Source: Rhipicephalus microplus
Lineage: Eukaryota; Arthropoda; Arachnida; Ixodida; Ixodidae
Reading direction: 5' to 3'
DNA: 64,000 bases
NCBI RefSeq assembly: GCF_043290135.1
Contig: NC_134710.1
Coordinates: 459,521,376 to 459,585,375 of the forward strand
This document shows, piece after piece, positions 1 to 64,000 of the stretch (positions within the stretch are counted from its first letter, which is position 1; each line of letters starts with the position of its first letter). The notes under the pieces are model-generated. The model made no database searches. It saw only the letters and a program-made list of their open reading frames with translations, and was not told where the DNA came from. A program made the translations under genes and the position numbers.

Positions 1-3000
1 TTTATGATTGTCTCTCACAAGATTTATTGTAGTAAAGGTTTTGCAGAACTATAGAGAAGAAATGTGAAAAGTTTGTCTTCACGATGTTCTGTTCGTATGC
101 GATGTCCTTCTTTGGCAGTGCTCTTCTAAAATAATACGTGCAGCTTGGGGGTAAAACAGTGGCTCAAGGTGAAGTAAGTGACTCAGGGGCGTATGCAGAA
201 GTTTTTTTCGGGTGTGCTGGGGGAGGGAGCGCTCATCTGAAGTCGAGGCCGGGCATGCAAATGTGGGTAAGTGTCTTATTGTGGTTTTCTAAGCCCTGCC
301 TAAAAAGTTTAGAGATACAGGGGAGAGGGGCACGTGGCCCTTTTACCACCCCTGGCTATGCCAGTGAAGTGATGCGACAGTTATCTCTTGAACAACTGTT
401 TTACATACAGAACAGCTAAAAAATACGCTGAAGTCCTGAAGATGCAGTCGTTAACGTTACAAAATGCCAATGATCGAGAAGTACCTGTGTCAAGGCAAGA
501 AAAGATCTGCCTCAACATCAATTTGACGAAATGGGTATTACTTCGGACAGGATCTTTTCACAGCAAAACTACAGTGGCACTGCATTGAAGACAGGGGTAG
601 CAAGAGGGAGTGCAGGCGGTAAAACTAGCACTAATTTCGTCTGATACAGCTAGCATTACATACAGTGAATAAGCAAGAGCAGTTCATTTTTCTTTTCATA
701 GCACGATAGCACTCAACAATGTATTTCGAAAAAAAAACAATCAGCCAGCTTCTCGAGAACTCAACACATCGCACATGCCGTATACAAAAACAAACTTGTG
801 AGCTAAGGACACCACAAGCAATGTTACTGTGCGAGCATCACATATAGTTAGAAACAACACGCAGTTCGTCAACACTCATCCACAAGCTGATGCATGCCCA
901 GTCTTTTGTCCGACGAGCTGACTGGTTGCAGACAGCTGAAGAAGTGTTTCAGTCTAGTTTGTTTCATCGAGCGGAAAAGTCCACACCGACGTTGCGCTCT
1001 CGAAAGATCACCATACACTAAGCTCCATGACGAACAAGTAGAAACTTGAATCTACGAAACTCACGCATGAGCAAGACGTGGAACACCTCCTTGCCCGCCG
1101 ATGGGCTCATTGACTGCGAATCATATGATAATACATAGTGTGAACGCACACCTAGTTGCGTGGTTGCGCTGAAAAAACGTCGAAGGGCGGCAGCACGGGC
1201 GTCATCGCAATGCTTTTAGTGTGTTCTCGTACTACACTAATTACAAAAAGACCCCTTTTACTGCAAGTTATAATTATTCAAGAACAACATTTGTATAAAG
1301 TTGTTGTATATTACTACTACGGAGAAAATATTATTTGATTATGGCTTTATAGGAATTTTATCACTTGTTATGCTAGCGCCACATTTGTCGTGGCAAGCAG
1401 TTTTGCCAATATGCTTTTCACGTTGAAGTGTAACTACTCAGTTTTGTGGCTGCCAAACGGCGCGTGTCGACTTGTTTGTACAGTTCCTCTTTTTTTATCC
1501 AGTTTATTTTTTGAAAGCATCCCCTATCACGTGTTTGGGCGTTTGATCGGTTTTGACGACGTTCTCTCTGCAGACGAAGAGCGTCTGTGGGCTTTTCTTT
1601 TCGAAATCCTTGTTTTGAGTTTTGCCCCTGTTTCGGCTTTTGATCGTTTTTGTCATACTTTTAACAACTTTACACTGCTGCTGCGCGTGTTACGCTCGTT
1701 GCAGCAGCAGTATTGGCAGGCTTTTGGTGGTCAGCCAGCGCTGTTTTGATTATCTGTGGATGCTAAAATCAACAACTGTTTTGGTTAGGTGCAGTTCGGC
1801 GTAAAAAAAATTACCTGGCCCCTGATTATAAATAGGGGCACTTGCATATTCTTCTGTGGTGTCCTTCAGGAGAGGAATCGCTACTCCCTTGCACACTTAA
1901 GCCTCGTCGATTGCTCCCTCGTTTTCGAACATGTCAGCTGTCTTGTTCCACTTGGTCTTTTTGGGGAGTAGTGGTTGCTCTCAAACACTAAAACATCCGT
2001 TCCTCCCATTTTGGCCATTTTCGAATTGGAGCGTACTTTCCTTGTTATAACTACTTCTCCTCAGTAATAATTTTGTGTGGTGTTAAGTAATTTTCGTCAA
2101 GCGCCTAGTTGTTCCTTGGTGTAAAGAGAAGCGCTATGTGAGCTGGGTAAGGCAAGTGAAGTTTTGCCATTTGGTTATAGGTAACGCGAGCCAACGCAAT
2201 AGCTAGGCAGTTTGTTGTCAAGATGACACGAGGTTTTCTTGAGCTTAAAGAGCTGCGCTCCTAAGTGGTGTCCTGTCCCACAACCAAAATTGTCATCTTT
2301 GCAATATAGCTTTCCTTTGCGTTATAGCTCTTCGTGTAGTACTTAAAGATCACGAACCGCACGTGAGTTGTCAGTGTGACACAGCATTTTTGGCACAATG
2401 ATCTGGTCATGAAGTATTCAATAAACAAAGCGCATCCAAGCCAGATGATGATTCTTGTTGGGGAAAACACTGTTCTGTGCTTTATGTGCTTTGCATTATG
2501 CGTGAAGTACATTGCTTTATCACCGTGTGTCTGATACTTGCTGGTCATAAACGGCGGGTGCGGCGTGAGCACAATTTAATATTTTTGGTAGGGAAGAGAC
2601 GAGCGTACAGTTAAAAAAGAAACATGGGTAAGCCGCATGAGGCTAGCTATTGTGGGGCAGAAGCGAACCCAAAATATACCCTTTATTCTAAACTTTATTA
2701 AGAAGCGATATGAGCATTATATGCCAATCGGCAACATTTCTTCGGTGTTCATGGGAACAGGCATATCTTTCAAGTGTTATGAAGTCGTGGACACATGCAG
2801 GAGTAGATAAGCAATGACAATCTAATGTTGGGAAGTACCCAACCTTCAATCATTGGCAAGACTCAGTCATTATTTTTTAAAGGTGCACATAATCTTGGTT
2901 TTCTTGTTCGATAAATCATGTTTCATGAAACTTCATGCTCTGCCTACTTAAACCATTTCTCATTTTAGTTCTATGTACAGGTCGTTTAAAGTAATCAAAA

Positions 3001-3050
3001 TGCTCTATTTAGGGTAAGAGGTTCAGTGTGTGCATTTTCGCTTTTTTCAG
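1..3050. other. Non-coding sequence, probably intronic or upstream of the PLBD-like gene
   Basis: AT-rich sequence with no convincing gene. The open frames here are short and match nothing I recognise. The stretch around 180-250 (a G-rich block after 'ggggcgta') looks like a decayed dispersed repeat, but no second copy in the window confirms it. Because the first recognised exon of the PLBD-like gene starts just after this interval on the plus strand, most of it is probably intron; that is inference. Confidence 0.4.
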
Positions 3051-3078
3051 AGATATATGTCCTACTTTATTCTGACAG

Positions 3079-3231
3079 GTACTCTAGCTTGATGTTCCAG
3101 TTGAGTGGTGCACCATTCAACGTACAGAAGTACGGAGACTGGTTCACATACGACAAGCACCCGAGGGCGCAAATATTCAAGCGGGACCACATCAAAGTTG
3201 TTGACACAGGTTCCATGGTCAAATTGATGAG
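3079..3231 (+). CDS. Internal exon of a phospholipase B-like (PLBD / lamina ancestor) protein
   Basis: In frame the exon reads YSSLMFQLSGAPFNVQKYGD, then WFTYDKHPRAQIFKRD and DTGSMVKLMR. This resembles the PLBD family block with the pattern WF.Y..CPRA.IFRRD...V.D.DSMVRLMRYND. PLBD proteins are secreted or lysosomal N-terminal-nucleophile-fold amidase/phospholipase-like enzymes. The start follows AG at 3077-3078 (a second candidate AG is at 3049-3050, after a better T tract). The end is a GTAAAT donor at 3232, which splits an Arg codon (AG|R), as expected before YND. The next exon (YNDFLHDPLSLC-type block) was not found; the following recognisable block is the exon at 31205-31387. Exon boundaries are inferred from splice motifs. 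The family call is from memory of the conserved block, not a search. Confidence 0.6.
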
Positions 3232-4118
3232 GTAAATGTTGATTGAAATCACCATACGCAACATATAATCTCTAATGCAGTGGTAGTGGAGTTCCTCTGT
3301 CAGCTGTGTCTGTGCGCTTTGTTGCGCCAACAGTTACCGCCAGAAGTGCCATATCTAGTTGACCGTAACCATACATTGCGAGCCGAAAGTGCATGATTAT
3401 CAAAAGCGTTGTAGCAATGAGACAATCACAGACCAGGGAGCAACAGAGTATTTCTCAGGCTCTGTGTTTAAAGTTACGCACAACTTCTTTTAATGTAGCA
3501 TTTCATCGTAATCACAAAGCCATCACTTTGGCCAGGGTTAATCCGCCACGTTGAGCTTAGCAACCCGTAGCACAAAGCGAAGTTTAAAGTAAAGATGAGT
3601 GCACTTCGAAAATTTCTTATTAAGTGGACCATCATGCAGCGATAATATGACTCACTTAGGCCTAAAGTAGAAATTTGCATGCCCGCACTTATTTAGGGCC
3701 ACTTGTTTAGCCTGTTGGCTACAAATTTCATGAACAAAAGCGCTATCACCTTAACCTCATTCAATCTGGCAGCTCAGAGCGTGCCTTATTCGTATATAGA
3801 TCATACGACGCGTGGCGCGATATTTATAATTTAGAACTTCTATTGAGAAGTATATTAACGGAAAAACTGCACTTTGAGTGTCCGTATGTTTCCTATTACA
3901 AATATAAGGATACTACAGGTGCACTAAAAGGATGAAATAAGGTCTTATAACCTTGTCATTATCAGTACCTAGAAAATCTATTGCTAGCACTGTCATCCCC
4001 TGTGCGGTGTGATCATTGAATGGAGCCTTTCAGAGAGCCCCATTTGATTACACTGAAGATAACAAAATTTTCTTTTGTTCGCACAATGCGATTTTTGTGC
4101 GTTCCATGCTAGAGTGGT
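3232..4118. other. Intron-like sequence, nothing recognised
   Basis: Begins with the GTAAAT donor of the PLBD-like exon. The remainder is AT-rich with only short unconserved frames on either strand. Confidence 0.4.
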
Positions 4119-4310
4119 ACATAGCTTTCTTTCTAGGATTTTTACGCTGCAGCTCTTCGACTATGGCCAATGCGTCCCAGACTAATATTCGCACACTCAA
4201 AAAATTGCAAGGCCAGGCACTACACCCGTCTCAAGGGCTATCACGTTGCTCCTGAACTCGTGGAACAATCATCATCGCTAGACGTTATATAATTGCAACA
4301 AATGTGTCGT
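4119..4310 (+). pseudogene. Decayed LINE reverse-transcriptase C-terminal fragment
   Basis: The plus-strand frame gives MANASQTN, then IRTLKKLQGQAL and GLSRCSS, followed by a stop and then TIIIAR. This is the 'connection' segment downstream of the RT fingers/palm in RNase H-bearing LINEs, which typically reads LR.L...QAQALRVCLGLPRC.S....IA..., an alignment I make from family knowledge. At least one in-frame stop and several substitutions show it is dead. It lies inside the presumed PLBD intron. No start, end or flanking duplication can be defined. The sequence from 4311 to 4855 shows nothing further. Confidence 0.45.
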
Positions 4311-4849
4311 CTTTGACAATCTAGCCGATTTGAGCCATCTCTGCTGAACCATCTCCCATTGTATACCTGCTCTGAAAATGTTGTCCTCGAAGTGGCAAAT
4401 ATCATTATTTCTCAGTGTGTCTTTCTTCGGTTGGAATATACACAATGTAGCTCACTTTCCCCACAAAGATGTCGCAGATGGCCGGTATATTCACAGACAG
4501 GTTTGTGTGGGCAAAATTTAACCTTAAAATAATGAAAATAAAACTACGATCAATGCCCGCCCTGCAGCACCGAAGTATTGCAGGTTACCGAAATTTAAAA
4601 AAATGAATAGCACAAGGGTTAAATGTTAATTTTGAAGAAGAAAGAAAGAGGGAAAGCCAAAAGAGTAAAGTAGAGAGCACCACCATCATTGCCCACCACC
4701 ACCATAAGAACGAGCCAAGATGAGCCATATACCGTGTAATCTCTTGGTCCTCTTTTTTTTCTTGAATATTTCACCCTTCTCTTGTGCTCTCTGAGACCGG
4801 GCCCAAAAATTTTTTTCATCAATGTATTCGCTTACATAAACATCAAATA

Positions 4850-5070
<221 letters not shown>

Positions 5071-5199
5071 CGAGTCGACAGGATGAAGACCTCCCAGCCA
5101 CTTCATCAGTGTCTCATCATCGACGCAGTTCTACACAAGACGCCCTGACCATACATCGACTACGGAATCATCTCCTAGCCGCACACAGCGACCAGCACC

Positions 5200-6696
5200 A
5201 TGACAGAATCATCGACCGACCTTCCCATCCCCAAGTACACCGGAGCAGCGGACGATGGACCTGTACAGGACTGGTTCGACCTGTTCGAGTTCCACGCTAC
5301 CGCTGCATCTTGGTCGCAACGGGAAATGGTTACGAACTTCAGCGACTACGTCACCGGTGAGGCATTTAAATTTTACCTCACCCACATATTCGACAACGAT
5401 GGCACTTGGCAAAAGATAAAACAAGAAATGATCGTTTGGTTTAAAAAATACGATGACGACTACGATGAAGATTTGCTTGTAACCCACCATCCACAGACAA
5501 CTGCACTCAGTCGTCAATTTTACAGGCAGTCTTCAACCATTCGAACGCACAGCAAGATTCGACCTCTGACAAAAGACGAAGTGGCACACGAGTTCAGTGG
5601 CAGACGACAATGCGTATTTTGGGAAAAACACAGCCATCGAGCGCGCCTCCCTTCTGCACGAAAGTCGGCATTTGCGAAGTCATCGCTTCAGCATATGACC
5701 GGAGACGTTGCCCAACCACCTGATGCCGTTCACTCTTCGTCTCGCATACGTGGTCCACCACCTGGGTTTTTATCACGCGGTTCTTCAAGCGCTCCTAACG
5801 CTCACCATTTGCCTTATAAGGACGCCGTATTTATGGCAGATGACCTGGCACATCGGGAAAATACCCTCTCGAGCCATGCTCTTTCCACAAGGGCTCATAT
5901 ATCGCCATCCAGTCCATACACACTCGACAGTGGAAGCAACACCGAAGGCTCCGACACATCGAACGTCGCACGCTGCAATGCGCAAGAGCCTCTCGTAGTG
6001 AACAGGGTAGAAGAAGCTTCTGAAGAACTTTCTACCGATTCAGAAGCATTATCTTCATTGCCCGAAGTGCATGACAACAACCCACAAACTACCAGCTGCC
6101 GACTTGGCCCCACATCAAGTTGTGAAGAAAACGAGCGCGATGTTCAAGAAGGGATCTCACCGCAATGCGTTCCACAGCAACAGCAGCAACGCCAGCAAAA
6201 GCAAGTCCAAGAATCGCCGACATTACAACAGATACAACGACAAAGACGAGGACGAATGAAAACTTCAACGGAAACACGCTCCCAACTTGAACGACTTAAA
6301 AAATTAAGAACTTTGATACAAGGGCCATTTCAAGAAAAAAGGTGTTTCCGGATGAAGGAACATCGTCACAGACGCTCTCTGCGCCAGCGGTTGCACAGAC
6401 GACAACACCACAGAAAACGCCCATTAAAACGCGGAGCAACTTCTTGCACGCCACCAGCACACAGGCATTTAGTCATCACCATCTCTCAAAAAGCACGCAT
6501 ACTAGTTACAATGCATCTGTCGCGGCCACGACTCAGAATCCAACGCATTAGACATCCAACCTTCCAACGCTACAAAGACTCCCAACCTTGTTCGTTTTTC
6601 GCTACTATCCAGGCTGTGTCATCATTTTCCACGTCGAATGCGTGGTTATGCTCTCCAGAACGCAACAGCCAACCTCGTCCACCTGAGGTCTCCTAG
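5200..6696 (+). CDS. Gag-like protein of the short-LTR element
   Basis: A 498-codon frame starts at an ATG 129 bases after the left LTR. Residues about 8-90 (PKYTG..DDGPVQDWFDLFEF, then EAFKFYLTHIF and WQKIKQEMIVWF) have the W..F..F / A..YL / W...K..L..WF pattern of the retrotransposon gag capsid fold. The acidic run YDDDYDED follows. The rest is Ser/Thr/Gln-rich and strongly basic near residues 325-410 (Q and R/K runs), consistent with nucleic-acid binding without a CCHC knuckle. I see no protease or RT anywhere in the element. The middle of the frame looks poorly conserved, so an undetected frameshift is possible. Gag identity is inferred from pattern and context. Confidence 0.55.
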   Translation: MTESSTDLPIPKYTGAADDGPVQDWFDLFEFHATAASWSQREMVTNFSDYVTGEAFKFYLTHIFDNDGTWQKIKQEMIVWFKKYDDDYDEDLLVTHHPQTTALSRQFYRQSSTIRTHSKIRPLTKDEVAHEFSGRRQCVFWEKHSHRARLPSARKSAFAKSSLQHMTGDVAQPPDAVHSSSRIRGPPPGFLSRGSSSAPNAHHLPYKDAVFMADDLAHRENTLSSHALSTRAHISPSSPYTLDSGSNTEGSDTSNVARCNAQEPLVVNRVEEASEELSTDSEALSSLPEVHDNNPQTTSCRLGPTSSCEENERDVQEGISPQCVPQQQQQRQQKQVQESPTLQQIQRQRRGRMKTSTETRSQLERLKKLRTLIQGPFQEKRCFRMKEHRHRRSLRQRLHRRQHHRKRPLKRGATSCTPPAHRHLVITISQKARILVTMHLSRPRLRIQRIRHPTFQRYKDSQPCSFFATIQAVSSFSTSNAWLCSPERNSQPRPPEVS

Positions 6697-6845
6697 ATCT
6701 CAATGGACTGCCTTCCCTGTGAATGTTTTTGTGCAAGTGCATGGAACTGCCGTGTTACATGGAACTACTCTATTTTGTGATATTTTTTCCTATGATGAGA
6801 CACCACTTGTTCATGCTTCATAGTTTGTAGCTCGCGCATTCTTTC

Positions 6846-6862
6846 TGGGGGAGGGGGAATCG
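6846..6862 (+). promoter_or_regulatory. Polypurine tract of the short-LTR element
   Basis: A purine-rich run (GGGGGAGGGGGAA then TCG) directly abuts the TG of the right LTR, the expected primer site for second-strand synthesis. Confidence 0.7.
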
Positions 6863-7634
<772 letters not shown>

Positions 7635-9644
7635 TCCATATGAGGTGATGGTGATGATGATGAGTGATATTGTATGGTAAAAGGACGAATTAATGGCCAA
7701 AGAGCACCATTTCAGTAGACTAGAGATGTGAACAATGATATGGTGCGTGGCTGTATCAGGGCCTTAAAGTTCTTCGCGCTAGCACGGGTAAAAACATCGA
7801 AGTAATAAAATCATGAGTGTCATGAAAAATGTGCAGTGAAAGGGAATAGTAAAAGGTCATGATGAAGAAATTATGGCGAGAATGTAGTAACCACAGCTGC
7901 TAGCTCGGTATAAAGGTGCTACAGATCCCCTTAAATATGCATTGAAAACTGTGTACATCACTTAACGTAAGCAGTGATTCACATTTAAAAAGCGGATCTC
8001 TACTGATGAGCGTTTTGTGTTTGTAAGAGTTTTCAGGGCTTGTACCACACTTAGGGAATCTGTGGATATTACCGCCTTTTCTACATTTATCTGTTTGATG
8101 TGCTTGACGACCCTCACAATTGTATATATAAGCTTCTGTGAAACTGCTTGTATCAGAATGGAGAACGCCAGCCTCCGAGAAGAATTGGCCTACCACTGCA
8201 TATGACACAAAAGAGTTGGATTTTGAGGCCTCGATAATGACCTCAGCGAAGGAGTATTTATCTTGTATTTCGAGGAAGTATGTATGGATGCGTGGAAGTG
8301 GCGCGTGCTTTGTGACTTCCACGAAAGAGACATCACAGTCAATAATTACATATATATGCAGCAGGAGCCATCAAACTGTGTTCGAAAAGTGGCACATCTA
8401 TTTCCTCGGCGTGGCCATTTACACGGTGCGAGTAGGGCTGCCTCCACAAAGAATGGTTCTCGAACAAGCCAGAAATAGACATATCATCAATAGCCAAATC
8501 AATCATTATTTGTGAAATCATAGGGATGTTGCTGCTCGGCCTTCACCTTCAGAAAGTGGATGAAAGACATGTAACATCTTTGTAGGTGGAGCGACCATCC
8601 ATTCGATTCCATGTACAGGCTCTCGACAGGGCTATAGCGAAAAGCGCCAATAGAAAGGCGATTACCCAAATGTTGCATACGATCTAGCATCTTCAAAGCA
8701 CTTGAAGTCGCACATCCATAAACAACGGCCCCGTAGTTTAGGCATGTGCGAATGAGGCCTCTGTAAAAGTTGAGCAGGCACTTCTCGTCACTACTCCACG
8801 TAGTTCAAGATAGAACTTTGAGAATATTCATGATTTTAGTTACTTATTTTTGATATGCTTATTGTGTGGTATGAAAGTCAGTTTCAAGTGTTATAGTATG
8901 CCCAGGAACTTATGCTCAGCCTTTACAGGCAGACGCTTATCATGCAGGTCGATGACCATACAGATAGGGGAAAAGGCCCCTTTTTCTAGAAAATAAGGCG
9001 CAAATGCTCTTTTGCGCGTTCAGTTGAAACCCGATTTCCTCCGCCCATTTCGAAATCTTCTTCTATTCTAATTGAATCTGGCGTTCACACATGGAGAGGT
9101 TACACAATTTAAAACTGACCTGTACATCATCGGCATATGTGCAGTAAAAGATATTTTGAGGGATAGTGAGGCGCAAGGAGCTAATTTTGATTATAAATAG
9201 TGTACAACTCAATACACTTCCTTGTAGCACTCCTGCTTTCTTGAAAGGAGTTTATTCTGACTATAAAAGTGTACAACCCATACACCACTTTGTGCACTCC
9301 TGTTTCGTGGACAAATGCACGAGACAGAGTAGCACTCGAAGAAGAAACGTCCGATTGGACAAATAGCTTTCGATTATTGCGAAAATTCTATCCTGCGAAC
9401 ATTGCTGTGATGGTTTTCGAAGTATGCTAAATTTCCACGTAGTATCACAGGCCTTCTTCAAATCGAATAAAACAGAAAGAAGATAATTGTTTATGAATAA
9501 AGCATCATGAATTAACGCCTCGATAGGGACAAGGTGGTCTGAGGTGGGCCTAGCCTATGGAAACCCATACGGGTTAGTTTCAAAGAAGTGCATCAGTCGC
9601 CTATTTATCCTTTCCTCAAACACCTTGTTAAGACAAGTAGTTAA
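7635..9644 (-). pseudogene. Old LINE, 3' portion: reverse transcriptase, RNase H and 3' UTR
   Basis: Read on the minus strand from 9644. Blocks ERINRRLMHFF, KKACDTTWKFSIL and IIESYLSNRTF are RT motifs. SALKMLDRMQHLGNRL, IGAFRYSPVESLY is the RT-RNase H linker. ASKSNSFVSYAVV and SEAGVLHSDTSSFTEA near 8100-8300 are a decayed RNase H domain. The 3' UTR ends in a (CAT)n-rich tail near 7640-7665. A related 3' UTR lies at 39500-39890. Stops and frameshifts are scattered throughout, so nothing functional remains. The upstream half continues at 11690-12596 and 18165-19950 beyond two younger insertions. RNase H plus a CAT-type tail suggests an I-like clade, by inference. Confidence 0.7.
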
Positions 9645-9907
9645 CGCTATTTTTATTTATTTATTTATTTATTTCATCATACTGCGGGCCGAGTGCCGGC
9701 CCAAAGCAGGAGGGGCATACATATCACCGACATCAACGTGAACAAGCGTATCCAGAATTTACACACTAAAAAAAGGTTGAATAGACAGACGAACAATTTC
9801 ATGTGCAAGCGGCACTACAATAACACGTTCATAGGTAAGGTTACAAAGTGGACGCAAATGAAAAGGCGCATAAAACAACCAACACATCAGACAAAAAAAA
9901 ATTGGAA

Positions 9908-11688
9908 TCATATATTCACTAACAAATATTCCTCTAGACAGTGATGAAAATCGTGTGCTTGAACGACGAACTCTGGTAGACTATTCCATTCCGATATAGT
10001 TCTCGGAAAAAAACTATTATAAAAAGCAACAGTACGAGCAAATATAGGCTTCAATGCATGGGTCGACGTGTGACGCGTTCTTCTTGATGTCAACTGCCCT
10101 AGAAATGACGGTGGCGTTATATTCATCCTTTTGCACAGAAGGCTCTGCAGGAAAAATAAACGGGCTATCTTCCTACGTGTTTCCAGGGGCGTAATCTGAT
10201 TATTCTTCATTAACTCTGAGATAGCCTCGTGTCTCCTATACTTTCCAAAAATAAAGCGAACTGCTTTCCTTTGAATTCTCTCGAGCTGGTGAATGTCTTT
10301 TTTGTATATGGGTCCCAAAGCGCACATGCGTATTCCAGTTTTGGCCTTACTAACGCTAAATACGCCAAAAGCTTGATATTAGAAGGCGTGTCCTTAATTT
10401 TCGAAGGCGTTTCGTAAACTATGCGTCTAAGAACGCATAGTTTACGAAACGCCGAGGAGCTAGTATCTGTTATATGAGCCGTCCACGTTAAATCGTTGGT
10501 CAGTGTGACGCCTAAATACCGGTATTGCGTAACCTGCAGAATCACTGACTGATTTAGGCGGTATTCGAATACGCTTGGTTGCTGTTTTCTTGAGATGCGG
10601 AGTAGCACTGACTTTGAAGCATTTAATTGCATTTTAGAGTCCCCACACCACTGATCTATTTTCAACAGTGATTTCTGGAGAACTTCGTGATCGTTAATTG
10701 AATTTATTTCTTTGAATATAATGCAGTCATCTGCAAATAACCTTATGCTAACTGATTCCGGTAATATTTCTGTTATATCGTTTATGAAAATAAATAATAG
10801 CAACGGACCGAGCACACTGCCCTGTGGTACTCCAGACAGAACTGCCAAAGTAGGTGATAAACAGCCATTTATGTCTACAAATTGTGATCTTTTTCGCAGA
10901 TATGCAGTAATCCAATTAACAAGGTATTGAGGAAGACCAAGAACACTTAGTTTGTGAAGCAACTTCGCATGTGAAACTTTATCGAATGCCTTACAAAAAT
11001 CTAGTAGGAGCACATCTACCTGTCCCGATCTGTCTAGTATTGCTGCGAATTCGTGGACTGTAGTTACGAGCTGAGTAACAGTCGACATTCCTCGCCTAAA
11101 ACCGTGCTGATGCTGAGACAGAATGTTATTCATTGTTAAAAAATCAAGAATTTCACCGGCTACAATGTGCTCAAGAAACTTGCATGATGTACATGTGACA
11201 GACACTGGTCGATAGTTTCCTACACTGCATTTGTCACCTTTTTTGTGGATAGGCACTACTCTGGCATTGTGCCAATCCTCTGGTACATCCCCAGACTGTA
11301 ATGACACTTGGAATATTCTCGTCATGTATTCTGCTATTTGATCAGCATAACGGTTTAGAAATACATTAGAAAGACCATCTGGTCCAGCACTTTTTCAAAT
11401 TTTTAGATTACGTAGCATTTTCAGAACACCCTCCACCGACACCACGGGAACATCTCCGATAGAAGGATTGGACGCAGATGTCGCTGTAGTGTCGCTATCG
11501 TTAATGAATACGCTCTGAAAATATTCGTTAAAGCACTTGGCTATTACCGCCTCATCCGTCACTACTTCTCCATCAAGTTTAACTTCTTTTATGCAATCTT
11601 GGCCTGCAGCTGTAGATTGAAGACGGGTACTTGCCATGTTTAAGAATCGGGATAATGATTGCTTCTTTCCAGGCAAGAGGGATCTCAC
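9908..11688 (-). pseudogene. CR1-like LINE reverse transcriptase (three frames)
   Basis: Segment one (11688-11395) holds the pre-RT region and ends LKMLRNLKI. Segment two (11325-10210) holds the RT core with VVPIHKKGDK, NYRPVSV, LLDFCKAFDKVSH, SGVPQGSVLGPLL and the catalytic FADD. Segment three (10327-9908) holds the thumb/C-terminal part (ERIQRKAVRFI, ISEWNSLP). The segments overlap or abut in different frames, so at least two indels break the ORF. GVPQGSVLGPLLF and FADD are typical of CR1/jockey-like LINEs. The endonuclease is absent through 5' truncation. An odd in-frame insertion around 10385-10453 includes a perfect hairpin (separate entry). Confidence 0.75.
10406..10453. repeat. Perfect 21-bp inverted repeat within the CR1-like RT
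   Basis: Arms 10406-10426 and 10433-10453 are exact reverse complements separated by the six bases CTAAGA. The palindrome adds residues between the RT core and thumb compared with the usual family spacing and keeps the frame open. Confidence 0.9.
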
Positions 11689-11690
11689 TG

Positions 11691-12596
11691 GAAATGCAAA
11701 TGGCGTTGTACAAGGTCAGGATCGCCTTTTAGGTTTTATGGCACAGGAGTATTAGCATTTCGCATATTTTGCAGTTGAAGCCTGAAGCAGTTTTGTTGCT
11801 GCAGCTTAGCGATACTTGTAGCTAAACCAAGACAAATGGTTCAATGTGTGTCTCAGTAGTTGTATATTTGCGTTCTATTTTTTTGTTTTTCTACTCTTCC
11901 TTTGTATCTTTGGAACGCTGCACTGTAATGGAATGAGCTGGAGACCTGTTTGGAGTGCGCCCCGAGAGTGTTCGCCTGGTCTTCCAAACTTTCCCCTTGT
12001 GTGTTCACTAAAAGAAGTGAGTGTGCTTGTCGTCCTGCCCCCTTACCAACCATGTTCCAGACTCTCGCTTCATCTGTGTATGAATTAGTGCCCAATAGAT
12101 ATTTATGTGAACTTTTTCTTGTCGCCTGTCGGCGCGTTCTCCTGCCTTGCGACTCAATGTTCTTAAAGTTTATACCACTCTCCGACGTCGGTGAGTCTCT
12201 GAGCAACTTCCTTGCCTCATTTTGGTTTTTGCGTGCATTACGGCACACATAATTCCACCGTGAGACTTGTCGTTTACCTCAGTGTCTACATGTTTGAGGT
12301 GTACATTTGGTCACAGAATCAATAAAAAAGCTGTCAAGTAGCTCACAGCAGGCTCTATGCTTAATACCTACATGTCTGGCCAAGTTAAGAGAGTCATATT
12401 TTGAAACTGTTCCCAATTGGCTTTATTGGTGAGCCACTTGGGAACCTGTGGAGGACATACGTTTGCCATTGATGTGCTGAAAAATATAGCAAAATGGTAT
12501 CTTCCATATGAAATATAATGACATCCCATTTAAATAGAGGCAGGAGTAGGGGATAAGTTATGTTGAAGTCCATTGACGAGTAGGTAATGTTAACAA
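11691..12596 (-). pseudogene. Old LINE, middle portion: endonuclease C-terminus to start of RT
   Basis: The minus frame ending at 11853 gives CRNARKNQNEARKLL, GRRTRRQATRKSSHKYL and VWNMVGKGAGRQAHS, the basic linker between endonuclease and RT in RNase H-type LINEs. Further toward 12596 come decayed endonuclease pieces (MDFNITYPLLLPLFKWDVI). At the low-coordinate end the block LYNAICISSEIP opens RT domain 0. It is bounded by the Ty3 element at 12602 and the CR1-like LINE at 11690. The order and strand fit the flanking pieces exactly, supporting one original element. Confidence 0.65.
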
Positions 12597-12601
12597 TGTT
12601 G

Positions 12602-12735
12602 TAGTCTTGTCACGTTACTCTCGACAAACTTGATAAAATGAGCTCGTTTAGTCGACTTCACAAGCAGCGGCTCAGAGAGATCGTCTTTGTCTTCTTTCAC
12701 TCTTTGATCTCACCCAAGCAAACCATGTGGCAACA
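12602..12735 (-). repeat. 3' LTR of Ty3 element A
   Basis: Shares about 130 bp with 18026-18158. On the minus strand it begins TGTTGCCACATGG directly after a polypurine tract (AAAGGGGCGGGGGGAC, plus-strand 12736-12751). Confidence 0.8.
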
Positions 12736-12751
12736 GTCCCCCCGCCCCTTT
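12736..12751 (-). promoter_or_regulatory. Polypurine tract of element A
   Basis: On the minus strand the run is almost all purine (G-rich) and abuts the TG of the 3' LTR. Confidence 0.7.
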
Positions 12752-12970
12752 GAAAGCATCGACTCGATGCTCGTATATAAAAAAAATGAAGGTATACACA
12801 CGCAGATATAAAAAACCAAAAGAGGGAGAGTGCCACTACTCGCAGCGCAAATGAGGAAGTTTCGCCAACGCTTGCGCCAAGCGCAAAAAGAAAAGGCATA
12901 AAAACACAGAACACAAACAGCAGCAGCAACGCAAAGTCACGGCATGTCGTAGCACGTGAAACTACAAGGG

Positions 12971-15859
12971 CTACTGTGTGAAGTAGGGCTTCAGCCGAAC
13001 GACATGCACGGTTTCGGGCCGAAGCTGTCGACGAGAAGACGCTGCGCCGTCCGGAAATACCTCGTAGGTAACATCTGTGACTCGTCTAAGAACCTTGTAC
13101 GGTCCAAAATAACGGCTTAGGAGTTTTTTGGATAAGCCTGGTCGCCGGACAGGGATCCACACCCACACTCAGTCCCCAGGGTGGTAGGTGACATTGCGAT
13201 GGCGGAAGTTGTAACGTCGTGCGTCTGCATCTTGTTGGTGACTGGTGTTTATGCGAGCTAGCTGACGAGCTTCTTCGGCGTATCGAGTGTATTGCTCAGC
13301 ATCTTGAGCAAGTTCATTGCTTTTGTCGCACGGAAGCATAGCATCGAGCATGGTTCGCACGTTGCGTCCGTAAACAAGTCGGAAAGGCGGAAATCGCGTT
13401 GTTTCTTGCGTTGCCGTATTGTAAGCAAACGTGATGTATGGAAGAATCTCGTCCCAGGTTTTGTGTTGTACGTCCACGTACATTGACAGCATGTTCGCTA
13501 TGGTCTTGTTAAGCCTCTCAGTCAGTCCATTGGATTGTGGATGATAAGCCGTTGTTTTTCGATGACTTGTGCAGCTCAGTTTAAAAATGTCCTCCATCAT
13601 TCGTTCTGTAAACGACGTCCCTCTGTCCGTAATCACGCATGACGGGGCACCATGTCGTAGGACGATTTGGTGCACGAAGAACTGCGCGACTTCAGAGGCC
13701 GTGCCACGGGGTAACGCTTTTGTTTCAGCATAACGCGTAAGATAATCTGTCGCCACTATAATCCATTTGTTCCCAGAGGACGACAAAGGGAAGGGCCCGA
13801 GAAGGTCCATTCCCACGAGGTCAAATGGTGTCCGTGGTGGTGCGATCGGCTGGAGCAGGCCGGCGGGTTTCACAGGCGGAGTCTTGCGGTGCTGGCACTC
13901 ACGGCAGCCTTTTACATATCGATATACACTAGTTGATAGTCGCAGCCAGTAATACTGTTGGCGTACTCGGGCGGGAGTTCGCGAATAGCCCAAATGTCCT
14001 GACGTGGGCTCGTCGTGGCACGCAAGGAGGATCTCATCACGCATGTCGGTAGGAACAACAAGTTGGAAGGCTTTGTCGCTACCACGGGCGTTTTTCTTGT
14101 AAAGAATGCCTCTTCTTAGACAAAAAGAGGACAGTTCGCGAGCAATGTGTTGAGGGGCCTGAGAGTTGCGGCCTTCCAGGAAATCAATGACTGGGCGTAA
14201 TTCGTCGTCTGCCCGCTGCTTTGACATAAACTCGAAGTCGCTAACTGCTCCGAGAAAGGCATCTTCATCTTCGGAGCCCCTGACAGCGTTCCCCACAGGT
14301 GCTCGAGAAAGCGCGTCGGCGTCTTCGTGTTTGCGCCCTGACCTGTACACAATCGTAATATCAAACTCCTGCAAACGCAAACTCCACCGTGCGAGACGGC
14401 CGGATGGATCTCTGAGATTCGCCAGCCAGCAGAGCGAGTGGTGGTCAGTCACCACTTTGAAGGGACGACCGTAGAGGTAATGCCGAAATTTGGTCGTCGC
14501 CCACACGACTGCGAGGCATTCTTTTTCTGACGTAGAATAGTTGGTCTCGGCTCGAGAAAGAGTACGACTGGCGTAAGCTATCACATGCTCAATGCCGCCG
14601 TGTCGTTTTACAAGGACAGCGCCAAGTCCGACGTTGCTGGCATCTGTATGAATTTTTGTAGCAGCGTCCTCATCAAAATGGGCAAGAACAGGGGCTGTTT
14701 GCATTCTCTGTTGTAACTCTGTGAACGCTGTATCTTGTTCTGCGCCCCAAATAAAGAGTACGTCATCTCGGGTGAGTCGCGTAAGAGGTTCAGCTATCTT
14801 CGAGAAGTTCGCGATAAATCGGCGATAATACGCGCACAAGCCGAGGAAACGGCGTACTGCTCTTTTATCTGATGGAACAGGGAAGGCGGCGACAGCAGCA
14901 GTTTTGTCTGAATTAGGTCGCACTCCATCCGCGCTAATGACATGTCCCAGAAATTTCAGCTCTTCATAGCCGAAATGGCATTTTTTGGGTTCTAGCGTGC
15001 GTTCAGCTGTGCGAATGGCTTCCAGAACCTTTCTTAGACGCTTCAGATGTTCTTCGAAGTTCTCGGAAAAGATGACCACATCATCGAGGTAGACAAGGCA
15101 GCTTTGCCACTTCAAGCCAGTGAGAACTGTGTCCATCATCCTCTGAAAAGTGGATGGTGCAGAACAGAGGCCGAAGGGAAGAACTCGGAATTCGTAGAGT
15201 CCGTCTGGAGTCACAAACGCGGTTTTTTCTCGGTCTCGTTCATCCACTTCAATTTGCCAATAGCCACTCTTTAGATCGATGGACGAAAAATACTTGGCAC
15301 GTCGTAACCTGTCGAGGGAGTCGTCGACCCGTGGAAGCGGGTAGACGTCCTTTATTCTTACGCTATTAAGCTTCTTGTAGTCAATACAGAATCGCAGCGT
15401 TCCGTCTTTTTTCTTTACTAGAACGACTGGCGAGGACCAAGCGCTGCTGGATGGTTGAATATTCACGTCATCGAGCATGTCTTTTACTTGTGTCTGAATA
15501 GCCTCACGTTCTTTGGCAGAAACGCGATAAGGCTGCTGCCGGATGGGGCGGGCGTCATCGTCGGTAATAATTTGATGCTTCGTGAGGTGTGTTTGACGGA
15601 CTTTGGAAGAAGAGGCGAAGCAAGATCGAAACTCCCTTAAAAGGTCATGATGTGCAGCCTTTCTCACGAGTGACAGCGTCGAATTAATGTCGATGTGGTC
15701 TAGAAATTCCTCATCCTCATGCGTTTCCTCGGACGCGAAGCACTCCGTGACGTCGGCAACAGGGTCTCCATAAACTAGGGTGGTTCCGCGGAAAAGATGC
15801 CGGTGCTCGTAATTGAAGTTCGTAGCTAGTATCGTTGACTGTCCGTCACGGACGTGCAC
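12971..15859 (-). pseudogene. Element A pol: reverse transcriptase, RNase H, integrase
   Basis: The main frame (15859-13169, 896 codons) carries the RT with PYRVS, FCIDYKKLN, LKSGYWQIEV, LPFGLCSAPSTFQ and catalytic YLDD. RNase H follows (HTDASNVGLGAVL, STSEKECLAVVWA, VTDHHSL, DADALSR), then the integrase H2C2 zinc finger (CHDEPTSGHLG...CRECQ) and catalytic D (GMDLLGP), D (ITDRGTSF) and E (LTERLN) with 35 residues between the second D and E. A TGA just upstream of 13168 interrupts the sequence; element B has a CGA (Arg) at the equivalent place, so CpG decay is likely. The remaining 65 codons (13168-12971) hold the GPY/F-type tail (YFGPYKVLRRV). Another stop and a frame change near 15860-15990 separate this part from the protease. 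Confidence 0.85.
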
Positions 15860-15984
15860 AACACTTCAGGCGGCGCATACACCTTGGAGCAGCAGAAGTG
15901 ATAAGTTGCTTTCAGCCACCACGTCGCCGTCTTGGAAGTCTTCACAAGTGACTTCGATGGGAACAGTTGCTCGAGGTGGCAGCG

Positions 15985-16758
15985 TCACACTGTCGTCAGC
16001 AACACGCAGCGCAGGTCTACGGCAGTTATAAGCGTCTCCATCTGTTGCGCCTTAGTCGAGAAGGTCACGATGCGCTCACGGATATTTATAATGGCACCGT
16101 GTTCCCGAAGGAAGTCCATGCCGATAATCAGCTGACGCGAACAGTCGCGAAGAACGAGGCAGCTGAGCACAAACGTTGACGCATGAATTTTCACTCTTGC
16201 GGTACAGCGACCCAGCGGTGTTACAACGTGTTCTCCAGCTGTTCGAATTCGCGTTCCATTCCACGGCGTGATCACTTTCCTGAGATCTTTCGCTAGCCTC
16301 CCGCTGATGATCGAATAGTCTGCACCAGTGTCTATCAATGCACTGATCTGAAGACCGTCAACCAGCACAGGTATGTCGAGTGACACGCGGTCACTAGGTT
16401 CAGATGTGGATGTCGGCGTTTCTTCGGCCCTGCGATTATTCTCTGACGAAATGCCTTCGGCATTGCGTGCAAGCGTCGACGGGAGGTCTTCCGCACTTTG
16501 AGTCCCAGCGACCTTGCCCCCGAAGGCCGCTGCCTTCAGTTTTCCCGACGAGGGCTCGGGGAGCGTTCCTGTGCCGTCACCCCGAAACGTGGCCCAGTGG
16601 CTGCGGGTCTCCTCGGAGATGGTGACCGCGATTTCCGTCGTGTAAAGGGTGCACGCTGTTGCGCGAGATACTCTTCTATATCCCTTGCCTTTTGACCAAT
16701 TCGGGGACGAGGGGAATTGACGGAAAATCCGCGCAGTCCAAGTATCCGGTAGGGGCAT
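15985..16758 (-). pseudogene. Element A protease region
   Basis: The frame contains LIDTGADYSIISGRLA, the retropepsin active-site DTGA, and the later LIIGMDFLREHGA flap/C-terminal block. Upstream in this frame the residues around GKLKAAAFGG are opposite the end of gag, so pol is read in the -1 frame relative to gag. It loses register with RT near 16000 and meets a stop near 15870. Aspartyl protease function is inferred from the DTG motif and position. Confidence 0.75.
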
Positions 16759-17988
16759 TTTCGGTAAATGTGACCAGCCTCACCGCAATGATAGCAGAGG
16801 GGTCGTCTGTCTGGCGTACGCAAGAGATCAGACTTGCGCGTCGGTGCACGGCGACTATCGATGTCCAAATCAGCGTGCCCTGACTGAATCGCGACTGACG
16901 GCATCATTGTCTGGATCGGGACGTATGGCATTGTCTGGATCGGGACGTGCGGCACTGTCTGGATCGGGACGTGCGGCACTGGCTGGGTCGAGACTCCTTG
17001 ACCCGAAAGAGGAGTGGCAGATCGCAAGGCTTCCACGTACGTGCGACGGCGACTGTCAGTAGACACAGGAGCCGTTCCCGGATCAACTGACGGGGGCGGA
17101 AAACGATGGGCGTGCAGCACCTCCTGGACCTCGTCACGGATGACACTGGTGATAGAACCAACATCGATTTGCCTTGTCCCGTACATCTTTTGTATTTCTT
17201 CCCGGACGACAGATCGAATGATCTCGCGAATCCATTCAGAGCTTTTGCTCCCAGGGGTGGTGAAAATTTCGGGAGTTGAGGCAGCATTCCCTTGACGGTT
17301 AAACAGAGCAGACCGTTGGTGCAGTACTCGCTCCATTGTTGCCGCTTCAATAAGGAACTCAGCAACACTTTTGGAGGGACTACGCACCAAACCAGCAAAA
17401 AGGTTGTTCCTTCACACCACGCATGAGGTGGCGCAACTTTTTTTCTTTTGCCATAGCAGGATCTGCTCGCTTGAAAAGTAGTGTCATGTCCTCGACGTAC
17501 ATTGAGACGGTCTCGTTGGGCATCTGGATGCGTGATTTTAGTGCACGCTCCGCCTGTTCGCGGCGATCGGGACTCCTGTAGGTCTCCAGGAGGCGACGCT
17601 GGAGCTCGCGCCAAGATGTCAGAACATCATCCCTGTTCAAAAACCACGTCTTGGCACCGTCTTTTAGGCAAGTGTACACGTTCTGGAGCTTCGCGGCATC
17701 ATCCCAGTAATTGATCGCTGCGACACGTTCGAACTCACTCAGCCAGTCGTCAACATCTTCATGTTGCTCTCCGTGAAAGGGGCTAGGCATGAGCGGGTTC
17801 TGGACGGTGCAGTAGATCGCCGTGGAAGGTGTCAGAACTTGCATGGGATCTTGTGTCGAAGTCATAGTCGCTGCATCAGTGGTTGGTGTCTCAGGCGGTA
17901 GGACTCGTTGGCGGCGGCTTATTCTATGAACAGGACTGTCCACGGGTGCAGGGCTTGTGTTGCGGCTGCTGGACGGGGTCTTGGGCAT
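16536..17988 (-). pseudogene. Element A gag (capsid and CCHC knuckle), frameshifted
   Basis: The first segment (17988-17380) begins MPKTPSSSRNTSP and contains the capsid-like block MPSPFHGEQHEDVDDWLSEF, LKDGAKTWF and ALKSRIQMPNETVSMYVEDM. A frame change near 17390 leads to the second segment (to 16536), with VRSPSKSVAEFL and the zinc knuckle CYHCGEAGHIYRKC, ending SPSPRREN and TGA. Gag would package the RNA. The stop is preceded by GGGAAAAC exactly as in element B. Confidence 0.8.
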
Positions 17989-18010
17989 CGGGTGGATCGT
18001 GAGACGTTGT

Positions 18011-18026
18011 ACCCAGCAACTCCACC
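18011..18026 (-). promoter_or_regulatory. Candidate primer-binding site of element A
   Basis: On the minus strand the 5' LTR is followed by TGGTGGAGTTGCTGGG, the TGG start expected for a site complementary to a tRNA 3' CCA end. The matching tRNA was not identified. Confidence 0.6.
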
Positions 18027-18158
18027 AGTCTTGTCACGTTAGTCTCGACAAACTTGATAAAATGGGCTCGTTTGGTCGACTACACAAGCAGCGGCTCAGA
18101 GATATCGTCTTTGTCTTCTTTCACTCTTCGATCTCACCCATGCAAACCATGTGGCAAT
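18026..18158 (-). repeat. 5' LTR of Ty3 element A
   Basis: Aligns with 12602-12735 with several substitutions (for example GGGCTCG for GAGCTCG), indicating substantial age. Confidence 0.8.
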
Positions 18159-18164
18159 ATGTTG

Positions 18165-19950
18165 GATCTTATTTTTAAACTAAGGAGGCACAACGCGGAA
18201 GAAAACAGGTAAACTCTTCAGTGAGGTGACCTCGCGTATCGCATAGGGAGTCACACTGAAGGCTATTATGTCAATTAAAGCCCCCGGGGACACAATAGGG
18301 TTCTGGAAGTTCATCTATTTAAGACTGTCATTCTTGTATTTTTCAGTTGGTGATGCGCAGGTAAGTAAATAGAGCAAATTGCGACCAGTTTCTTTCAGAA
18401 AACAGCTCGTATAGCCGTTGCCTCGAGGGGTGTCTAAAGCAGTAACTGTGCAGGGCTGTTCTTTGATCAATTACAATGGCTACACCGCTGAATAACGCGA
18501 CAGCATCATCCCAATCCTTTCGAAAAACGTAACTGCATAGCAAGATGGTATGCTTGCATTGTAGGTGTGTCTTACACACACACCTCTTTTGGTGTATGTT
18601 TTTGCAGACGTCTTTGAATATCGTCGAGTTTTCTCAGCAGTCCTTTGACGTTTGACTGTATTATTTGTGCCATTTTATTGTTGTGTGGTGATATGTGTAC
18701 TAAAAGTGTTGCGTTAGGTTGAAGGGCTTTCTGGGGCCCTGTAATTTGGGGCTTTTTTGCATTTTCGGCGCGCATCAAAAAGTTGCGCCTTTCCTTCGGC
18801 ATCTGATGTGCCACAGGAGTACGACTTTTATTCATTACCTCTTGTCAGGTGGCGGATGGTGTCTGCCCAGCAGGCACGTTCGCATTGGTATCAGACCCGA
18901 CTGCGCTTGCGGTGGTCCGGGGTCCAGCAGACACGGGTGTATGCCAGCCCTGTTTGTCAGGTGGTGGAGAAGTAGAGGCTGCTTCAGCCGGGGGTGCTGA
19001 TGGAACGACGGCGGCCAGGCTCTGTGTGACATCTGCGGGTTCACAAACATGTGGCGCGGTGCTCCAGGGCGACACATCTGTGAATGACGAATAACAGGGG
19101 TTATGGAATGCGAAACACTTACGTGCCTCTGGAAGGAAAAGTTTATTTGATTTTCAGTTCCATCATTTCTTTTTTTTTCTTCCATGAGAGGCAGCATCGG
19201 AAGTAAGCAGGACGATCATCTTCACAGCTAGCGCAATGACCTGCTGAAGCACAATTAACAGATGACTGTTTTATGAATGAGCATTTTGCACTAGTAGAGC
19301 GCCCTCTGGAACTTTTTGATCCATGCCCGAAGCGCTGGCACTCTAAACAGTTGCGGGGATTTGGTATGTAGGTTCGGACACGGAGCTTGCAATAATCAGC
19401 TTCAGTGGATTCGGGAAGATCGCTGGTTCTAAAGGGTAATTATAATACGTTTTGAAGGATTTTTTTTTGTACTCACGTTTGATCATCCTTCACTGTACCT
19501 TCACAACGTTCTCATCTTGCCATCCTTAACAATTAACACTCACTCAGATTGATAAGATCCTTCTTTGAAAAATCCCCATGGACTGTGTTCATAGACCTGT
19601 ATGGGCCGCTGAAGTAAGAGCGTCCCCAAAAGATGCAATTTTGGATAGTTTGTCATAATATGCTTTGTCTCGAATATCCAAAGGGAGGTTGCCACCTCTC
19701 ATTTTTGTGATTTGGTAACTCAGGCCAATTTCTTCTGTTGCTGTTTCTAATACTAGAAATGGTTAAATCACTCGGACTTTCTTCTTTTCGTTTTGACTGC
19801 GAATGACATGATATTTTGGGAAGCTCTACTTTGGTTTGGTTAGGGTGATCACTTCTTCGGTGCGCCACCTTTTAAGGGAGGAATCAGGATAGGGGGCAAA
19901 GCGTTTGCCATGCGGAGACTATATATTTCGGCAGCGATGGTGGCCAACCA
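18165..19950 (-). pseudogene. Old LINE, 5' portion: ORF1 with CCHC knuckles and start of endonuclease
   Basis: On the minus strand, sequence near 19200-19370 gives CLECQRFGHGSKS with further Cys pairs and SCEDDRPAYFRCC, the tandem CCHC-type knuckles of a LINE ORF1 nucleic-acid-binding protein. ORF2 opens near 18670 with MAQIIQSNVKGLLRKLDDIQ, the first beta-strand of an APE-type endonuclease (the usual QWN is QSN here). It continues with THLQCKHT and FRKDWDDAVALFSGVAIVI. It is then cut by Ty3 element A at 18159. Multiple frameshifts. The remainder of the endonuclease lies at 11691-12596. Confidence 0.65.
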
Positions 19951-20039
19951 CCACCAAGCCCAAGAAGGGGACACTACAAGGTTAATTCACAAACACTTTC
20001 AGATGCCAGCCATGTATCGCCGCTATAACCTAATATATT

Positions 20040-21540
20040 TATCCAAGGTTGGATACCGACACAATACCTCGCCACCAGAAAATAAGGAAGTAAATGGAAG
20101 AGAGAAGACGACAGGACAGATAAAAAGTTTGAGAGAAAGACAAAGATGAGTAGAGAGAGAGACAGGAAAAGGCAACTGCGATTTCCCCTGGGCGGGTCAG
20201 CCCAGTAATGGCGGCTAGGTGAAGCTGGGGCCAAATAGGTGCATCGCCTCTGCCGGGGGGCAATAAACGTTCAAACGCCCATCGTTGGCTCAACCCCCCT
20301 TATCCCATTTACCCCGGTACCCCGGGCACGGCAAGGCCACGCACGGCTAGATGTAAGAAGGAGTCAAACCCCCCCCCCCCCGTTTGCTCGGGACCGTGGT
20401 GCTGCCACACACCAAATGTCTGCGCCCCTGCACGGTGTCCATATAAGGTGCTATGCATCTGTTTGCATCACCGGAGTGGTACAATAGAAAACTGTATCAC
20501 CTAATTTTACATGCGACCAGTGCTCTAATGATATAAAAGGCGGTGTAAGGGCCACACCTGCCCGAAGCCTCCTAAGCACAACTTCTTCCACCCTAGTAAG
20601 CGAAGGGGGGAGAGAGCAGACACACGGTGGAATAACAGCCCATGTGTCCTGCCGGAGAACATTTTTACGGGTACGGAGTGAGTTTAGGGGCTGAGGTGCA
20701 AGGGGAATAGTTGAAAAGTCTATATCTGGAGGGCAATGTGCCTGCTGGTCAGCAGCAATGTTGCGTGATTTCACAGCATGGCCTTGAATGCATTGTACCT
20801 GGACGCAAGTAGCTGTATTGTAGTTCAACTTATGATTTACGTCGCAGATTTCCATCGCCTTGTGAACATTTTTGAGCTCTTTAGCAGCTCCTAAGGAATC
20901 AGTGAACACGTCGATTTGCTTAATTGTAGGCAGCTTACAGGTGGCGTCCCGGACTGCGTCACGGATGGCTTGAAGTTGCATCACAAGAGGACTGGCTTCC
21001 ATAGATAAATAACGCTGGCGACCCTTGACAAAATTATGCTCAGTACTCTGTAATGATATTCTTCCGCTGTTTTTTAGGATAGCAGCATCTGTATGTACTT
21101 TGCAGGTATTAGCACATAGGTCATCGATAATGGAGCATTGGTCAGTTGTAGCTGATTTATTGATGCGCCGTAACTTTCTTGTCTCATTATAAGTGATGGT
21201 GGTGAACTCCTACGGAGGCATAGACGCGGGCTGGTTGTCAATGCGAGAACCACGTTGAAAGTGAAGTTCGAACGCAGCATCAACCGGAACAAGTTATTTT
21301 TCATTTCTTGAGCATTTTGTCATTGCTAAATGAGCTCTACGATTGTGGTTAGCTGGGCGTGCTCTTGTAAAAATAGTATGAGAATGATTCGAAGAAACGC
21401 TGTTACTGTACGTATCGCATCATAGTTAAGAGTCTCCAACTGTGCCAGCTGTGCCAAGGGAAACCGTTGAAATCGCACCTCGTATAAAATTTTTGGCTGC
21501 GTAACTCTGCGCATTAGCTGTCAAGCTACATCTTTGTTCA
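20040..21540 (-). pseudogene. Second LINE, 3' fragment: RT tail, RNase H and 3' UTR
   Basis: Minus-strand blocks: KILYEVRFQRFPLAQLAQLETLNYDAIRTVT (written here only in part: LAQLETLNYDAIRTVT) is the RT-RNase H linker. EASPLVMQLQAIRDAVRDA with QIDVFTDSLGA and CIQGHAVKSRNIAADQQA is a mostly preserved RNase H (183 codons, 21002-20451). It continues with TRVEEVVLRRLRAGVALTPP. The 3' side (20040-20450) looks like UTR with a C11-C14 run near 20370. The frame breaks near 21000. Its 3' end abuts the 5' end of the old LINE near 19950-20040. No functional copy. Confidence 0.6.
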
Positions 21541-21710
21541 TCCTTGTGAACATTGCCAATCAAAAAGCAAGTATTACCTATGTAAGGTAGTGTGTTCATT
21601 TATTATAGAATGCATTGTTGCCTAAATCGAAAGACCGCAGTGTTTATAACGCTGAGCTGATAAAGCGATGCGATGAATGAAAATGTGGGTGTTTCCTACG
21701 CTTCGCTGGA

Positions 21711-21719
21711 CGGACGGAC

Positions 21720-21753
<34 letters not shown>

Positions 21754-21859
21754 ATGGATGGATTGATGGATGGATGGATGGATGGATGGATGGATGGATG
21801 GATGGATGGATGGATGGATGGATGGATGGATGGATGGATGGATGGATGGATGGATGGAT
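21711..21859. repeat. (GGAT)n microsatellite forming the expanded tail of a LINE
   Basis: About 35 tetranucleotide units with a few GGAC variants at the left. It directly abuts the 3' UTR of the minus-strand LINE; the homologous LINE at 34886 ends in only a few such units. The MDGWMDG open frame is an artefact. Confidence 0.95.
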
Positions 21860-21994
21860 ATGGCTGTGCCCTTTACATCGGGCGGTGGCTAGCGCCACCA
21901 AGCCGTAATACTTAATGAACGAGAAACTATATTTAGTTTTTTTCCTTAAAATGTGAGTTTGAGGATTCCTACTTTGCAGTGAAGAGTTTAATTT

Positions 21995-24900
21995 TCACTC
22001 GTGCCTTGACTTTAGCCACCAATCAGATAACCTCCTTCGAGTTAGGTCTACCCACTTAAAGTCTATTTTGCCCTCCCGGTCCCTAAACCCCAGTGCTTTG
22101 AAAAACTCTGTGCCATCATTCTGAACTATAGGGTGAAGCCCTTTACAGAACATTATCAAGTGTTCGGCAGTTTCTTTTTCCTCTCCACACGCACTGCATA
22201 CTGTGTCTACCCCTTCGTATTTGGCCCGATATGTCTTGGTTCGTAGTACTCCCGTCCTGGCCTCAAACAGTAGAGAACTACCCCGAGTATTATTATAGAT
22301 TCTTTCCTTGTCAATTTCCTGCTTAAAAGTGCGATAGATCTCTTGTGCGGACTTCTTAATCATACCCATTCTCCACATGTCAGTCTCCGTTTCCTTCACT
22401 TTCTTCTTAACCGATAGTTCTTTTTGGTTTGGCCACCTGCTGTTTTCTAAGTATTTACCAGTCAACTTCCTGGTTCGCTTCTTCCATTTTGTATCGGCAT
22501 TCTTCATGTACAAGTAGCTGAAAACCTTCCTAGCCCAAAGCTCCTCTCCCATTTCTCTCAATCGCTTCTCAAGTTTTATCTTGCTGCTAGCTTCCTTGCC
22601 CTCAAATGATGTCCATCCCATATTACCTTGTACTCCCTGATTTGGTGTATTCCCGTGAGCTCCTAAAGCAAGCCTACCTATTCCACGTTGCTTAATTTCT
22701 AATCTTGCTTGAACTTCTGAACTCATGCACAAGACCGCATTGCCGAACGTCGGCCCAGGAACCAAGACCCCTTTCCATATTCTTCTAACAACATCATACC
22801 TATTGTAATTCCACAGTGCCCTATTTTTCATCACTGCTGCATTCCTGTTACCTTTAGTCGTCACGTATATTTCGTGTTCCTTCAGGTACTCGGTCCCATT
22901 GCTTATCCATACGTCCAGATATTTGAATTTATCTGTTATCTCTAGCGTGACCTCCTGTATTCTAAGCTCACTACCTTCGTTGTCATTGAAAATCATGACT
23001 GCTGATTTTTTCTTACTGAATCTAAAATCTAACCTATCTCCCTCATTACCGCAGATGTCCATCAATCAGTGCAAATCTTCCTTGTTGTTGGCCATTAGCA
23101 CTATATCATCTGCGTACATTAATGCTAGTAGTGCCTGATCAAAAACTTTTCCTTGTTTGACTAAAGAGAGGTTGAAGCCCAGTTCACTTCCCTCTAATTT
23201 TGCCTCTAATCCTTGTAGGTACATCATGAATAATAAGGGTGACAGGGGGCACTTCTGCCTAAGCCCCCGTTTTACCTCTGCAGGCTTAGATACCTGTTTT
23301 TCCCACTTTATAACTACCTTGTTAGCTTTATAGATACCCTTTAAAAGATTAGTGACTATATGTTCCACGCCTACTGTGTCCAGTATTCCCCAATATTCCT
23401 CTTGAACCACGCTATCGTACGCTCCCTTGATATTCAAAAATGCTAGCCCCAGGGGCCTGTGTTCCTTTTCTGCTGTTTCGATGCACTGCGTCAGTGAGAA
23501 CAGATTGTCTTCCAACCTCCTGTGTTTCCAAAACCCACTTTGCAGTTCCCCCAGCGCCCCCTCATCCTCTGTTCATAACTGCAGTCTTTCCTTTATAATC
23601 TGCATCGCCAGCCTGTAGACCACTGATGTCACTGTTATAGGACGGTAGTTGTTTATGTCAGCTTTGTCCCCCTTTCCTTTATAGATCTTGCTCATCCTGC
23701 TACGTTTCCATCCATCGGGAACTTCACCATCGATTATTATTTTGCTCACTGCCTCTCTCAAAGCCTGCTTAGACTTCGGACTTAATGTCTTTATCAGCCT
23801 ATTTGGAATGCCATCTGGGCCTGTTGATGTACTACTAGGAACCCTTTTCTCAGCCCTTTCCCACTCTAGTTGTGAAAATGCAGCCATTGCACCACTTGAT
23901 TCATCTTTGTCTATTGTGATGCATAAAGTACTTCTTTGTTGAAATTTTTCTGTCACCCTTGTTCTTATATAATAAATAGCTTCGTACCCTTCTAGCCTAG
24001 CACCTTGTGCTTTAGTTATAAAACTCTGCTCTAGTTTTGTCTCATTTCTTAGGGAGTATAGATGGTTGCAAAATTTCGCAGCGGCCTTTCTATCTTTTTT
24101 ATGTACTTCTGCCAGCCACTGAGCTCTCTTTCTTCTAATCTTTTCATTGATCAGAATGAATGCCTCCCTTCTACAGCTTAGAAAGTTTTCCCATTTTCTT
24201 TCAACATCATCTGTTGGTTCACCCCGCTGCTTAGCATGTCTGTGTTCACTAGAGGCTTCCTGACGTTTTGCTGTGGCTCTCTTAACTTCCTCATCCCACC
24301 AACTTTAAGGTTTGTGTCTTCTTTTCCGGGGTGACTTGTCACGCGTCTTAGCAAGCTCTAGCTCAAAGAGTCTAGATAGATTCATGTATGTCCACACTGT
24401 CTTATTATCCTCCGTGATTACTTTCTCAATTTGTTTTGTGGCTATTTCAGTTTGCCTTTCTGGATAAACATTTTCCTGTAATTTCTCATCTTGTCTCCTT
24501 CCCACTTTCACTGCTCTTCCAAAACTTAGCTTGATACGTTTGTGATCACTACCCAGACTTCTGGAGCCACCTTCATCTATGTGCATTCCCCTGAGCTTAT
24601 CATACATCCTATGTGACATCAGTGCATAATCTATTGTCGACTGCAGCCTTCCTACCTCCCATGTTATTTGCCCTTCACACTTCTCGGTACTGTTGCAAAT
24701 GATCAAATCAAGCCTTTCACACATATCCATGATCATTTGGCCTGTCGGGTCGGTATACTCATCTATATCTTCTATGTGCGCATTCATGTCTCCTAGTATA
24801 ATTGTCTCACACTCTCTACCTAACTCCTGAATGTCCTTTGATATACACTCTACCATTGCCTGGTTTTCCTCTCTGGCTTTTGCTTCCGTCCACAAGTACA

Positions 24901-25303
24901 CGAAACCAAGGAGTGTCATTTGACCTGCCACTTTTCCTCTCAACCATAAATGTTCCTTGCACTCCTGCTTGACCCTTTGCCAGTCTGTACCTCTATGAAT
25001 GAATGCCCCAATACCACCCCCCTTTCTGCTGCCTTCTGTTTTATTACAATATTTTCCCGCGTAGTCCGGATTGTTCGGTGGTTGTTCCATGTCCCTGAGA
25101 TGTGTTTCTACAAAACCGTATACCATCGGCTTCTCTTCCCTTAGCTGTTGTTCTATCTTTTCCCACTTCAGCCTGTTCCTACCACCCGTCATGTTAATAT
25201 ACCCTATGTCTGAAATGGCTCGGCGCTCGTGGCTACGTCCGTTTATGCCCCGGACTCTACCTATCTTAGATAATGGTGCCACTTTGCAATCGTATCTGTT
25301 CAT
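21995..25303 (-). pseudogene. LINE copy 1 ORF2: endonuclease and reverse transcriptase
   Basis: One continuous register from ATG at 25303 to 21995, interrupted only by three in-frame stops (TAA at 24305, TGA at 23573, TGA at 23066). Copy 2 has K, W and Q at the corresponding places. Endonuclease motifs: FVETHLRD, LGDMNAHIED and SLGSDHKRI. RT motifs: NYRPITVTSVVYR, LNIKGAYDSV, RGLRQKCPLSPLLF and catalytic LMYADDIVL. C-terminal finger: CSACGEEKETAEHLIMFC. About 1,100 codons, normal for a LINE ORF2. The lack of indels implies fairly recent death by point mutation. Confidence 0.85.
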
Positions 25304-25347
25304 ACCACCTGTCTAAGAGTCTCCCTGGTTGTTTTCCTCGTTACTAG

Positions 25348-26371
25348 CTATCGTGCACCTCGAAGGGCTCGCTTGCTCCCCAAAAAAGCTACTGCGCGTC
25401 CTGCAAGTCGCCAACTCACCTCATGACCTAGCCGCCCATCGAAGTGAATTCTGTCTCGTTGAAAACCACCCCACCTATGCACCTCTTTGTTTATTTCCAC
25501 CACCTCAAAGCCTTTCTCTCGACTCATCCGCCATATCTCTTGGTTTGCATTGAAAACCACTCTTTGCAGGTTGCTATCACGCACCGGTACCTCCGGTATC
25601 GTGCATATCACTACCTGTACCTTAGAAGAAGTGGCGCGCATGTCATCGACGCCTTTTGCCAGTGTGGCTGCTAGTCCAGCTGTATCTTCCTTTAAGACAT
25701 CGTTTAAACCGCCTGAAACTATCACGAGGTTTCGTCTATCACCTGTAGTTTTGAGTTTTGCGCTCGCTTGCCTCATGACTGCTTCAAACTTGCGTCCCTG
25801 GAACGCCCCTACTGCAACCCTCTTGTCACCTCTTACCCTCTCTTTGATGGCTTCTGTGCATCGAATTAAATTCGAGTCCCCGGCGATTATCACATGCTGT
25901 GACTTTTCAGCTGGAACGTCCTGCACCTGGGGGCTACTTGCACCTGTGACGCCGGCTCTTTGTCCCCTCCCAGCCCCACCACTACTTCGCTGAAGCTGGA
26001 CCTTGTGATAATTGAACCGGCTGAACCTACTTTATCCGAACTCTCTTGCTCTTCCTTCTCCGCCATTCTGGTTGCCAGTTCCCTACTGTTCTCTCCGAAG
26101 GCCGCTTCTTTGTTCAGCTTCGCTAGTGCTTCCTCGGCGGACTTCAGTCTTTCTCCCATAACCCTCGTTTTCTCTTGCTCTGTCACCAACGCAGTCTCGA
26201 GCTAGGCGATTCTCATCAGCAGTTCACTCGGGCAACCATCATTTTCTCCATTTTTTCCTCGACCTCACATTGCCTACACTTCGCGTCAGCCTCTTCTCCA
26301 TCCGCTTCTACGCTTGGGTCAACTTTCGAACCCACTCCATATTCTGAACACTTTACAGTCTTTTTAACCAT
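25348..26371 (-). pseudogene. LINE copy 1 ORF1 with SGNH/GDSL-hydrolase (esterase-like) domain
   Basis: The N-terminal piece (ATG at 26371) has a short Cys pair (KCRQCE) and acidic/basic residues, then a stop. A coiled-coil-like piece follows (26189-25890, KSAEEALAKLNKEAAF). The third piece (25926-25348) carries the SGNH blocks: IIAGDSNLIRC (block I, Ser nucleophile), VSGGLNDVL (block III, GxND) and RDRIHFDGRLGH (block V, D..H). Esterase-like domains are known in ORF1 proteins of CR1-type LINEs. Here it is paired with an ORF2 whose RT looks L1/RTE-like. At least two frame changes break the ORF. The stop of ORF1 is 45 bases before the ORF2 ATG. Confidence 0.7.
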
Positions 26372-26900
26372 GTCTTTCTGACATCAATTGTCCCTATACT
26401 CGATAATTACTAAACTTGAGCCTTGCACTACGAAAAAAAAAAGAAAGTCTAAGCTCTACTACAAAAGTTTGCGTGTTCAATGTACACGCACCTCCCCCAC
26501 GGGGTGGCAAAAGAAAAAAACAACAAAAAAATCAAACACACACACACCCGCCCTAACTAATAAATACCTGGGGACTGGCCCCCGAAAAAGCCGTACCACA
26601 AAATAGGTGCTACGAAGGTTTCAACCGCTGCTTTATAATTATAAAGACAAGCTCAAAACATGCAAAAACACTTATCTGCGCAGTCGATCCGGAGCGCTTA
26701 AAAAACACGTTCATCCACCGTGACAGGCTGAACTGAACATCATGTAGCTAAAACTACACGATGCTGCCACCTACCAGCGGCTCAGCGCTCTAAACCTTTC
26801 GTTTATTCACAGAAAGCTGTTATAACAATACGGGTGACGCGCGGTGCCGTAGTTGTCCGCCACTGCCGTTGTCGCCGGTGTCCGTGACCACTATCGCACT

Positions 26901-28469
26901 AAATAAGAAAAAAAACAGTTAATAAAAGAACACCAAAGGCACACTGGGGCTCGAGACCGGTGTCCACCGCGGGCCAGCGCGGTCCAGTGTGGTGTCCCAC
27001 CACTGGGCAACTCTGCTGCTTGATGTGGGGAATGTAATCGCGTCAATATGAGGATTGATATTGAATATGGAATAGAGTTCATTGCGCAACAAAGTTACGA
27101 GGAGACCAGGCGAAACAGCTGCCCTGAGCAGCTTGAGAGGAACATGGCCACCTTACGCACTGAGCGCTTTCAGTGGCTGAAAGCATTCCCAATACCTAAT
27201 GCATGAACAGACAAGCAGAAATAGTAAACAAACACGGTGAGAAATATTTAAAAAAAAGTATTGTGTAACCTTTTGAAAAACCAAGTGAAAAAATACCCTT
27301 AGTGAAGAAGACTGCAAAAAAACACAACAGATGAACCTATCACAGCTCAAGCAATCACACAAACATGCCACGTAGCTTTTTTAGTGAGAGAGGGGATACA
27401 TTTAGACCATTTCATTTCAGTAATCGATTTAAGTTAGTTGGTAAACATAACTGTAGCATTTGGTCACCGTATACAGTTCTGTTTTTGGTGACAATGCAAG
27501 AATGTAAAAGACGAAATTCGAAAAAAATACTATGTTGCTGTAAGGATGCCAATGTAAAAACATTTTAGAACAGCAGAGGAACAACAAGGCGTCACACAAT
27601 GCGAATAGCGTAACATGTGGGTCGTCCAGTGCTCTAACCTATTACAGAAGGTTGTTCTTTGTCACTTATTACTCAGCTGGCGCATACCACTTCAGGGATG
27701 ATTCTTCATCATCATCAGCCGCTGCAAGAGCAATTGGCTCAAAATTCTTTGCAAGTTTTAGCGGATACCTCGCTATTCAGAAAAATAACAAAGCATAGCA
27801 TAGTAAATGCCGTACAAAACAAATAGAATTGTAAGCCGAGGCATAAATTCACTTTATTTCAAACCATATTAGCTTGCTCGTTTTTTATTACCTCTGTTTA
27901 TTTTATTTCTAACTCATCGTTTACCACTCTGTTCTTTGTTTAAGCCCCCCTATCTAAATTACCCGGTTAGTAAAACAATTCGATCTCACAAATGAGGTAC
28001 CGTCCATTTCATGGCTGATCCCCCCCGTGTTGGGTTGCGCCTAGACTTTGAAGAACAACCAACCAACCAACCAACCAATCTTCTGCACATAAATAATGAT
28101 TATTAGTGGCGTAGTGGGTACCCAGCAAGTGTGCTTTTTACCAGTTATCCCGTGTGTCTAGAAAACACTAAAAACCACTCTTTTAGCTTTCGCTGTGACT
28201 GTGCTGCGCCTTTCGCGCAGGCTGGGCGTTTTTACATATTACTGCCTTATGGTGCCATATATGATATATCCTGCAGAGCCTCCACATAAAACACTATCAC
28301 ACGCAGGTACACGGCCAATTTGTATTGTGGAAGCCTTCCTCAAACATAAATATATTCGCGAAACTAAGACAATGCTTGAGATGCTGCAATATGTATCAAA
28401 ACACACGCAAAGTACATGAGCAATTTGCTACAAAGAAGTGTTTGTCACAGTCAGGAAATGTTTTGTCAC
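26901..28469. other. Intron-like spacer
   Basis: AT-rich, no gene recognised. A (CCAA)n run at about 28057-28078 may be the tail of an old repeat. Confidence 0.35.
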
Positions 28470-28620
28470 AATTGAAAGGACATGGCAGTGTGTTCCGAAG
28501 GCTGCCGGGACATTGTGGAATGGTTGGCGACGATATGACTGATGACCCCCCCCCAGTACGCCATTGCATTGTCTCACCAACAATAACATTATCTCACGAA
28601 CTTCGATGCAGAATTGAGCC
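28470..28620 (+). pseudogene. LINE RNase H fragment
   Basis: The plus frame reads RRLPGHCGMVGDDMTDD, matching the last RNase H motif of LINEs (W.PGH.G..GN..AD). The same DNA word recurs at 39910-39965, so this is a dispersed LINE remnant. A C9 run follows. Confidence 0.5.
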
Positions 28621-30129
28621 TTCTGAAATTATCATCTAAATAACTTGTCATATCGGGGAATTTGCAACCTGGGAAGCCACTTTGCTTTGCCGCCTGTCGT
28701 GAAGGGAAACTTTCATTAAGGCAGAGATTTTAACTTCTCGTTTTGTTGTTGAATGGAACCTAATGAAAAGCTTGGTTGACACTTGGCTTTCATTCAGGTT
28801 TTACTGAAGCACTCTTTCTACACAAGAATGTTGCACACATTCCAATGGGAGACCTTCAACTGTGTGGGGTCAGCCGCGCGTACCATGATCACTAAATGAC
28901 CGTGGCGGACACAAAATGCTAATAATGACATTGTATCTTCATAGCACGCCTGTAGATATTTAAGCCCACATGATTGGCCTGCCTATATGGGCTGTTCGAA
29001 TGAACCCTTTTTCTGGTTATGTATTACGCACCTGACAGTGTGTTTTCTGGTAAGTGATAGAATGTGTGTAGAGAGACATCACCTGCAATACGGTACTGAA
29101 CACTTCACAGGTATAACGGCTTCAAGGAAGACCCTGCCTCCAAATGTGTCTGCATTCCTCCGTTCAGTGCCACGAATGGCATATCAGCACGTAGTGACCT
29201 CAACATTTTGATGGGTCGTTACCCTTTTCCTGCTCTTGGGCCGGCATCCCGAGGAGGCATAGACATGAAGGTATGCAACTAATGAATCCTACTGTGATGT
29301 TCAATAACACTTACAAAGCAAAACCTTGGCCTCCCATTCCGGGTGCCGACATGTCATTACATTTTTATTCTTATGTGGTCGGCTCTTCCATTTTTTTATT
29401 GAATAATTCTTGCAGACGAGACGGTAATCCGTGGAAGCTTTGATTTCGATACAATAACAGTTGTCCTTTAATAGTAAACTTTGTCTTGCGACCATTACCT
29501 AACACGCTCGAAACGGCCTGTATCTAGTGCTCTCGCCTTTCTGCTTCGAGCCACAGCTACGAAAATTGGTGAAAGCTAAAGTTTATTTTTTAGTCGTTTA
29601 CGCACATGAAAATTCACAGCATAATAGTGCCATCGTTTGTGGCGTTTTTTTCCTTAGCGCGTGGAGCTGCTGCGTCGGCTCTTGACCTCCCCGCCATTCT
29701 GGCGCATGATCAAGCACTTCATGTTGGTCTTGTCGGCCGTCCGACAGGCGGAGCTATTTTGTAGCTATTAGCAGCTGTTTATCTGAGTATTGCATGTGTC
29801 CACGTATTCACGCGGACACATGCAATAACGAGGTCAAGCGTTGTATTGCTGTTGCTTGTTGCACTTGGTTACATCAAACTGTGCAAGGGAGTCGTACTTT
29901 GCACAAACCAAAACTACTCCGACAGGTGTTGGAACGTGCATGTGAAACTCCGAAGTCCAATGGTTTTTTTATTTTTATAACTATATATGCGAGTCTTTGC
30001 GTGCCAATACGGAGTTGCGGTTTTGGAGGGCACCGTATTGCAGGGCTCCAGAAGTTACGACCACCTGGTGCTCTTGAACACGCACTGACACGGCACAGTA
30101 CGCGCACATCTACCCGTCCACATCGATAA
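28621..30129. other. Intron-like spacer
   Basis: No gene recognised. Contains a 14-bp perfect inverted repeat (29788-29801 and 29814-29827) around a 12-base loop. Confidence 0.35.
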
Positions 30130-30345
30130 CACATTGCGCAGGGTGCTCAGCTTCTGACTTAATGGTCACGGATTCGATCCCGCTCGTGGCGGTCGCATTT
30201 AGATGAAGGCGAACTGGTAGAAGCCCGTATACTGTGTGATTTTACTGCACGTTAATTAATACCATATGTTAGGAATTTCTCGAGCCATCCCTGTGGCGTC
30301 TCTCATGCTCATATCGTGGTTTTAGAACGTAAAACGTATGGTCTT
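30130..30345 (+). repeat. tRNA-derived SINE
   Basis: The head region (about 30137-30182) contains a B-box-like GGATTCGATCCC after a plausible A-box region. It is followed by GGTCGCATTTAGATGAAGGC, a conserved body and GTGGTTTTAGAACGTAAAAC near the end. The body is one I recognise as widespread in tick genomes, but only one copy occurs in this window. Pol III transcription is inferred from the box. No target duplication identified. Confidence 0.6.
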
Positions 30346-31204
30346 ATTATTAATAACACGCAGAAATCCCTTCACCTGCACATCGAAATACGACCACCGC
30401 GGCCGCGAACGAATGCGCGGCTATCAAGGCAGCAGCGGAGTACGCCACACACACGCTGTTGTTTCTGGCATCGTCTGCAAACAGCATAGTTGTGCATCTT
30501 GCCCCTCCACGTGAACGATCTACCGGCTGTTTGACTAAATGGTCCTACCTGTGAATATGACCAATGTTTGGAAGTAGCGTGGCTGTAATATTTAGTGTAC
30601 TCACATATTGAACTCAAGTTATCTGTCTTAGTAAGAATGCACATCCAATAAGAGCTAACTAATGTGCGTGAGCGCCGACTTCTCAGTGCGTCAGTGCCGT
30701 ACGACGGAGCCAAGTTTCTAGCTAGGCGAGGTTAGGAGCATGCCCGCAAAGCGCGCTCAGCAGGGCAAATCATCTGCTAGGCAAAGGAAGTCACCTAATG
30801 GCGCACTTCTGCGAACCTCTCTTGCAGCTTCTTGAAGGCAGGCTTGTGGCATGCCTTTAAATTTTGCTTCTTCGAGTGCTTGCAGTAACGATCGACTTCG
30901 GAAGAAAAGATACTGGCCATTCCACTACCCGCAGTGCGTCTTTGTCTGAAGTGCGAAATTACGCAGTGACGTCCTTCAAAAGAAACAGCCCAGTGGACGA
31001 TGAACCATTCTGAGCGCATTTTGTGGGCATGCGCTAACACTCCCGCTGTTTGCAACTTGGCTACGTTGTACGGCAATCACGCACTTAAAAGCCGCCGCTC
31101 GCACGCGCTAACAATTTGGCCGGCTGTATGCTCAATGGCTGCTGCCAAGATTGCAGAACGAGATGGTATTTATTTATTTTTTGGGTGACGCGTTTTCCAC
31201 ACAG
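30346..31204. other. Intron-like spacer
   Basis: No gene recognised. It ends with a usable splice acceptor (TTTTCCACACAG, 31193-31204). Confidence 0.4.
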
Positions 31205-31387
31205 TTGACAAATACGTCACTTGCCGTTGGACTTCAATTCATTGCTGTGGCGGGACCCACGCAGGACCTGCAGCCGCCGTTCCGCTGGTCCACATCCGGG
31301 TTCCACGACCCCCATGATGGTCAGCCGGATTTATGGAATTTCACGACATTCGTTTGGACCTGGGGAAAAGGTCACTGCCAACCATAA
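31205..31387 (+). CDS. Terminal exon of the phospholipase B-like (PLBD) protein
   Basis: After the AG at 31203-31204 the frame reads LTNTSLAVGLQFIAVAGPTQ, then DLQPPFRWSTSGFHDPHDGQ and PDLWNFTTF, ending in TAA at 31385-31387. PLBD proteins end with the pattern GPT.D..PPF.WSTS.F....H.GQPDLW.F, about 60 residues downstream of the MVRLMRYND block encoded at 3079-3231. The spacing, order and strand therefore fit one gene. The middle block (ISARSDLNPANG / HGG.D.K type) is missing from what I could read between the exons. Either it lies in a short exon I overlooked or it has been lost. Confidence 0.6.
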   Translation: MTNTSLAVGLQFIAVAGPTQDLQPPFRWSTSGFHDPHDGQPDLWNFTTFVWTWGKGHCQP

Positions 31388-34300
31388 ATATCACTCTAAA
31401 AACGTTGCTGATTCATTTGTTTGTGTCCCATCTTTTTTGTAAACCAGCACAGGTCATACTGGCCGACACAGCGTCCATTTTCGTGACCAATGTTGTCACT
31501 TTGAAAGAAAACATGAAGAAATGTGAGATTTACGAAGATGGAATGGGAGAAAATAGCCTGACTGCTGCCTACTTTTTGGAATAACAGAATAAGACATAAA
31601 AACTAAAAAGAACACATGGCTGATTGCCCCATCTAGAAATCCGTAAAAAACGAAATTGAAACGGGTCTTCAGAGAGGTAGCTGAGCGTTTATTGGGCATT
31701 GTTTTAGCAACATATGGTGTAGTCACGTGAAGAACGGAAAGCGGCTCGAAACCTTCAGCGCACACCTCAAGCAGAAAGAACGCACGAAATTAGCATACAC
31801 AGGACGAGCGCGGAAAAATAACTATGACAGCTGGACCCTTAAGCAGGCTACTCAAACCGAAAGGCGTAACAAATGAGCGCATTGTATACTAGCGACAAGC
31901 ACGAACAACTGACACAATTCTTAAGCGTGAGCCAGACTTGCGATTCTCGGTGAGATGTGGCGCGTGGCGCGACGATGCGCCAGCACCGGCATGTGGCGTT
32001 TCGGGGCACAGGGGTGCGAAGAAGCTATGAGTGGCAGGCTACATCTCCATGCGCCACATCGGCATGCATGGTCAGAAGATTTAGTATCCTCGTAACGAAG
32101 CTCAAAACAGACAACATTGTATGGCTATGGTTCTTTCCGTAAAACATAATAAGGAAAACGCCTTCGTGAATGACAAGCATGTTGCAATAGCGGCAACAGC
32201 TGATTATTCACGGCTCCGTTCGCTATAGCCTAGCATGGAGAGCGCCAGCCGCCGCCTCACAGAGACGCCGGTATCGCTCAGTGATGTTCCGTACTACGCT
32301 GAATAATTCGCGTTCAGGGACATCAAAATTCCCAATTTGAGGGATTTTCACCTGCAAAACGTTGTCGAAATTCTCAGCATATTTTTCTGCACATCAGTAC
32401 TAATTTCTGCCCCCATACACGCACACACATGCTATAATACACATGTCTGACGTACTGGCGACTTTTAAACTCATAAATAACTCCTGCACTGCCATGCAAC
32501 AAAAGCATCAGTTTGTTAATTCAGATATGTTTGTACACTTCACATTGTGGACTTCAAGCCTAACAACACCAATAGTCAAGTAGAACTTGCTCTGCATAAG
32601 TATCAGAAACAAAGCTCACGGGCTATACTTGCGTAGTGCATGCGCCAGAACCGATTGCAGCAGATGAAGGCGCACTGTAACTGCTAATAACTGGTCGTCA
32701 TAGGATGATTCAACCATTCCTGAAGTTTCCTGCAACATCACGAAGATTCTTTTTTTTCCCTTTGACCCTAATGACATGCGAAACTTCCCCTACAAGGGGA
32801 AAAATCTCTGGACGCAACATCACAGGTATAGCTGTGTTTACCTGCGAAATGACCTCGCATCGCTTCTCACGATCTCCTATCTCTCTAGTGGTTTCAAAAC
32901 GGGTGTTGTCTTGTCTTGCAGAAATGGCCCACTTCAAACATCACATAATTTGAACCGGAACGGTTTCTCATCACAAGAGAAAGGCACTCAATATTTGTTA
33001 CGCTGCCGCAAGCGGGGATGTGCTCAAGTCCAGGCTCGCTCTACTGCATCGACTCGCCTGGGCTGGCCTAGGCCACGGGTAATGGGAGCGGTGACAGGGA
33101 GATGTCGCCACAAACAGCATGACGCCAATCGTCTGCTCGCGCTGTGATTGGCTGAAGCTATGCGGTGTACTGAAGTAGAGACGAAAATACCTGGCCGGTT
33201 TGATGCACGCCGGACAGGAGCCGCGGTGGTGCGATGTAATGAAACGTCAGAAAACGGCACTACTCCGGCTCCTGCATCACACGAAAAGTCGCACCTCTGC
33301 CACGCGCTTTACTTCATCATGTGTCAGCAGCGCACTCCAATCGTAGACACGGCCGTGACAGTGAGCAAAGGGACCTTCGTCCTCTCCTGAGTCTGAAAAG
33401 CGTGCGCGAAAGGAGATACCACGGACCCTGTAGACGACGACCTTTAGAGCACGCCCAACGCTAAAGCCCTTAAACTTCGCAAAGTAGCGACGTACGTGGT
33501 TATACGCGCGCCTTCTCTCTTATCTCCATCATCCGACCTCTCCGAGGCCGGGGCCGTATCGGTATTGTCAAGATGCCGTCACAGGGGCTACTTTCAGTGT
33601 TCGTTTGCCGACAGTCGCTCGCGACTAGCATCTTCGCTCTCGAAGTGTAGACTCGCCGGTCTAAAACGCATCTGCTTAAATGAATATGAACTTGTCCTTC
33701 CCTCCGCATTGTGCTGTGAAATACACGTGAACCAAGAATGGCGTCGTCGTTGGTTGCCGTGGGATGCTCTTCCGCCTTCTGATACCTGAACAAGTATAGG
33801 GACGGTTGAAAACACTTCATGGTACCAACCGTAAAGCAGTATTCACACGAAGGAGCAAATCAAAACTCGAGCCGGCGGGTCACGTACTACGCCACCATAG
33901 GTCAGACATTCCCGCCCGCTTCGGTCCGTGCGGAACGATTTGTGAAGCTGTTGGGATTCTGGGGGAGCAACGCCGAAACCCTTGCTTGTAGCGTGAATTC
34001 TCCATATCGTGTCAGGTCTCTCCCCTGGCTGCGGAGGGACTCGAACCACGTCTCATGGCACGTGAGTCCGCGATCCGTTCGCGATCTCGACGGTTTTTTT
34101 TAATAAACCTTCGAGCGCAATGAGTCGCAACAACAACAACAAAAAAAAGCAGTGAGAACTTCAGGTCGGCATTTTCGATTAGACCTTGCGAAGAAGTTGC
34201 GAGTCTCTCACTCTGATTGGTTTTGACATTTGCTCAACTCGATGGCGTAGACATGTCGCAGTTAACTGTGCAGTACGTCGCCGTCTCTCACTCAAGTTAC

Positions 34301-34787
34301 ATTACTGCTTCTGTGGGCGCTATTTTTTTTCTTTGTCAACAAATCAAGGCTACGTTTACTGCTAGAGCTTATGCGTCGACTGCCTTGAGTTCGCGGTACC
34401 GGTTTGTGCGCTCAGCATGCACTCAGATGAACGATAAAATGTGATTGCGAAAGTTGAGAAATTCCGCACTGCTGGTTTGAATACACAAAAATGAAGTGCA
34501 GAAATTAGTATTAGGATTGTTACCGTCCGCGTATTTTGCGTTGCGCGCTCGTATATTTCAGAGCACATTGCTTTATCTGGCTCTTTCACGTTGACTGATC
34601 AGCCGGGGAACTGCGATGTGAGGTCAGTTATGCAAAACGTACATACCATCGAGACGTTAGGGGCGTGCATTGTTTAGGAGCCGGACGTATGCATGCAATT
34701 CACGTGGTGGTCTACGTTTTATTTCGTGTGGAGGTTTATATCTGTGACTGGAACTCTCGCGAAGTAATCGCTTATGATGATGAATAT
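31388..34787. other. Intergenic sequence
   Basis: No gene recognised. Several GC-richer frames (33000-34100) have the look of dispersed repeats, but there is no second copy in the window to prove it. Near 34760-34794 the sequence has ATGATGATG and ATTTGGC, fitting the (CAT)n tail of the minus-strand LINE relic that resumes at 39489. Confidence 0.35.
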
Positions 34788-34794
34788 ATTTGGC

Positions 34795-34831
34795 TACAGT
34801 GTACTAGAATTGGCAAGTGTGTCGTGCGCGG
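34795..34831 (+). repeat. Left terminal inverted repeat of the THAP transposon
   Basis: Matches the reverse complement of 39452-39488 at all but about four of 37 positions. Confidence 0.75.
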
Positions 34832-34885
34832 GCGCAAAACGGGTCGCCTCAGCGATGATACCCTCCTCTCCCAACCAGCTCTCAG

Positions 34886-37800
34886 CATGGATGGATGCTG
34901 GATGGATGCTATGAGCGTCCCCTTTATAACGGGGTGGTGACAAGTATGCCACCAGGCTCGACAAAAAAAAAAAAAAAACCTTTTTTTCTTTTTATGTTGG
35001 CCTAATGCCTCTACTTCGACAAATTCTATCTTAATGGAAAAAAAGGTAAATTTTCAGCTTAAGTTCTCTGCCATTTACGGCACACTGTCCATATTTTATT
35101 TTTCCAATATTTATTTTTGTCCTTTCTCTCTAATTTTCTGCCACCAATACTCTAACCGTCTCTTACTTATTTCAATCGCGGGTGTGTTCAGCTTTCCATT
35201 GTTGTCCCTAAAACCCAAGGCTTCCTGTAGGCTCGTGCCCAAACGTACACCTGGGTGGATATCTCCACATTCAATCAGAACATGCTCCGCCGTTTCCTTA
35301 TCTTTCCCGCAGCATGTGCATTGTTCTTCTTCTTTACTGAATCTTGCTTTATAACTACGCGTTCTAAGGCAACCCGATCTCGCTTCAAACAGTAAAGCGC
35401 TTCCCCTTGAATTATCGTAAAATGCCTCCCTCCTTATTTCATTTTTGCCCTTTCGGTAGTTACTCAAAGCCGGTTTTTTCTCCATAGCTGCCATCCAGTA
35501 AATCCTCTCCGCCTCCCTGACTTTTCCCTTAACGCTCTTTGTTGACATACGGCTTACAATACCAGCCGTATACTTACTAGTGAGTCTTCTAGTTCTTTTT
35601 CTCCACTGTGTGTCCACGCTCTTCCTATACAAATAACGGAACACCTTCTCTGCCCATCTACTCTCCTTCATATTTCTTAGCCTTTCTTCGAACCTTATTT
35701 TGCTCTGCGCTTCCCTCGCCTCAAAACCTGCCCACCCCATATCGCCCTTTACAGCCTCGTTTGTCGTCTTCCCGTGAGCACCCAACGCGAGGCGTCCCAC
35801 AGTCCTTTGATTTACATCCATTCCCGCTTGCACCTCTGCCCTCATGCACACCACTGAGTTCCCAAAAGTAAGCCCTGGAACCATTACACCCTTCCACAGA
35901 CCTCGAAGCACCTCATACCTATTGTATCCCCACAACGCTCTGTGCTTCATTATTGCCGCATTCCTATTTCCTTTTGCTGCCGAGGCTTTTTCCTGTACCT
36001 CCATGTATCTATCACTCTCATTTACCCATACTCCAAGGTACTTGTATTCACTTACCCTCGGTATTTCTTGGCCTTGTATGGACACCGTCTGATCACAGGG
36101 ATCATTGAATACCATCAATCCACACTTCCTTACACTGAATCCTAGTCCAAGAGCTTCACCTTCCCTTCCGCATATATTCGCCAGCTGCTGTATATCATCT
36201 CGACTGTCCGCAAATAAGACGATATCGTCCGCATAAAATAAACCTGGAAGCTTCTGCTCAATCATCATGCCGCCCTGTTTTTGTGACAGATTAAAACCAA
36301 TGTTGCTACCTTCTAGCGCTTTTTCCATACTCACCATGTACAGCATGAATAACAGCGGGGACAAAGAACATCCCTGTCTCAGACCCCTGCTAACCTCAAC
36401 GTTCTCTTTGCTACGCATTCCTTCCCACTCTATGCAAACTGTATTTTCTCGGTATATCTCCCTCAAAAGCTGTATACAGTCGTCGCCCATGCCCATTCCT
36501 TTCAATATATCCCACAAAATTTCCTGATTAACGTTGTCGTATGCCCCAGTGATGTCTAGAAAAGCCACGTACAAGGGCCTATTCTCTATTTTGGATATTT
36601 CTATACACTGAGTGAGAACAAACAGGTTATCGTCTAACCGCCTGTCGACTCGAAATCCGTTCTGAAGTTCTCCCAAAATATCGTTATGTTCGGCCCATGT
36701 TTCTATTTTCATTTTTACTGCTTGCATCGCCATCCTGTATAGTACCGATGTAATGGTTAGTGGTCTATACGAGCGAATCTTGTCCTTTTCTCCCTTGCCT
36801 TTATAGATTAAGTTCATTCTACTTTGTCGCCAACTGTCCGGTATTTGTCCGTCCTTTAAGCTTTTTTCTACTGCTTTTAACAATGCTTCTTTAGTGTTAT
36901 GTCCTAGTTCGTTAATGAGGCTAACGGGAATCCCATCTAAACCCGCGGCAGTGCGCTTTGGAATTTTTCCTTCGGCCTTTTTCCAGTTGAAATTATCAAG
37001 TACTAGCTCTTCCTCTGTTGCTTTCTCCGCCACACTTTTACTCACCGGGGAGATCCCCTGGACGCTCTTTTGAAACGAATCGGCTGTTACCTTTTGGATG
37101 TAACCTAGCGCTTCGTACCCTTCCAATTGATTTCCTCCTTCATCTAGAATATGTTGTTGCGTTGTGACAGACTTCCTACCTAGCGCCTTTATGTGGCTCC
37201 AAAAAATCCTAGGCGCGGCCTCCTTTTTTTCGTGTATCTCTGTCATCCAGCGTTCACTTTCACCTTTAATTTTTGCCTCTACCAATTTCTGTACAAGGGA
37301 TTTTTTCTCTAAATATATTTCCCATATTTTTTTGACTTCGTCCTGCGGCCGCTTCTCCTTTTTTGCCTTTCTATGCTCCCGTGAGGCTTCGCGTCGCTTC
37401 TCGATCGCCTCCCGGATTTCCTTGTTCCACCAACTTTTTGGCTTCCTTTTTCCTTTCCAGCAAACAGTTTTCTTCTCTTTCCCTATCTCCTTCGTCATTA
37501 GATGTAACAGCTCACTATACTCCCAGTCCTTGCCTGGTATTTCGCCTACTTCTTCCTCGACTCTTGCGGCTATATTTATTATTTGTTTGTCATTTAAATA
37601 CGAGCTGCCAGACTTTGATTCCATGCTCATATTTTCAGTTTCGTATCCCATTTGTAATGTTATTCGTTTATGATCACTACCCAAGCTGTTAATGCCTTCC
37701 TCGTCTATCCTCATTTCTGTCAGTTTGTGGTAAATTCCTTCAGTCATGAGACAATAATCAATACTTGATTGCTTGTTTCCGACTTCCCATGTGATCTGGC

Positions 37801-38060
37801 CGTCACATTTAGGCCCCGTGTTAACTATCTCCAGACTATGTTGCTCGCAAAGATCTAGTAATAACTTCCCATTGGTGTCTGAATATCCGTCAAGGTCATG
37901 TATGTGGGCATTCATGTCCCCTAGAAGGATGATTTCGGCCCCATTACCAAATTCCTTAATATCCGCACTCATGCAATCCACTATCTCCTGATTCTTTTCT
38001 CTGCAGTTATTCCCCGTCCACAAGTAGGCTACCCCTAGCCACGTTTCCTTTCCACCTACT
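34886..38060 (-). mobile_element. 5'-truncated LINE, copy 2 of the SGNH-type family
   Basis: Minus strand. It begins inside the endonuclease near 38060 and runs through ORF2 (to 35111), a 3' UTR with A/T homopolymers (34965-35050) and a short ATGGATGG-type tail (34886-34905). Truncation at the 5' end is the normal result of incomplete reverse transcription. It sits inside the THAP transposon. No convincing target duplication was seen. Confidence 0.75.
35111..38023 (-). CDS. LINE copy 2 ORF2: partial endonuclease plus intact reverse transcriptase
   Basis: A 970-codon uninterrupted frame; its first codon is only the first non-stop start-like codon, since the frame is open a little upstream (ETWLGVAYL). 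The endonuclease lacks its first third, but LLGDMNAHIHDLDG and SLGSDHKRITL remain. RT motifs: SYRPLTITSVLYRMAM, LDITGAYDNV, RGLRQGCSLSPLLF and catalytic LFYADDIVLFAD. Downstream are TFGNSVVCMRAEVQ, GRLALGAHG and the C-terminal finger CTCCGKDKETAEHVLIEC. It is about 70% similar by eye to copy 1 and resolves the copy 1 stop codons. The RT domain appears intact, but without a full endonuclease or promoter it should not be autonomous. Confidence 0.85.
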   Translation of the reverse strand: MWTGNNCREKNQEIVDCMSADIKEFGNGAEIILLGDMNAHIHDLDGYSDTNGKLLLDLCEQHSLEIVNTGPKCDGQITWEVGNKQSSIDYCLMTEGIYHKLTEMRIDEEGINSLGSDHKRITLQMGYETENMSMESKSGSSYLNDKQIINIAARVEEEVGEIPGKDWEYSELLHLMTKEIGKEKKTVCWKGKRKPKSWWNKEIREAIEKRREASREHRKAKKEKRPQDEVKKIWEIYLEKKSLVQKLVEAKIKGESERWMTEIHEKKEAAPRIFWSHIKALGRKSVTTQQHILDEGGNQLEGYEALGYIQKVTADSFQKSVQGISPVSKSVAEKATEEELVLDNFNWKKAEGKIPKRTAAGLDGIPVSLINELGHNTKEALLKAVEKSLKDGQIPDSWRQSRMNLIYKGKGEKDKIRSYRPLTITSVLYRMAMQAVKMKIETWAEHNDILGELQNGFRVDRRLDDNLFVLTQCIEISKIENRPLYVAFLDITGAYDNVNQEILWDILKGMGMGDDCIQLLREIYRENTVCIEWEGMRSKENVEVSRGLRQGCSLSPLLFMLYMVSMEKALEGSNIGFNLSQKQGGMMIEQKLPGLFYADDIVLFADSRDDIQQLANICGREGEALGLGFSVRKCGLMVFNDPCDQTVSIQGQEIPRVSEYKYLGVWVNESDRYMEVQEKASAAKGNRNAAIMKHRALWGYNRYEVLRGLWKGVMVPGLTFGNSVVCMRAEVQAGMDVNQRTVGRLALGAHGKTTNEAVKGDMGWAGFEAREAQSKIRFEERLRNMKESRWAEKVFRYLYRKSVDTQWRKRTRRLTSKYTAGIVSRMSTKSVKGKVREAERIYWMAAMEKKPALSNYRKGKNEIRREAFYDNSRGSALLFEARSGCLRTRSYKARFSKEEEQCTCCGKDKETAEHVLIECGDIHPGVRLGTSLQEALGFRDNNGKLNTPAIEISKRRLEYWWQKIREKGQK

Positions 38061-38076
38061 GTCTCTTACATCCCTC

Positions 38077-39202
38077 TTACATGCAGCGCCATCTCACGGC
38101 GCGCGGAGCAGTCCCCGCTGAGACAACCCGCTTCGCTAGTCCGCGGTGGCGGGGCCATTTCGTCTGCTCCGCAACGGAGCACGCCGTTGGGAAGCCAAAA
38201 GTTCTGTTCGACTTCGCCTTCATTCTTCGAAGACTACGACGAACATTCGTCTTGGCCGCCCTCCTCTTGGGGCACCTTCGCCTGGAGAGTTGGTTCAGGA
38301 TAAGCTTCCTTTGATATTTACAGTGGATGCAGGCAGTGGCCGGGCATTCTTTCGTTGTGATTGTGCAGTTCTTAGAAAAGAACTTTCCATTGAATGACGA
38401 CCACTCGCCAGACAAAGGTTCTAGACCGGCACCACAACAGACACTGAATTTATCTACATGGTCCAGCAACGCTTCCACTTCCTCACGCGTTGCAATCTGC
38501 TGCTGTTGCCACTTTCTTCCTTGCAAGTGAACTTCAACGGTAGCAGCGTTTTATTCACTTCGCACTGCAATTTTTACGAGCTTCTTCAAAGCGAGTGCGC
38601 TGTCAACATCTTTCTCGTGCTCCTCGCACTGTGCGTGCACAAAAGGGCCTCCTGAGTGAGGCAGGTGAATTTCCGACCATCCGTGAGGCGTTTTCAGGCC
38701 CGAAAATGACAAGCACCCACTCACCTCCACAGAATCGATGCTTGAAACCTGCGTTTCGAGATCCTCGATGGGCGGTGGCAAGCTTTCGGAAAACTTCTTT
38801 CTGCTTCGCTTGGCCGCAGGAAGCACCTGGTCGCAGATGCTTCGCTTTTTCCTCTTTTTTTGGGAGCCGTTTTGATATGTAGCTTGGGGCCCCGGGGAAG
38901 ATGGTAGGGAAGGCATCTTTCGCTAGCTGCGGACAATCGCGTTCGATTTCAACAACTTCCCCATTAATAGTTGTTTTGAAAGTCTGCTCAATGAAGTGTG
39001 CCTCAAAGTGCGAATTGCAAACCGCACTTGCGTCGTTGAGCTCTCTGTCGGCTCTTTTAATAAGCCTGGACCAAGCTTCGCGTTTAACGACGTCCGCCGG
39101 AACACGAAACAGTGACCGCGCTTCCTTGCACGACCGATAGCCACTGTTGCAGTATGGCAGGAAACACGTGCGGTCGCGCCTGTCCCGCCGTCGTTCCGCC
39201 AT
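38077..39202 (-). pseudogene. THAP-domain transposase-like gene, frameshifted and truncated
   Basis: ATG at 39202 (MAERRRDRRDRT) opens a THAP zinc finger: CFLPYC...W..LIKRA...AVCNSHFEAHF, then FPTIFPG (C2CH, residues about 13-100). THAP fingers bind specific DNA, in P elements the transposon ends. After about residue 115 the sense appears to shift frame within an A-rich stretch (near 38860-38880) to a Lys/Arg-rich segment ending at a good donor (GTGAGT, 38724-38719). A possible acceptor lies at 38629-38630. A later segment (38526-38077) has KECPATACIHCKYQRKLILN, resembling the region after THAP in such proteins. No catalytic domain remains; the LINE begins directly after it. Confidence 0.6.
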
Positions 39203-39451
39203 CCCACTGGTTTACATCGCCGCTGCACCAGTTCACGACGAGCACATTCTTCAACATAGGTTCAAAAAAGGGGGAGAAATTTCCTCCACGACACACCTAG
39301 AACAAAACGAGCGAGCGCCACTGGAACGTCTCGTTAGGCCGGCCGCCGGAGCTGCTGCAGCCGCAGAAGCATCCCTCTTGCTGGCGGCGCCCCTACCGGA
39401 CCACCGCGATTTTCATCGCGGCAGTGACCCCTCCGCTCCCATTGTTCGGCC

Positions 39452-39488
39452 CCGCGGACGACACACTTCCCTATTCTAGTAAACTGTA
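39452..39488 (-). repeat. Right terminal inverted repeat of the THAP transposon
   Basis: On the minus strand it starts TACAGTTTACTAGAAT and continues with AAGTGTGTCGT and CGCGGG. It is followed on plus by the ATTTGGC duplication. Confidence 0.75.
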
Positions 39489-39890
39489 ATTTGGCATTTT
39501 GTGCCGCATGGGCTATTTGATGGCCAAAGATAACCAATTTGTGCGATTAGAGATGTGGGCTATGATTGTGATATGTAGCATAATGATGGCCTTAAAGTTC
39601 CTCGCGCTCAGGCGGGTAAAAATATAGAAGTAATAAAATCTTCACCATGGCGTGAAATACGTGTAGTGTGAATGGCTGATAAAAGTTCGTGATAACCAAG
39701 TTGCGCATGCACGGCATTAGCACAAGTGTCTCGATCATCCACGCCCTTGCGTCCAAGGGCTGCGAGGCAAGTGCTCAGTGTAGCCACCGCATCGGAGAGC
39801 TCTGTGGAGAGGTGATCCCACAGAATGCCCGGGTATATGATATGAAAGATACGGATGTCTCCCACAAAAGCCAACAGTGATTTATGCCTG
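39489..39890 (-). pseudogene. LINE 3' end (same family as 7635-9644)
   Basis: Shares words such as TGATGGCCAAAGA, AGAGATGTG, GGGCCTTAAAGTTC-like and GTAAAAA...GAAGTAATAAAATC with 7690-7820 in the same orientation. Its 3' end is cut by the THAP transposon: GCCAAAT (minus) is repeated at 34794-34788, after which a CATCATCAT tail continues leftwards. Confidence 0.6.
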
Positions 39891-40005
39891 AAAAGTGGTT
39901 CCGGCGTACATTGCAGGCTGCCGGTACATTGTGGAATGGTTGGCGACGATATGTCTGATGACCGCCCCACTCGCAGTGCAAAATTATTTGCTCCTTATGT
40001 TTAAT
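39891..40005 (+). pseudogene. LINE RNase H fragment
   Basis: The plus frame gives RLPVHCGMVGDDMSDD, nearly the same as 28495-28550. A tiny dispersed remnant. Confidence 0.45.
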
Positions 40006-40019
40006 ACCTATTGAATTCG

Positions 40020-41539
40020 CCTCCAGCTGCCACGATGGCGCCCAATTTTCAGGGGAGACCGTCGAAGAGCTTTGTCACAAGATCACTTGCGCTAGGCGCT
40101 TCCATTCCACTTTTATGGCAGCCCACAGCGCGTCTTCAGAGCCGCGCTGAATTGGGTGCCGCGAAAGTGCTTTCATTGCGCCCCGCACAGTCTCACATAT
40201 GTTCATGTCGGCGTCTTGTGGAAGCCACACCAGCAGCATCACTCCCAGCAGTTCCGGCGAGCTTGCTGTTGATTTGGCCGTGTGGATGGGGCTGCGGTAC
40301 TGTTGGAAGAATTACAACCAATCAGGGAACGGTCCGTCGAGATCATACGACACCACGACTATTTCGATCAAATCGCAGTATGCGACAGCGCTGAACCTGT
40401 CCTCTATGCGAATTACCGGTTCAAGGCCTTCCTTGGACAACGCATTCTACGCGCTAACGGAGCAGCGGCGCTGTTTGCTACGCGCTGTAGGTATCCAGCC
40501 TCAAATCTGCAGAAGGAATGTAAACCGTTATTCTATGTCTTTCTGCCACTCTTGTCATCATCAATGATTGCGAAATAGCAGGCTTAATATCAGCACCCTG
40601 CAAAATATACGAAATCATAATGATTTTACCAAAGCAGAGGCTCCTTTCGGAGTCGCGATAACAACAAAGTATACGTATTGAATAATAGCGATCACAAAAA
40701 AACTAGACAGCCAACGTACTAAATTGAAAAAATATCAGACCTGGCGTTGTCAGATCTCCAAACTCTCTGACGATAGTCCCAGCGAGTGGAAAACGTTGAC
40801 TCATCCGTAAATATTACACACCGGGAGTCTTCCACAGTCATTTCTGCGTGTTCTTTGGCATACGCAAGTCTTGCTAGCTCATTGACCTCTGTAAGTGCAG
40901 GCTTTTGGGCTTGCACACGGCTCCGCAGCCCTTTATAATACTGTCCCGTAGCCGCGACGATGAAGGAACGTGCACGACAGGATCAGGAGCAAGCCGCAAC
41001 AATCTTTTATTTCACTGGGCTGACCTGCGCCCGAAAGAAACAAGTGAACCACCGTACAGCTGGCGAACTACTACACCGGTGCCCATGGCTGCCCTCGGCT
41101 TATTCGCGAGGGGCGTTTTCCGATAAAACGCCGCACGAAGATAAGTTCACGGATCACGCCTTCATGATGGCGTGCCGATACACACTAGCCACGTGCGTCA
41201 CAAGCAAAGCGATAAGGATGGCAAGTGATTGCGGCAATACACTCGACGTCTGATGGTTGACATGCTGGCCGAGAGATTCAAGCTGTCCATCTGTCGAGCT
41301 GTGATGAACGGAGCCTCCTTTGCAGCTTGTACAATAAGTAGGTCTTTCGCACTGTCCGTCGCACGCTGCCTGAGGTCACGTGGAAAGTTCCAGAGGCATC
41401 CATTTTCACGAAATGACTGGGAAAATTTATTTATTGTAGACAAAGGTCGGTTGATAATTCTAGAAATTTCAGGCTGTTTTATTTTGTGCCGGTAAAGTGA
41501 ATCAATCTGCGCTTTCTCTTCCAAAGAAACGCTCGGCAT
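40020..41539 (-). pseudogene. Tc1/mariner-type transposase relic
   Basis: An ATG at 41539 starts MPSVSLEEKAQIDSLYRHK, KIKQPEISRIINRPLSTI and RDLRQRATDSAKDLL, the helix-turn-helix DNA-binding half of Tc1 transposases. Near 40730-40900, LARLAYAKEHAEMTVED and CVIFTDESTF hold the first catalytic Asp. Near 40400-40250, AVAYCDLIEIVVV and YDLDGPFPDWLY precede a decayed second Asp block. The NIIEN-type third-acid block around 40190 contains stops. C-terminal pieces (LVTKLFDGLP) lie near 40060. Frameshifts and stops occur throughout, so it is extinct. TIRs were not located. Confidence 0.7.
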
Positions 41540-42192
41540 TTTCAACTTAAGTGAGGCCTTTTCGGGTACGTTTCTGAAAGAAGGGTGTAGGCAAATCAGT
41601 GCTGGTGAATGAGATACGACGATCGTTTGAAAAGTAACCAGAAACCGATGACATTTATCTCTTTTTTGTATCATGCATTGACCAATTGCACTATACGACG
41701 CTGAAGTAAAATCAAGGAATTGCGAGTGATATGATCAAAAGCGATTGGTATGCTCACGATGGCCACCATTATGACCATACGAAAACTACAGCAGAAATAG
41801 AGGTAACGCACTATAGAGGGATCGCGCAGTGCTACCAAACCGAATGTGCACGTCTGTCAATAGTGATGACTGCACAGGGAACACTATACTGTTTCTAATG
41901 CTTGAAACACGCACTCCGCTGTTCGCGTTTCATTTGACGCCGCTAGTACTTCAGCAGCCACGTCAGGATTGATTGCGCTCTTCCTCAAATACAAGCAGTC
42001 AAATCAAGCAGTCACACTGGTTGCTCACAGTACATAACAGCACAATTAGTTTGATAAGAGGTATACTTCACGGTGTCACAACCCAAAAACTCTATGCAGT
42101 TTCATTTCATAAAAATATGCAAGAATATAGATGTCAACACTTATGATTTGTCTACCGACAAGTTCTCATGCAGAGCGAAAGATTAGAAAACA
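41540..42192. other. Spacer, nothing recognised
   Basis: AT-rich sequence between the Tc1 relic and the next transposon. It may hold the 5' TIR of the Tc1 relic, which I could not identify. Confidence 0.3.
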
Positions 42193-43527
42193 CACTTTTA
42201 GAAAAAAGTTATTAAAAATGTAGCAACTGCAAGCAAACAGGTAGTAACTGCAGCACTTACTACCCTTTTGTATTAGTACCCTTTTTTTACTACCTACGTT
42301 AGTAAACAGTTACTAGCTGTAGCCGTTACTAACTTTTTGCGACCTGTTCACTACCTATGTTAGTAAAGAGTTAGTAACTAGAATGAAAGAGGTAGTAACT
42401 GCATTCGTTACTACCTTTCTTGCTTCGTTACTACCTTTTTGCTACCCGGCTGCTGAATATTTCAATCAAAAACAGTGTGTTTTTCCGATTCTGATAATTC
42501 ATGAGCGGAATCGTCTCGACGTATCATCATTAAACGGGAAAATGACGCAGGAGATATCCATAGATCAAGAAAAAAATTGTTTAAATTACGCAACCGAGAT
42601 ATGTAAACGCCATTTTGATATTGTCGAAACGAAGAAGGACAAGTCAACAAACCATAAGCAAGTGCTACACGCGTTGTAATAGACAATTACTACAAACTTA
42701 GTAAATTACAGGAAATTAACAAGGACGACGGTTCAAAATAGCCAGACGGTCACAATTGATCCGGAAGACGGTCACAATCAATCCACTGTGGCGTTTCTCC
42801 AAATTTTATTGTTGTTTTGGCGCGTGAAACCCCAAAAATGATTAATACCATTTAGCCGCTGATATACTAGCTCTGTGAAGCATTCAAATGCACTGAGACT
42901 ATGCTAATAAGTACGGTACCTTGTTTCAGCCACTGTGAGTAATGCCTTTTTGTGGCCTTTTATATTCAAAAGATATTATATCTATTTTTTTGAAGTAAGG
43001 CTGAATAAAAGTCTTGTGCTACGTCTTCAAACACACGTAGTCAGGTAGTATGATATAGTTGCAGATTTACATTAGCTATAATTCACCCAGAAAGACAAGT
43101 GCTTTCTTGTGCCAGACATACATCTGCAAAGTAGGGGCTATATATACCACACGTGTACTTCCTACTGTAACGTAAAAATATAGTGAACTTCTTAGGTCTA
43201 TGTATTCTTCGCGTTCATTGCGCACCACGCAAGGTTACCAGAAGCTGTGTAGTAATGAATGACCAACATGAGCAGTGAAGAAAAACTATGCTAAGATATA
43301 TGAACAGGGTGTTATCGGTTGCTACTTTTTTTACCCTTTAGAGTTACTGCCCATTGGTGGTAACGACTAGGGTAGTAACAGTTACTAAATGCTGGTAGTA
43401 ACACCAAAGGGGTAACTGTTACCACCCTCGCCCTTACTAACTGCGCTTACTACCAGGGTTGTAACATATGTGACAAGCCGTTACTACCCCAAAGTTAGCA
43501 AGTACTACTACCTTTTTTCTAAGAGTG
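42193..43527. mobile_element. Non-autonomous DNA transposon with GTAGTAAC-rich subterminal arrays
   Basis: The ends are CACTTTTAGAAAAAAG on the left and the reverse complement CACTCTTAGAAAAAAG on the right. The inner 200-250 bases at each end are crowded with GTAGTAAC / GTTACTAC words in both orientations (42230-42450 and 43320-43515). The middle (42450-43320) has no recognisable transposase; the small frame at 42383-42679 matches nothing I know. The target duplication is unclear (only CA on both sides), so the superfamily cannot be named. Confidence 0.6.
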
Positions 43528-45050
43528 CAAGCGTGCACAGCCAGTGCAATCAAAATTATTGCTCCAGCTGCTTACTCTTCAACATATTTATATGAATCGT
43601 ATGAATAAGCGAAATTAACAATTGAGAAGAGTATAATAAATGTAGATTTAAAATGAGGTGCATCAATTAAAAACCTAATGCAGTCTAAGGCAAAATTACC
43701 CGAAAAAGGAGTAACGGAGCCCAATAGGCGCGCGCTATCAACGTATAGACCGTTGAGTAGCAACCCCAAAGGGAAGCGTGCCGCGCAAAACCACTTACTC
43801 TCCAAACACGCTCAAATGGATGAACCACAAGGGTATTGCAGGCAGCGCGAAAAGCAATGCCAAGGTGACCAGCCCTCTTTCTCCTCCTCTGCTGTCTCAG
43901 TCTTTCCCCGTATTTTGCCGGCGTCGGATCGCGTTGCGTCGCGCTCGGAGGGCTCGACCACGGCCGCCTGGATTCCACGATCTAAAACTACGACGTGATG
44001 CTTGTGTACAGAAGTATGTTTGGATGAGTGTGGGCTGCTCCTTTTGCGTTTCGCTGCACCCATGAAGTCTGGAGCAAGTCTCGACACGTCACCACGCCGC
44101 GCTGTATATCTCTGGCTTTAAGATAGTCACGACCAACACACGACAGCAACAGTTGGGAAGGCCAATATGGCGGACGAGAAGACAACAGGTCTATCGGATA
44201 CATACTTCAGTTGGACTCAGCGCAGCAAACAGCACTGGGGTCTAAAGCAAATAGGTTATCATTCTCTGCTTGTCGCGCGTGCGATACGGATCGCGCTTAC
44301 CGGCAACTGGCTCGGTCGTGTTGTATATCGCATGCACGAAATGCATCACGAAGGTCAGCTTCGGCGTCTGCAGTTCACCTGTGCTTTGCGGCTGCCTGGA
44401 AATCGGCCGCCATTGCCGTCGGCCTCCCGTACGCTCGCTCATCGAGAGCTCGCCTGTCTTCGACGCCGCGATGAGCTCCGGGCTGACGATATTGGGCTGA
44501 GACCTCGTCGGTGTGTTGGGAGTCGTCGAAAACACGTTGCGGGTTCTCGTAAAGAGCTTGGTTGTAGTAGGTAGCACGCTGTAAGTGCACCAGCACGGGC
44601 TGGCGGGGCTTTCGCTAGCGTCGGAACTCACTGAAAATTGGTCGCTATTACAGTTTGCTTTCCCGTCGGTCGGTCACAAGCAGCTCGGCGCCGTCCGTTG
44701 GTCGCGGCGGCGGACTCGCGTTTGCGCACTGCACTCGTTCGAGTTTGTGGAAAAGGGCCACATCACCGTCGATTTCTTCGGCGCTAGCTCCAAACTAGCT
44801 TTGCGCTGTTCGTGGTGGCGGCCAAGCGTGCGCTCGCTCTCCTGTTCGAAGTTCGCTGGCGGCAGGCATTTCGCGCGCAGCGCCATGTTTCGTCTCGCGT
44901 TCGCTTGCTCGGGCTGAACGACGTCCCTCGCTTAGGACGCGCCGACTTGTTAGCGGCACAGTGGTTCGTGGAGTTGTGACTGCGGACGCCGCTCCTAAGC
45001 TGTTGCGCTACGGGGATCGAAACGAGTCTTTGACGATGTGTGACATCACG
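43528..45050. other. GC-richer spacer, possible gene start, function unknown
   Basis: From about 43850 to 45040 the sequence is GC- and CpG-rich with several open frames on both strands, unlike the flanking AT-rich DNA. It leads into the duplicated intron-exon module. An ATG at 44167 (MADEKTTGLSDT) opens a 135-codon frame that I do not recognise. A promoter and first exon are possible, but nothing decisive is visible. Confidence 0.3.
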
Positions 45051-45500
45051 GTAAAATCATTAGCATGTCATATCTCACGTATGTTTTCATTTCACCTTGC
45101 ACGCATTTCTTGTATGAATTTGTATGCATCCTCTGTCACGTGTGACTCACTATTTTACATACTTTTGTGCAGCCGTGGGCACACACTGTGCTGAAGACTG
45201 TCTGCGCTGGCGTCTGCCATGCCTGTCATCCATCTCTTTCGTCAGAGCAGCTTCAGAAGGACTGTGCGAGATGTGAAGGTAAAGTTAATTTTGTGTCATA
45301 TTTCAATGCTTGTTTTTATGCTAACTTGCATTTACTTGTCAAATGCGTGCATCTACATCTTCTGTCACGTGTGTCTAACTATTTTTATTATATTATTGTA
45401 CGTGCAGCCGTGGGAACACAACAAGCAGAAATCTGCGTGCGCTGGCGTCTGCAATGCCTGTCATCTATCGATTCCGTTGAAGGAGCTCCCCAAGGAATGA
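45051..45500 (+). other. Tandemly duplicated intron-exon module
   Basis: Two copies of an intron followed by an exon. Intron one 45051-45172 (GTAAAA...TTTTGTGCAG), exon 45173-45278. Intron two 45279-45407 (GTAAAG...GTACGTGCAG), exon from 45408. Both exons begin CCGTGGG and share GCGCTGGCGTCTGC and ATGCCTGTCAT. Both introns share CTGTCACGTGTG before the branch region. The 106-bp exon is not a multiple of three and no recognised protein results, so it may be non-coding RNA or an old paralogous exon. Confidence 0.55.
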
Positions 45501-45814
45501 AGAAGATGTGACAACGAGACTGGATTTGTACACTTCACCATAAATTCACATAAAATAACGGAGAAACTTCATGTGTATGTCGGAAAATATCATATTTCGA
45601 TGTCTCACTTTTGTCTTTCGTTGTTGCCGTGACTGCGAAAGCAGTTACACATACGTGGCTAACTACTTTTTCGCGTGTTTTTTTTTTCAGCGCGATCTGT
45701 TGCTCACTGCGCAGAAAAACAGGCGAAAAAAAGTATTAGGCCTGGCGGAAAATAAACAAAAAACAATGTTTGAACTGGGGACAAAACCGTTCATCTGATC
45801 GGAGTATTTGAGTG

Positions 45815-46050
45815 GATCAACCGTTCGTCCGGCAAGGTGCAACTGTGAGGAATAACGGTTTTCCGGTAAGGTGTAAATGTGGGGATTAACAGTTGCTCTG
45901 TAAGGTGCAAATGTGAGGACTAGATGTTAGTCCTTTGAGGTGAGTTGTGGGACTAACGGTTACTCACTAAGGTGTAAATGTGAGGACTAAATAGTAGTTC
46001 CTTGAGCTCTTCTGCGGGGACTAACTGTTAGACCCGCTGCCGTTAGTCCT
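45815..46050. repeat. Degenerate minisatellite with GGACTAACGGTT-type units
   Basis: Four or more imperfect units contain AAGGTGYAAATGTGAGGACTA and ACGGTT/CAGTT, with spacing of about 34 to 67 bases. Several units include self-complementary TTAGTCC / GGACTAA words. Confidence 0.6.
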
Positions 46051-46282
46051 AAAAAGAATTAATGGTTGTGGCAGCCTCATTAGACCCCAAAAGGACGAAC
46101 CACACACCTTTTTAACACCCTTCTGCCTTAGAGTGTATGGACAAAATTTGAAATCAAATGCTGCTTGACATTTAAAAAAAAATTTTCTTAAGCACGCTTT
46201 CACGTTTATATGACATTGATGTTAGCTTTACTGCTGAGAGTGGTGGGTGTGTACGAGTGAGGCCGTTAGACAAAGCACCATT

Positions 46283-46432
46283 TCACACTGGGCCTGTGAA
46301 GTTCCGTTGTGCTAAATTTTCATAGCTCAACAGGTGCACTGCCAGCTGCTTGCAAAAACTGTAATACGCCGGGACCTGCAGTAGCTGTTGCCATGTGTCC
46401 ATGTCAATGTATCTTCCATGGCCGACATGGAC
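46283..46432 (-). CDS. BEN-domain terminal exon
   Basis: On the minus strand, after an acceptor (TTTTATGCAG, AG at 46434-46433), the frame reads VHVGHGRYIDMDTWQQLL, then YYSFCKQLAVHLLSYENLAQ and RNFTGPV before a stop. This resembles a BEN domain (VH.G.G..I....W......S.F...LA..L...E.L..RS.TG), an alpha-helical DNA- or chromatin-binding fold. Only the C-terminal domain part is seen; other exons would lie at higher coordinates, where I found none with confidence. It could be a processed or dead copy, though no stop interrupts the block. Confidence 0.45.
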   Translation of the reverse strand, partial: VHVGHGRYIDMDTWQQLLQVPAYYSFCKQLAVHLLSYENLAQRNFTGPV

Positions 46433-47852
46433 CTGCATAAAAGCAACTCCTTCTATACTCCCGATATTGAAGGCATTAAAACAACAGAGCACATGAAAGT
46501 GCCCAATTTCAGAGGAGGCTTTTAAGTCACTTCAAGCAATTTCTTACTGTAATTGTCCACATGCACCTAGTCCTTTGCATTTATGCAATTCGCTGAAGTT
46601 GTTTTGGAGCAGGCAAAAATGTATTATGGAGCAGCAAAAGTGGCCTTCGGAGAACGTGTCGATGGACGCAGTTTTATGACACGTACTACGCCCACGACAA
46701 ATGATCAATAAAAACATACTTTCCTGGCCACCACTCAAGCGTGATAAAATTATAAAAATCAATATTTTAAATATCACCCAGAGATAAGCTGACCTAATAA
46801 ACAAAGATAGGGGTAATCAATAGAACCATAGGACGTTGCTGTAAAATAACTAAAGACTACATGATTATCGCATATTAGCTTGTCCATATTTGAGCAAAAA
46901 AATATCACAGAAAAAGAAACACACATAACGCTTGTCAAATAAGTTCATCGACCACACGTTTCTTTTACTGCTCCTTAAGAAGCTGCTTGGGGTGCTCATC
47001 AGAAGCTGCGTGGGGTGTTTTGTATCTTTGGAATGACCCATTGAGCGTAAACATTTTTGGATTCAGGGCGGTTACTGAATATATAAAAGAGTAAGCAATG
47101 CACTTAAGCGCCATTCCAAGCACAAAAAATCAATGCATTCGACACATGAGCACTAAGCAGAACGTTTCCTTAACTAGTGAATTCCAAAGTTTGCTGAGGT
47201 TACTTAGGTCGCAGCAGCACGCGTGAAGAACATTTGTGACGTCTAGTAGCCGTCTCGGTGTGCACCCAGCAACGTGCATGGCAGCCACGTAAATATCCGC
47301 AAATGCAGACAAGTTATGATGTTCGGGAAGCCACATATTACAGTCTTACTTTAAAATTAAGATGCTTTTGTGGCACAGTGCCAAGCACCGTACACAGTGA
47401 AATATACGAAAGTTTGAAATTTCGGATGTCAAAGCTTTTCGGTTCCCAGTTTGTCAGACTTTCCGTTCTGATTAGGCGACCTAAATAGCATTTACCTAAA
47501 AGCACACCTCTGCTACAAACCATTTCATGAGTGGGAATCAGCGCTGCCTTGCTACTACAGCAATGTCAATGGGCAGAGGCAGACAGAAAAAAAAGCGGGG
47601 GAGGGGGGTGGGTGCTATTGCAGCGCAGCGCGGCGCGTCTTTATAATAGGCACCGGATCGCAAAGAGGCAGGATGGCTGCAGCACAGGAAACGCGCCAGT
47701 ACGAATTAATAGGCAACATCCCTTTATGATAAGCATATTCAGTTATATGCTATGTAGTGCATGTGGCCTGGTGCAGTTGAAGGCATACTGCGCTTTTTAT
47801 TTGACACAATTCGCTAGATTTTGCCACTGACGTTGGCGCCGTTGGCACTCAA
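46433..47852. other. Spacer, nothing firmly recognised
   Basis: Mostly AT-rich. Minus-strand frames at 47130-47336 and 47338-47523 look protein-like in composition but match no family I know; they could be upstream exons of the BEN gene. Confidence 0.3.
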
Positions 47853-47862
47853 TGTATATATA

Positions 47863-47911
<49 letters not shown>

Positions 47912-48230
47912 CACAACGGGAGCATTGTCAACAAGGATAAGCATATTTATTTTTCAACAGTTTCGGGAGGGGTCCTCCCTTCATCAGGGGATGAGTTATA
48001 CTAACATAGACGTTCAAACTTTGTTGCTGCCGCGTCCCTCTCGCCTTGAAAGATGTTTGCAAGAGTGAGAGAGAACTAAAGTAACGAACGAAAACAAACA
48101 AAAAAAGAAAATGGAAGAAACAAAACACTGTGAACGCTGAGCGTGAAACCAGACTGTGCACATCCGAATGTCGGTGTAAGTCTACATCCGGTTCTCATCC
48201 TGCGCTGGTCTCTTCTCGACGTGTGTGGGG

Positions 48231-48278
<48 letters not shown>
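47853..48278 (-). mobile_element. Penelope-like element terminal fragment between (TA)n tracts
   Basis: About 320 bases are bounded on both sides by (TA)n microsatellites (47853-47910 and 48232-48278). Its minus strand contains CCCTGATGAAGGGAGGACC, then CCTCCCGAAACTGTTG, a block I associate with the pLTR of Penelope-like elements, which are known to encode hammerhead ribozymes. No RT or GIY-YIG frame is present, so this would be a terminal or solo piece. Family assignment is by motif only. Confidence 0.45.
47961..47987 (-). ncRNA. Candidate hammerhead-ribozyme core
   Basis: Minus strand: CTGATGA, then a GGGAGG/CCTCCC six-pair stem II with an ACC loop, then GAAA. These are the conserved core boxes. 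An extra A between CTGATGA and the stem, and unverified stems I and III, leave activity uncertain. Confidence 0.35.
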
Positions 48279-48282
<4 letters not shown>

Positions 48283-48513
48283 ACGCAAGAATTAAAAAAT
48301 CCACAGAACGACTCAAATGCGCGGAATCAAACTTGTAACCTCTGAAATGTGAGTGCGAGGCGTTCACCACTCAGTCACAAAGCAGCCCATCCTTCAACAT
48401 ACAAACGAGAAGCTACTTATACGTACCACTTACAGCTGGTGGCGGGCATCTCGGGGTGGGGGGACTATGGTGTTTTCAGCATTACCAGCAAGGCTGCGCA
48501 ATGAGCGCGCGTT

Positions 48514-49612
48514 TGGCAGCGGTGGTGACGGCTGGAAACAACGAACTTCTAGGATCACTCTGTTTTTTCAGTGCTTGTCGTATATACCAAGCCGTGTACG
48601 GTCACCTCGGCGCACGTGTTGCTCTTGCCTCGGTTTCATCGCCTGTCTCGTGCGTCATTGGTGGAACCTGCGTGGATTTCCTGCACGGTCAACCCGAGTC
48701 GATAATCGGCACTGCGCAGCTGCCTGGTTCATCCTTCCCGGATAAGTGGGACGGCGAAATCGACTTGGCATCATTCGGCAGCGGTGGTGACGGCTGGAAA
48801 CAACGAACTTCTAGGATCACTCTGTTTTTGCAGTGCTTGTATATACCAAGCCATGTACGGTCACCTCGGCGCACATGTTGCTCTTGCCTCGGTTTCATCA
48901 CCTGTCTCATGCGTCATTGGTGGAACCTGCGTGGATTTCCTGCACGGTCAACCCGAGTCGATAATCGGCACTGCGCAGCTGCCTGGTTCATCCTTCCCGG
49001 ATAAGTGGGACGGCGAAATCGACTTGGCATCATTCGGCAGCGGTGGTGACGGCTAGAAACAACGAACTTCTAGGATCACTCTGTTTTTGCAGTGCTTGTT
49101 TATACCAAGCTGTGTACGGTCACCTCGGCGCACGTGTTGCTCTTGCCTCGGTTTCATCGCCTGTCTCGTGCGTCATTGGTGGAACCTGCGTGGATTTCCT
49201 GCACGGTCAACCCGAGTCGATAATCGGCACTGCGCAGCTGCCTGGTTCATCCTTCCCGGATAAGTGGGACGGCGAATTCGACTTGGCATCATTCGGCAGC
49301 GGTGGTGACGGCTGGAAACAATGAACTTCTAGGATCACTCTGTTTTTGCAGTGCTTGTATATACCAAGCCGTGTACGGTCACCTCGGCGCACGTGTTGCT
49401 CTTGCCTCGGTTTCATCACCTGTCTCATGCGTCATTGGTGGAACCTGCGTGCATTTCCTGCACGGTCAATCCGAATCGATAATCGGCACTGCGCAGCTGC
49501 CTGGTTCATTCTTCCCGGATAAGTGGGACGGCGAAATCGACTTGGCGTCATTCGGCAGCGGTGGTCACGGCTGGAAACAACGAACTTCTAGGATCACTCT
49601 GTTTTTGCAGGT
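48514..49612 (+). repeat. Tandem array of about 259-bp monomers, likely LINE 5' UTR/promoter
   Basis: The word GGTGGTGACGGCTGG (or one-base variants) starts at 48521, 48783, 49042, 49301 and 49560, i.e. periods of 262, 259, 259 and 259. Four full units and a fifth of about 50 bases are present, nearly identical to one another. Open frames of up to 182 codons span units but shift register, since 259 is not divisible by 3. The last unit ends at TTTTTGCAG, after which unique sequence leads to the LINE ORF1. Confidence 0.9.
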
Positions 49613-49614
49613 TA

Positions 49615-49618
49615 GTGC
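49615..49618 (+). repeat. Left target-site duplication (GTGC) of the integrase-first element
   Basis: GTGC directly precedes the left LTR and recurs at 56236-56239 directly after the right LTR. Confidence 0.75.
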
Positions 49619-50311
49619 TGTTGTGACTGGGGGAATTTGTCGGGCCTTGAGCCATCCAAGGGTCAGGGCGAAGACGGGCCGAGGAGCCGGAGCTGATAAC
49701 TTGAACGATTTATTTACACTATTTTACATGATGTTGAAGGTAGCGTGTTACATGGAGTAAGCATCATACTAGATGATGGAAGGAAGCTCTCTCCCCGAGC
49801 GTCCTGCGCTCGCGTTTTTATGCCCCCGAAGAGAGAAAGTCACACCGCCTCCTTCCCAACCTGGGAAGGGAGGAGAGGCCCGCCCAGTTCGCTGCCCGGC
49901 GAGGGTGTAACACACACAATACACGACACCACTGGCACAGTGCGAGAACGGGGAGTCGGACGCGCCGAGATGACTCTTCGAGGAAACATCGCTCGGGAAA
50001 GGCGCCATGGAACGTGAGGAATGTCCCCGAAGATGAATACAAAGCGCTCGGCTCATTGTCCGCTGAATGTTGACGACCCAAGCAATGACCACTCCCTCTA
50101 GGCAGCCCAGACAGCGAACAGCCCCCCCCCCCGGTAATCTGTCGGTCGTGCGTGCCCAAAGGGCTTTTTGGCAAGACGAGCCGACGACTCCAAGGAATTC
50201 GCAGTACTACTGCTGTGTTGTTGCCGATTCTGGACGTCTCAGGACGCGCTGCGAAGCCGGAACCATTCCACGCGTCCAAGCGGCGCCCAGACATGGGGGC
50301 CGATCACAACA
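49619..50311 (-). repeat. 3' LTR of the integrase-first element
   Basis: 693 bp. On the minus strand it contains a TATA-like CATAAAAACG and an AATAAA about 90 bases before the end (plus-strand 49709-49714). It includes an 11-C run also present, with equal length, in the other LTR. Confidence 0.95.
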
Positions 50312-50940
50312 GCTCGTCCGCCGCCGGGAAAAAGGACTCGTAGATGGGCAGCCCAACGCTGCACCTTGAAGAGGCCTGGCAGCGCAGCAGCTCTGGAACG
50401 GCTGCGGCTCAGGTTTTCTCTCTCGCTCAAGTGGGGTCAGCAGGTCCGTAAGTAGTACTCTCCGTCGAAGGGGCCCCCGCAGGTCGAAGGCTGGGACTGA
50501 CATTAGTGATCAAATCCGCACAGTACCCAAGCAGCGACAAGGCGGTACACCACCCCTCCCGAGATATGCCAGGCTACTGAACTCTTAGCCCGTTGTCGGC
50601 ATAAAAGCAGCCACACTAGAACGTTGCCTGGAACGTCCCCAAACAAAGCAATATGGCAACGCTCCTAAAGTTTTGAAGAATTTACCTTAAATAAATTGCA
50701 CTCAAGCCGCAAGTCGCATAGCCTTGAGGCAAATGGCGAGTGAGAAGTGAGAAGGTCGGGAAACTCAACTAACAAATTATATCCCTTTCTCAACGTCTGG
50801 CCGTGGCAGGCAGACTAAGTAACAGGTTCACCATGCAGTAAAGGTTAAAAAAAAATCCAAAACGAAAAGATACACGGAATGACATAACAAAATAAAAAAC
50901 CCGGGCTGTCGTAACTCAATCGGAATGCGCTTGCTCCTTA

Positions 50941-53900
50941 TCACAGGAAGCCTCGGCTGAGAGCATCAGCATTTCCATTATCCCGCCCCTTTTTGTAGCG
51001 GATCTCAAAATTATGTTCTTGCAGTGCCAAACTCCATCTCAGTAGGCGGCCATTTTTAGGCGACATATTCCGAAGCCATGACAAGGGACAGTGATCTGTC
51101 TCGACAAGAAAGGGCGAGCCGGCCAAGTAGCACCGAAGCTTGTAAATAGCCCACACTAAGCATGCACACTCTTTCTCTGAGGTGCTATAAGCCTCCTCAC
51201 GTGTGGAAAGCTTACGACTAATGAAAAGCACGGGGTGCTCCTCTCTACTTTCATCTCGCTGACTCAGAACAGCCCCAAGACCCCTTTCACTAGCGTCGCA
51301 CTGAAGTACAAAAGGTCGGTTATAATCCGGAGCTCGTAAAATCGGTTGAGACGTCAGTGCTGCTTTCAAAGCCTGGAACGAACTTTCCCTTAACTCGTCC
51401 CACTGGACTTTAACGGGCTCTCCCTTCCTTAAACTGTCGGTCAGAGGACTGGCGATCTGTGAATATTTGGGGATATAGTGTTGGTAATATCCAGTGAGGC
51501 CTAGAAAGGCCCTGATATCAGTTTTAGTGACAGGTCGGGGATAGTTCTCGATGGCGGCAAGTTTTACCTCGTGGGGCCGCCGGCATCCTCGCCCAACAAT
51601 GTGCCCTAGATACTCTACTTCCGCCTGTCCCAATTGACACTTTTCTGCTTTAACAGTGAGGCCCGCGTTCCTTAAGCGCGTCAAGACGTCCCGCAAGTGG
51701 CTCAGGTGTTTTTCCCAGCTGTCCGAAAACACTGCAATATCATCTAGATAAGGAACAGCGTAGTTCTCTGCTCCCGCCAGCACACGATCCATGAGCCGTG
51801 AAAAGCAAAAGGGCGCGTTTTTGAGCCCAAAACTCATGACCAGGGGTCGGAAAGTGCCCAAGGGGGAGATAAACGCTGCGTATTTACTGGCTCGTTCGGT
51901 CATAGGCACCTGCCAGTAGCCGCGTGTGAGGTCTAGCGTGGAGACGTACTGAGCCCTGCTAACAGTTTCCACTCTCTCCTCTACGTTGGGAATAGGGTAC
52001 AGCTGGTCTCGCGTGACGGCATTCAGTTTCCGATAATCGATGCAGGGTCTCGGTTCCTTCCCGGGTGCTTCCACCAGTATTAGAGGGGAGGTGTACTCAC
52101 TCTCCGACGGGACGATGACACCAATTTCCAACATTCTTTGAATCTCGCGTGCGAGAATTTCCCTTTGCCTGGGTGACACGCGATAAGGCCGTGAAAGAAT
52201 GGGTTCATTAGAAGTTAGTTCAATGTCGTGCTCAACTAAATCGGTTCTTCCTGGCCGGTCAACGAAAGCTCCCTCAAACTCGCGCAGTAGGTTCTCCAGT
52301 TCTCTTTTCTGTTCTGCATTCAAATTCGAGTTACTGGTGACCGTGTCTAGCAAGATGTCGAGGGACTGAGAATCAGAAGCCTGCCCGGGAAAAGGAAAAT
52401 CTGTCTCTAATTCTTCCGGAACGTTAAGCGCGAGTTGAACTACTGCTGACCGCTGGTGGTAAGGTTTCATCAAGTTTGAATGGTAAATCTTTACCTCTTT
52501 CCGCCTTCCCGGTAGTTTGACCACATAATTGGTGTCCGACAACTTCTGCATAACCTTCGCAGGGCCCTCCCACTGAACCGCGAGCTTGTTCGCTTTAGAT
52601 GATGCTAAAAGCATCACCTGATCTCCTTCTGAAAACGAACGTTGACGTGCGTTCTTATCGTACAGACGTTTTGCTTTAAGCTGCGCCATTGTCATGTTCG
52701 CCTCAACGAGTTCTCTGCAGGTCTGAAGTCGCCCGAGTAAGCCCAACACATACTCGATCACAGTGGGATCCTCACCCCTCCCTTCCCAAGATTCTCGCAG
52801 CATGCGAAGTGGGGTCCTTAGAGATCTCCCATACACTAGCTCAGCGGGACTAAAGCCGGTGGCCTCGTGCGGCACAGACCTCAGGGCAAACATGGTGGCT
52901 GGCAAGCATGCTTCCCAATCTTTCCGATTCTCGTAGCACAATGCCCGTAATACCCTTTTGAGAACCGAGTGCCATGCTTCTACTGAATTGCTCTGAGGAT
53001 GTCTGACGGAACTGTGTATTATCCTAATGCCACACCTCTCCAAGAATGTGGTAGTTAGTGCGCTAGTAAACACACTGCCCTGGTCGCTCTGTAACTCTGA
53101 CGGGAAGCCTACTCTCGAAAACACTGAAAGCAAAGCATCCACTATTTCTACAGATGACTGCTCCTTCAAGGGAACCGCCTCCGGGAATTTTGTGGCAGGA
53201 CATATCAAGGTTAAGATGTAGCGGTACCCTGACTTTGTCACAGGCAGGGGGCCCACAACGTCCACGACAAGGCGGCGGAAAGGTTCACTAATGAGTGGCA
53301 CCAACTTTAAGGGCGCTTTCTGCTGGTCGTGTGCTTTGCCTATTCTTTGGCACACATCGCAGGATTGCACATACCTCTCGGTATCCTTGAAACAATTGGG
53401 CCAATAAAACTCCCTAAGTAGACGAGTCTTCGTTTTCTTTTTGCCAAGATGGCCCGACCACCCGCCACCGTGACACAGCTCCAGTACTTTGGCTCGGTAT
53501 TTCTGTGGAACCACTAATTGATCATAGTGCACCCCCTTCGAGTCTTTGTACTGACGGTACAAAATTCCGGCGCGGCGGTGCAAAAAGACGTTCTTCCGCG
53601 CCAACCCCTCCTCCACCATATCGCTCAACTTTTGCAGCGTTTTATCCTCGGCCTGTTCCGCAGCGATAACCTCCGGGCTTACTTTCGATAGCTCCAAGAA
53701 CCCGCCCATGCAAGGTAGCACGGAAAGAAGGTTAACTTCCTCGCTGGCCTCACTGGAACTCTTAAAGCTGCTTTCGCCATCGCTCGGGACGTTCTCCTGA
53801 TTCGCGTCTGCCCCTGTTTCGTCGGGGGCCTGTGCCTCTCTATTTTGGGAACTGCCGAGCTCCTTTGCGATCTCCTTTGCCTTAGACCGCGTTAGAGCAT

Positions 53901-55352
53901 GTACAGTGTGTTCTCCAAAGCTCAGACCTTTCTTTCTTAACAGGTCCTCCGAGTGGTTAGAAAAAAGGTAACCGTACTGCTTCGGCAAACTTTGTGACAC
54001 GGCAGCCTCTGTTTCCAGTTCTCCGAAGGGACCCTTGATGAGGACTTTGGCCACTGGCAGACACACACTGTCTTCCTGCGCTACCTGTCTGATCCACGCG
54101 CAGTCTCCGGTGAACCCATCCGCGGGCACGTAAGATGGGTGTATTACATCCATAGTGGCCGCAGAATCGCGTAGAACCCGGCAATTTTGCCCATTGACAG
54201 TCATCTCTCTTAAGTACGGTTCAAGTAACCTCATGTTCTCATCAGTATGGTTAAAAAGGGAGAAAACGAGTTTTTCCTTACGGCAACCCACTGCTAAGTG
54301 CCCCGGTTCATTACATCGATAGCACACAATGGGTTTCTTTGCCTCAAATGCTCTGTCGCGATTCTTATCCTGTTCTTTCTCTTTGCCAGCGCGTCCACTC
54401 ATGGTCGATTCCCCGTGCGTGTCTTTTTCATTCGTCCCTCCTGGTGCAATAGGGGCATAACTGTTGCGCTCAGACTGCTTAGAATTCTCACGGTATGGTT
54501 TCTTTGCGGGTTTGTTGCGCTCTCTTATTTCCTCACGCCTCATGGTGTACTCTTCAGCCAGTTCTGCGGTACGCTCCAAATTCTTTTCCCCGGGCTGATC
54601 TAATACCCATAAGCGTGCTTCGTCACTTAGAACGTTCAGGAATTGCTCCGTGCAAATCAACTCGACTACCTTGTCATGGTCTCCAAAAGCTCCCTCGCCC
54701 TTAAGCCACTCGGTGAGATTGCACCTCAGACTGTATGCAAAATCGGCAAATGATTCACTGCTACGTTTGCTACTATTTCTGAAACGTCGTCGGAAAGCTT
54801 CAGCAGACAGCCGATACCTCTTTAGTAGCGCACGCTTTACAATATCGTAGTCATTCGCCTCATCTCGCGGCAAACGAGCCAGTACATCCGCTGCCTCGCA
54901 TGGAAGCACGGTCAAGAGCATTTGTGCCCATAACTCACGCTCAAACTTGCCTTCGCAACTTCTCTCAAAATTGACCAAAAATAACCCGATATCCTCTCCC
55001 ATCTTAAAAGGATTCAGGAGGTCTTTTATTTTTGGTGCCTTGCTTACTGGAGCATTGAGTGTTGCGCCTCCTGAGGTAGTTGCCCGAGCTATTTCTAAGT
55101 CTAGGCGCTTCTTATCCAGTTCGTGCTTGCGCTCGCGCTCGCGCACGCGTTCCTGCTCTTCTTTATGGCGCTCGCGCTCCTGATCTTCCCTTTTTTTTTT
55201 ATATCCTCCCACAACTCCACGATCTCCTCGTCATCTCTGCTTGCCTCCATAGCCCTGATGACTTCCGCCTTTTTAAGATGTTTCCCGCAATCAATCCCGA
55301 ATTCCCCGCATATCACGTCTAGGTCCGATCTGTGCAACTTTCTCCAAGCCAT
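50941..55352 (-). CDS. Gag-pol polyprotein, order gag-PR-IN-RT-RH
   Basis: The main frame is 55212-50941 (1,423 codons, no stop). Numbering from its first codon: coiled-coil/charged region 1-40; gag capsid-like 55-235 (FADFAYSLRCNLTEWL); CCHC knuckle 297-310 (CYRCNEPGHLAVGC); protease-like site near 349 (LRDSAATMD); integrase zinc finger H581, H588, C618, C621; integrase acids D651, D710, E745; RT 1000-1180 with CIDYRKLN, LDLTRGYWQV, FGLKNAPFCF and YLDD at 1155-1158; RNase H 1300-1423 with QCDASERGLGAVL, TSEKEC and ADALSR. A preceding ATG frame (55352 to about 55200) encodes a SAP-like segment (LHRSDLDVICGEFGI...) and meets the main frame at an A10 run, one base out of register. Confidence 0.9.
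55191..55200 (-). other. A10 homopolymer at the frame junction of gag
   Basis: Ten T on plus (A10 on minus) sit where the ATG-initiated 5' frame and the long gag-pol frame overlap. This could be a real one-base indel, a sequencing artefact or a slippage site. Confidence 0.7.
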
Positions 55353-55523
55353 GGCTGCTACTTTTCTGCCGACAAGTTTCTCAAGGGAAAGCGTTGAAGC
55401 AAGGTTCCCGTGAACAGGCTTCCAACACTCTTGTTACCAGGAAGAACTAATTTAAGCCTGGCAACTCTCAAGGAGAAAAGGTCGTGCACTCACCAAGCCG
55501 GAGTCGAATTCCTGCGCAGATCA

Positions 55524-55541
55524 TCTCACCGCTGCCATCCA
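55524..55541 (-). promoter_or_regulatory. Candidate primer-binding site of the integrase-first element
   Basis: On the minus strand, one base after the 5' LTR, the sequence begins TGGATGGCAGCGGTGAG. TGG matches the complement of a tRNA CCA end. The tRNA is not identified. Confidence 0.55.
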
Positions 55542-55542
55542 C

Positions 55543-56235
55543 TGTTGTGACTGGGGGAATTTGCCGGGCCTTGAGCCATCCAAGGGTCAGGGCGAAGACG
55601 GGCCGAGGAGCCGGAGCTGATAACTTGAACGATTTATTTACACTATTTTACATGATGTTGAAGGTAGCGTGTTACATGGAGTAAGCATCATACTAGATGA
55701 TGGAAGGAAGCTCTCTCCCCGAGCGTCCTGCGCTCGCGTTTTTATGCCCCCGAAGAGAGAAAGTCACACCGCCTCCTTCCCAACCTGGGAAGGGAGGAGA
55801 GGCCCGCCCAGTTCGCTGCCCGGCGAGGGTGTAACACACACAATACACGACACCACTGGCACAGTGCGAGAACGGGGAGTCGGACGCGCCGAGATGACTC
55901 TTCGAGGAAACATCGCTCGGGAAAGGCGCCATGGAACGTGAGGAATGTCCCCGAAGATGAATACAAAGCGCTCGGCTCATTGTCCGCTGAATGTTGACGA
56001 CCCAAGCAATGACCACTCCCTCTAGGCAGCCCAGACAGCGAACAGCCCCCCCCCCCGGTAATCTGTCGGTCGTGCGTGCCCAAAGGGCTTTTTGGCAAGA
56101 CGAGCCGACGACTCCAAGGAATTCGCAGTACTACTGCTGTGTTGTTGCCGATTCTGGACGTCTCAGGACGCGCTGCGAAGCCGGAACCATTCCACGCGTC
56201 CAAGCGGCGCCCAGACATGGGGGCCGATCACAACA
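55543..56235 (-). repeat. 5' LTR of the integrase-first element
   Basis: 693 bp, one visible difference from the other LTR. Followed on plus by GTGC. Confidence 0.95.
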
Positions 56236-56329
56236 GTGCCGCTAAAGGTTTTAAAGTAGTAATTTACGATTTCTTCGGTGACCACCGCTGCTGCAAGTGC
56301 CCATATATTGTTATTGTTTATGCTTCACA

Positions 56330-57083
56330 CCATGCCTTTTTGTGCTGAGCTTGCAAAAAAAATTGATCAGTTAGAAGCTTTGTTCAAGAGTCAGTCGGAC
56401 GAGGTTGTTTCTGATCTTGTGAAAAAATGCTCAATAAGACTGTCATCAGAACTCAGCAGTGTTGAAATGAAACTGGAAATAGAGGCACTAACCAAAAGTG
56501 TCGACATGCTTAACTCGTTGGTTGAAGAATTCCGAGCACAGAATGTTGGTCTGACTGCAGACAACAAAACGCCCAAAACTGCAAATACAGCAATGGCCAA
56601 ACGTCTGTCAGAACTTGAACAGTACTTTCGAGAAAACAATGTAGAAATCAAGGGCGTAGCCTGCACACAGGGCGAGAACTGCCTTGCGCTCTTGAAGGCT
56701 GTTGGCGATAAAATAAGCTGTCCAATTTCTGAAGCTGACATTGATGTTGTCCACCGCGTGCAGACAAAGTCTGGATCAGCCAACAAGAATATTATTGCCC
56801 GCTTCTCCTCTAGAACAAAAAGCAGGACTTCATCACCAAGGCGCGAAAGGCTCGCATAAATTTGAAATATCTCGGATTCCCCGGCCCTAATCATGTTCCC
56901 ATTTACATTAATGATCACCTGACCCGCGAAAACAAAACTCTGTTCGCAAAATCTCAGTCAGTGAAAAGGGACAAAGGCTGGCAGTTTCTTTGGACTGAAA
57001 ATTGCCAAATAAAAGCCAGAAAGACGGGTGACAGTCGAGTCTTCCGTATCTCGTCTGAGGGCGATTTATCTATATTTCGATAA
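56330..57083 (+). pseudogene. LINE ORF1: coiled coil plus FP25K/ORF1p-like C-terminus
   Basis: An ATG at 56330 begins MPFCAELAKKIDQLEALFKS. Heptad-like coiled coil runs to about residue 110 (AMAKRLSELEQYFRENNVEI). Then comes the LINE ORF1/FP25K-type block VEIKGVACTQGENCLALLKA, DIDVVHRVQTKSG and NIIARFSSR. At about 56815 the frame shifts by one base. The rest (KYLGFPGPNHVPIYINDHLT, LFAKSQSVKRDKGWQFLW) is in the next frame and ends at 57083. Such proteins bind LINE RNA. The break inactivates this copy unless it is a sequencing error. Confidence 0.65.
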
Positions 57084-57189
57084 AGACCAGCAGGCCGAGT
57101 AGCTAACTTAGTGCCTGAACGTATTGCAATAATGCCATCTTATTTTTCGCCTTAGCAACTTCAGTCCTTTATTTTAAACTCATGCCTCT

Positions 57190-57439
57190 CTGCAATTTAC
57201 TTCAATGCACGAAGTCTAAAAAAAACATTATGATGAAATCTCTGATTTTCTGGCCTCTTTAGACCACAAGTTTTCACTTCTCTGCATGTCAGAGACTTGG
57301 CTATCTCACGCAGACGGCAATTTATACGGATTTCCTTCTTATACTTCCGAATACTGCCACCGTACACAACAAAGCTATGGCGGTGTCGCTATTTTTGTAT
57401 CTGCAAATCTTCGTTACAAACGGCGGAACAACATAATAT
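57190..57439 (+). pseudogene. LINE ORF2 start: endonuclease, first part
   Basis: Plus-strand reading gives YFNARSL, DEISDFLASLDHKFSLLCM, SETWLSHADGNLYGFPSYTS and GGVAIFVSANLRYKRRNNII. SETWL holds the catalytic Glu of APE-type endonucleases. Cut at 57439 by the Ty3 element and resumes at 63001. A frame change lies near 57220. Confidence 0.7.
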
Positions 57440-57677
57440 TGACACAATGTGACTTTAAATTACGCGCGCTAGCAAATACTTGTGCCTTCTAGATGATTTG
57501 CGATGCACGAGCCTGCGGGACCCAGCTGCGCGCGAACCGGGTTGAAAGAAAAGAAGAACGTAGAGGAAGAGGCAGAAGGCGATCCTCGAGACAATCTAGC
57601 TGTGCTATAATTTTCGGGCACAAGTTCGCCCAGCCTACGTTAGCTTATTAAAAGAGTTTATTGAAAAGTGCGTTACA
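57440..57677 (+). repeat. 5' LTR of Ty3 element B
   Basis: 238 bp with TATA-like GCTATAATTTT near 57610 and ATTAAA near 57650 as a possible poly(A) signal. Confidence 0.9.
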
Positions 57678-57681
57678 AATC

Positions 57682-57697
57682 TGGTGGCAGTGCTGGG
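57682..57697 (+). promoter_or_regulatory. Candidate primer-binding site of element B
   Basis: TGGTGGCAGTGCTGGG begins four bases after the LTR (AATC spacer). It is similar in form to the TGGTGGAGTTGCTGGG of element A. Confidence 0.65.
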
Positions 57698-57701
57698 TGT
57701 G

Positions 57702-59087
57702 ATGCCAAGCCCCTCTCGAGTGACGGAGCACAGTCCAGAACCACAGCGATTTCGACCCAACGAGCTGACGCCTATTCATCAGCGCTGCAGTCGACGCCTA
57801 CGTGGTGAGGGTCCTGAATTTTCACCTTTATCGACTTCGCTTGGAACATCAACGGCTGTGAACGGGTACGCAACCGACATGACAGCTCAGGTCACTCCAG
57901 CCAATATTGTCGTAAACCAGCCAATGCTACCAAAGCCTTTCCACGGTGAAAGCTACGAGGACTCAGAGGACTGGCTTGAGCACTTTGAACGCGTCGCAAA
58001 GGCTAACGGATATGGGGAAGAGCGCAAACTTGGAAGTGTTTACTTCGCACTGGAAGATAGCGCACGAACGTGGTATGAAAACCACGAAGCCACCTTCCGG
58101 TCATGGAATGATTTTCGACGGGAGCTACACGCTGCTTTCCCGAACACAGACCGTAAAGAGAGAGCTGAAGCTGCGCTCCAGACAAGAAATCAGCGCAATA
58201 ACGAAACTGTCGCCATGTATCTGGAAGACATGTCTCGCTTATTCCACCGAGCGGACCCAAATATGAGCGAAGACAGGAAGCTGCGCCATCTGATGCGAGG
58301 CGTGAAGCAAGAACTCTTTGCCGGACTAATTCGAAGCCCGCCGCGCACCGTCGCCGAGTTTCGTTCCCAGGCGACTACAATGGAAAGGACGCTACAACAG
58401 CGAGCAAGGTTATACAACCGGGATGCGATCGTCACTTCCTTGGACATGTTGCCACCAGCCTTCGGTAACGGCATGGAAGCACTACGCGAGCTGGTGCGGT
58501 CTGTTGTGCGAGAAGAGCTGCAGAGGCAGCGTCTTGACCAGAACGCTCCAATGCTTTCGTCTCTGGCCGATGTGATCCGTGAGGAGGTCAGGCAGGTGGT
58601 ACGCGAACCTTCGAGCAACGCACAGCCAGGGCCGCCACTACAACAGAAGACGAGAATGACGTATGCTGATGTGCTACTACGAGGACCTCCAGGACGTGCG
58701 GACGTCGCGGCGGCTACACCTATGCAGTACCCGATGCCGCCGAGCACCCTGCAGCCAACGCCAGAGAGGAGACTAAGGAAGAGCGATGTCTGGCGCACTC
58801 CCGACAGGATACCGCTGTGTTACCACTGTGGGGAGCCTGGTCATCTCTACCGAACGTGCCACTACCGCCAGGCAGGACTCCGTGGTTTTCCTGTTAATGC
58901 ACCTCGACCACAAAATGGTGAACGTCCCTTCGAAATTGAAGAATACCTGTCAGGTCGTCAAACCTCAAGTGGCTTCCAACGACACCAACCTCGGGCAACG
59001 ACAACGGGGAGGTATAGATCGCCTAGCCCCCGACCTTCAGCAAGCTCCCCAAGGTCTCGTTCCCCAAGCCCGCGTCGGGAAAACTAG
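57702..59087 (+). CDS. gag: Element B Gag
   Basis: 461 codons from ATG at 57702 (MPSPSRVTEHSPEP); a frame-compatible non-ATG extension begins at 57684 inside the primer site. Capsid-like core about residues 85-215: LPKPFHGESYEDSEDWLEHF, ALEDSARTWY and TVAMYLEDMSRLFHRADPNM. Arg-rich middle, zinc knuckle CYHCGEPGHLYRTC near residue 373, then a Ser/Arg/Pro-rich tail ending SPSPRREN. The protein would form particles and bind genomic RNA. The stop TAG (59085-59087) follows GGGAAAAC, where a -1 shift would enter pol. Confidence 0.85.
   Translation: MPSPSRVTEHSPEPQRFRPNELTPIHQRCSRRLRGEGPEFSPLSTSLGTSTAVNGYATDMTAQVTPANIVVNQPMLPKPFHGESYEDSEDWLEHFERVAKANGYGEERKLGSVYFALEDSARTWYENHEATFRSWNDFRRELHAAFPNTDRKERAEAALQTRNQRNNETVAMYLEDMSRLFHRADPNMSEDRKLRHLMRGVKQELFAGLIRSPPRTVAEFRSQATTMERTLQQRARLYNRDAIVTSLDMLPPAFGNGMEALRELVRSVVREELQRQRLDQNAPMLSSLADVIREEVRQVVREPSSNAQPGPPLQQKTRMTYADVLLRGPPGRADVAAATPMQYPMPPSTLQPTPERRLRKSDVWRTPDRIPLCYHCGEPGHLYRTCHYRQAGLRGFPVNAPRPQNGERPFEIEEYLSGRQTSSGFQRHQPRATTTGRYRSPSPRPSASSPRSRSPSPRREN
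59076..59087 (+). promoter_or_regulatory. Candidate -1 frameshift site between gag and pol (element B)
   Basis: CGGGAAAACTAG: gag reads CGG GAA AAC TAG, while the pol frame, one base back, reads GGA AAA CTA. Element A has the same CGGGAAAACT followed by GA at the same place. Confidence 0.55.
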
Positions 59088-62000
59088 AGTCAGCGACCTG
59101 TGGAGGCAAGGCCGCTGTCGACACTAATGCAGAAAAACCTCCATTGCTGACTCTGAACGATGACCGATTCAGAAACCGGTGCTTCGATAGTGACGTTGCT
59201 TCCGATTTACGTGTGTTCGTTGACGGCTATGAAGTCATCGGACTGGTAGATACCGGCGCAGATTATTCAGTGATGAGTAGCGGACTTTCTAAAATACTAA
59301 AGAAAGTGATGACTCCTTGGAAGGGACCACAAGTTCGCACAGCAGGAGGGCACCTCATCGACCCTACTGGAATATGCACAGCAAGAATCGGAATACGGGG
59401 TTTCACGTACGTCGCCAGTTTTATTGTGCTGCCGGAATGCTCAAGAGACTTGATTATCGGCATGGATTTCTTACGAGCTAATGGCGCTGTAATTAACTTG
59501 CGAGAATCTTCCGTCTCATTCTCGACTAGGCACGCGATTGGTACCTTTGAAACGGAAGAAAACGTATATGACCTTTGTATTGCAGATGATGGCGTCATGG
59601 TTCCGCCAAGGTCGAGCATATCTGTCGCAGTAAACAACAAAGCATTCAGTGAATTCGAAGGATTTGCTGACAACAACACTGCCTTACTACTCCAAAAAGG
59701 GATCTGCATGGCACGAGGCCTTGTTAAGTTACGTGACGGATGTGCAAATGTTCTACTCACAAACTTTGGAAATGAGGTGCAGCACGTTGCAAAAGGAACC
59801 GTCGTCGCCAGTCTGAATGATTTCGTCCAGGTTACGGAGCTGCGAACTTTTGAAACCAATGATTCTGATTTCGAAGACGTGGAGTCTGTCCTTGCAGCCA
59901 TCGACATCGAGCCAGGCCTACTACCAAGCGAAAAAGAGCAAATAGAGGGTCTTTTAAGGGAATTCGCCGAATGTTTCTCGTTGTCATCTAAGGTTCGACG
60001 CACTCCTGTCGCTAAACATCGCATCATTGTCGACGAGTCAGTGAGGCCAATACACCAGCATCCCTACCGAGTGTCACCAAAAGAAAGAGAAGCTATTGGT
60101 AATCAGGTTAAAGAAATGCTCAAAGACGATGTTGTCCAGCCTTCATCAAGTCCATGGGCGTCACCTGTTGTTCTTGTGAAGAAAAAAGACCAAACCTTAC
60201 GTTTCTGCGTTGATTATCGGAAGCTGAATGTCGTCACCAAACGGGATGTTTATCCTCTGCCAAGAATTGACGACACTCTGGATAGGCTGCGAAATGCCAG
60301 GTATTTTTCCTCATTGGATCTTAAAAGTGGGTATTGGCAGATAGAAGTGGACGAAAGAGATCGCGAAAAGACAGCGTTTGTGACACCGGACGGTTTATAC
60401 GAGTTCAAGGTACTCCCTTTTGGCCTTTGTTCAGCACCCGCCACATTCCAACGGATGATGGACACAGTGCTTTGTGGTCTTAAATGGCAGTCATGTCTGG
60501 TTTATCTCGACGATGTTGTAGTTTTCTCGGCTACCTTTGAGCAACATTTGGAAAGGCTCCGGGCCGTGCTCACTGCGATCAAATCAGCGGACTTGACGAT
60601 AAAACCGCAGAAATGTCATTTCGGCTTCCGTGAGCTCCTTTTTCTCGGCCATGTCATCAGTGCAGAAGGCGTCCGCCCAGACCCTGCAAAAACTGAGGCC
60701 GTAGCAAGATTTCCGAAGCCAACAGACAAAAAGGCTGTTAGGCGATTTTTAGGTCTCTGCGCCTATTATCGACGGTTCGTTAAAAATTTTTCACGAATTG
60801 CTGAACCACTGACACGGCTGACAAAAGAGGAAATGCCTTTCGTATGGCTTGCCGAACAAGAGGATGCCTTCAATGAACTACGAAAGTGCCTTCAAAGCCA
60901 TCCTGTTCTGGCGCATTTTGACGAGGAAGTGGAAACCGATATCCACACGGATGCAAGCAATTTAGGTCTTGGGGCCGTGCTCATCCAATGGCAAAACGGA
61001 CAAGAACGAGTCATTGCGTATGCCAGTCGCACTCTTTCGAAAGCTGAGGTGGACTACTCAGCGACCGAGAAAGAATGCCTTGCCGTGGTATGGGCTATCA
61101 GCAAGTTTCGACCATATTTATATGGTAGGCCTTTTCGAGTTATAAGCGACCATCATTCGCTATGCTGGCTGGCTAATCTCAAGGACCCATGTGGACGGCT
61201 TGCACGATGGAGCTTGCGATTACAGGAGTATGATATCACGCTTGTGTACAAGTCAGGTCGCAAGCACAGTGATGCGGACTGCTTGTCACGTGCTCCGATT
61301 CAACCTGCTGCTTCAGCGTCCACCGAGGATGGTGAAGATTTTATTTTCTTGGGAGCTGTGACACCATCAGAGATGGCACATCAGCAGCGATCCGACCCTG
61401 AGATACTCCTCTTGATCAAGTACCTACAAGGACAGTCTGTCGATGTTCCACGACCTTTTGTCCGCGCCTTGTCAGCGTTTGTCCTACGAAACAACATCCT
61501 GTATAAAAGGAACTTTGACAACAATACAGCGACATTCCTGCTTGTCGTCCCTTCACCTCTGCGACCAGAGATTTTGGAGGCTTGCCATGACGATCCATCA
61601 GCTGGACACTTAGGAGTAAGCAGAACGTTAGCACGCATCCGCACTAAATACTACTGGCCGAAGTTGCTTAGCTCTGTACGACACTATGTCAGAACCTGCC
61701 GGGACTGCCAAAGACGTAAAACGCCACCGCTAAAACCAGCAGGTCTCCTTCAACCGATAGAACCACCAGAAGCCCCATTCACACAAGTAGGAATGGACTT
61801 ACTGGGCCCATTTCCTACTTCGTCATCGGGAAAACGGTGGATAATAGTTGCGACCGACTATTTAACCAGATATGCCGAGACAGCGACTCTAGTTAAAGGA
61901 TCAGCCGTTGAAGTAGCCGAATTCTTCGTCTCCGACATAGTACTGCGGCACGGAGCTCCAAAAGCGTTGATCACGGACCGAGGGACTGCATTTACGGCCG

Positions 62001-62638
62001 ACCTGATGAAATGTATCATGAAATTGACGCACACCAGTCATAGAAAAACGACGGCATATCATCCTCAAGCAAATGGTCTAACGGAACGACTGAACAGAAC
62101 GCTGGCTGATATGTTGTCAATGTACGTTGATATAGAACACCGTACTTGGGATAAAATATTACCCTATGCAACATTCGCCTATAACACTGCGATGCAAGAG
62201 ACAACACGGATGACGCCATTCCAACTTGTTTTTGGCCGGACGGTAACGACACCTTTAGATGCAATGTTACCTATTGACGAGACGCCCGAGAATTACTATG
62301 ACGTTCACGACTACATACAAAGAGCAGAAGAAGCTAGACAGCTGGCACGATATCGCATTCTCCAACAGCAGAAAACCGACACGCATCGATACAATCTGCG
62401 AAGAAGAGACGTCCAGTACGCACCAGGAAACAGAGTATGGGTGTGGATTCCTGTACGAATACGTGGGCTGTCAGAAAAACTGCTTCGCCGCTATTTCGGT
62501 CCGTACAGAGTGCTCCGCCGCGTCGGCTCGCTCAACTACGAAGTTACGCCAGAGGGACAGGATATTTCATCCCGACGGCGGCATCGCACGGAAACTGTGC
62601 ATGTCGTCAGGATGAAACCATATCACGACAGGCAATGA
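59088..62638 (+). CDS. pol: Element B Pol: protease, RT, RNase H, integrase
   Basis: The frame lies -1 to gag and is open without a stop to 62638. The first start-like codon is 59144 (TTG), so expression by frameshift is likely. Numbering from 59144: protease LVDTGADYSVMSS (D36) and LIIGMDFLRANG; RT about 280-500 with FCVDYRKLN, LKSGYWQIEV, LPFGLCSAPATFQ and YLDD at 454-457; RNase H about 600-720 (HTDASNLGLGAVL, ATEKECLAVVWA, DADCLSRA); integrase zinc finger HDDPSAGHLG...CRDCQ; acids D885, D945, E981 with 35 residues between the last two; GPY/F tail YFGPYRVLRRV. All catalytic residues I can check are present. Confidence 0.92.
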
Positions 62639-62745
62639 AACGCTGAAGATACAACGTTCTTTGACGTTAACGACATCCCCGACGAGGGTTTGTGAATGAC
62701 TGCCATGCAACCAGTTTGACACAAGCATCGGGACGATGCACTCTG

Positions 62746-62758
62746 GAAAGGGGGGCAA
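62746..62758 (+). promoter_or_regulatory. Polypurine tract of element B
   Basis: GGAAAGGGGGGCAA immediately before the TG of the 3' LTR. Confidence 0.75.
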
Positions 62759-62996
62759 TGACACAATGTGACTTTAAATTACGCGCGCTAGCAAATACTT
62801 GTGCCTTCTAGATGATTTGCGATGCACGAGCCTGCGGGACCCAGCTGCGCGCGAACCGGGTTGAAAGAAAAGAAGAACGTAGAGGAAGAGGCAGAAGGCG
62901 ATCCTCGAGACAATCTAGCTGTGCTATAATTTTCGGGCACAAGTTCACCCAGCCTACGTTAGCTTATTAAAAGAGTTTATTGAAAAGTGCGTTACA
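62759..62996 (+). repeat. 3' LTR of Ty3 element B
   Basis: 238 bp, one visible difference from the 5' LTR. Followed by the ATAT duplication. Confidence 0.9.
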
Positions 62997-63000
62997 ATAT

Positions 63001-64000
63001 TCTCGGTGCCAAATTGTGAAGCTGTGTGGATTGAATTGGAGAATGTCAATCAAACAATTATCGGTTGCTTATATCGGTCGCCTTCATCGTCTGTATCTGT
63101 TTTTTGCAATGAATGGAACATTGTGCTTGGTAAATTATCTTCAGAAAAGAAAAATGTTCTCATTCTTGGTGACATTAATATAAATTTGCTAGATGACTGC
63201 AGCGCCGCTACTATTGCTTACACTGACTGCCTTCATGGTTTTGGCCTCGAATCTTTGGTTTCCCTTCCAACCAGATGTACTCCAGGGTCTTCGTCCACAT
63301 TAATCGACCACATATTTTCTAATCATATGTGTCCTCCTGTTTGCGGTGTACTTCAGAATAACATCGCGGATCATTTCCCTATCTTCTTTAAACTTCCTTG
63401 TCAACTACATAGACCTTGTCATAAGTTCGATAAAGCTGTGATCAACAAAGATGACTATATTACACAGGTTTCCAAGCTAAAATGGTCTTCCATAAACTCA
63501 GAATCAGACGTAAATTCAGCATTTAATGAATTTTCAGGTAGCATAAAACAATGTATCGTAAACACCACCAGAATCGTGAGGTGCCGGAGACATATCCCTG
63601 CGTTGCACAATCCCTGGTTAACAAATGGCCTTCTGACTAGCTTACGCAAAAAAGACAACCTTTACCGCAAAGTTAAAACTGTCATTTCAGCATTCGACTC
63701 AGAACGCGCTATAAAGTCTACTGCAATCAACTGAACTAGCTACTAAAAGAAGCCAAAAGAATATATTACGAATGTCGAATAGCTGAGGCTGGTTCTGATG
63801 CAAAGCGACAATGGAAAATAATAAATTCTTTCTTAAATAGATCTAGTCGGGATGAACCCATAAGAAAGATTAAGTCATCACGTGGTTTCTATACCAAACC
63901 GTAAGATATTACCAACGCTTTCAATGAATTCTTCTGTGGTCCCACTTCCGAAGAAAACAACAATAAATAATCAAGTAACACATCAACGTTGCTTACAATC
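63001..64000 (+). pseudogene. LINE ORF2 continued: endonuclease second part and pre-RT region
   Basis: Frame to 63734: VPNCEAVWIELENVNQTIIG, CLYRSPSS, VLILGDININLLDD (metal/phosphate-binding GD.N.N) and STLIDHIFSNHM; then ADHFPIFFKL, the SDH-type terminal motif. The linker HNPWLTNGLLTSLRKKDNLY is followed by a frame change near 63730, after which KEAKRIYYECRIAEA and NAFNEFF are readable until a stop near 63968. RT should follow beyond the window. The LINE is CR1/L2-like by endonuclease and linker pattern. Confidence 0.7.

What the first reader, a model, noticed from the sequence alone, without database searches (positions are those of the whole stretch)
49619..56235. A young Ty3-type retrotransposon with integrase encoded before reverse transcriptase
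The single gag-pol frame reads gag, CCHC, protease-like, integrase (zinc finger and D651, D710, E745), then RT (YLDD at 1155-1158) and RNase H at the very C-terminus. Integrase-first is the Ty1/copia order, but the RT and RNase H blocks (CIDYRKLN, FGLKNAPF, TSEKEC, ADALSR) are Ty3-type. This is the arrangement of the Gmr1 group reported from deuterostomes (Goodwin and Poulter). Finding it in an apparent arthropod genome, full length with LTRs that differ at one visible base, suggests an overlooked and recently active lineage.
Basis: partly seen in the sequence, partly recalled or inferred. Interest (0 to 1): 0.9.

Follow-up and report, generated by a model that had tools for sequence, protein, structure and literature searches.

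The report
Young integrase-first retrotransposon in cattle tick
This is a recently active, multi-copy LTR retrotransposon in a cattle-tick genome whose integrase is encoded before its reverse transcriptase; it belongs with the known Gmr1 group of animal retrotransposons, so it extends a known kind and is not a new kind.

Summary
A 6,617-bp LTR retrotransposon lies on the minus strand at 49619-56235, with 693-bp LTRs differing at one base and a GTGC target duplication. Its 1,423-aa frame reads SCAN-type capsid, CCHC, protease, integrase, RT, RNase H. RT-RNase H and integrase trees agree: the 39 integrase-first rows used (ticks, spiders, beetle, mollusc, echinoderms, lancelets, frogs, turtles, sponge) separate from conventional-order rows at 100/99, for integrase only after one very long row was left out. 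So it is no chimera.

Corrections: Gmr1-like elements were reported in crustaceans (2013) and an annelid (2021), and tick relatives are common in databases. In this copy gag's first ~52 codons are in another frame, broken at an A-run.

Extras: 11 of 25 insertions are deletion forms, one of them spread to six places; the protease triad reads D-S-A. Verdict: new member of a known kind.

The parts
49615..49618 (.). left target-site duplication GTGC
   Evidence: 4-bp duplications at all 23 insertions with two complete LTRs
49619..50311 (-). 3' LTR, 693 bp, TG...CA
50312..50325 (-). purine-rich stretch next to the 3' LTR, candidate polypurine tract (weak)
   Evidence: sequence read; inference
50312..50940 (-). 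3' untranslated region, 629 bp, no minus-strand ORF of 100 aa or more confined to it
50941..55212 (-). gag-pol ORF, 1423 aa (as listed from GTG; true gag start lies upstream in another frame)
51016..51327 (-). RNase H domain (PF17917), at the C terminus
51595..52062 (-). reverse transcriptase domain (PF00078); YLDD at 51739-51750
52462..52566 (-). integrase C-terminal p58 domain (PF22938)
52996..53286 (-). integrase core (PF00665); D651, D710, E745 (E745 lies just beyond the Pfam stretch)
53341..53511 (-). integrase zinc-binding domain H2C2 (PF17921)
53923..54240 (-). aspartic protease stretch, triad D-S-A (RDSAA at 54157-54171)
   Evidence: no Pfam match; low-confidence model with many strands
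54283..54324 (-). CCHC zinc knuckle
54529..54801 (-). SCAN-type capsid domain (PF02023)
   Evidence: PDB match to a chain of zinc finger protein 24, E 1.5e-4 (that this chain is its SCAN domain is recalled)
55191..55352 (-). N-terminal gag codons 1-54 in a frame different from the main ORF (frame broken in an A-run in this copy)
55525..55541 (-). candidate primer binding site, TGG... starting one base after the 5' LTR
   Evidence: sequence read; inference, tRNA partner not tested
55543..56235 (-). 5' LTR, 693 bp
56236..56239 (.). right target-site duplication GTGC

Best explanation
It is a young copy of a high-copy Gmr1-type Ty3/gypsy LTR retrotransposon in the cattle tick Rhipicephalus microplus. 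Shown: LTRs, 4-bp duplications, domain order, agreeing RT-RNase H and IN trees, many near-identical insertions, deletion derivatives. Inferred: an RNA made from the LTR is packed into Gag particles built from a SCAN-type capsid, primed by a host tRNA at the site next to the 5' LTR and copied by RT-RNase H. The protease cuts the polyprotein, releasing an integrase that lies between protease and RT. The integrase joins the cDNA to host DNA with a 4-bp stagger. This copy has a broken gag N-terminal frame and probably could not make Gag alone, but copies lacking much of IN and RT are still moved, so proteins of intact copies act in trans. The integrase-first order was inherited from the ancestor of the whole group; it was not made at this locus.
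For: Domain anatomy. The RT piece matches Ty3 RT-RNase H best in the PDB (4ol8, E 8.8e-76; next kinds: 8r0s enzymatic polyprotein 4.7e-56, 8wus Gag-Pol 4.1e-33); the IN piece matches PFV integrase (E 1.3e-28) and Ty3 (E 3.4e-27) about equally well. Of 288 homologues listed by three searches, 218 are IN-first, 40 are RT-first or mixed and 30 show one domain only; 119 of the 218 and 0 of the 40 have a SCAN stretch similar to this one. RT-RNase H tree: 39 IN-first rows against 14 RT-first rows on a 100/99 branch, in 200 of 200 bootstrap trees. IN tree: the same with 39 against 13 rows once one long-branch row is left out. IN and RT distances correlate over 38 rows, Mantel r 0.91, 0 of 2000 permutations as high. 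Copies: 875 first-look LTR candidates, 40 scored, all 99-100% identical, the window's own two included. Those 40 places belong to 25 insertions: 14 with the whole internal region and 11 with internal deletions; 4 substitutions in 15,959 aligned LTR bases of 23 pairs.
Against: Gmr1 of cod itself, mag, CsRn1, gypsy and copia references were not in hand, so the clade name rests on order, the SCAN capsid and grouping with frog, turtle, echinoderm and lancelet IN-first elements. The trees have no copia or BEL outgroup, so 'one side of a branch' is shown, not a rooted clade. With all 53 rows the IN tree does not separate cleanly: one conventional row (branch 4.48) sits on the IN-first side and only 16% of 200 bootstrap trees have one change. 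Many RT-first rows are fused or tandem gene predictions, and two of the 40 (P0272, P0099) join an IN-first-type part to a conventional part. No transcripts or small RNAs were examined. The protease triad is D-S-A, not D-T/S-G. The insertions were picked by similarity to this LTR, which favours young copies; 17 of the 23 LTR pairs also differ by one indel each.
Confidence: 0.93

Rival explanations
1. A chimera: a Ty3-type RT-RNase H joined to an integrase from another source (for example copia) at this locus or in this family.
For: The order itself resembles Ty1/copia. In the 53-row IN tree the separation from conventional Ty3 elements is not clean.
Against: The integrase has the H2C2 zinc domain and p58 C terminus also found in the window's conventional element and matches Ty3 and PFV integrase. 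Without one long-branch row the IN tree agrees with the RT tree, Mantel r 0.91.
Confidence: 0.03
2. An assembly artefact or a rearrangement limited to this locus.
For: One window alone could not exclude it; the gag A-run length varies among copies and might partly be sequencing error.
Against: Thirteen other insertions with the whole internal region in the same order, at other places, and 218 of 288 homologues from other records show it. All 23 insertions with two complete LTRs have a 4-bp duplication.
Confidence: 0.01
3. A separate arthropod (mainly chelicerate) integrase-first clade that deserves its own name beside Gmr1, possibly one already named in the Ixodes genome paper (Squirrel or Toxo).
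For: The 19 rows of ticks, spiders, beetle and unknown hosts form one side of a 100/100 branch of length 0.66 in both 53-row trees. PMC4748124 (passages seen) names two new clades likely specific to Chelicerata.
Against: A beetle element lies within the 19 rows. PMC4748124 describes two ORFs, gag and pol, and does not mention IN-first order in the passages seen; its supplement could not be read.
Confidence: 0.25

Closest known systems
Gmr1-like Ty3/gypsy elements (Goodwin and Poulter 2002, recalled, paper not held; frogs, crustaceans, annelid, pufferfish in held papers)
   Same: IN upstream of RT, Ty3-type RT-RNase H and IN, one gag-pol frame of about 1500 aa (pufferfish Gmr 1506-1634 aa, no env), SCAN domain (over 50% of frog Gmr elements)
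   Different: tick host; protease triad D-S-A; very young high-copy family; about 45-55% RT identity to the turtle and echinoderm members listed
IN-first tick relatives already in databases (for example LOC142775380 R. microplus, LOC144174347 Haemaphysalis longicornis, LOC135395680 Ornithodoros turicata)
   Same: same order, SCAN, 68-70% identity in RT-RNase H and IN
   Different: separate families; annotated only as uncharacterized proteins
conventional Ty3/gypsy elements of the same window (13169-15859, 59144-62638)
   Same: Ty3-type RT, RNase H, IN; 40-46% identity in RT and RNase H, 27-29% in IN
   Different: RT-RNase H-IN order; gag of the second is PF03732, not SCAN
Ty1/copia
   Same: IN before RT (recalled)
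   Different: RT and IN are of Ty3 type here

Membership tests
Gmr1-like clade of Ty3/gypsy | integrase upstream of RT in one pol | tested here: met
   definition as given in PMC8220671, PMC3587641, PMC6238403 (passages)
Gmr1-like clade of Ty3/gypsy | RT-RNase H of Ty3/gypsy type, grouping with other IN-first elements | tested here: met
   (unrooted; no named Gmr1 reference)
Gmr1-like clade of Ty3/gypsy | IN grouping the same way as RT | tested here: met
   with one long-branch row left out; with it is not clean
Gmr1-like clade of Ty3/gypsy | SCAN-type Gag (common, not universal) | tested here: met
   E 5e-13; PMC3424704 states SCAN derives from a Gmr1-like Gag (passage)
Gmr1-like clade of Ty3/gypsy | groups with cod Gmr1 itself | not tested
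   the reference sequence was not obtainable by name with these tools
Ty3/gypsy (Metaviridae) | LTRs TG...CA with short target duplication | tested here: met
   4-bp duplications in 23 of 23 insertions with two complete LTRs
Ty3/gypsy (Metaviridae) | tRNA primer site | tested here: inconclusive
   TGG-starting candidate one base after the 5' LTR; the genome tRNA search did not complete
Ty1/copia | copia-type RT and IN | tested here: not met
   (match Ty3-type models and chains; no copia reference was compared)

The most novel reading that the evidence does not exclude
Integrase-first Ty3 elements with a SCAN-type capsid form one lineage as old as the animals: intact-looking members with SCAN occur from a sponge to ticks and turtles, so the order changed once, early, and the vertebrate SCAN domain comes from a capsid type that long predates vertebrates. 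The tick branch runs on a retropepsin whose triad has become D-S-A.
Probability: 0.35. Interest if true: 0.5.

Novelty: new member of a known kind. Interest (0 to 1): 0.35.

Why it matters
It shows that the rare integrase-first layout of Ty3 elements is common in ticks and has spread very recently in one of them. This gives a multi-copy, near-identical system in which to ask how integrase works from the middle of a polyprotein, how non-autonomous copies are carried along, and how old the SCAN-type capsid is.

Tried and rejected
Chimera and local-artefact readings were tested and rejected (see rivals). I looked for a Pfam protease in residues 321-520 (none listed with the limit at E 5) and folded residues 321-470 alone: mean pLDDT 48.9, many strands in an order that could suit a retropepsin, but too poor for a fold search, which I did not run. 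An IN-less family with complete RT was considered because P0003, P0002 and P0020 lack IN; P0003 also lacks part of RT, so at least that one is a deletion form. tRNA genes: none in the window, and the whole-genome tRNA search did not complete. A mite genome paper in the listing held 'gmr1' only inside a DOI.

Rows dropped: from 57 units extracted for trees, four with short domain extracts were left out of all trees; one further long-branch row was left out of the second IN tree. L024, L025 and L026 were superseded by the longer stretches L027, L028 and L029 and counted once. L029 and L030 lack a second complete LTR in the stretch held and were left out of the 23 LTR pairs; L029's reading frame was checked only in gag (open).
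Full report
Observation. The element is real and exact at 49619-56235 on the minus strand. Its two 693-bp LTRs differ at one base and are flanked by GTGC. The 1,423-aa ORF at 50941-55212 contains, from N to C terminus, a SCAN domain, a zinc knuckle, a protease-like stretch, an integrase with H2C2 zinc domain, DDE core (D651, D710, E745) and p58 C terminus, then RT (YLDD) and RNase H. Two conventional gypsy elements in the same window read RT-RNase H-IN with the same probes, so the order is not a product of the method.

Host. The window lies in contig C11 of a 3.26-Gb genome. That contig is 513,293,480 bases long, the length of the contig of Rhipicephalus microplus protein LOC142775721, which is 100% identical over the aligned 80% of the RT-RNase H query. 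The host is therefore R. microplus, by inference from length and identity.

Not a chimera. Homologue searches with the RT-RNase H region and the IN region and with the RT-RNase H region of an urchin relative found 1870, 496 and 6771 proteins; only the best 120 of each were listed, 288 different ones in all. By position of the best matches 218 are IN-first, 40 are RT-first or mixed, 30 show only one of the two domains. Many of the RT-first rows are fused or tandem predictions, and two (P0272, P0099) join an IN-first-type part to a conventional part. The RT-RNase H tree of 53 rows puts 39 IN-first rows on one side of a 100/99 branch. The 53-row IN tree does not separate them cleanly because one plant row with a branch of 4.48 falls on the IN-first side, and only 16% of 200 bootstrap trees have a single change. 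Without that row the same split returns at 100/99 in all 200. Over 38 IN-first rows IN and RT distances correlate (Mantel r 0.91, 0 of 2000 permutations as high). The trees are unrooted with respect to copia and BEL.

Range. Named hosts of IN-first proteins include hard and soft ticks, spiders, the beetle Onthophagus, the scallop Pecten, echinoderms, lancelets, frogs, turtles and the sponge Halichondria. One further tree row is labelled Ephydatia by me from its record id only. SCAN is detected in tick, frog, holothurian and sponge members. PMC3424704 (passages) states that SCAN derives from the Gag of a Gmr1-like element; PMC4131045 (passages) found SCAN in over 50% of frog Gmr elements only. 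None of the 40 RT-first or mixed proteins has a SCAN stretch similar to the window's. Host order is not mirrored simply in the trees: sponge rows fall in two places in the RT tree, so old inheritance and horizontal spread are not separated here.

Activity. The LTR search gave 875 first-look candidates, of which 40 were scored, all 99-100% identical. All 40 places were fetched or lie in the window; they belong to 25 insertions. Fourteen have the whole internal region, one of them with a nested insertion and one (L029) with a partial LTR. All 23 insertions with two complete LTRs have a 4-bp duplication, and their LTR pairs differ by 4 substitutions in 15,959 aligned bases, plus one indel in 17 of the 23 pairs. 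The sample was chosen by likeness to this LTR, so it favours young copies. I give no age because no tick rate was tested.

Reading frames. Thirteen copies have the whole internal region and no nested insertion; in 12 of them the whole frame was measured. Seven have an open frame of 1468-1471 aa, and five (the window, L013, L015, L032, L035) start only at an internal Met, giving 1353 aa. In these five and in the deleted copy L027 the frame changes near gag codons 51-55 (25 copies). In all six the difference from an open copy disappears when A-runs are collapsed for comparison, so it is a length change in an A-run. One more copy, L014, differs in run length and stays open. Whether this is slippage during copying or sequencing error cannot be told here.

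Deletion derivatives. Eleven of 25 insertions lack internal parts of IN, RT or RNase H. Six share one junction (window 51340-52945 missing) at six places with six different 4-bp duplications, so this form has itself been copied and inserted. The six are also more alike than other copies (mean 1.7 differences among themselves, 4.5 to others, 21 variable columns, 21 copies compared). All six junction types have 5-15 bp of overlap, and five of six remove a multiple of three bases (one of these five also removes the stop codon and part of the 3' untranslated region). Template switching by RT is the likely source (inference). Leader, gag and protease are kept in all 11; one of them (L030) has a partial LTR. 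This is as expected if packaging signals act in cis while RT and IN are supplied in trans.

Protease. The motif RDSAAT stands where relatives have RDSGAT or RDTGAT. At that position DSAA is found in 37 of 141 sequences with an alignable stretch, and in 30 of the 51 with RT identity of 60% or more; both counts include the window itself. D-T/S-G as the retropepsin standard is recalled. The stretch has 62-71% identity in the six fragments from named tick species other than P0003 in the table, so it looks conserved, not decaying.

Literature. Known: Gmr1-like order (passages), crustacean and annelid members, SCAN link. No paper I looked into names Gmr1 in chelicerates (searches; listings partly capped). 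[quoted passage not shown] Goodwin and Poulter 2002 and Emerson and Thomas 2011 are cited from recall or through other papers (not held).

Verdict. A well-supported, recently active tick member of a known, unusual clade; worth recording, not a new kind.

Noticed in passing
window 54157-54171; homologues: The protease triad reads D-S-A instead of D-T/S-G in this element and in 36 of the 140 other alignable sequences, 29 of these among the 50 closest by RT identity of 60% or more.
   Followed up: partly
L017-L020, L027, L042: One deletion derivative lacking the C-terminal part of IN, all RT and the start of RNase H sits at six places with six different 4-bp duplications: a non-autonomous form that spread.
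   Followed up: partly
window 55191-55212 and homologous places in L013, L014, L015, L027, L032, L035: An A-run near gag codons 51-55 varies in length among copies and breaks the frame in 6 of 25 insertions; slippage or sequencing error.
   Followed up: partly
P0002, P0020: Proteins with SCAN, protease, complete RT and RNase H but no integrase (P0020 from Amblyomma americanum): deletion forms or gene-model artefacts.
   Followed up: no
window 48515-49610: Tandem array of a 259-bp unit, 4.2 copies, 96% matches, ending eight bases before the element.
   Followed up: no
window 13169-15859 minus and 57684-62638 plus: Two conventional Ty3 elements used here as controls: the first was tested for RT, RNase H and IN only, the second also has gag (PF03732) and protease.
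   Followed up: partly
window 10210-11325, 24305-25303, 35111-38023, all minus: Non-LTR retrotransposon fragments with RT (first), endonuclease (second) or both (third).
   Followed up: no
window 38603-39202 minus: ORF with a THAP domain, E 9.8e-12.
   Followed up: no
L022-L023: A copy with the whole internal region carries an insertion of roughly 4.6 kb inside its protease region.
   Followed up: no
P0129, P0049 and P0090 N termini: Some relatives carry a Rho_N domain at the start of Gag (P0129 E 3e-6; P0049 0.0027, below the cut-off) and P0090 a SAP domain (precomputed), possibly a nucleic-acid binding module.
   Followed up: no
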